Shown piece after piece: positions 1-32,268 of a DNA stretch of 32,268 nucleotides. The notes under the pieces are model-generated. The model did not search any database. It had not been told where the DNA came from and was given only the letters and a program-made list of their open reading frames with translations. The position numbers and the translations under genes were made by a program. This DNA is from Eubacteriales bacterium (lineage in GTDB: Bacteria > Bacillota > Clostridia > Tissierellales > Dethiosulfatibacteraceae): positions 1 to 32,268 of the forward strand of contig JAUYTY010000054.1 of assembly GCA_030694905.1 (NCBI GenBank), given 5' to 3'. Numbering within the stretch: position 1 is the first letter of the stretch; every line of letters starts with the position of its first letter.

Positions 1-716
1 CAAGAGATGGTTCAGCCAACAGCGATACAGGCCAGGAATCAGCAACAGGCGGCTCTCGTAGATCATCGAGCGCCAGAAAGCCGAAGAAAAACCAGATTCC
101 AATAGGGTTAGCTGTTTTGGCAGGTATGATAATTTTTACAATATATCTTGCTGTTACCGTCAGCGGGCAATTGGCTTTGTACTTTGTGGTTGGAAGTGCT
201 TTTGGTATGATACTGCAAAGGGCAAGATTCTGTTTTACGGCATCTATGCGTGATCCCTATCTGACAGGATCTACATCCGTGACAAGAGCCGCATTAGTTG
301 CATTTGCCATTACATCTATCGGTTTTACGGCCATTAAATACGGCTATTTCAGAGTAGGTCTGCCTATCCCAGGTATGGGATTTGTGGCACCCATTGGCGT
401 TTCAACAGCAGTAGGTGCAGTTATTTTCGGAATTGGAATGGTTATCGCAGGAGGTTGTGCATCAGGTACGTTGATGCGCGTGGGGGAAGGTTTCCATATG
501 AATATGCTGGTATTCTTCTTCTTCATGGCTGGTTCCTTATGGGGTGCATATGATTTCGGATTTTGGAAAAGGAACTTCATGCTGGCTAGTCCATCTGTGT
601 TTCTACCGGATATCTTTGGATGGGGCGGCGGATTGCTGGTAAACCTTTTAATTATCGGAATATTATATGTGGCAGCGGATAAATGGGAAAAAAGAAAAAA
701 CGCAAGTAGTCACTAG
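1..716 (+). CDS. YeeE/YedE-family sulfur transporter, C-terminal part (5' end outside window)
   Basis: Integral membrane protein of the YeeE/YedE family, whose characterised members take up thiosulfate through conserved cysteines. The reading frame is open from base 3, so the gene begins upstream of the window; the internal TTG at 117 is not the start. The first 30 or so visible residues are a hydrophilic Ser/Arg/Lys-rich stretch (…SRRSSSARKPKK…), probably a cytoplasmic linker. About five hydrophobic segments follow. Family signatures are visible: RARFCF near the start of the half-domain and GGCASGT in the middle, each carrying a conserved Cys. The stop codon (714-716) overlaps the AGGAGG ribosome site of tusA, so the two are translationally close. 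A second YeeE-type gene follows the tusA pair. Family call is firm; the substrate (thiosulfate, other sulfur, or selenium compound) is not visible in the sequence. Confidence 0.88.
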   Translation, partial: RDGSANSDTGQESATGGSRRSSSARKPKKNQIPIGLAVLAGMIIFTIYLAVTVSGQLALYFVVGSAFGMILQRARFCFTASMRDPYLTGSTSVTRAALVAFAITSIGFTAIKYGYFRVGLPIPGMGFVAPIGVSTAVGAVIFGIGMVIAGGCASGTLMRVGEGFHMNMLVFFFFMAGSLWGAYDFGFWKRNFMLASPSVFLPDIFGWGGGLLVNLLIIGILYVAADKWEKRKNASSH

Positions 717-727
717 GAGGAAAAAAA

Positions 728-958
728 ATGGCTAAGGAATTGATGTTGGATTGTTTAGGGGAAGCATGTCCGGTCCCTTTGGTGAAAGCTGAAAATGCTT
801 TGAAGGGTTTAGAAGTCGGCGACGTGTTGGTCGTACAGATCGACCATAGCTGCGCGGTCAAGAATGTTCCGGAATGGGCAAGAAAAGAAGGGCATTTTGT
901 GGATATTGAAGAAGTAGATGATGGTGAGTGGGAAATAATTATTGAAAAAGCAATATAA
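728..958 (+). CDS. tusA: TusA-family sulfur carrier protein, copy 1
   Basis: Small cytosolic sulfur carrier of 76 residues, the usual TusA size. The signature CPxP motif is present as CPVP at residues 14-17; C14 is expected to carry a persulfide. Additional Cys at 9 and 42. AGGAGG at 715-720 overlaps the upstream stop and sits 7 bases before the ATG. The gene lies between two YeeE/YedE transporter genes, the arrangement in which TusA-like proteins accept sulfur from the imported compound. The product is identical to copy 2 (984-1214) except at residues 5 (L/V) and 76 (I/V). The final acceptor of the sulfur (tRNA thiolation, cofactor synthesis, respiration) cannot be told from the sequence. 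Confidence 0.95.
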   Translation: MAKELMLDCLGEACPVPLVKAENALKGLEVGDVLVVQIDHSCAVKNVPEWARKEGHFVDIEEVDDGEWEIIIEKAI

Positions 959-983
959 TTCGAAATATTTGGAGGAATAAAAA

Positions 984-1214
984 ATGGCTAAAGAAGTAAT
1001 GTTGGATTGTTTAGGGGAAGCATGCCCAGTGCCTTTGGTGAAAGCTGAAAATGCTTTGAAGGGTTTAGAAGTCGGCGACGTGTTGGTCGTACAGATCGAC
1101 CATAGCTGCGCGGTCAAGAATGTACCGGAATGGGCAAGAAAAGAAGGACATTTTGTAGATATTGAAGAAGTTGATGATGGCGAATGGGAAATCATCATTG
1201 AGAAAGCAGTATAA
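984..1214 (+). CDS. tusA: TusA-family sulfur carrier protein, copy 2
   Basis: Second 76-residue TusA with CPVP at residues 14-17, 25 bases after copy 1 and preceded by its own GGAGG (971-975). It differs from copy 1 at two residues only. At DNA level there are 16 differences, spread over the first 48 and last 91 bases, while the 92 bases in between (1032-1123 against 776-867) are identical. That pattern suggests recent gene conversion or selection for both copies. The two copies could simply raise dosage, or each could serve one of the two flanking YeeE-type proteins; the near-identity argues against different specificities. Confidence 0.95.
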   Translation: MAKEVMLDCLGEACPVPLVKAENALKGLEVGDVLVVQIDHSCAVKNVPEWARKEGHFVDIEEVDDGEWEIIIEKAV

Positions 1215-1252
1215 AAGTAAATAACGAAACAATTTCCTAAGGAGGTGTGAAG

Positions 1253-1807
1253 TTGGATTTTTTCAACAAATTAAAAGAAAATGATCTTTACGATAAATGG
1301 TTTAGAACACCTTACTCATATGTGACGGGAGCTGTATTGCTATCATTGTTTCAAATTGTCCTGCTGGCTGCAACAGGCAGCCCATGGGGCGTTTCTGCCA
1401 CATTCGCCAATTGGGGGGCGTGGCTCTACCAATTGGTTGGCGGCAGTGTTGAAAAATGGTATTACTTCAGTGGTCCCGGTACACCAGGTTCGTTAAGTGT
1501 ATTGGAAGCAGGTTTTTTGAGAAATAGCGGCACAATGTTGAATCTCGGTGTTATCTTTGGTGCTTTATTATCAACTTTACTGGCATCCCAATTTAAGATT
1601 AAAAAAATCAAAAATAAACGACAAATTGTAGCAGCGGTATCTGGTGGTCTAATGATGGGTTATGGCGCAAGAATAGCCTATGGATGCAACATTGGAGCCC
1701 TTTTCGGAGGTATATCCTCTCTTTCATTATCGGGTTGGGTATTTGCAGCATTTATGTTTGTTGGTGCTGTCATTGGCAGCAAGTTATTGGTGAAGTATTT
1801 CATGTAG
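1253..1807 (+). CDS. YeeE/YedE-family transporter half
   Basis: Polytopic membrane protein of about 184 residues, the size of one half of a full YeeE. A hydrophilic N-terminus (about 20 residues, ending near FRTPYSYVTG) leads into four or five hydrophobic segments. The family hallmark GYGARIAYGCNIGALFGGI lies about two-thirds in, with one conserved Cys. I place the start at TTG 1253 because AGGAGG (1240-1245) is 7 bases before it; the in-frame GTG at 1247 is only 1 base from that motif. It follows the tusA pair and precedes the flavoprotein gene, so all five genes probably form one transcript. Split YeeE halves are common in Firmicutes. Whether this half pairs with the upstream protein or works alone is open. 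Confidence 0.88.
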   Translation: MDFFNKLKENDLYDKWFRTPYSYVTGAVLLSLFQIVLLAATGSPWGVSATFANWGAWLYQLVGGSVEKWYYFSGPGTPGSLSVLEAGFLRNSGTMLNLGVIFGALLSTLLASQFKIKKIKNKRQIVAAVSGGLMMGYGARIAYGCNIGALFGGISSLSLSGWVFAAFMFVGAVIGSKLLVKYFM

Positions 1808-1814
1808 ATGACGT

Positions 1815-1840
1815 TGAGCTCAAACAGGTGTTTGAGTTCA
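1815..1840 (+). other. Intercistronic hairpin between yeeE-type gene and flavoprotein gene
   Basis: Arms 1815-1825 and 1830-1840 form an 11-bp stem (one G-U pair) around the tetraloop AGGT. No T-run follows, so it is not a standard terminator. It could be an mRNA processing or stability element that sets different levels for the downstream flavoprotein. Confidence 0.5.
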
Positions 1841-1877
1841 TTGTCTTGAGAAACAAAGAAAGAATAGGAGGTATATC

Positions 1878-3110
1878 ATGACACGTGAAAAGAAAATAGA
1901 GCATTATGATGTGATAATCATTGGAGCAGGAGCAGCTGGATTAACGGCTGCAATCTATTGTTCAAGAGCTAGGTTAAACACTTTAGTCATTGAAAAGGCC
2001 CTAGTAGGTGGCTTGGCAACTTATACAAATGAAATATGGAATTATCCGGGATTTCCAAATTCACCTAAAGGTGAGGAGATTACCGATTTGATGAAAGAGC
2101 AAGCAAAAAATATGGGTGCGAAATTCAAACTGACGGAAGTCCAGTCTGTAGATTTGACAGGCGAAGAGAAAGTTGTTGAAACATTCCGAAACAAGTATTA
2201 TGCAAAGGCAGTTGTCCTTGCTAGTGGAGGAAGACCACGAACCACCAAGGCCAAGAACGAAGAGAATTATCTATTTGATAAGGGAATCTCCTTCTGTGCA
2301 ACCTGCGACGCGGCTTCTAACACTGATAAAGTGGTTGTGGTCATCGGCAGTGGAGATGCGGCTATCGAGGAAGGTATGTTTTTGACAAAATTCGCAAAAA
2401 AAGTCATTGTATCGGTTATGCACGATGAAGGAATCATGGATTGCAATGAGATTGCAAAAGAAGCCGCTTTGTCCAATCCAAAAATGGAATTCATCTGGAA
2501 TACAGTAACTGAATCATTTGAAGGAGAAGATCATTTGGATACGGTCGTATTAAGAAACTTGAAAACAAATGAACTGATTCCTGTAAAATGTGACAACTGT
2601 TTCGAGTTTATTGGCTATATTCCTAATACGGAATTGATTAAAGGTCAGGTTGATTTGACCTCTCAAGGTTATATCATCTCAAATGATCGGATGGAAACTA
2701 ATCTAGAGGGAGTTTTTGCTGCAGGAGATGTCCGTGAAAAATGGCTTAAACAGGTCGCTACTGCGGTTGGTGACGGTGCAATAGCCGGTTATGCCGCTGA
2801 GAAATACATTGCTGAAACAGAGGTTTTTGAAGCGAACGTTGTTAAAAAGGACAAAAATGGCTCTGTTTACGTGTATAATGCTATAGAAGCAAACCAAAGA
2901 GAAGTAGTGCCAATGATTGAGCAACTGGCTGCCAAGCATGGCAAAGATTACAATTTCTGTAAAATTGATGTCTATAAATCCGACGGTATCGCCAAACGAC
3001 TGGGAAGAACTAGCTACCCTTATGTGGCAATCATTAAAAATGGCAAGGTGGATCATTTCATAGATATGATAAACGAAGAAAACATTATGTCAGCATTGAA
3101 AACATCGTAA
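1878..3110 (+). CDS. Thioredoxin-reductase-like flavoprotein with C-terminal thioredoxin-fold domain
   Basis: FAD-dependent pyridine-nucleotide-disulfide oxidoreductase of the low-molecular-weight thioredoxin reductase type, 410 residues against about 310 for the plain enzyme. Visible: FAD-binding GAGAAG at 16-21, redox pair CATC at 140-143, second dinucleotide motif GSGDAA at 157-162, and AAGD at 281-284. Residues from about 326 form a thioredoxin-like tail: strand VYVYN, then helix, then SYPYVAIIKNGK resembling the cis-Pro region. Where thioredoxin has its CxxC motif the tail reads EANQ, so that domain has no redox pair. The HRRxxxR motif that binds the NADPH phosphate is also missing (the region reads VMHDEGIMDCN), so the electron donor may be NADH, ferredoxin or a protein partner. 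GGAGG is at 1867-1871, 6 bases before the ATG. It is last in the transporter-tusA cluster, which suggests it reduces a persulfide or disulfide there (inference). Confidence 0.85.
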   Translation: MTREKKIEHYDVIIIGAGAAGLTAAIYCSRARLNTLVIEKALVGGLATYTNEIWNYPGFPNSPKGEEITDLMKEQAKNMGAKFKLTEVQSVDLTGEEKVVETFRNKYYAKAVVLASGGRPRTTKAKNEENYLFDKGISFCATCDAASNTDKVVVVIGSGDAAIEEGMFLTKFAKKVIVSVMHDEGIMDCNEIAKEAALSNPKMEFIWNTVTESFEGEDHLDTVVLRNLKTNELIPVKCDNCFEFIGYIPNTELIKGQVDLTSQGYIISNDRMETNLEGVFAAGDVREKWLKQVATAVGDGAIAGYAAEKYIAETEVFEANVVKKDKNGSVYVYNAIEANQREVVPMIEQLAAKHGKDYNFCKIDVYKSDGIAKRLGRTSYPYVAIIKNGKVDHFIDMINEENIMSALKTS

Positions 3111-3124
3111 TTTTTATGTTTATG

Positions 3125-3160
3125 ACGGACTCTTCTGAAATAAGCATTCAGAGAGTCCGT
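3125..3160. terminator. Hairpin between convergent genes, likely bidirectional terminator
   Basis: Arms 3125-3139 and 3147-3160 pair over 14 bases with one bulged T, loop ATAAGCA. It lies between the stop of the flavoprotein gene (3110) and the stop of the minus-strand glycosyltransferase gene (3160). The T-runs on either side are weak, so efficiency is uncertain. Confidence 0.65.
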
Positions 3161-4662
3161 TATTGCACTACCTTATAGATTGTGATCAACCAGTCTTTAT
3201 TATTTTGAAACAACACGAGGCGCATACCATAAGGACTATGGAACTGATGTGCTATTTGACAACGATCATTGAAAAATCTCTGCATATCATCATAGTAAGG
3301 ATATAAATTACCATATATGCCATTCCAGACAGGTCGTCGGTTGTAAATGAAGTTCATTTCTTCAGGATAGATAATGTATTCAATTTCCCTATCCAGAATA
3401 TAGCTTTCAAAGCTTGTGTTCTGTCCTTCCAGAAAATTTAAATTGCGGTAATCGTACAGCGTATTATTTCTAAAGTAAAACTCTGTGTTTAGATTGGCCA
3501 GTACTTTAGCATCATCTGGCACGTAGGTTTGAATCTCGCGAATGTAGTGTTGATAGTGATCTTGCAGATAAGGTGCAATAGCCAGGGATGATATTGAGAT
3601 TTGAACGATTAACAGAACAAAGATGACGGGTGACAAACGAAAACGTTCAATCCAATGAATCACTAGAAGCCAGGCAAAGGGAAAAATGAACACAATACTT
3701 GTCTGATTGAAACGTCCAATCAATATGAATGTCAAATTAATCCCCAAAAGAATAAGCAGGAGTTGCATGACGATTTTGTCTCGTTTTTTAATCACAATGC
3801 TTAATGACGTTATGGCTCCGAAGATACCAAATAAGATGAGTTGCAGGCGAATAGGGGGCATATAGTAGGTACCGCTGACTTGATAAAACAGTTTGCGATA
3901 AAAGTCCACTATTTGGACCGTCCTGTCTACTGAATCATCAAAAACACCGAACTGCTCACCAAACGTTCTGTAATGATAGATGAATTCTGGGTCCATTTTA
4001 AGGCTAATTAACACATAAATCATTGCAAAGCAACCCGTAAGTAGAACATAAGTGATTAAAGGCTTTAAAGAACTTTTTTGGATCAAGACATCATAGCCGT
4101 ACAATAAACCCAATATGACAGCGATAAAAAAGGCATTTGGATGAACACCTATTGCCAATCCCGTCAAAACAGACAGCACAAGATTTTTATAACGGTAATC
4201 CACAAATAGTTTGATATAGGCACAAAGTAGTATCAGCAAAAGAATCAGTATTTCCTGGCGTGCAAAATGGGATGCATAGATAAACTGCACATCAGTTGCC
4301 AACACAATCACCGTGAGAAAGACTAAGCTGCGCCGATGCAGACATTTATGGGCAAACAGATAAAAAATAAACAAAACACCGCAGCTAATCAATAAAGAGA
4401 TCAGCCTCAGAGTATAAGGTGAATAGTTCATTAAGAGAATAAAGAAGGCTTGAATATAGTGAAAAATGATTTTAATGCCATGAGGATAGCGAGGAAACAA
4501 GTCAAAAAAAGACTCCGTAACAGCAGGTGTTCTTTCCTCGAGATATAATCTTGAAAGACCACCAAGCCAGCTTTCATCTGAATGAATGAATGGAAACAGG
4601 TCTAAAAAAAACATGTTAATTAAAAAATAAACAAAAATCAGTATGACAATATATTTTTTCAT
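3160..4662 (-). CDS. Multi-pass membrane glycosyltransferase (GT-C fold, GT39/ArnT-like)
   Basis: Integral membrane protein of 500 residues with roughly ten or more hydrophobic segments in the first 350 residues and a soluble C-terminal part of about 120 residues. Just after the first membrane segment it carries HSDESW (residues 27-32). An acidic DE pair in the first outer loop is the catalytic-site feature of GT-C glycosyltransferases that use polyprenyl-phosphate sugars. The following ASHFARQE resembles the ARPE-type region of the same group. It would transfer a sugar from a lipid carrier to a protein or envelope glycan on the outer face of the membrane. GGAG lies about 7 bases before the ATG. 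It stands alone, convergent with the sulfur locus and divergent from the rhodanese genes. Superfamily call is reasonable; the acceptor is unknown. Confidence 0.72.
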   Translation of the reverse strand: MKKYIVILIFVYFLINMFFLDLFPFIHSDESWLGGLSRLYLEERTPAVTESFFDLFPRYPHGIKIIFHYIQAFFILLMNYSPYTLRLISLLISCGVLFIFYLFAHKCLHRRSLVFLTVIVLATDVQFIYASHFARQEILILLLILLCAYIKLFVDYRYKNLVLSVLTGLAIGVHPNAFFIAVILGLLYGYDVLIQKSSLKPLITYVLLTGCFAMIYVLISLKMDPEFIYHYRTFGEQFGVFDDSVDRTVQIVDFYRKLFYQVSGTYYMPPIRLQLILFGIFGAITSLSIVIKKRDKIVMQLLLILLGINLTFILIGRFNQTSIVFIFPFAWLLVIHWIERFRLSPVIFVLLIVQISISSLAIAPYLQDHYQHYIREIQTYVPDDAKVLANLNTEFYFRNNTLYDYRNLNFLEGQNTSFESYILDREIEYIIYPEEMNFIYNRRPVWNGIYGNLYPYYDDMQRFFNDRCQIAHQFHSPYGMRLVLFQNNKDWLITIYKVVQ

Positions 4663-4698
4663 ACACGCTCCAATGCGTACTTTGACACTATCAAAGCT

Positions 4699-4727
4699 AT
4701 TATACTAGAAAAAAACTATGTTTCCAA
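4699..4727 (-). promoter_or_regulatory. Promoter of the glycosyltransferase gene
   Basis: On the minus strand, a perfect -10 TATAAT (4704-4699) lies 17 bases from a -35-like TTGGAA (4727-4722), 37 bases upstream of the ATG at 4662. Confidence 0.6.
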
Positions 4728-4883
4728 CTGTATTAGCGATTCAAATACTATATTATAAAATGAGATATCTAATAGAGATTCAAATATCTTATAATGATTG
4801 TATATTATTTAACAATTAAGAAAGCAATATAGAAGCGTGTTCAAGCAAAATAATTGCAAAAATGTGTACTATGGAGGATGCAA

Positions 4884-5804
4884 ATGCGAAAAATATCATT
4901 GGTTTTAGCAGTTTTAATAATAATAGTATCAACCTTTGGTTTGTCTGGTTGTGCGAATTATGACTTTGCTGAAACTGGAACAGTTATCATTACAGCGAAA
5001 GAAGCAATTGCATTGATAGGAAATGACAATACGGTTTTAGTTGATCTGAGGAGTCCGGCAGATTATGAAAAGCAACATGTTCAAAATGCCGTCAATGTTC
5101 CTAGAAATGCAATCAATGTTGATGATCCATTTAGCAACATGTTGGCGCCGAAAGAACAGATAGAGGAAGTGATGGGCCAGAACGGAATATCCAATGACAC
5201 GTTGGTGATTGCTTATGATAGTTCCAACAATATGGATGCTTCAAGACTTTGGTGGACACTAATGGCGTATGGCCATGAAAATGTCAAAGTCGTCAGTGGT
5301 GGTTTCAAGGCTCTTGCAGAGGCAAATGCGGGATTGAGTGATATCCCTCCAGTTGTTCAACCAGTCGTTTTCGTGACAAAAGAATTGAATGAGGCTTTCA
5401 TTGCATATAAATCTGATGTCTTGAATCAAGTAAACGACCCTGATGAAAACGTTGTGCTAATTGACACCCGTTCAATTCAAGAGCACAATATGGGGACGAT
5501 ACCAAGTTCATTGAATATTGATTATTTAACTAATAACTATAGCGACGGCACATTTAGATCTATTCAGGATATTCAAATCATGTATTTGGAAAAAGATATC
5601 AAACCGGAAACAACAGTCATTATCTATTGTTTGACATCTATTAGAGGTGCGCAGACATATGCGGCTATGTGGAATGCCGGATATCGGAATCTCAAGCTTT
5701 ATGATGGTGCCTGGACTGAATGGATTGCAGATGAAAGCGTACCTGCAGATATGCCTGGAGAGACTCAAGCACCTGTGAACCCTTCTCAGAGTGACAATAG
5801 TTGA
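4884..5804 (+). CDS. Lipoprotein with two rhodanese domains
   Basis: Extracytoplasmic sulfurtransferase-like lipoprotein of 306 residues. I place the start at ATG 4884, 6 bases after GGAGG (4873-4877), rather than the upstream TTG at 4854. The N-terminus has RK, a hydrophobic core and the lipobox LSGC with C23 as the lipidated residue. The first rhodanese domain (about 33-150) has Asp112 at the catalytic-loop position (YDSSNNMDASRLWW), as in inactive N-domains of tandem thiosulfate or mercaptopyruvate sulfurtransferases. The second domain (about 165-290) keeps a Cys: C249 in the loop CLTSIR. A Pro/Gln/Ser tail follows. It would bind or transfer sulfane sulfur outside the cytoplasmic membrane; the donor is unknown. 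A copy of an intergenic repeat begins at its stop codon, and a four-domain rhodanese lipoprotein follows. Confidence 0.9.
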   Translation: MRKISLVLAVLIIIVSTFGLSGCANYDFAETGTVIITAKEAIALIGNDNTVLVDLRSPADYEKQHVQNAVNVPRNAINVDDPFSNMLAPKEQIEEVMGQNGISNDTLVIAYDSSNNMDASRLWWTLMAYGHENVKVVSGGFKALAEANAGLSDIPPVVQPVVFVTKELNEAFIAYKSDVLNQVNDPDENVVLIDTRSIQEHNMGTIPSSLNIDYLTNNYSDGTFRSIQDIQIMYLEKDIKPETTVIIYCLTSIRGAQTYAAMWNAGYRNLKLYDGAWTEWIADESVPADMPGETQAPVNPSQSDNS

Positions 5805-5933
5805 TCAACAGGGTTCTTGGATTCAGTTGGCGTTTCATACGCCATCTGAACCTTAGAAACCGTTATCCAGGGACTCTACAGTGCTTATCTCCACTTATGG
5901 AAGTGGGATTCTTAGCACTGTTGGTCATCGGAT
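5803..5933 (+). repeat. Intergenic two-hairpin repeat, copy A
   Basis: About 130 bp, starting GATCAACAGGG and ending near CATCGGAT. Hairpin 1 is at 5822-5850 (11-base arms, loop TTTCATA). Hairpin 2 is at 5881-5918 (outer stem GTGCT/AGCAC, internal loop, inner stem CCACTT/AAGTGG). Reverse-complement copy B is at 12242-12371 and a direct copy C at 15178-15295. No ORF is inside. It overlaps the stop codon of the two-rhodanese gene. Confidence 0.92.
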
Positions 5934-6007
5934 GAAGAGTATGTTAACAATAATTGTGTTTTAAATGCTACGAAAGTAGATTTAATATAACAAAAAACGG
6001 AGGACTT

Positions 6008-7750
6008 ATGAAAACAATGATTAAAAGAGGATTACTGGTGTTTATCGCACTAATGCTAGTCTTTAGTTTGGCCGCTTGTGGCCAAAGCACTGTAGCTGCA
6101 CCACCAGCAACAAATACATCGGTTGACCAATCAGTTGATGCTGAAGAAACCTCATTAGAAGATCTAGTAGCTGCGTATTTTACAAATATGCCTGATGATA
6201 TTTACAAAATTGATCAAGGCGCATTTCTAGAAAAGGTTGCTGAAGGTCAAGACATGTTTATTTTGGACATTCGTCAAGCGGATGCTTATGAAAAAGGACA
6301 TGTCAGAGGTGCTGTAAATATTCCTTGGGGTCCGGCTATTGCTGATAGTCTGGAGTTTATTCCTCAAGATCAGACAGTCTATGTGTACTGCTACTCAGGC
6401 CAAACTGCCGGTCAAGCTGTGATGACCTTGAACGCTGCGGGAATAGACGCTAAATCGGTCAATCTAGGATTCAATTTTGGAATCAGTAAAGTAGATGGTC
6501 ATCAAGCGTTTCTTGAAACTGAAGAGTACGTCCTTGGAGCAGAAACATATCCTGTTTCCCCAGAGGTGCAAAGCGCTATTGATGATTATTACTACGGCCT
6601 TTCAGATTCACCATACACCAACTATATCATACCTGAAGTCGCATTAAGAACCCTTATTGATGCTGATGAAGACATTTATGTTTTATCAGTAAGAAGCAAA
6701 GCACACTTCGACGAAGGCCATATCATAGGAGCAGATCATATTGCTTTTGGAAAAGATATGCATTTGGAATTTGATAAAATTCCACAGGACGAACCTGTTT
6801 ATGTTTATTGTTACTCAGGTCAGACTGCCGGACAAGTAGTCGCAGGCCTGAAGTTATTAGGATATGAAGCGTACTCATTGAATGGCGGCATGGGTGTTGG
6901 TGCCAACGCACCACTTGGATGGGCTAATAAAGGATATCCAGTTCACTTTGTTGAAGAAGCCGCTCTTGATTATTTTAAAAATTTCGAGTCCAATAATATC
7001 GTGCCGGCAGCGGATGTGTTAGCAGCTATAGATGCTGAAGAAGATATTTTTATACTGGATATTCGACAAACCGATGTATATGAGCAGGGACATCTTAAAG
7101 GTGCCGTATCCGCACCTTGGAATGGAGAATTGGGACAAATTGTCGACAATCTACCAATGGACAAGTCTGTTTATGTGTATTGCTATACAGGACAAACCGC
7201 CGGACAAGCTGTGGCTCTGTTTAGGATGGCAGGCATTGATGCGAAGTCTATCGGCTTAGGTTTCGTCAGAGGCATATCCAAAGTTGAAGGCATTGATAAC
7301 TATTTGGAAACAGAAGAAAATGTTTTGGAAACAGATAAAGTAAATGAAATCAATCCAGCAGTGCGAAGCGCCGTTGTAAAGTATTTTGAAGCTATGGCTG
7401 CTTCTGAAATCACAAACTTCATTATCCCATCAACCGGATTGTTTGATAAACTTCAAACTGGAGACGAATCGATCTTTGTGATCTCTGCCAGACAACCTGA
7501 TGTGTATGCCGAAGGGCATATTGACACAGCTGTCAACATGCCATTTGGTTTAGATATGAATGCTTATTTCAAAGAAATACCAAGAGATAAGACAGCAATT
7601 GTTTATTGCTATACAGGTCAAACAGCTGGCCAGGCTATCGCAGTACTCAGAATGCTAGGCTATCAGGCATGGAGTTTGAATAGTGGTATGGGAACGCCTG
7701 CTACTGCACCGGCAGGATGGGTAAATGAAGGTTTCCCGGTTGTTAAGTAA
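6008..7750 (+). CDS. Lipoprotein with four tandem rhodanese domains
   Basis: Predicted surface lipoprotein of 580 residues. ATG 6008 is chosen because GGAGG ends 4-5 bases upstream and gives a clean signal peptide (KR, hydrophobic core, lipobox LAAC, C24). Four rhodanese domains follow, each with a six-residue active loop: CYSGQT at C128 and C268, CYTGQT at C392 and C534. All four catalytic Cys are kept. Domains 1 and 3 resemble each other (FILDIRQ…, GISKV, the LETEE linker), as do 2 and 4 (GGMG/SGMG, APLGW/APAGW). The Cys spacing is 264 residues between 1 and 3 and 266 between 2 and 4, so the gene arose by duplicating a two-domain unit. Rhodaneses move sulfane sulfur; here the likely role is extracellular capture or relay of sulfur (inference). 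A strong terminator follows. Confidence 0.92.
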   Translation: MKTMIKRGLLVFIALMLVFSLAACGQSTVAAPPATNTSVDQSVDAEETSLEDLVAAYFTNMPDDIYKIDQGAFLEKVAEGQDMFILDIRQADAYEKGHVRGAVNIPWGPAIADSLEFIPQDQTVYVYCYSGQTAGQAVMTLNAAGIDAKSVNLGFNFGISKVDGHQAFLETEEYVLGAETYPVSPEVQSAIDDYYYGLSDSPYTNYIIPEVALRTLIDADEDIYVLSVRSKAHFDEGHIIGADHIAFGKDMHLEFDKIPQDEPVYVYCYSGQTAGQVVAGLKLLGYEAYSLNGGMGVGANAPLGWANKGYPVHFVEEAALDYFKNFESNNIVPAADVLAAIDAEEDIFILDIRQTDVYEQGHLKGAVSAPWNGELGQIVDNLPMDKSVYVYCYTGQTAGQAVALFRMAGIDAKSIGLGFVRGISKVEGIDNYLETEENVLETDKVNEINPAVRSAVVKYFEAMAASEITNFIIPSTGLFDKLQTGDESIFVISARQPDVYAEGHIDTAVNMPFGLDMNAYFKEIPRDKTAIVYCYTGQTAGQAIAVLRMLGYQAWSLNSGMGTPATAPAGWVNEGFPVVK

Positions 7751-7782
7751 CAGATTGTTTTTCTACACAAGGTAAGATTAAC

Positions 7783-7820
7783 CCCCTGGCAAACCAATTT
7801 GCCAGGGGTGTTTTGTTTTT
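7783..7820 (+). terminator. Rho-independent terminator after the four-rhodanese gene
   Basis: Perfect 11-bp stem (7783-7793 with 7798-7808), loop CCAA, followed by TGTTTTGTTTTT. Confidence 0.93.
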
Positions 7821-7954
7821 CGACCAATGCTTATGCTTAATTAATTGAAATGAGCCTGAAATTTTCTTGATTTGTTCATAGATATTTAGATGGTTACACA
7901 CATCAGATTATGATAGAATATCAATGCTTGAAAAATCAACGTCGAGGATTTTAA

Positions 7955-9319
7955 ATGAAACCATGGAAGTATGACGACATTCACAAACATTTCTACAGAA
8001 CCATGTTGGCCATCGCATTGCCTATCATCATTCAGCACCTGATTAGCATCGGACTCAATATGGTTGATACCGTCATGATTGGGAGATTGGGAGAAAATGA
8101 GCTTGCTGCAGTCGGTATCGCAAATAGGATTTATTTTATGTTTGCGATTTTTTGTTTTGGATTCTACAGCGGCGCATCTGTATTTGTTTCTCAGTATTGG
8201 GGTATAAGGGATATAAAGAATATACGTAAAATATTTGGCATAGAAATAACTGGAGGCCTTGTTATTTCATTGGTATTCACGATTCTTCTGCAATTATTGC
8301 CTTATCAGATTATGGGTATTTTTATAAAAGATCCTGTGGTCATCGGTCTAGGTGTGGATTATCTCAGGATAGTCAGCCTTATTTTTGTATTCACATCCAT
8401 GTCATTCGCCATCAGTTTCAATTCCAGATCTATTCGAATGATCAAGGTACCGACCATAATAAATGTCCTTGCTATTGCATTGAATACCTTTCTTAATTAC
8501 ATACTGATATACGGAAATTTTGGAGTGCCTGCCTTCGGCATCAAGGGAGCGGCACTGGCAACTCTGATAGCCAGACTTTTGGAATTTCTTCTAATGTCCG
8601 CATACATCTATATGGACCGTTCTCATCCGCTGGCTGGGACGTTAACCGAATTCTTCTCATGGGAAAAATCTATGCTGAAAAAAGTGTTCAAAACCTCTTT
8701 TCCTGTATTTATAAATGAGATTCTATGGGTTACAGGAACATCAGTCTATTATATAGCTTATGGATTGTTGGGGGCTGAAGCTGTTGCTGTGGTACAGGTG
8801 TCGTTTACCATTGCCGATTTTTTCCAGTCTCTGTTCTTCGGCATAGGTGGGGCTTGTGCCGTAATGATTGGCAATGAGTTGGGTCGTAACGAGATTAAAA
8901 ATGCCTATGAGTACGCCCTTCGTTTTATAAAGATCACCTTTGTATTCTCGATACTGGTTTCAATAATGATGTATCTAATCAGAGATCCTATCATAAGCTT
9001 CTATGATTTCAAGGAGAGCACCAACCTCATGCTTAACAGGTCGTTGATTGTCTCGGCCATATTTCTGGCTCCAAAGATGCAGTCTTATATGATTATTGTC
9101 GGTATATTGAGAAGTGGTGGTGATACCAGATTCTGCATGGTGGTAGACTCGATTTTTGTGTGGCTGATCGGTATCCCTTTGGCATTTATCAGTGTTCTGG
9201 TGTTCAAATGGCCTATCTATCTGGTTTTAGTCGCTGTGTTTACAGAAGAGGCTTTGAAGTTTGCCGTCATATACTCTAGGGTTCTTAGCAAGAAATGGCT
9301 CAATAATTTAATATCCTGA
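7955..9319 (+). CDS. MATE-family multidrug/toxin exporter
   Basis: Polytopic membrane protein of 454 residues, the normal MATE length, with about twelve hydrophobic segments in two similar halves. The N-terminal region contains the family-typical run of ALPIIIQHL, NMVDTVMIGRLG, LAAVGIANR and FVSQYWG. The second half opens with KTSFPVFINEILW. MATE proteins export cationic drugs or metabolites using Na+ or H+ gradients. ATG 7955 is preceded by a GAGGA element. The 3' end overlaps that of the convergent glycerophosphodiesterase gene by 20 bases, so the two transcripts are complementary there. The substrate cannot be told from sequence. No clear promoter matched consensus in 7821-7954, only a weak TAGAAT near 7914. 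Confidence 0.93.
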   Translation: MKPWKYDDIHKHFYRTMLAIALPIIIQHLISIGLNMVDTVMIGRLGENELAAVGIANRIYFMFAIFCFGFYSGASVFVSQYWGIRDIKNIRKIFGIEITGGLVISLVFTILLQLLPYQIMGIFIKDPVVIGLGVDYLRIVSLIFVFTSMSFAISFNSRSIRMIKVPTIINVLAIALNTFLNYILIYGNFGVPAFGIKGAALATLIARLLEFLLMSAYIYMDRSHPLAGTLTEFFSWEKSMLKKVFKTSFPVFINEILWVTGTSVYYIAYGLLGAEAVAVVQVSFTIADFFQSLFFGIGGACAVMIGNELGRNEIKNAYEYALRFIKITFVFSILVSIMMYLIRDPIISFYDFKESTNLMLNRSLIVSAIFLAPKMQSYMIIVGILRSGGDTRFCMVVDSIFVWLIGIPLAFISVLVFKWPIYLVLVAVFTEEALKFAVIYSRVLSKKWLNNLIS

Positions 9320-10022
9320 TTCCTAGATCGGGGTAGTTTGTTATAATCATATTAACATCGGCCTGAATTAAATCTGTCATAGTATTCTCATTATTCACGG
9401 TATAGGTATTGATTGGCAAATTATGCATTTTGGCATTCTTGATAATTTCCTTATCTATAGTCCGATAATCCGGATGGTAAAAATCACATTTTAGGCTTTT
9501 AAGGTATTCCCATGGCTCATACAGTCTAGCACAAAACAACGCGCCTGTTTTTATTGTTGGGGATAATCTTTTGACCTCGAGCAAGGCACCATGGTCGAAT
9601 GAGGATATGATTACATTATTTTCAAGATGACAGTCATATATCTGTTTCAAGACAATATTTTCAATCCCGGGATAATAATAGGATCCAGCCTTAAGCTCGA
9701 TATTGAAAATAAAATCCCCCGCCACATCCAGCGATAAAACATCATTCAAAGAGGGTATCCTCTCATTAAAAAAGTCCCTCGAAAACCAAGTTCCTGCATC
9801 GAGTTTTCTGATTTGCCCGAATGTATAATCCTTCACTTCTCCAATCTTATCAGTTGTCCTGTCGACTCGCTCATCGTGAATGACGACAGGAATATTGTCC
9901 CTTGTCAGATGAACATCGAATTCTATTCCATGGGCTCCAATCCTGATTGCTTTTAGAAAGGATGACACTGTGTTTTCAGGTCGATACCCCATAGCGCCTC
10001 TGTGGCCAATTATTTTGGTCAT
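9300..10022 (-). CDS. ugpQ: Glycerophosphodiester phosphodiesterase
   Basis: Hydrolyses glycerophosphodiesters to glycerol-3-phosphate and an alcohol. 240 residues, no signal peptide, so cytosolic like UgpQ. GDPD motifs are present: GHRG at 6-9 (catalytic His7), PEN at 15-17, EFDV at 34-37 (metal-binding Glu34/Asp36), and HD at 49-50. A later ELK and the C-terminal TVNN element are also typical. It is last in the aroK-aroD-aroE transcript, 12 bases after aroE, with a G-rich ribosome site (GGGGGG). The link to shikimate genes is positional only. The symbol is by family resemblance. Confidence 0.9.
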   Translation of the reverse strand: MTKIIGHRGAMGYRPENTVSSFLKAIRIGAHGIEFDVHLTRDNIPVVIHDERVDRTTDKIGEVKDYTFGQIRKLDAGTWFSRDFFNERIPSLNDVLSLDVAGDFIFNIELKAGSYYYPGIENIVLKQIYDCHLENNVIISSFDHGALLEVKRLSPTIKTGALFCARLYEPWEYLKSLKCDFYHPDYRTIDKEIIKNAKMHNLPINTYTVNNENTMTDLIQADVNMIITNYPDLGIRILNY

Positions 10023-10034
10023 AAGCCCCCCACC

Positions 10035-10907
10035 CTATATTTTATTTTGTTTATTATGGAGAAATTGTCCGACAATATCTCTCATTTCCTTGACTGGAGC
10101 TTCTATCCCAGTCCATATTTTAAAGGCCTCTGCTCCTTGATTGATAAACATACCCAGTCCAGATAAAGTCAAACACCCTTTATTTTCAGCCTCTCTCAAT
10201 AATCTGGTCCTGATTGGATTATATACGATGTCTGCTACCAGTAGATTTTTCGTCAATAAAGCACCGTCAATTGGCATATCCTCTACTCTCGGATGCAACC
10301 CAATACTGGTTGTGTTCACCAGTACATCAATCTGATTCATATGCTGGGCTAAGGCATCTGTAGTCAATTCAACGGGAGTGCAGCAATCTCGAATTACGTT
10401 GTTTATTTCATCACATAACTCTTTCGCTTTGATAAAGGTACGATTGGCAATCACTATTCTCTTAGCGTTTTTATCCGCTAAGGTCATGGCTATAGCTCTG
10501 CAAGCGCCTCCTGCACCTAGAATCATAAAACTGGTGTCAGAAACGACACATCCCGTCTCGATCATCAGAGAAGAAGCAAATCCCTCACCATCGGTGTTGT
10601 AACCCGTCATTCTTCCTTTCTCAATTAAGACGGTATTCACAGACCCAATCTTTTTGGCAAGTGGGTGAATAACATCCAGATGTTGGATTATTTCGATCTT
10701 TCCGGGTATCGTGACATTAAAGCCAATAAAATTCATTTTTTTCATACCTGACAAAAGCTCGCTGTAATCTTTGTTTTCAGCTTCGATGGGTAGATACAGA
10801 CAGTTCAGTCCTGTCAATTCGAATGCTTTGTTCTGCATCAATGGTGACAAGCTGTGTCCTAGAGGATAACCCAGCAGGCCTACCAATCTTGTATTGACAT
10901 CGACCAT
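10035..10907 (-). CDS. aroE: Shikimate dehydrogenase
   Basis: Reduces 3-dehydroshikimate to shikimate with NADPH in aromatic amino acid synthesis. 290 residues, normal length. Substrate-binding GYPLGHSLSP at 13-22, catalytic Lys70 in NVTIPGK, and Asp106 in YNTDGEGF. The nucleotide-binding glycine loop GAGGAC is at 131-136, and ANRT follows the next strand, typical of NADP-binding AroE. ATG 10907 overlaps the aroD stop by one base (TAATG), showing translational coupling. Confidence 0.96.
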   Translation of the reverse strand: MVDVNTRLVGLLGYPLGHSLSPLMQNKAFELTGLNCLYLPIEAENKDYSELLSGMKKMNFIGFNVTIPGKIEIIQHLDVIHPLAKKIGSVNTVLIEKGRMTGYNTDGEGFASSLMIETGCVVSDTSFMILGAGGACRAIAMTLADKNAKRIVIANRTFIKAKELCDEINNVIRDCCTPVELTTDALAQHMNQIDVLVNTTSIGLHPRVEDMPIDGALLTKNLLVADIVYNPIRTRLLREAENKGCLTLSGLGMFINQGAEAFKIWTGIEAPVKEMRDIVGQFLHNKQNKI

Positions 10908-11674
10908 TATTTCACACCGTCCTTTGAAAAGAATTCAATAATTTTTTTCAAATCACCAAACTCAATCTGGCCTGGAGCTGAGGTTTGCCGCATTGAGGCA
11001 AATGAAACTTCAGATCCGAACGCATTTCCCCATACTCTTGATACTCTGCCCAAATCTCCCATTGCCATAGTAATCATTGGTATATCAATGATTTTCCGAG
11101 CTTTGCCTGTAGCTGACAGCAGGGCCAGCACGTCATCTGACGAATTGGGCATCAAAGCAACCTTGACAATATCGGCACCTAAGGATTCTCCTTCAATTAA
11201 TTTGTCGACAATGAATTGTTCTTCTGGTGTTTTTTGAAAATTGTGATAAGACAGGATCAATTTTTTACCATACTGATCTATGAGTTTCTTGACACTATTT
11301 ATATAACCTTCACCATTAATCATCTCAATATCCAACAGGTCAACAATACCTGTTGATAAAACTTTCCGAAACATCTTGTATCTGATTTCCGGATCAAGAC
11401 CGCATCTTCCTCCTTCTGAAAAGTGTCTGCAGGTGAATATGACAGGAATGTTTTGAGTCAACTCCTTAATCCGATTAAGTACTTCTATTGTTTGTTCTAT
11501 GTTCCCAATGCCTTCAAAGTAGTCTGAACGCCATTCAATAAGATCAGGATTCAAATCAGCCGCCTCTTTAAAATCCTCGACAATGGATTGTTCATTCGCT
11601 GAAACTATAGGTATGCATATCAAAAATCTACCTGTTCCAAATTCTTTTCCTTTAATCGAAATTTTTCTCTTCAT
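10907..11674 (-). CDS. aroD: Type I 3-dehydroquinate dehydratase
   Basis: Converts 3-dehydroquinate to 3-dehydroshikimate through a Schiff base. 255 residues. Catalytic residues visible: Glu47 in IEWR, His144 in SYHNF, and Lys171 in DIVKVA. A further conserved RVWGNAFGS and the QTSAPGQ loop close the barrel. ATG 11674 lies inside the aroK reading frame (23-base overlap), with a GGAG ribosome site within aroK. It is the second gene of aroK-aroD-aroE; together the three cover consecutive steps of the shikimate pathway from dehydroquinate to shikimate-3-phosphate. Confidence 0.96.
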   Translation of the reverse strand: MKRKISIKGKEFGTGRFLICIPIVSANEQSIVEDFKEAADLNPDLIEWRSDYFEGIGNIEQTIEVLNRIKELTQNIPVIFTCRHFSEGGRCGLDPEIRYKMFRKVLSTGIVDLLDIEMINGEGYINSVKKLIDQYGKKLILSYHNFQKTPEEQFIVDKLIEGESLGADIVKVALMPNSSDDVLALLSATGKARKIIDIPMITMAMGDLGRVSRVWGNAFGSEVSFASMRQTSAPGQIEFGDLKKIIEFFSKDGVK

Positions 11675-12182
11675 TGCACTCTCCAGTATCTAGCAACAGA
11701 TTCAAAAGCCTATTCAATGTCTCATCTATATTGTCATCATTATTGATAATGAGATCGCTACTCTGTTTATACAGAAATTCTCTTTCCTTATATATGCTTT
11801 CAATTCTCCTGATGCCATCTTTCAGCAAGGGTCGTTTTGTACCGTCAATGTTGCTTAGAATTTTTTCAACGCTTCTGTTCAGCAAGACAACAACAAAACC
11901 GTTTTTTTTGAGATTCCTGACATTTTCACTATTTAGAACAATCCCTCCACCAGTAGACAAAACCATGTCTCCAAATGTAACTAATTCATTGATTGCTTCT
12001 GCTTCAAGATGCCTGAAAAACGCCTCACCTTCTGTCTCAAATATCTGACTGATGGCTCTGCCTTGTTTCTCTTCTATGTATTCATCAGTGCAATAATACT
12101 TCAAACCCATTTTTTCGGATATCATTTTTGCCAATGTTGATTTTCCGCTCCCCATCATTCCGATCAACGCTATCTTTTTCAT
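11652..12182 (-). CDS. aroK: Shikimate kinase
   Basis: Phosphorylates shikimate with ATP. 176 residues. P-loop GMMGSGKST at 8-16, the shikimate-binding DEYIEE near 33, FR in the EAFFRHLE segment, and GGG in LSTGGGIV. KRPLL matches the lid segment. It leads the aroK-aroD-aroE-ugpQ operon, with AAGGA upstream of ATG 12182. Its leader contains intergenic repeat copy B. Confidence 0.95.
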   Translation of the reverse strand: MKKIALIGMMGSGKSTLAKMISEKMGLKYYCTDEYIEEKQGRAISQIFETEGEAFFRHLEAEAINELVTFGDMVLSTGGGIVLNSENVRNLKKNGFVVVLLNRSVEKILSNIDGTKRPLLKDGIRRIESIYKEREFLYKQSSDLIINNDDNIDETLNRLLNLLLDTGECNEEKNFD

Positions 12183-12207
12183 AAAAGTCCTTTCTAAATA
12201 TTGTTTC

Positions 12208-12406
12208 TCCGATGACTAACTGTGCTAAGAATCCCACTTCCATCCGATGACCAACAGTGCTAAGAATCCCACTTCCATAAGTGGAGATAAGCACTGTAGA
12301 GTCCCTGGATAACGGTTTCTAAGGTTCAGATGGCGTTCCAAACGCCACCTGAATCCAAGAACCCTGTTGATAAGTGGGAGATAAGCACTGTAGATTCCCT
12401 GTTGAT
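12208..12406 (-). repeat. Intergenic two-hairpin repeat, copy B, nested in a second shortened copy
   Basis: A full inner copy (12242-12371, reverse complement of copy A with few changes) is flanked by two halves of another copy: 12208-12242 and 12371-12406. The outer halves join at the apical loop of hairpin 2, as if the inner copy inserted there. The outer copy also lacks the hairpin 1 region, apparently by deletion between two AGGG direct repeats. The block lies in the leader of the aroK operon. Confidence 0.88.
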
Positions 12407-12409
12407 ATC

Positions 12410-12439
12410 ATTATAAGTCATATGACCTCAAAAAAACAA
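12410..12439 (-). promoter_or_regulatory. Candidate promoter of the aroK operon
   Basis: Minus-strand TATAAT (12415-12410), with a weak -35 TTGTTT (12439-12434) 18 bases upstream. Transcription from here would carry the whole repeat B in the leader RNA. Confidence 0.45.
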
Positions 12440-12449
12440 CAAGTTTCAT

Positions 12450-12490
12450 CTATATAAAAGAGCAGGGCTCCACTTAATCGCCCTGCTCTT
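12450..12490 (-). terminator. Terminator overlapping the DUF951 gene end
   Basis: 11-bp perfect stem on the minus strand (arms 12490-12480 and 12467-12458, AAGAGCAGGGC/GCCCTGCTCTT) followed by TTTATATA. The first arm is inside the coding end, and the stop codon (12476-12474) sits in the loop. Confidence 0.85.
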
Positions 12491-12677
12491 CTTTTCTTGA
12501 CACAATTTTTTTCATTCTCCTCAGTACTTCTCTTCTTGGCAACCAAACTTGTCTGTCACAAGTGGTGCATTTTATCCGGAAATCCGTTCCTACTCTAAGG
12601 ACCTCCCAATCGTATCCACCGCAAGGATGTTGTTTCTTCAGTTTTATGATATCGCCTATATCAATTTTTTCAGTCAT
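12474..12677 (-). CDS. DUF951 family small protein (YyzM-like)
   Basis: 67 residues. The conserved Firmicutes DUF951 pattern is clear: GDIIKLKK, HPCGG (Cys19), WEVLRVGTDFRIKC and CTTCD (C37, C40), then RREVLRRMKK. The Cys placement suggests a small zinc-binding protein, but no function is established for the family. Ribosome site AAGGTGA lies about 6 bases upstream. It is last in the operon with YedF and CvpA; this family is often found near the origin. Confidence 0.9.
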   Translation of the reverse strand: MTEKIDIGDIIKLKKQHPCGGYDWEVLRVGTDFRIKCTTCDRQVWLPRREVLRRMKKIVSRKEEQGD

Positions 12678-12689
12678 ATAAAATCACCT

Positions 12690-13271
12690 TTATATAATCA
12701 CAGTATTTTGACCTGATGTTATTATTTCCACAATTTCATACATATTGGATACTTCTCCGACAGCTAATTTGTCTGCTAAATTAAAAAAATTCAAGCATGT
12801 TCCACATGAAACAATCCCCGTACCTTTTGCCATTAGCTGCTTTAAATCATCTAATGACTCGGATTCAATACATGTCAGATAAATTCCTGCATTCAAGAAA
12901 ACAATCTTTGACGGTGGATATTCCATCTGTGTCAGTGTATAGATGAAACCCTTCATAAGTATCTTGCCAAGCTCTTCAGAACCTCTTCCCAATAGATTGC
13001 TGCCAATGACATATACTAACTGACTGGTGTTCTGTCGTTCTTCAACTGATTTAATTTTTTCGTCTGCCTTTTTAAAGAAAGATATCTCGATTTGATCGGA
13101 ACCCTCTTTTATGGCAACCTCGCAACCAAGACTCTTTGCCAGCTTCATAAGATTTAACTTAGCTGTCTCATTGTCAACAATTGTAGTGACATTCTCATTG
13201 ACATCCAATGCCTTCTTTGTGAGAATGACCGGTTGCGGACATGCTAGTCCTCTTGCATCAATGCTCTTCAT
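12690..13271 (-). CDS. yedF: YedF-type selenium/sulfur metabolism protein (TusA + DsrE-like domains)
   Basis: 193-residue fusion. An N-terminal TusA-like domain with CPQP at 11-14 (Cys11) covers about residues 1-70. A DsrE-like domain covers about 85-193 and ends with the YedF motif SCGTCL (C156, C159). Members are called sulfurtransferase-like selenium metabolism proteins because they co-occur with selenium-using genes; the biochemical role is not settled. No selenium genes (selA, selD) are in the window. It sits 14 bases after cvpA and 12 before the DUF951 gene. The SCGTC codons create a near-consensus parS site (12798-12813). Together with the TusA/YeeE genes far upstream it makes a second sulfur-carrier locus. 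Confidence 0.92.
   Translation of the reverse strand: MKSIDARGLACPQPVILTKKALDVNENVTTIVDNETAKLNLMKLAKSLGCEVAIKEGSDQIEISFFKKADEKIKSVEERQNTSQLVYVIGSNLLGRGSEELGKILMKGFIYTLTQMEYPPSKIVFLNAGIYLTCIESESLDDLKQLMAKGTGIVSCGTCLNFFNLADKLAVGEVSNMYEIVEIITSGQNTVII
12798..12813. promoter_or_regulatory. Candidate parS site (Spo0J/Noc-type palindrome) inside yedF
   Basis: TGTTCCACATGAAACA matches the Bacillus-type parS consensus TGTTNCACGTGAAACA at all but one base (A for G in the centre). The window encodes Spo0J, Soj and Noc, and parS sites lie around origins. It is about 17.5 kb from dnaA. It overlaps conserved YedF codons, so chance cannot be excluded. Confidence 0.55.
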
Positions 13272-13285
13272 CTTTTATCAGTCTC

Positions 13286-13990
13286 CTATTGGTTTAGTAT
13301 ACCTTTGTATGTTAGGTAATTCAGTATGATATTGTTTTCGTAGAAATACTGGCTGGACCTGGATTCCAGTATCGTTGTTGTAAGGCCGTTATCTGGTTTG
13401 GACATGGAAATGAAAGGCGATGCTATAGCGAAGAAGATGTAAATAAGTATAATCGCTTTAATGAGGCCTAGTCCTCCACCAAGCAATCTGTTCAATGTGC
13501 TCAAGACAGGTGCCTTAAACATAGTATTCAGTATATTGGCTGCTATCATCAGTACAAAATATACCACAAGGAAGGTGATCGCAAAGCTGATGATATAAAC
13601 GAAAATCGTGGCGATTCTATCTGCTAGATTGTCAATGTAGTTGCTTATATTCACATTCATAGCGTCTTTGAACACATAGTCATTCAGTAGTCTCTGAATA
13701 TCAAAAGGTAGTTTCTCAAAACCCTTGAACACGCCTCCCAGATTGTCGGCAATCTGACTTTCAAACAGATCAGTCAATCTGTCCGTGACATCGTCTTTAA
13801 TAAATCCAAATATACCCGTTACCCTCATAATTACATCATGGATAATGTATGAGTAATTATAGGCAATGAAAAACGAAAGTATGATCCCTATCAGCTCAAA
13901 TAATCCCATAATAAGTCCTCTTTTGAAGCCATAAAAGAACGAGATTGAAAGAGATGCCACAATGATTATATCAACAATATTGTATCCCAT
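13286..13990 (-). CDS. CvpA family membrane protein
   Basis: 234 residues. N-terminal segment VDIIIVASL…FFYGFKRGLIMGLFELIGIILSF is the classic CvpA opening (helix, FxGxKxG turn, helix). A soluble middle part (about 65-135) and two or three more membrane helices follow. CvpA proteins are named for colicin V production; in Gram-positives the role is unclear, with links to envelope integrity. Start ATG 13990 has AGGTG 6 bases upstream and lies 8 bases after the preceding gene. Confidence 0.88.
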   Translation of the reverse strand: MGYNIVDIIIVASLSISFFYGFKRGLIMGLFELIGIILSFFIAYNYSYIIHDVIMRVTGIFGFIKDDVTDRLTDLFESQIADNLGGVFKGFEKLPFDIQRLLNDYVFKDAMNVNISNYIDNLADRIATIFVYIISFAITFLVVYFVLMIAANILNTMFKAPVLSTLNRLLGGGLGLIKAIILIYIFFAIASPFISMSKPDNGLTTTILESRSSQYFYENNIILNYLTYKGILNQ

Positions 13991-13998
13991 TTTTTCAC

Positions 13999-15069
13999 CT
14001 ACTTTATATTTATATTCATTGATTTAATACCATCCGCTGTAAATATTCTTATCACGTTACCGTCATGCAAAGTTGCATTGATGGTTGATTGTGAGTTGTG
14101 AAGTAGATTTACCTTGTCATCTTTTATGTATGAAATATACTGATTTCCAGTCAGTATTAAAAACCCCTCATAAAAGTCCAGCTTGTTATATTGGTGTTCG
14201 GATGTCACTTTGCTCATCAATTTGCCATCCTTGCTGATGATATGTAGATTGGTGCCGCTGTCACCTTCGAGAACATAGAGTTCTCCATTGACAAATCTCA
14301 TATCCTTTAGATTGTCATATCCGCCATATTGCCACAGGACAACACCTTGAGTGTTCAATTTATAGATGTTTCTGTTGGTTGCCAGATAAGTGCCGTCCTT
14401 GCCTGGTTCAAGAAATATGACAAGTTCATTCACAAATTCCGTTTCCCAAAGCTGGTAGTAGTCTTTTGTCAGATATTCGCTGATAGTGCTGATAATCACA
14501 TTTCCGTCATAGTCAAATGCACTTACAATGATAGCGTTTGAGTTTAAAGACTTCCTCACGTTCACCACTCTTTTTGTGTTTTTATTGATTACTCCGTTTG
14601 CAACATAGTTTTGGTCAAATATTTCTATGTAATTGTTGGTATAGTCCAAATCTGAAGTCAAGGCATATATGGCTGTGTCTTCCAGAATATTCAAAAGGTT
14701 TTTCTGAATCAGATCAATCTCAAAATTGGAATCGCTGTTGAGTATATGCAATGAACCGTCCTCTGTCATTATTACAGTGTCACTGTTTATAAATATTTTT
14801 TCGATAAATGTATCAAATTCCTTATTGCTCAGCAGGCTTCCCTTATAGTCGTAAGCTGTCAGATTATTTTCCGTTAGCTTGTAAAAAAAACCCTTTTCCA
14901 AAAATATTTTTGAGCTTTTGAGGTCAATGTTAACTTCTTCAGTATCGGACAAGAAAACGGTGTCTCTGTTCAAGTATTTATCAATCACTTCCAAGCCACC
15001 AGCGTAGTAAACCACGAAAAGCAGCACGATTGCCATAAAAAGAAGCAATACAAGTATTTTTTTGATCAT
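13999..15069 (-). CDS. Membrane-anchored beta-propeller-like protein (DUF5711-like)
   Basis: 356 residues. One N-terminal membrane helix follows MIKK and the rest is predicted outside. The body is a series of short beta-rich blocks with spaced aromatic, Gly and Asp residues (for example LTAYDYKGSLLS, MTEDGSLHILN, YKLNTQGVVLWQYGG), as in PQQ/WD-like propellers. The LNTQGVVLWQYGG unit is especially propeller-like. I place the start at ATG 15069, since AGGTG (15080-15076) is 6 bases upstream; the GTG at 15078 overlaps that motif. It leads the operon with cvpA, yedF and the DUF951 gene. No enzymatic motif is seen. The DUF5711 assignment is from memory of the family's shape and clostridial context, so moderate confidence. 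Confidence 0.68.
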   Translation of the reverse strand: MIKKILVLLLFMAIVLLFVVYYAGGLEVIDKYLNRDTVFLSDTEEVNIDLKSSKIFLEKGFFYKLTENNLTAYDYKGSLLSNKEFDTFIEKIFINSDTVIMTEDGSLHILNSDSNFEIDLIQKNLLNILEDTAIYALTSDLDYTNNYIEIFDQNYVANGVINKNTKRVVNVRKSLNSNAIIVSAFDYDGNVIISTISEYLTKDYYQLWETEFVNELVIFLEPGKDGTYLATNRNIYKLNTQGVVLWQYGGYDNLKDMRFVNGELYVLEGDSGTNLHIISKDGKLMSKVTSEHQYNKLDFYEGFLILTGNQYISYIKDDKVNLLHNSQSTINATLHDGNVIRIFTADGIKSMNINIK

Positions 15070-15085
15070 GTACATCACCTAATTT

Positions 15086-15094
15086 ATTATAACA
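15086..15094 (-). promoter_or_regulatory. Extended -10 promoter of the propeller-cvpA-yedF operon
   Basis: Minus-strand TGTTATAAT (15094-15086) gives a perfect -10 with an upstream TGn extension. No good -35 is visible. Transcription would start very near the gene, giving a short leader. Confidence 0.45.
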
Positions 15095-15177
15095 CATCAA
15101 TTTATGACATGTATTAGATTTGAATTAATTTTTGCATTTAGAACATTATATATAAATAACATGCCTAAGTAAATAGA

Positions 15178-15295
15178 GATCAACAGGATTCTTGGGTTCA
15201 GGTGGTGTTTCATACGCCGTCTGAACCTTAGAAACCGTTATCAAGGGACTCTACAGTGCTTGTCTCCCACTGATAGAAGTGGGAGTCTTAGCACT
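15178..15295 (+). repeat. Intergenic two-hairpin repeat, copy C
   Basis: A more diverged copy in the same orientation as A. Hairpin 1 keeps pairing despite changes (TGGTG facing CGCCG through wobble pairs). Hairpin 2 is strengthened (CTCCCACT/AGTGGGAG). It lacks the GTTGGTCATCGGAT end and runs directly into the hydrogenase terminator. Confidence 0.88.
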
Positions 15296-15325
15296 AAAAA
15301 AGACCGGGATTTAAAAGCCCGGTCT
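15296..15325 (-). terminator. Terminator of the hydrogenase operon
   Basis: Minus-strand 8-bp stem AGACCGGG/CCCGGTCT (15325-15318 with 15308-15301) followed by a six-T run, 9 bases after the hydrogenase stop codon. Confidence 0.93.
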
Positions 15326-15333
15326 CTCGCTAT

Positions 15334-17133
15334 TTAGATCAAATCGTCAAAATCCTTCTGGTTTTCTATCACATACTGCTTTTTCGCAGTGTAATGTGTG
15401 TGAAGCAGTTTATGAGACAGGTGGCTGTTTGGTTCTTTCAGATAGTCCGCATAAAGCTTGATCACCTCAGGATTTTTGTGTGATTTCCGGTTAGCCATTA
15501 TCACATCTTCCGCATAAAGGGCATTGGCTCTGCTTATTTTAGGGTTCACATCCAATCTATCTTTTGAGGACACATGAGATTGTCCGCCGCCATGTACACA
15601 TCCTCCAGGACAAGCCATCACTTCAATAAAGTGATAGTTTCTCTTTCCGGCTTTAATTGCTTCCAGCACCAATGCCGCATTCTTTGTGCCATGTACCACA
15701 GCAACATTGACATCAGTTTCCACGCCTCCAATCGGCAGTCTCAAGGTTGCTTCCTTTACACCCTCAATGCCTCTGACCGCTTGGTACTCTATGTCTTCAA
15801 GATCTTCTCCTGTCAGTATGTCCGCCACTGTTCTCAACGCAGCTTCCATAACACCACCGGTTGCTCCGAATATAACACCGGCTCCTGTGTATTCTCCCAG
15901 AACCTTGTCGAAATCTTCGTCCGGCAATCTTTTGAAGTCGATTCTAGCCTGCTTGATCATATTTCCCAATTCCCTAGTCGTCAACGAGAAATCAACATCT
16001 CTTATGCCATCAACTTCCATTTCCGGTCTTGCGGCTTCAGATTTTTTAGATGTGCAAGGCATAATTGAAACAACAACCATCTTTTTCGGATCCAAACCCA
16101 TTTTCTCAGCATAATATGACTTGGCAATGGCGCCAAACATCTGTTGAGGTGATTTGCATGAAGAAAGGTTTTCGACAAACTCCGGATAGAATATCTCGCA
16201 ATATCGTATCCAACCTGGTGAACAGGAGGTGATCATTGGCAATTTTCCACCATTCTTGATCCTGCCCAGCAATTCTGTTCCTTCCTCTAGTATTGTCAGG
16301 TCTGCTGTAAAATCTGTGTCGAATACATTATTGAATCCTAATCTCCTAAGGCCCGCAACCATCTTGCCTGTCACTCTAGTTCCAACAGGCATTCCAAATT
16401 CCTCGCCTAGTGATGCCCTAACTGCAGGCGCTGTCTGAACAATTACGTATTTATCCGGATCATCAAGAGCATCCCATACGTCATCTATGTTTGTTCTTTC
16501 TCTCAAAGCCGCCACTGGACATGCCTGTATGCACTGTCCACAGTAGACGCAGGGCGCATCCGCCATTGAATAATCAAAAGCAGGAGCAACTTCTGTCTCA
16601 AAACCCCTCTTGGTAAAATCTAAGATTCCAATGCCTTGAACATCTTTGCAGACGCTGATACATCTGCCACACAGGATACATTTACTGGAATCTCTAACAA
16701 TAGAGCTTGAAATGTTATCCAGACGTACTTTTCTCTTTTGTCCTTGATAAGGGATTTCACCAATGCCCATCTCATCGCATAGCTTTTGCAGTTCACAGGT
16801 TCCATTTCTGAAGCAAGTCAGACACTCTCTGTTGTGATTTGCAAGAATTAATTCCAGATTTGTTCTGACTGCTTCTCTTACCCTTGTTGTGTTGGTTCTG
16901 ACATTCATACCATTTTCGACTTTCAGCACACAGGAAGCTGGAAGATTTCTTAATGGCCTTCCATCTATATCCGCTTCAACCACGCATAGCCTGCAAGCGG
17001 CTATTTCGTTTATATCTTTCAAATAACACAATGTCGGTATGTCAATATTGACCTCCCTGGCTGCCATTAAAACTGTATAATCCGCTGGAACAAATACTTC
17101 CATACCGTTAATTGTTACTTTAACTTTATCCAC
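15334..17133 (-). CDS. hndD: [FeFe] hydrogenase catalytic subunit of a bifurcating HndABCD/HydABC complex
   Basis: Reversible H2-forming subunit, 599 residues, cytosolic. N-terminal [2Fe-2S] domain (C36, C47, C50, C68), His-Cys3 [4Fe-4S] site (H100, C104, C107, C113), two ferredoxin clusters (C152/155/158/162 and C195/198/201/205), then the H-cluster domain. Its motifs are TSCSPGW (302-308), MPCTSKK (358-364) and MACPGGC (506-512), and the HKLLHTHYT tail is typical. The second residue of the first motif pair is Ser305, where many monomeric enzymes have a proton-transfer Cys. I place the start at GTG 17133, since AGGAGG (17147-17142) is 8 bases upstream; the GTG at 17139 is only 2 bases from it. 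It is last in the operon with three electron-transfer subunits, so it probably couples NAD(P)H plus ferredoxin oxidation to H2 production, or the reverse. Confidence 0.96.
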   Translation of the reverse strand: MDKVKVTINGMEVFVPADYTVLMAAREVNIDIPTLCYLKDINEIAACRLCVVEADIDGRPLRNLPASCVLKVENGMNVRTNTTRVREAVRTNLELILANHNRECLTCFRNGTCELQKLCDEMGIGEIPYQGQKRKVRLDNISSSIVRDSSKCILCGRCISVCKDVQGIGILDFTKRGFETEVAPAFDYSMADAPCVYCGQCIQACPVAALRERTNIDDVWDALDDPDKYVIVQTAPAVRASLGEEFGMPVGTRVTGKMVAGLRRLGFNNVFDTDFTADLTILEEGTELLGRIKNGGKLPMITSCSPGWIRYCEIFYPEFVENLSSCKSPQQMFGAIAKSYYAEKMGLDPKKMVVVSIMPCTSKKSEAARPEMEVDGIRDVDFSLTTRELGNMIKQARIDFKRLPDEDFDKVLGEYTGAGVIFGATGGVMEAALRTVADILTGEDLEDIEYQAVRGIEGVKEATLRLPIGGVETDVNVAVVHGTKNAALVLEAIKAGKRNYHFIEVMACPGGCVHGGGQSHVSSKDRLDVNPKISRANALYAEDVIMANRKSHKNPEVIKLYADYLKEPNSHLSHKLLHTHYTAKKQYVIENQKDFDDLI

Positions 17134-17148
17134 ACTCACACCCTCCTT

Positions 17149-18939
17149 CTACTTTTTTACTATTGCATCAAATGGACATGCTTCCATACATGCGCCACAC
17201 TTGATGCATTTTTCCTGATCTATAACGTGAAGTTCTTTGACTTTTCCAGTTATGCATCCTACCGGACATTGTCTGACACATTTTGTGCAGCCTCTGCAAT
17301 TGTCTGTGATAGAATAGTTCAATAATGCTGAACAGGTCCCTGCAGGGCATCTTTTGTCAAGCACATGTGCCTCGTACTCGTCCCTGAAATATCTTAAAGT
17401 TGATAAAACAGGATTTGGCGCTGTTTGTCCAAGTCCGCAAAGGGATGTGCTTCTGATGTTATTTGCCAGCTTTTCAAGCTTATCAAGATCAGACATGACC
17501 GCTTTTCCCTGTGTGATATCCTCCAATATTTCCAGCATTCTCTTGGTTCCTTCACGGCATGGCGTACATTTTCCACAGGATTCCTCAACAGTGAATTCAA
17601 GGAAAAATCTAGCTATATCCACCATACAATTGTCTTCATCCATTACAATCATTCCACCGGAACCCATCATAGAACCAAGGTCTGTCAATGTATCAAAATC
17701 TATTTTTGTGTCAATATAATCGGCTGTGATGCAACCGCCTGAAGGTCCTCCTGTCTGTACGGCTTTAAACGCTTTACCATTAGGACATCCGCCACCTATA
17801 TCATAGATGACTTCTCTCAGAGAAGTACCCATAGGTATTTCAACAAGGCCTGTATTGTTTATTTTTCCACCAAGTGCAAAAACCTTGGTGCCTGGAGATT
17901 TTTCGGATCCAAATGATTTAAACCACTTAGCGCCGTTTATGATTATCTGAGGAATGTTTGCCAGTGTTTCAACATTGTTGATAATTGTCGGCTTCCCAAA
18001 CAATCCACTAACTGCTGGAAATGGCGGTTTATTTCTTGACATTCCTCTCTTGCCCTCTATTGAAGCCATAAGGGCTGTCTCTTCTCCACAGACGAATGCG
18101 CCTGCTCCCAATCTTATCTCAACATCAAAATCGAATCCGGATTCAAATATGTTCTTCCCGAGAAGTCCCATGGTCTTAGCTTGTCCGATAGCTATCTCAA
18201 GCCTTTTTACCGCTATTGGATATTCAGCCCTTACATAAACAAATCCTTTTGATGCGCCTATGGCATAACCGGCTATGGCCATTGCTTCCAGAACTGCATG
18301 CGGGTCTCCTTCAAGAACACTTCTATCCATGAACGCGCCTGGATCTCCTTCGTCAGCGTTGCAGATTATATACTTCTGATCTGCTTTATTAGGTGCTGCA
18401 AAGCTCCATTTTGCGCCAGTTGGAAAACCTCCGCCCCCTCTTCCCCTAAGGTTGGAATCCTTAACCACTTTTATAACCTCTTCAGGTGTCATTTCGGTCA
18501 AAGCTCTCCCCAAAGCCAGGTATCCATCTCTAGCAATATATTCTTCAATATTTTCAGGATTGATTAGCCCACAATTTCTCAGAGCGACTCTTTTCTGTTT
18601 GCTGTAAAAGTCAATCTGATTAAGCGATTTTAATTTCTGGTCTGCAATACTTTCCTCATATAGAAATTCTCTTACGATTCTCCCTTTATATAAATGCTCC
18701 TCTACAATCCTGTCAACCCGATTGATCTGCATTTTGGAATAAAATGAGCCCTCAGGGTATACAACCACTATCGGTCCCTCTTCGCATAATCCGAAGCAAC
18801 CGGTGCTTATAACCTGAACTTCTTTATCAAGATTCATTTCTTTGATTTTCTCTTCGAATCTTTTTTTGATCAGGTCCGATTTAGAAGAAGCACATCCTGT
18901 ACCTCCACATACTAAAACATGTGATCTGTAAATAGCCAT
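17149..18939 (-). CDS. hndC: NuoF-like flavin subunit of the bifurcating hydrogenase
   Basis: 596 residues. An N-terminal thioredoxin-like [2Fe-2S] domain (C11, C16, C48, C52) is followed by the NuoF core with the FMN/NADH-binding loop GRGGGGFPTG at 166-175 and the [4Fe-4S] motif SCGKCTPCREG near residue 470. The C-terminus adds two [4Fe-4S] ferredoxin motifs (CRGCTKCVRQCP and CIKCGACMEACP). This matches HydB/HndC, where NAD(P)H oxidation at FMN is the proposed bifurcation site. AAGGAGG lies 7 bases before ATG 18939. The spacing to hndD is short, consistent with one transcript. Confidence 0.96.
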   Translation of the reverse strand: MAIYRSHVLVCGGTGCASSKSDLIKKRFEEKIKEMNLDKEVQVISTGCFGLCEEGPIVVVYPEGSFYSKMQINRVDRIVEEHLYKGRIVREFLYEESIADQKLKSLNQIDFYSKQKRVALRNCGLINPENIEEYIARDGYLALGRALTEMTPEEVIKVVKDSNLRGRGGGGFPTGAKWSFAAPNKADQKYIICNADEGDPGAFMDRSVLEGDPHAVLEAMAIAGYAIGASKGFVYVRAEYPIAVKRLEIAIGQAKTMGLLGKNIFESGFDFDVEIRLGAGAFVCGEETALMASIEGKRGMSRNKPPFPAVSGLFGKPTIINNVETLANIPQIIINGAKWFKSFGSEKSPGTKVFALGGKINNTGLVEIPMGTSLREVIYDIGGGCPNGKAFKAVQTGGPSGGCITADYIDTKIDFDTLTDLGSMMGSGGMIVMDEDNCMVDIARFFLEFTVEESCGKCTPCREGTKRMLEILEDITQGKAVMSDLDKLEKLANNIRSTSLCGLGQTAPNPVLSTLRYFRDEYEAHVLDKRCPAGTCSALLNYSITDNCRGCTKCVRQCPVGCITGKVKELHVIDQEKCIKCGACMEACPFDAIVKK

Positions 18940-18969
18940 ACTTGCCCTCCTTTATATGATGCCATTAGA

Positions 18970-19335
18970 TTATTTTATGTATCCTATCGTATATTCCTTA
19001 ACAGCGCGTCCATGTACCAGATGCTCCGCAACAACGCGCTTGACCTTATCAACATCCATGTGTATATAAGTCACCTTTTCTTTGTCAGGTGAGGTGATTT
19101 CCACAATAGGCTCGTATGTGCACATTCCGATACATCCTGTCTGCACAACCTGAACTTCATTCAGATGTCTCTTTTGTACCTCTTCTATAAAGCTTTGCAA
19201 TACCGGTCTCGCTCCGGCTGAAATGCCACATGTGGCCATCCCGACGACAACTCTGGTGGTCTTTTCGGAATCTCTCAATTCGAGGTTTTTCTTGGCCTCA
19301 TCTCTGATTTTCTTTAGCTCATCTAATGATTTCAT
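18970..19335 (-). CDS. hndB: Thioredoxin-like ferredoxin subunit (HndB-like)
   Basis: 121 residues. After an N-terminal helix of about 25 residues comes a thioredoxin-like ferredoxin fold with MATCGISAGA (C36) and TGCIGMC (C68, C72). Only three Cys are present in the whole protein, while the classic [2Fe-2S] fold uses four, so cluster binding needs a non-Cys ligand or may be absent. It lies between the NuoE-like and NuoF-like genes, as HndB does in the four-gene hnd operons. AGGAGG is 6 bases before ATG 19335. Confidence 0.9.
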   Translation of the reverse strand: MKSLDELKKIRDEAKKNLELRDSEKTTRVVVGMATCGISAGARPVLQSFIEEVQKRHLNEVQVVQTGCIGMCTYEPIVEITSPDKEKVTYIHMDVDKVKRVVAEHLVHGRAVKEYTIGYIK

Positions 19336-19344
19336 ATCTGCCTC

Positions 19345-19836
19345 CTATTTTTTTCTATAGCTTTCTATAATTTCCGGGATTTTTTTAGGCTCCAGCTTGC
19401 CGTAAACCGAGTCCCCAATCATGATGACCGGTGCAAGGCCACAACAGCCTAGACATCTCGTCGCTTCCAAGGTAAACAAACCATCTTCTGTGGTTTCTCC
19501 AACCGATATCTTCAGTGTCTTGATCAATTGGTCCAAAACCAGTTGGGAGCTCTTGACATAACATGCAGTACCCATACAGACACCCACTGTATACTTTCCT
19601 TTTGGTTCCAATGAGAATTGTGTGTAGAATGTTGCAACACCATAGACTTCCGCCATTGGTATTTTGGTTTTTTCTGATACAAACTTTTGAACTTCAATGG
19701 GCAGATAACCAAAAAGCTCCTGAGCCTTATGTAATGTCTGCATTAATACGCCTTGAGACTCGTCCTGTCTTTCAATATATGCTGACAGTTCTTCGAATTT
19801 AGTTACATTTTCTTTAATGTCTATAACCTTTTGCAC
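19345..19836 (-). CDS. hndA: NuoE-like [2Fe-2S] subunit of the bifurcating hydrogenase
   Basis: 163 residues. A helical N-terminal part (SQGVLMQTLHKAQELFGYLP) precedes a thioredoxin-like domain with C87-x4-C92 (CMGTAC) and C128-x3-C132 (CLGCC), the four NuoE cluster ligands. It passes electrons between the flavin subunit and the hydrogenase. GTG 19836 is the start, 6 bases after AGGAGG (19848-19843). It is the first gene of hndABCD, behind a consensus promoter. Confidence 0.95.
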   Translation of the reverse strand: MQKVIDIKENVTKFEELSAYIERQDESQGVLMQTLHKAQELFGYLPIEVQKFVSEKTKIPMAEVYGVATFYTQFSLEPKGKYTVGVCMGTACYVKSSQLVLDQLIKTLKISVGETTEDGLFTLEATRCLGCCGLAPVIMIGDSVYGKLEPKKIPEIIESYRKK

Positions 19837-19879
19837 TTTATACCTCCTTATAATTACAGTTTTTCAGGATACCAAAGAT

Positions 19880-19908
19880 ATTATACGATACTGTTAATTT
19901 TATGTCAA
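19880..19908 (-). promoter_or_regulatory. Consensus promoter of the hydrogenase operon
   Basis: Minus strand: -35 TTGACA (19908-19903), a 17-base spacer and -10 TATAAT (19885-19880), all perfect matches to the housekeeping consensus. The leader to GTG 19836 is about 37 bases. The -35 lies inside a 22-bp palindrome. Confidence 0.88.
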
Positions 19909-19922
19909 TTTAAATTGACATA
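19901..19922. promoter_or_regulatory. Perfect 22-bp palindrome over the -35 box: candidate repressor operator
   Basis: TATGTCAATTT and its exact reverse complement form an uninterrupted palindrome covering the -35 element of the hnd promoter. A protein bound here would block RNA polymerase. It does not match the clostridial Rex consensus (TTGTTAA-N4-TTAACAA) or the Fnr site (TTGAT-N4-ATCAA). Confidence 0.7.
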
Positions 19923-20066
19923 TTTATGACAATCTTCAGCAATTTTTAATATATTCTACACAATCACATTCATATATAACGTTAACTGATAAATCTTATC
20001 AAATAGTGTAAAGAAATTAGTCCTATCTATGTTTGTTAAATAAATATCATTTCTTTCCAATTCATT

Positions 20067-20097
20067 AAAAAAACATGTCCTTTTTGCATAGGACATG
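20067..20097 (-). terminator. Terminator after spo0J
   Basis: Minus-strand hairpin with 8-bp stem CATGTCCT/AGGACATG (20097-20090 and 20081-20074) followed by seven T's. It ends the large origin-proximal transcript. The rest of 19923-20066 is AT-rich with no gene. Confidence 0.88.
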
Positions 20098-20129
20098 CTT
20101 TGTTTTCGTGTGAAATTTTAATCGTTAAT

Positions 20130-20990
20130 TCAAAATTTATCAGATATGATGTTTATAATTCTTGACAGATCATCATCATCTGTAAAAAACAGTTGGATCT
20201 TGCCTGATTTCCTGCTTCTCTGAATGTCTACCTTTGTGCCCAGCTCTTCAGATAAGGTTTCTTCAATATGCATGATATTAGCTTCCTTCATTTTCTTAAG
20301 GACTCTCTTTTTGCCTGACTTTTGCCGCTCTTTCAGGTTCTTGACCAGATTCTCAGTCTCTCTGACACTGAGGTGCTTTTCCATAATCTGCTTTGTAATG
20401 TCTTTGATCTCCTTTTCGCCCAAACCGATCAACGCTTTGCCATGTCCAGTAGACAAAGCACCCTCAGCGATGAATTGCTGAACGTAGAGGGGAAGCTTCA
20501 GCAGTCTGAGTATATTGGTGACATAAACCCTGCTCTTGCCAACAATATCCGAGACCTCCTCCTGAGTGATATCATATCTTTCCATGATTACTCTGTAAGC
20601 CAATGCCTCATCAATTGAATTAAGGTCTTCTCTTTGGATATTTTCTGTAAGGGCCAACTCTTCCTGGCTTCTATTGCCTATGTCTCTGACTATGGAAGGA
20701 ATCTCCTTCAATCCGGCCTTTCTGGAGGCTTTCCATCTTCTCTCGCCTGCGATGATCTGATAGTGATCTTCTACTTTTTTGACAATTATTGGCTGGATGA
20801 CGCCATGCCTTTCGATGGATCTGGCAAGCTCATCTATCTTTTCGTCGTCCACTGATTTTCTAGGTTGCATGGGGTTTGGCACAATCAGATCCAGCTTAAT
20901 GTTCACAATTGAGTTCTCGTCGATCTTTTCCAATTCTTCAGTTATCAGTGCCGATAGCCCTTTTCCTAAAGCTTTTCTTTTAATTACCAT
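20130..20990 (-). CDS. spo0J: Chromosome-partitioning protein ParB/Spo0J
   Basis: 286 residues. N-terminal KALGKGLSAL, then the ParB CTPase/nuclease-like domain with PRKS at about 42-45 and GERRWKASRKAG near 107. A central helix-turn-helix (EVSDIVGKSRVYVTNILRLL) binds parS, and a C-terminal dimerisation segment follows. It binds parS around oriC, spreads as a clamp and stimulates Soj. The start is 10 bases after the soj stop, with a GGGGGA ribosome site containing the soj stop region. It is a paralog of noc two genes upstream; a candidate parS lies in yedF. Confidence 0.95.
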   Translation of the reverse strand: MVIKRKALGKGLSALITEELEKIDENSIVNIKLDLIVPNPMQPRKSVDDEKIDELARSIERHGVIQPIIVKKVEDHYQIIAGERRWKASRKAGLKEIPSIVRDIGNRSQEELALTENIQREDLNSIDEALAYRVIMERYDITQEEVSDIVGKSRVYVTNILRLLKLPLYVQQFIAEGALSTGHGKALIGLGEKEIKDITKQIMEKHLSVRETENLVKNLKERQKSGKKRVLKKMKEANIMHIEETLSEELGTKVDIQRSRKSGKIQLFFTDDDDLSRIINIISDKF

Positions 20991-21000
20991 ATGATCCCCC

Positions 21001-21762
21001 TCAATTCCTTTCTAAAAACTCGTCTGCCAGCAGGACATAGGCTTCTGCGCCTTTTGACTTGCTGTCATAATCGACTATGGACATCCCAAAGCTTGGTGCC
21101 TCTGCCAATCTTACATTTCTTGGTACAATGGATTTGTAAACCTTGTTTCTAAAGTACTTTTTAACTTCTTCAACAACTTGTATGGACAGATTGGTTCTGC
21201 CGTCATACATATTCAATACAATACCCTCTATCTCAAGCTTGGGGTTTAGGTTTCTCTTGACCAGCTTGACAGTGTTGACAAGCTGGCTTACGCCCTCGAG
21301 GGCATAGTATTCGCATTGTATTGGTATAATCACGCTATCTGCCGCTGTCAGCGCGTTTATTGACAACAAACCCAAAGATGGTGGGCAATCTATAAAAATA
21401 TAGTCATAGTCATTTCTGATTTCTTCCAATATATGTTTCAATGTGTTCTCTCTATGGTCGGCTTTGGTCAGTTCAATCTCAGCCCCTGCAAGATCTATGT
21501 TAGCAGGCAAAACATGTAGATTCTCAACGCCCATTATGATAATAGCCTCAGCAATTGGCATTTCGTTGAACAAGCAATCGTATATGGTAGTCTCCAACTG
21601 ATTCTTATCTATCCCAAAACCACTGGTGGAGTTGCCCTGTGGGTCAATATCAATTGACAAAATCCTATGACCCTTTGATGCCAATATTGATGACAGATTC
21701 ACATTGGTGGTCGTTTTGCCAACGCCTCCCTTTTGGTTGAATATCGCTATGATTTTGCTCAT
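21001..21762 (-). CDS. soj: ParA-type ATPase Soj
   Basis: 253 residues. Deviant Walker A KGGVGKTT at 11-18, with the signature Lys of ParA/MinD ATPases. DIDPQGNST (about 39-47) and the FIDCPPSLG Walker B region are present. It acts with Spo0J in origin segregation and in control of DnaA. AGGTGA ribosome site, 8 bases after noc. Confidence 0.97.
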   Translation of the reverse strand: MSKIIAIFNQKGGVGKTTTNVNLSSILASKGHRILSIDIDPQGNSTSGFGIDKNQLETTIYDCLFNEMPIAEAIIIMGVENLHVLPANIDLAGAEIELTKADHRENTLKHILEEIRNDYDYIFIDCPPSLGLLSINALTAADSVIIPIQCEYYALEGVSQLVNTVKLVKRNLNPKLEIEGIVLNMYDGRTNLSIQVVEEVKKYFRNKVYKSIVPRNVRLAEAPSFGMSIVDYDSKSKGAEAYVLLADEFLERN

Positions 21763-21770
21763 GCGTCACC

Positions 21771-22568
21771 TCATGTCCTGGTTTTTGGAATCCTTATCTT
21801 CACTTCTATATGGTCTTCGTTCTCATTCTCTTCATATCCGGCATTGACACCTGTTTTCAAGATCTCATTGTAGGCGTGTTTGATTGTATTGACATATATC
21901 TTATAATTGATGTAATTCTTGAAAGAACGCTTTGATTCCTTTTCCTTCTTATTGTCCCGTTTTTTTATTATATCATCAATAAGCTTCTCCGTCTCTGCAA
22001 CGGTCATATTTTTCTTTAAAATCTTCCTGGCAACCCTGAGCTGCAATGGTTCATCCTTAAGTTTCAGCAGACATCTGCAATGCCTTTCAGTCAGTACCCC
22101 ATCGATTATCATATCCTTTATATCATCCTGGAGTTTTAGAAGCCTCAATTTATTGGCAATGGTAGACTGTCTCTTCCCAATTCTCTCTCCAAGCTCGCTT
22201 TGGTTGATTCCAAAAACAATCATTAGATTCAAGTAGGCTTCTGCCTCTTCCAATGCATTCAAATCTTCTCTTTGAAGATTCTCTATCAGCGCAATGGCTG
22301 ATGAGTCCTTATCGACCATGTCCATCACTATAGAGGGTATCTCTTTCATTCCTGCCAGCTGTGCCGCTCTGAATCTTCTCTCACCGGCAATGATTTCATA
22401 ATGGCCGCTGTTTATCTCTCTTAGTGAAATCGGCTGAATCAGGCCATATGATTTAATGGAAGAAGAAAGTTCTTTCAACGATTTTTGATCAAAGGCCCTT
22501 CTTGGTTGATGTCGGTTAGGTGAAATCTTTTCCATGCTGATTAGCTCAACTTTTTGTAAGGGTTCCAT
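21771..22568 (-). CDS. noc: Nucleoid occlusion protein Noc (ParB family)
   Basis: 265 residues, ParB-like. N-terminal ISPNRHQPRR, GERRFRAAQLAG and NLQREDLNALEEAEAY boxes, then a helix-turn-helix (QSELGERIGKRQSTIANKLRLL). Position between rsmG and soj is the standard site of noc in Firmicutes, separating it from spo0J. It binds Noc-binding sites and prevents division over the nucleoid. The C-terminus is divergent and Lys/Glu-rich. AAGGAGA precedes ATG 22568. Confidence 0.92.
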   Translation of the reverse strand: MEPLQKVELISMEKISPNRHQPRRAFDQKSLKELSSSIKSYGLIQPISLREINSGHYEIIAGERRFRAAQLAGMKEIPSIVMDMVDKDSSAIALIENLQREDLNALEEAEAYLNLMIVFGINQSELGERIGKRQSTIANKLRLLKLQDDIKDMIIDGVLTERHCRCLLKLKDEPLQLRVARKILKKNMTVAETEKLIDDIIKKRDNKKEKESKRSFKNYINYKIYVNTIKHAYNEILKTGVNAGYEENENEDHIEVKIRIPKTRT

Positions 22569-22590
22569 TATATCTCCTTGTGTGATTTAT

Positions 22591-23301
22591 TTAGAGTGGC
22601 TTCCTGGATGGTGTGCCTGCTTTTCTGGGGTATCTTTCAGGTGTGTCGGATACTTTTTTGATCATAACAACACTTCTGCCCATATCAGTACCCGGAATCA
22701 CATATTTAATGACACTAACCACCTCTCCACCTAATAATTTAACAGCTTTCTCCCCATTTTTCAATTCATCTTCAATATTTTCTCCTTTTAAGGCAATAAA
22801 AACACCACCCATCTTGACAAAAGGAAGACAATATTCCGATAATACATTGATTGAAGCAACAGCTCTTGAAGTGGCCACATCATACTTTTGTCGAAACTCA
22901 ATACTTGTGCCAAAATCTTCAGCTCTGCCGTGTATCAATATGACATCCTTCAAACTAAGAGCGTCCACTACCGCCTGTAAAAAAGCGATTCGCTTGTTCA
23001 AACTATCAAGCAGCGTCAATCGGATGGCCTCATCCATTATCTTCATGGGGATTCCTGGAAATCCGCCGCCTGTTCCAACATCTATGAGGCTGTAGGGAGT
23101 TTTGCTTCCAATATACTGGTTGACGATTGCACTGTCAATAAAATGCTTGATATAAATGTCCCTGCTCTCTGTTATAGCTGTAATGTTTATTTTTTGGTTC
23201 CATTCCAGAATCAGTTTCTCATAATCCAGAAACTGATTGATCTGTTTTGCTGTGATTGCTATATCTGACTGTCTAAATAAAGTTTCCAATAGATTATTCA
23301 T
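22591..23301 (-). CDS. rsmG: 16S rRNA (guanine-N7) methyltransferase RsmG
   Basis: 236 residues. SAM-binding loop [12 protein letters not shown] near residue 77 and the flanking [10 protein letters not shown] segment identify GidB/RsmG, which methylates G527 of 16S rRNA. The C-terminus is basic. It overlaps the mnmG end by 8 bases and is co-transcribed with it. Confidence 0.96.
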
Positions 23302-25195
23302 CTGATTCCTTCATCCTCTTTTTTTGTTCCATGTAAATCATCAAAACATTTATATCAGCAGGCGATACGCCAGATATTCTCGAGGCCTGACCTAAAGAAT
23401 CAGGGAGTATTTTTGATAGCTTCTGTCTCGCTTCAATTCTTAATCCTTTTATATCGTTGTAATCTAAATCTTCCGGTATTTTTTTGTTTTCGAGTCTTTT
23501 AAATTGCTCAATCTGCTTGAATTGCTTTGCGATGTAGCCTTCATATTTGATTTGCGTCTCAATTTGTGTGATGATGTTAATATCCAGCTCAGGACGACTA
23601 ATATCGAGGTGCTTCAACCTTTTGTAATTGAGTTCCGGTCGCCTTAGCAGTTCGTACATGGATAACGGTGATTTTAAAGGGACAGAGTCAATGCTCACCA
23701 GATATTCATTGATTTCAGGCTTCGGTGTGATCATGGTACCTTTCAATCTGAGTATTTCCTTTTCGAGATTCTCCTTCTTAGCCAGAAACTTTTCCAATCT
23801 GTCTTCTCCAACCAAACCTGCATCGTATCCTTTTCCGGTCAATCTCAGGTCTGCATTGTCCTGCCGAAGGACCAACCTGTACTCAGCTCGTGATGTCATC
23901 ATTCTATAGGGCTCATCTGTTCCCTTGGTCACCAGGTCATCTATCAATACACCTATGTAGGCCTCGGACCTGTCCAGAATAATCTGCTCCCTGCAATTCA
24001 GTTTCAGTACAGCATTGATTCCGGCAATCAGTCCCTGACCGGCTGCCTCCTCATACCCGGAGCTTCCATTTACCTGGCCTGCAAAATAGAGGTTTTCAAT
24101 AGTTTTGATCTCCAGAGTCCTTTTCAATTGAGTGGGATCTATACAATCATACTCAATAGCGTAAGCAGGCCTCATAATCTGACAATCCTCAAGACCCTCC
24201 ACACTCTGATACATTAACAGTTGAACCTCTTCAGGCAATGTGGTCGAAAATCCCTGGATATACATCTCTTTTGTGTCGATACCTTCTGGTTCGACAAATA
24301 TCTGATGTTTTGTCTTATCAAAAAATCTGACAACCTTATCTTCTATTGAAGGGCAGTATCTCGGACCGACGCTCTCCATATGACCGGCATACATTGGCGA
24401 CCTGGAAAGGTTCTCTCTTATGATACTGTGGGTTGATTCGTTGGTATATGTGAGATAACAAGGCACCTGGTCTATACTGACTGACTCAGTCATAAATGAG
24501 AAAGGAACTATATCCCTGTCGCCTTCCTGCAACTCCATCACCTCGAGATGAATCGAATCTCTGTGAACCCTTGCCGGTGTACCGGTCTTGAATCTTCTCA
24601 AATGTATCCCGTTGTCCTTCAATGATTGAGATAAGGCATTGGCTGGGAATAACCCTGATGGCCCACCCTCATAATTGACTTCGCCTATATATATTCTGCC
24701 TTTCAGATAAGTACCGGTGCACACTATTATGGCATCTGTTTCATAATAACCGCCAGTCCTTGTCAGAACACCCTTCGCTTTTCCACCATCAACATCTATT
24801 CTGATGGCCTCCGCCTGTTTCAAATCAAGATTCGGCTCATTCTCTATGACCTGTTTCATATTGACATGATACTGCCTCTTGTCCGCTTGTGCACGTAAGG
24901 AATGAACTGCTGGACCTTTTGAGGTATTGAGCATCTTAAACTGAATCATTGACTTATCTGTTATCAATGCCATCTGTCCACCTAAGGCATCAATCTCCCT
25001 AACCAAGTGTCCCTTTCCTGTTCCACCGATGTTTGGGTTGCAAGCCATCATGGCTATCGCATCCAGGCTCATAGTCAATATCAGTGTCTTTTTTCCCATT
25101 CTTGCAGTGGCTAGAGCAGCCTCGCAGCCTGCATGGCCAGCACCAATAACAACAACATCGTATTTACCTGCTAAAAATCTAATATCTTCTTTCAA
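23294..25195 (-). CDS. mnmG: tRNA uridine-5-carboxymethylaminomethyl modification enzyme MnmG
   Basis: FAD protein that, with MnmE, modifies the wobble uridine of certain tRNAs. About 633 residues. FAD-binding [12 protein letters not shown] near the N-terminus, [23 protein letters not shown], and the C-terminal helical MnmE/tRNA-binding part ending [14 protein letters not shown] choose TTG 25195 as start: GGAGG (25205-25201) is 5 bases upstream, and the shorter N-terminus fits the family. The alternative GTG at 25207 overlaps the mnmE stop by one base and has no ribosome site of its own. Confidence 0.95.
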
Positions 25196-25206
25196 AATTT
25201 CCTCCA

Positions 25207-26583
25207 CTACTTGCCAATACAGAACTCTGAAAATATCTTATCCATCAAGTCCTCTTTTACTGATGCGCCGGTTATTTCTCCAAGATAAGTCAAGGTGTCC
25301 ATAATGTCAACCTCGACACACTCCAATGTCAATCCGTTTTCTACACTCGATATCACATCGCTGATGGATTGTCTAGCCTTGATCAGTAGATTCTTGTGTC
25401 TGACATTGTTTACAATTGTATCGTTATCAATGTTCAATTTTCCGCTGAGAAATTCTTTTCTAACCTTTTTCTCAATTTCCTCAAGTCCCTCGTTATTGAC
25501 TATAGAAATCCTGATCAGTTCCTTCTCCACATTTTCCAAGCTTTCAAAACATATCTTCTCAGACAGATCGGTCTTGTTCAGCAGGTAAAAGACATTTTTG
25601 CCTCTAATATGGTCAATAATCATCAGATCCTCTGCTTCCAGTTCCTTTGAGGCGTCAAAAACCATCAGAATCAGATCCGCTTCCTCTATCTTTTGCAGCG
25701 CCTTTTGAACGCCTATTTTTTCAACAATGTCCTCAGTATTTCTGATACCAGCTGTATCAATTATTTTAAGCGGTACGCCAGCCAGATTCACATACTCCTC
25801 TATTGTATCTCTGGTTGTGCCAGGAATCTCAGTAACGATAGCCCTGTTTTCGTTCAGGAGATAATTCATAAGGGATGACTTGCCAACATTAGGTTTGCCG
25901 AGTATCAAAGTCTTAAGTCCTTCCTTGTATATGATTCCAGTTTCTGAGGATTGAATCAGCTTTTCGATTTTCTGAGCTATTTCCCGGGAAATACTAAGTA
26001 TTCCGTCCATTGTCATCTCTTCTTCATCATATTCAGGGAAATCTATGTTGACTTCTATCTGGGCTATCAGATCCATCAAATTCATTCTTATAACTTCAAT
26101 CTCCCTTGATAGTCTCCCTTCCAGCTGGTACATGGACAGCTCAAAGCTATTCTTTGTTTTGGCGCTCACCAGATCCATTACAGCCTCTGCCTGAGTCAGA
26201 TCGATTCTCCCATTCAAAAAAGCCCTCTTGGTGAACTCCCCTCTTTCAGCCAGTCTGGCGCCTTGATCCAGAAGAAGCCGCAAGATTTTTTCCACAGAGA
26301 TAATACCCCCGTGACAGCTTATTTCAACGATGTCTTCTCTTGTATACGTTTCTGGAGCCTTCATGTAAACGACCAATACCTCGTCGACCAGTTTGTCGTT
26401 TTCCGGGTCGATTATCCAGCCGTAGTACATTTTTCTGAAGGTCAGGTCCGCCAATTTTTTACCATTCTTGCTTTTGAAAATCTTTGATACAATCTCGAGG
26501 GATTTGCTGCCGCTCACTCTTACAATCCCAATGCCTGCAATCCCGGGAGAGGTGGCTGCTGCTGCAATCGTACCTATATTCAT
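25207..26583 (-). CDS. mnmE: tRNA modification GTPase MnmE
   Basis: 458 residues. N-terminal folate-binding domain ([17 protein letters not shown]), helical domain, and inserted G domain with GKPNVGKSS (G1), DTAGI (G3) and NKTD (G4), then the C-terminal CIGK with the catalytic Cys. I place the start at ATG 26583 with GGGAGG (26595-26590) 6 bases upstream, rather than the longer ORF at 26604, which would begin in the jag terminator. Partner of MnmG encoded immediately downstream. Confidence 0.96.
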
Positions 26584-26602
26584 TCTGTTCCTCCCAATAA
26601 TC

Positions 26603-26629
26603 AAAAAAAACCCGATATGCTACCGGGTT
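26603..26629 (-). terminator. Terminator between jag and mnmE
   Basis: Minus-strand stem AACCCG/CGGGTT (26629-26624 with 26614-26609) with an eight-T run. The mnmE ribosome site begins only 7 bases later, so mnmE relies on read-through or a promoter within jag. Confidence 0.85.
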
Positions 26630-26636
26630 CGATGTT

Positions 26637-27260
26637 TTATTTTGTTTCAATAATCACTTTTCTGTAAGGCTCTTCCCCTTCGGAGTACGTTATGATATCT
26701 TTTTCCCCTTGAAGTGCGGAGTGTATGATTCTTCTCTCATATGGATTCATGGGCTCAAGTCTGACCTTCTTGTTGTAGTATCTGCTTTTTTCTGCCATCT
26801 TATAGGCCAACCTGACAAGGGTCTCTTCTCTTTTTGTCCGGTAATCTTCAACATCAATGATTGTTCTGATATAGGTCTGCCTTTCCTTGTTGATGACAAG
26901 ACTAAGGATATACTGCATAGCATCTAGATTCTTGCCCCGCTTGCCGATGATGATTCCCTTATCCTTGTTGTTTATATTGGATACCTGAACCTTCAACACT
27001 TCACCCTCAAGCGCTATATCAAAATCACAACGGAGGTCCATTTTCTCAAGAAGTGTGGTGAGGAATTCTTTTGCCTTTTCCTTAGGACCATCCACTACTG
27101 TGAGCTTAACTTTAGCATTTTTTGACAATAATCCCAGAAAGCTTCTACTCGGTTCTTGGAGAATCTCTATCTCAACCTCATTGATATCAGCATTGAGCTC
27201 TTCCAGTCCCTCACTTACAGCTTTTTCCACCGATATACTTTCTTTTATTATAGATCTCAT
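26637..27260 (-). CDS. jag: RNA-binding protein Jag/KhpB
   Basis: 207 residues. Jag-N domain (about 1-50, SVEKAVSEGLEELN), KH domain with GKRG in IIGKRGKNLDAMQY, and C-terminal R3H domain (MNPYERRIIHSALQ). SpoIIIJ-associated protein that binds RNA and influences cell division. ATG 27260 overlaps the yidC stop in ATGA, so the two are coupled. Confidence 0.95.
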   Translation of the reverse strand: MRSIIKESISVEKAVSEGLEELNADINEVEIEILQEPSRSFLGLLSKNAKVKLTVVDGPKEKAKEFLTTLLEKMDLRCDFDIALEGEVLKVQVSNINNKDKGIIIGKRGKNLDAMQYILSLVINKERQTYIRTIIDVEDYRTKREETLVRLAYKMAEKSRYYNKKVRLEPMNPYERRIIHSALQGEKDIITYSEGEEPYRKVIIETK

Positions 27261-28036
27261 TTTGTCTTAACCTCCAATAGCCTTTTCCCGTTATGCAGCG
27301 CAAGATATTGTTGTGCAATTTGGAAAAGATTACTGACTACCCAATACAGCGTCAAACCTGCCGGGAAATTCAAAGCAAAGAAGAAAATCATAAACGGCAT
27401 CATAATCGCCATGGTATTCTGTGTTGCCGCCTGTTGCTCTCCTCCAGCAGATTGTCCGGTTGTCGTCATTTTTGTCTGGATATATGTGGTAATACCTGCC
27501 AATATAGCCAGTACCGGTAACGCCTGCCCTATTAAAGGCAATGATGTTCCCAGATTGATACCATTTATGACCCCTGCGGATACCTCGGCATTGGCAGCAA
27601 ATCCCAAATCCTTAATCCATATGAAGCTTTTGTTAATCGCATCATATGCGGCTTGGTTGCCACTGAACACATAGGTTACAGGTTCTCTCAAAACATAGAA
27701 GAAACCAATCAAGAATGGAAACTGAATCAGCAAAGGCAAGCATCCGCCCATAGGGTTGACATTATTCTCTTTATAAAGCTCCATGGTTTTTCTATTCAAT
27801 GTTTCTGAATCATTCTTATATTTTACTTTTAGCTGTGCCAATTGTGGATTCAATTCCTGCATTTTCTTCATTGAATCTGTTTGTTTTTTTGTCAACGGGA
27901 ATAAAACGAGCTTCAATAATATTGATGCGACGATGATTGAAAGCGCATAAGCTGATATGATGGGATTGTCCAGTACGGACAGCAAGTCATAAATGATTTT
28001 GACAATGAATCCCAAGGGTTTTGCGATAATTTGCAT
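27257..28036 (-). CDS. yidC: Membrane protein insertase YidC/SpoIIIJ
   Basis: 259 residues, Gram-positive type. Five hydrophobic segments (first near residue 15-35), the conserved Arg-containing hydrophilic groove, and YKENNVNPMGGCLPLLIQFP, a hallmark of the family. I place the start at ATG 28036 with GGAGG 8 bases upstream, not the TTG at 28051. No lipobox is apparent at the N-terminus. It inserts membrane proteins with or without Sec. Confidence 0.96.
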   Translation of the reverse strand: MQIIAKPLGFIVKIIYDLLSVLDNPIISAYALSIIVASILLKLVLFPLTKKQTDSMKKMQELNPQLAQLKVKYKNDSETLNRKTMELYKENNVNPMGGCLPLLIQFPFLIGFFYVLREPVTYVFSGNQAAYDAINKSFIWIKDLGFAANAEVSAGVINGINLGTSLPLIGQALPVLAILAGITTYIQTKMTTTGQSAGGEQQAATQNTMAIMMPFMIFFFALNFPAGLTLYWVVSNLFQIAQQYLALHNGKRLLEVKTK

Positions 28037-28052
28037 TGATTTAACCTCCAAG

Positions 28053-28262
28053 TTATATTAAAGGGTCATATCCTCCAGGATTAAAAGGGTGACATCTGAG
28101 TATTCTTTTGACACTCAGAACAATTCCTTTCGGCAACCCATATTTTTCGAGAGCTTCCAGTGAGTATTGCGAGCATGTAGGATAAAACCTACAGGTACTT
28201 CTTCCGTTCCTTTTAGAATAGCTTTGATAGATCCTGATCAAACCTATTAGCATTCTTTTCAA
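28053..28262 (-). CDS. yidD: Membrane protein insertion efficiency factor YidD
   Basis: 69 residues. YidD signature [19 protein letters not shown] and the C-terminal [11 protein letters not shown] are clear. I place the start at TTG 28262, which overlaps the rnpA stop (TTGA) and has AAGGA 6 bases upstream. An ATG at 28253 would also fit the family. It lies 16 bases before yidC. Confidence 0.92.
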
Positions 28263-28606
28263 TTCGATTCCTTCTTCCAAACCTTTGATTTTTTAAGCAG
28301 TCTCAAGTAAGATTCTTCCAACTGGGAAAAGTCCGCATCCTTGCCATTCAATCGACACATAATGATTATATCGTAACCGGATAATACAAAATCAAAATGC
28401 TTTCTGATGATTTCTCTCAATCTTCTTCTTATTTTATTTCTGTCAACGGCTTTTTTCATTTTTTTAGCAGTCGTTATTCCAAATTTTTTTCCGTTATCAG
28501 GTCTCTTTTTTATAAACAATACCAAATGATGGTCTGAGTAGGATTTCCCCTTTGAATAAACCACTCTAAAGTCAGAGTTTTTTCTTATTCTGTTTTCTTT
28601 TTCCAT
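28259..28606 (-). CDS. rnpA: Ribonuclease P protein component
   Basis: 115 residues, very basic. The RNR motif region [16 protein letters not shown], the N-terminal [17 protein letters not shown], and [15 protein letters not shown] are typical. It assists the RNase P RNA in tRNA 5' processing. ATG 28606 has an AGGAT element upstream. It follows rpmH, as usual near the origin. Confidence 0.96.
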
Positions 28607-28637
28607 TTATTAACATCCTAACTGATTACAATGGAAC

Positions 28638-28663
28638 AAAAAGGCCTTATTAGATTAGGCCTT
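28638..28663 (-). terminator. Terminator/attenuator between rpmH and rnpA
   Basis: Minus-strand stem AAGGCCT/AGGCCTT (28663-28657 with 28647-28641), then T's. It overlaps the rpmH stop codon. Confidence 0.8.
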
Positions 28664-28796
28664 ACGCTGACAGTCTTTTTCTTCCTTTTTCTCTTCTTCT
28701 TCTCAGGATATTTCTCCCTGCGGTTGTTCTCATTCTTTTTCTGAAACCGTGCTCTTTACTTCTTTGTCTTACTTTTGGCTGATAAGTTCTTTTCAA
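28662..28796 (-). CDS. rpmH: Ribosomal protein L34
   Basis: 44 residues read directly from the minus strand, beginning [17 protein letters not shown] after a TTG start and ending RKRLSA. L34 is fully conserved here, with Arg/Lys throughout. AGGAGG is 8 bases before the TTG (28796-28794). Sits between oriC and rnpA, as in most bacteria. Rare TTG start in a highly expressed gene. Confidence 0.96.
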
Positions 28797-28863
28797 CGCA
28801 AACACCTCCTTGATAGGGTTTTATCTATTTCAAAAAATAGTTCTCCAATATAGTCTACATTAG

Positions 28864-28892
28864 ATTATATTAATATCGTCTATAGATGTCAA
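28864..28892 (-). promoter_or_regulatory. Consensus promoter of rpmH-rnpA cluster
   Basis: Minus strand TTGACA (28892-28887), 17-base spacer, TATAAT (28869-28864): perfect consensus, about 68 bases before the rpmH start. Confidence 0.88.
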
Positions 28893-28924
28893 GAAATTAT
28901 TAGAAGGGCTATTTTTCAATTTTA

Positions 28925-28950
28925 ATTGACCACAATATGTTGTGGTCAAT
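28925..28950 (-). terminator. Perfect hairpin downstream of the nitronate monooxygenase-family gene
   Basis: 11-bp perfect stem, arms ATTGACCACAA and TTGTGGTCAAT, loop TATG. It lies 30 bases after the stop codon on the minus strand. The T-run is poor (TAAAATTG), so it may be a weak terminator or a protein site ahead of the rpmH promoter. Confidence 0.5.
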
Positions 28951-28980
28951 CATTTTTGATACTACTATATAGTACGAAAA

Positions 28981-30033
28981 TCAATGAAATTCTTTAAAAA
29001 TATTTTTTACGGTATCTATTTTATTGATTTTGTAGCCATTGCTGCCTGTAAATATGAGTCCGTTGTCCACATCGCCTTTTACAGCGCTGATTAGGGCATC
29101 TGCTATGCAATACTCATTTTTTCCCGGATAGCAATCCTTCAGACAAGCTGAGCATTTTTGGGAGCTTACAGCCAAACCATTCTTGACATCTGTCAGAAAT
29201 TTGTTTTTAAATGCCCTTGCAGGCAATCCGACAGGACTGATGATGATTTCAATGTCCTCTTTCTTCATATCGAGAAAAACTTGTTTGTACGCCATTGAAG
29301 CATCGCACTCTTCTGTTCCTATAAATCTGGTAGCCATTTGCACAGCGTCAGCTCCAAGACCAATCACATCTTCGGCGTCTTTTCTATCAAATATTCCGCC
29401 TCCGGCTATGACAGGAATCTTCATTCCATACTTGCTCTCGAATTTGTCCAGGATGGTTTTTACCTCTTCAATTGTTTGCTTGAATGAAAATGAATGGTCT
29501 TTGATTTCGCTCTCCTTGAAACCCAGATGTCCTCCCGCTTCAACACCTTCTATAACCACAGCGTCCGCTGTTTTTGAATACTTCATGTCCCATTTTCTTA
29601 GAATAAGGTTCAGAGCCCTGCCTGATGAGACAATTGGTATAATCTTGGTTTTAGAGTCCTTGACATATTGTGGCAATTCTAACGGCAGACCCGCTCCCGA
29701 AACAATAATATCGATTCCTTCATCCACTGCCGCCTTGACATAATCCCCATACCGGTTCATGACTGTCATGAAATTTATGCCTATGATCCCTTTAGGGCTG
29801 ATTTCCCTTGCCATACCGATGTGTTTTTTCAAAGCCCTTATGTTTGCCTTGAAAGTATTGTTGGGGAAATCCGGTTCGTCATATCCTATATGGATTCCGG
29901 ACATCATGCCAACACCACCTTCATTCGCTACAGCTGACGCCAATCTATATCGTGTGACACCAATTCCCATTCCGCCTAGAACCACTGGGATTTTAGCATG
30001 TAGCTCGCCTATTCTCAATTCTGGTAATTTCAT
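28981..30033 (-). CDS. Nitronate monooxygenase / 2-nitropropane dioxygenase-family flavoprotein
   Basis: 350 residues, FMN-dependent TIM-barrel family that includes nitronate monooxygenase and FabK. Visible: PVVLGGMGIGV near the N-terminus, GVEAGGHLG with the catalytic-type His169, AGGGIFD (210-216), and GADAVQMATRFIGTEE (227-242). An unusual C-terminal extension carries C294, C297, C301 and C309 (C-x2-C-x3-C-x7-C), which may bind an Fe-S cluster or zinc. GAGGAG ribosome site upstream. Divergent from dnaA across oriC. Substrate unknown; an enoyl-ACP reductase role cannot be excluded, but no fatty-acid genes are nearby. Confidence 0.87.
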   Translation of the reverse strand: MKLPELRIGELHAKIPVVLGGMGIGVTRYRLASAVANEGGVGMMSGIHIGYDEPDFPNNTFKANIRALKKHIGMAREISPKGIIGINFMTVMNRYGDYVKAAVDEGIDIIVSGAGLPLELPQYVKDSKTKIIPIVSSGRALNLILRKWDMKYSKTADAVVIEGVEAGGHLGFKESEIKDHSFSFKQTIEEVKTILDKFESKYGMKIPVIAGGGIFDRKDAEDVIGLGADAVQMATRFIGTEECDASMAYKQVFLDMKKEDIEIIISPVGLPARAFKNKFLTDVKNGLAVSSQKCSACLKDCYPGKNEYCIADALISAVKGDVDNGLIFTGSNGYKINKIDTVKNIFKEFH

Positions 30034-30321
30034 GGAATTCTCCTCGCTAAAAATTCATTTATAGATGGTAGTACTATATTATATTTTAATATAACATGCA
30101 AATAAATTTTCAATACTAATTGATATTGTGGATAAAATTTGTTAAACTAATGCTAGCTGTGGATAACTTTTTTTATTAACATTCTATAAACATCAGAGAT
30201 AAGTTTTTTTTATTTTATCATATTTTAACACTTTCAGTCTATTTAACTTTTTCAACACCCTGTGAATTGTCAACGGTTATCATATGCTTATCAACATTTT
30301 ATTTAATATGTGGAGGTTTCT
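30034..30321. other. oriC upstream part (DnaA-box region) and dnaA leader
   Basis: AT-rich, 288 bases. Two perfect reverse DnaA boxes TGTGGATAA (30127-30135, 30158-30166) and a one-mismatch forward box TTATCAACA (30288-30296). A minus-strand TATAAT (30083-30078) may serve the flavoprotein gene; no clear -35 accompanies it. GGAGG (30312-30316) is the dnaA ribosome site. Confidence 0.75.
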
Positions 30322-31659
30322 ATGAACAACATAACGCAATTGTGGGACGAGGTTCTCGCTATCATCAAAGAAGATATGAATGAAGTCAGTTACAATACCT
30401 GGTTAAAACCAATAAAACCACTTCATATTAATGATAATGTAATTTATCTTCAGGCACCGGAAGACTTTTTAAGGGATATGCTGGTTAAGCGTTATAATAA
30501 TTTGCTGACCAACGCATTCACTTATGTATTGAACGATAACGAAATATCCATTAAGATTCTGACCCCGGGTGAAGAGATTGATGAGCAAAAGATGATTGAG
30601 AAGAGAGATAAAAGCTTCATCTATCAGAACGGAAACAGTATCAAATCCTTCCTTAATCCCAAGTACAAGTTTGATTCCTTTATAGTGGGAAACAGCAACA
30701 GATTTGCCCATGCCGCTTCTTTGGCTGTGGCTGAAGCACCGGCAACAGCTTATAATCCACTGTTTCTTTATGGTGGTGTAGGGCTTGGTAAAACCCATCT
30801 GATGCATGCTATCGGACATTATATCATGTCAAACAACAAGGACTCTAAAATCCTGTACGTCACGTCTGAAAAATTCACCAATGATCTTATAAACTCCATA
30901 AAAGATGACAAAAATGAAGAATTCAGAAACAAATACAGAAAAATTGATGTATTGCTGGTGGACGACATACAGTTTATAGCTGGTAAAGAAAGGACTCAGG
31001 AGGAATTCTTCCATACATTCAATGCCCTACATAATGACAACAAACAGATAATCATCTCCTCAGACAGACCGCCTAAGGAAATATTGACATTGGAAGACCG
31101 ATTGAGGTCAAGATTCGAAATGGGTTTGACAGCAGATGTTCAAACTCCGGATTTAGAAACAAGAATAGCAATTCTCAGAAAAAAAGCAGAGGATGAGAAG
31201 TATGATGTTTCTGATGAGATAATCGAATATATCGCCAATAATATTCAATCCAACATTCGAAAACTCGAAGGTGCATTGATCAGATTATATGCCTATTCTT
31301 CTCTTACTAATAAGGAAGTGACTATGGATCTGGCTTATGAGGCTCTGAAGCATCTCATATCCGATAAACACAAATCTATCACAATTGACCTGATAAAAAG
31401 CTCCATATCAAATTATTTCAGCATAAGTCTTGAAGATTTAAGTTCAAAGAAAAAACCAAAAAGCATATCTCACCCAAGACAGGTTGCCATGTATTTATCG
31501 AGAAAGCATACAGACAGCTCTTTGCCAAAAATTGGTGATGAATTTGGAGGAAGAGACCATTCAACAGTCATTCATGCTTTTAATAAAATCTCATCAGATT
31601 TGGAAACTGACAACGAGTTGAAAAAAGCGATTGAGGATCTTGAAGCGGAGCTTCTCTGA
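30322..31659 (+). CDS. dnaA: Chromosomal replication initiator DnaA
   Basis: 445 residues. Domain I with WLKPI near 23, variable linker, AAA+ domain with Walker A GGVGLGKT from residue 151 and Walker B VDDIQF (D214, D215), and domain IV helix-turn-helix [16 protein letters not shown]. The ATG 30322 start follows GGAGG by 5 bases; the GTG at 30310 overlaps that ribosome site. It unwinds oriC. Flanked on both sides by DnaA boxes, consistent with autoregulation. Confidence 0.98.
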
Positions 31660-31874
31660 TAACATTGTTGATATCTTGCTGATAAGCTGTTTACAAAAAA
31701 GAATAGATTATTTTACTAATTTTTATCCACAATCTATAAATCCTTATAGTTATTTGATTCAGATAATACCAAGGCTTATACACAAATTAACAGTCCCTAT
31801 TACTATTACTGTTATATTTATATATATAATTAGATGTTAACAAATATTATCTTAATATAAAATGGAGGAAATTC
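31660..31874. other. oriC downstream part between dnaA and dnaN (DnaA boxes and likely unwinding element)
   Basis: Forward DnaA boxes TTATCCACA (31723-31731) and TTATACACA (31776-31784). These are followed by a trinucleotide-periodic stretch TATTACTATTACTGTTAT (31799-31816) and an AT-only run of TATATATA type (to about 31832). This matches the arrangement DnaA boxes, DnaA-trio, unwinding element seen in Bacillus. GGAGG (31864-31868) belongs to dnaN. Confidence 0.7.
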
Positions 31875-32268
31875 ATGAAGTGTGTAATTAATCAAAATGA
31901 GCTTTCAAAAGCAATTGGAATCGTACAAAAAGTGGTCTCTATAAGAACCACTATGCCTATACTGACCGGTATACTGATCGAAGCTGAAAACAACACATTG
32001 AGTCTGACTGCAACAGATCTAGATCTCGGTATTAAAACAACCATAGAGTGTGAAGTGGTCGAGGAAGGTTCAATTGTAGTAAATGCAAGACTTATAAGTG
32101 ATTTTATAAGAAAACTCCCTTCAAAATCAAGAGTGGAGATAACAACAGATAATTTTAATAAGATGAGAATAAAGTGTATGAAATCTGATTTCTCTATTCT
32201 ATGCAATTCCGCTGATGAATATCCGGATAATACTTTTTACAACGAAGGAGAATCAATCACTATAGATT
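31875..32268 (+). CDS. dnaN: DNA polymerase III sliding clamp beta subunit, N-terminal part (3' end outside window)
   Basis: Reading frame open to the window end, 131 residues. MKCVINQNELSKAIGIVQKV, then PILTGILIEA, LTATDLDLGI and VNARLISDFIRKLP are typical of domain 1 of the clamp. ATG 31875 lies 6 bases after GGAGG. Directly downstream of dnaA as in most bacteria. Confidence 0.97.
   Translation, partial: MKCVINQNELSKAIGIVQKVVSIRTTMPILTGILIEAENNTLSLTATDLDLGIKTTIECEVVEEGSIVVNARLISDFIRKLPSKSRVEITTDNFNKMRIKCMKSDFSILCNSADEYPDNTFYNEGESITID

Follow-up and report, generated by a model that had tools for sequence, protein, structure and literature searches.

The closest described counterparts of the promoter analyzed here are operators of Rex, an NADH-sensing repressor that also controls its own gene and binds as a dimer to two half-sites separated by a fixed 4-nt spacer; the general Rex palindrome is TTGTGAANNNNTTCACAA, with half-sites TTGTNAA and TTNACAA. 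The clostridial Rex consensus is TTGTTAANNNNTTAACAA; in C. thermocellum, the motif was characterized by DAP-seq and EMSA, and the [FeFe]-hydrogenase operon was reported to be bound (PMC8457756); for C. bescii, binding of Rex at the Hyd operon was reported from EMSA (PMC6391272). The hnd operon in the window (the whole stretch of DNA analyzed, 32,268 nt in length) shares with these operons (Clo1313_1885-1881 and Athe_1295-1299, respectively) the type of target and the half-site TTAACRA, and likewise combines an overlap between the putative operator and the promoter with the presence of rex in the genome; furthermore, rex genes of the order are preceded by the same element as hnd. Unlike in the clostridial operators, the left half-site at hnd is replaced by the -35 box TTGACA, resulting in an imperfect dyad, and the genus to which the window belongs adds an inverted TGTCAA arm upstream. 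From the comparison of promoters, we consider it quite probable that transcription of hnd starts from a consensus housekeeping promoter with a fused Rex operator, and that Rex represses the operon at low NADH.

The promoter resides in a 293-nt intergenic region with a GC content of 24%, ahead of four genes in the order hndA-hndB-hndC-hndD (Table 1). The neighbors of hnd are parB and housekeeping genes, and no regulator gene adjoining the operon was found among the open reading frames of the window. The hairpin upstream of hnd, which was flagged on the plus strand only in a scan with a loop limit of 8, is likely to terminate the parB operon, so that hnd is probably insulated and driven from its own promoter. 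At the far side of the window, positions 117-7750, adjoining the replication origin region, are occupied by a sulfur-handling cluster that includes YeeE/YedE-like membrane proteins, a thioredoxin reductase-thioredoxin-like protein, and two- and four-domain rhodanese lipoproteins.

Table 1. Features of the hnd operon and its upstream region, in coordinates of the window
Feature	Position	Strand	Basis
hndD, NADH-dependent [FeFe] hydrogenase, group A6	15334..17139	-	NF040763, 897 bits vs cut-off 765
hndC, NuoF-like NADH-binding subunit	17149..18939	-	NF010120 above cut-off
hndB, thioredoxin-like [2Fe-2S] protein	18970..19335	-	profile match below curated cut-off
hndA, NuoE/HoxE-like [2Fe-2S] subunit, GTG start	19345..19836	-	profile match
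Ribosome-binding site AAGGAGG for hndA	19843..19849	-	direct reading
-10 box TATAAT	19880..19885	-	promoter scan
Deeply conserved half-site TTAACAG (TTAACRA) in promoter spacer	19891..19897	-	hnd promoter comparison
Putative Rex-like operator TTGACAT-AAAA-TTAACAG over the -35 box and half of the spacer	19891..19908	-	10/14 specified positions of TTGTTAANNNNTTAACAA
-35 box TTGACA, right arm of the palindrome	19903..19908	-	promoter scan; invariant in hnd promoters of two families
Perfect 22-bp palindrome TATGTCAATTTAAATTGACATA	19901..19922		direct reading; identical in congeners G001 and G002
Upstream palindrome arm TATGTCAATTT, lineage-specific	19912..19922	-	comparison with congeners and sister genus
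Hairpin and T run, likely parB operon terminator upstream of hnd	20067..20097	-	direct reading, inverted-repeat search

The preliminary description of this DNA reported perfect -35 and -10 boxes at 17-base spacing, and the two boxes indeed match the consensus at all 12 positions with a 17-nt spacer between them, the sole such match within positions 15000-23500. The same description surmised that so strong a promoter is probably repressed. Repression indeed appears probable. Perfect boxes, however, are not rare: the exact pattern TTGACA-N17-TATAAT has 36 copies in this genome, so that the strength of the boxes alone does not point to a repressor, and the reasoning from strength, taken by itself, is weak. 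The window contains a second exact consensus promoter (28864-28892, minus strand) ahead of an open reading frame that looks like rnpA, with a similar promoter in G003 (C42:177051-177079).

The preliminary description also dismissed Rex. However, offset by 12 bp downstream from the palindrome, the promoter holds an 18-bp Rex-type element, TTGACA-N5-TTAAC(A/G), that is conserved across two families and recurs, in the same fused form, at a second hydrogenase operon as well as ahead of rex genes. The element spans the -35 box and the spacer, that is, the core promoter of the operon for the group A6 NADH-dependent [FeFe] hydrogenase. TTAAC is found at the identical spacer position in 22 of the 30 distinct hnd promoters of the two families, and in 23 of the 53 promoters compared, against 0.1 expected and a maximum of 4 in 10,000 shuffles. 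Column by column, the hnd promoters are conserved in TTGACA, ATTAACR and TATAAT, the rest of the spacer being only weakly conserved. In its generalized single-site form, TTGACAW-NNNN-TTAACRA, the element reads as an imperfect clostridial Rex operator, the left half-site of which would be bent to double as the -35 box. The left half of the site in the window, compromised by the -35 box, retains 4 of the 7 consensus positions, and the complete site scores 10/14, compared with up to 12/14 in relatives, for example, TTGACAATAAATTAACAA in G005; by this measure, the putative operator is weaker in this genus than in its relatives. Genome-wide, the relaxed Rex consensus shows no enrichment (384 matches vs 487 for the reversed control) and, accordingly, the case for Rex rests on comparative evidence. 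The base preceding the -35 box is A in 20 of 21 non-redundant hnd promoters, and ATTGACA together with ATTAACA would equally make up a direct repeat, of 11-bp period, in addition to the inverted arrangement of Rex half-sites.

A rex gene is present in this genome, with a winged-helix domain and Rex as the best NCBIfam matches, its open frame being truncated in this assembly where the contig stops. Six rex promoters are readable in the family, and all of them have TTGTTAA as an unchanged half-site. Among 150 genomes of the order, the exact pattern TTGACA-N5-TTAACR-N6-TATAAT occurs at 28 sites, and the reversed pattern at none; the gene downstream is hnd at 23 of these sites and rex at three, and of the other two sites, one lies ahead of the DRTGG/[FeFe]-hydrogenase operon of this genome and one ahead of a further gene. 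The three rex genes belong to two other families (f10 and f11), and an additional rex gene (family f16) is preceded by TTGACA-N5-TTAAC with TAGAAT as the -10 box. An element common to hydrogenase genes and rex itself fits Rex together with its autoregulation. Within this genome, only 2 of the 36 consensus promoters carry TTAAC at this place in the spacer, and both drive hydrogenase operons. In the second of these, at C41:7249-7277 (L218, minus strand), the -10 box is covered by another Rex-like site, ATGTTATAATTTTAACAA; the other three genera of the family have variants of the element ahead of their DRTGG hydrogenase operon. All this points toward Rex, a known regulator, and repression of hnd is likely. 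The operon behind the promoter at C41:7249-7277 reads DRTGG / HATPase / [FeFe]-hydrogenase-like / DRTGG / PHP; both of its overlapping Rex-like sites are kept in G005, and the one at the -35 box is also kept in G003, G006 and G007.

The palindrome presents the other facet of this promoter. Renewed reading of positions 19901-19922 agrees with the earlier report of an exact 22-bp palindrome containing the -35 box; on the minus strand, the palindrome and the promoter read TATGTCAATTTAAATTGACATAAAATTAACAGTATCGTATAATATC. It is the longest perfect palindrome of the window, the runner-up being 16 bp long, and when the whole window was shuffled by dinucleotides, 6 of 300 sequences contained a palindrome of at least 22 bp; for the intergenic region, this was seen in 13 of 20,000 shuffled sequences. 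The length of the palindrome by itself is only mildly unusual, whereas its placement on the -35 box is clearly unusual. Three species of the genus (the source genome, G001 and G002) have the palindrome in perfect form; in G002, it is identical to that in the window at 22 of 22 positions, compared with 8 of 20 in the adjacent 20 nt upstream. The sister genus (G003 and G004) has the TGTCAA arm with a spacer that is 1 bp shorter (5 vs 6 nt), and the arm is absent from the hnd promoters compared in the remaining two genera of the family. Being kept in the genus, variant in the sister genus and missing in the other two genera, the palindrome is under selection, yet young. Lack of conservation upstream of hnd in relatives, which the preliminary description regarded as the observation that would count against the palindrome, is not what we find, although the conservation holds at the level of the genus.

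What the upstream arm does is a separate question from the Rex-like element, and several readings have to be weighed. The palindrome itself was considered as a Rex operator: its arms, TGTCAA and TTGACA, resemble TTGTNAA and TTNACAA, but they are 6 nt apart in the three species and 5 nt apart in the sister genus, instead of 4, and for this reason the palindrome is not a canonical Rex site. The site of GlnR/TnrA is TGTNA-N7-TNACA; the sister-genus form, TGTCA-N7-TGACA, fits this pattern, in contrast to the form in the window, TGTCA-N8-TGACA, and a nitrogen-related context is absent. We also considered the palindrome as the operator of a regulator with multiple targets, which would be expected to show at further promoters. 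In pattern searches, on which all the genome-wide counts are based, the palindrome is single-copy in the 2.8-Mb genome with up to 3 mismatches allowed, and no other promoter-positioned copy was found in this genome among the sites examined (at most 3 mismatches, and the exact N5 and N6 forms). Across the family, ten other TGTCAA-N5/6-TTGACA sites were examined; nine of them fall within open frames, and the remaining one has no clear promoter position. Allowing up to 2 mismatches, TGTCAA-N6-TTGACA has 241 matches in this genome vs 141 for the reversed control, an excess that is uninformative given that TTGACA is itself a promoter box.

The preliminary description proposed that a different redox or metabolic regulator acts here, but the genome search, having turned up no second copy at a promoter, gives no sign of a regulon, and a dedicated second regulator is left without regulon support. 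A narrower version of this proposal, in which a repressor or activator other than Rex uses the palindrome as its operator and controls solely hnd in this genus and its sister genus, would account for a perfect dyad lying over the -35 box, for the complete conservation of this dyad in G002 next to upstream DNA of about 40% identity, for the retention of the TGTCAA arm in the sister genus, and for a 6-nt spacer that is unsuited to Rex. It is harder to reconcile with the absence of other promoter-positioned copies from this genome, with the 1-bp shift of spacing in the sister genus, which a dimer of fixed geometry does not normally tolerate, and with the genes beside hnd, parB and housekeeping genes with no regulator among them; nor was the motif found printed in the literature searched. 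On balance, such a regulator seems rather doubtful.

A different perspective comes from a scan of 249 genomes for an upstream TGTCA arm next to TTGACA-N5-TTAAC. Of the ten sites that it yielded, hnd accounts for five and rex genes of other families for two; two more fall within open frames, and there is one other. All seven promoter-positioned sites among these are at hnd or rex, which, small as the numbers are and variable as the spacing is, hints that the upstream arm belongs to Rex-regulated promoters. The arm could then be an extra Rex half-site (TGTCAA...TTGACA, with widened spacing) that supports cooperative loading of Rex beside the main operator. Each arm is similar to the general half-site TTGTNAA/TTNACAA; the rex promoter of G032, from another family, has ATGTCA-N6-TGACAT at the same place, with canonical Rex spacing; and the rex promoter of G022 also has an upstream TGTCA arm. 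Nevertheless, the four cases do not agree in spacing, and only one of them has the canonical distance, at odds with the fixed 4-nt spacer known for Rex dimers, and the sample is small, so that we view an extra Rex half-site as somewhat unlikely.

The symmetry could also be accidental, the arm being simply an AT-rich upstream promoter element. The sequence directly upstream of the -35 box is AT-rich in all relatives, and the chance of a 22-bp palindrome anywhere in such a window is about 2%; conversely, the conservation in G002 stops precisely where the palindrome does, and five genomes retain the G and C of TGTCAA, which AT-richness does not require. We regard an accident of this kind as unlikely. 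Far more improbable is a bidirectional promoter, in which the arms would be two -35 boxes facing opposite ways: although TTGACA is present on both strands of the palindrome, there is no -10 box at 16-18 nt from the plus-strand TTGACA (AGCAAT is found at 17 nt), and a plus-strand transcript would enter parB antisense. The tentative reading that we are inclined to entertain, albeit with less than even confidence, is that the palindrome provides a second control site, specific to the genus and used either by another regulator or by Rex in a three-half-site array with non-canonical spacing. If so, hnd would integrate two signals at one -35 box.

Apart from this arm, the control of hnd is probably ordinary. 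Under the preferred reading, a Rex operator fused into the promoter, the -35 hexamer would serve also as the outer part of the left Rex half-site, and TTAAC(A/G) in the spacer would be the right half-site. We infer Rex binding and NADH control from the comparisons described above: at a low level of NADH relative to NAD+, Rex would cover the -35 box and block RNA polymerase; once NADH builds up, the departure of Rex would free the strong promoter to drive production of the NADH-oxidizing, H2-producing hydrogenase, through which the electrons would be disposed of as hydrogen. The palindrome is due to an additional TGTCAA arm, inverted and situated a short distance upstream of the -35 box; on the simplest guess, this arm modifies the binding of Rex or of the polymerase at the hnd promoter alone. 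It appears, then, that Rex control of NADH-dependent hydrogenases, with the operator fused into the -35 box and the spacer, may also operate in an uncultured lineage close to Dethiosulfatibacter and in the order to which this lineage belongs. The upstream arm represents a small case of a promoter acquiring an inverted copy of its own -35 box, and the locus as a whole offers the lesson that a perfect palindrome spotted by eye may adjoin the real operator instead of marking it.

Several further Rex-like sites were observed. In this genome, a TTAACAA-type site, AAGTTAATAAATTAACAA, is located at C129:61121-61138 (L210) before a pair of genes with [2Fe-2S] and [FeFe]-hydrogenase domains, and the promoter of the related gene pair in G007 is fused with TTGATA-N5-TTAACG. 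At C129:4878-4895 (L151), 134 nt before an acyl-CoA transferase-like gene, there is a near-perfect Rex site, TTGTTAATTGAATAACAA, and this gene is a plausible further target of Rex. In the window itself, a Rex-like site with 2 mismatches, TTGTATATTATTTAACAA, occupies positions 4798-4815, just before the two-domain rhodanese lipoprotein gene at 4854.
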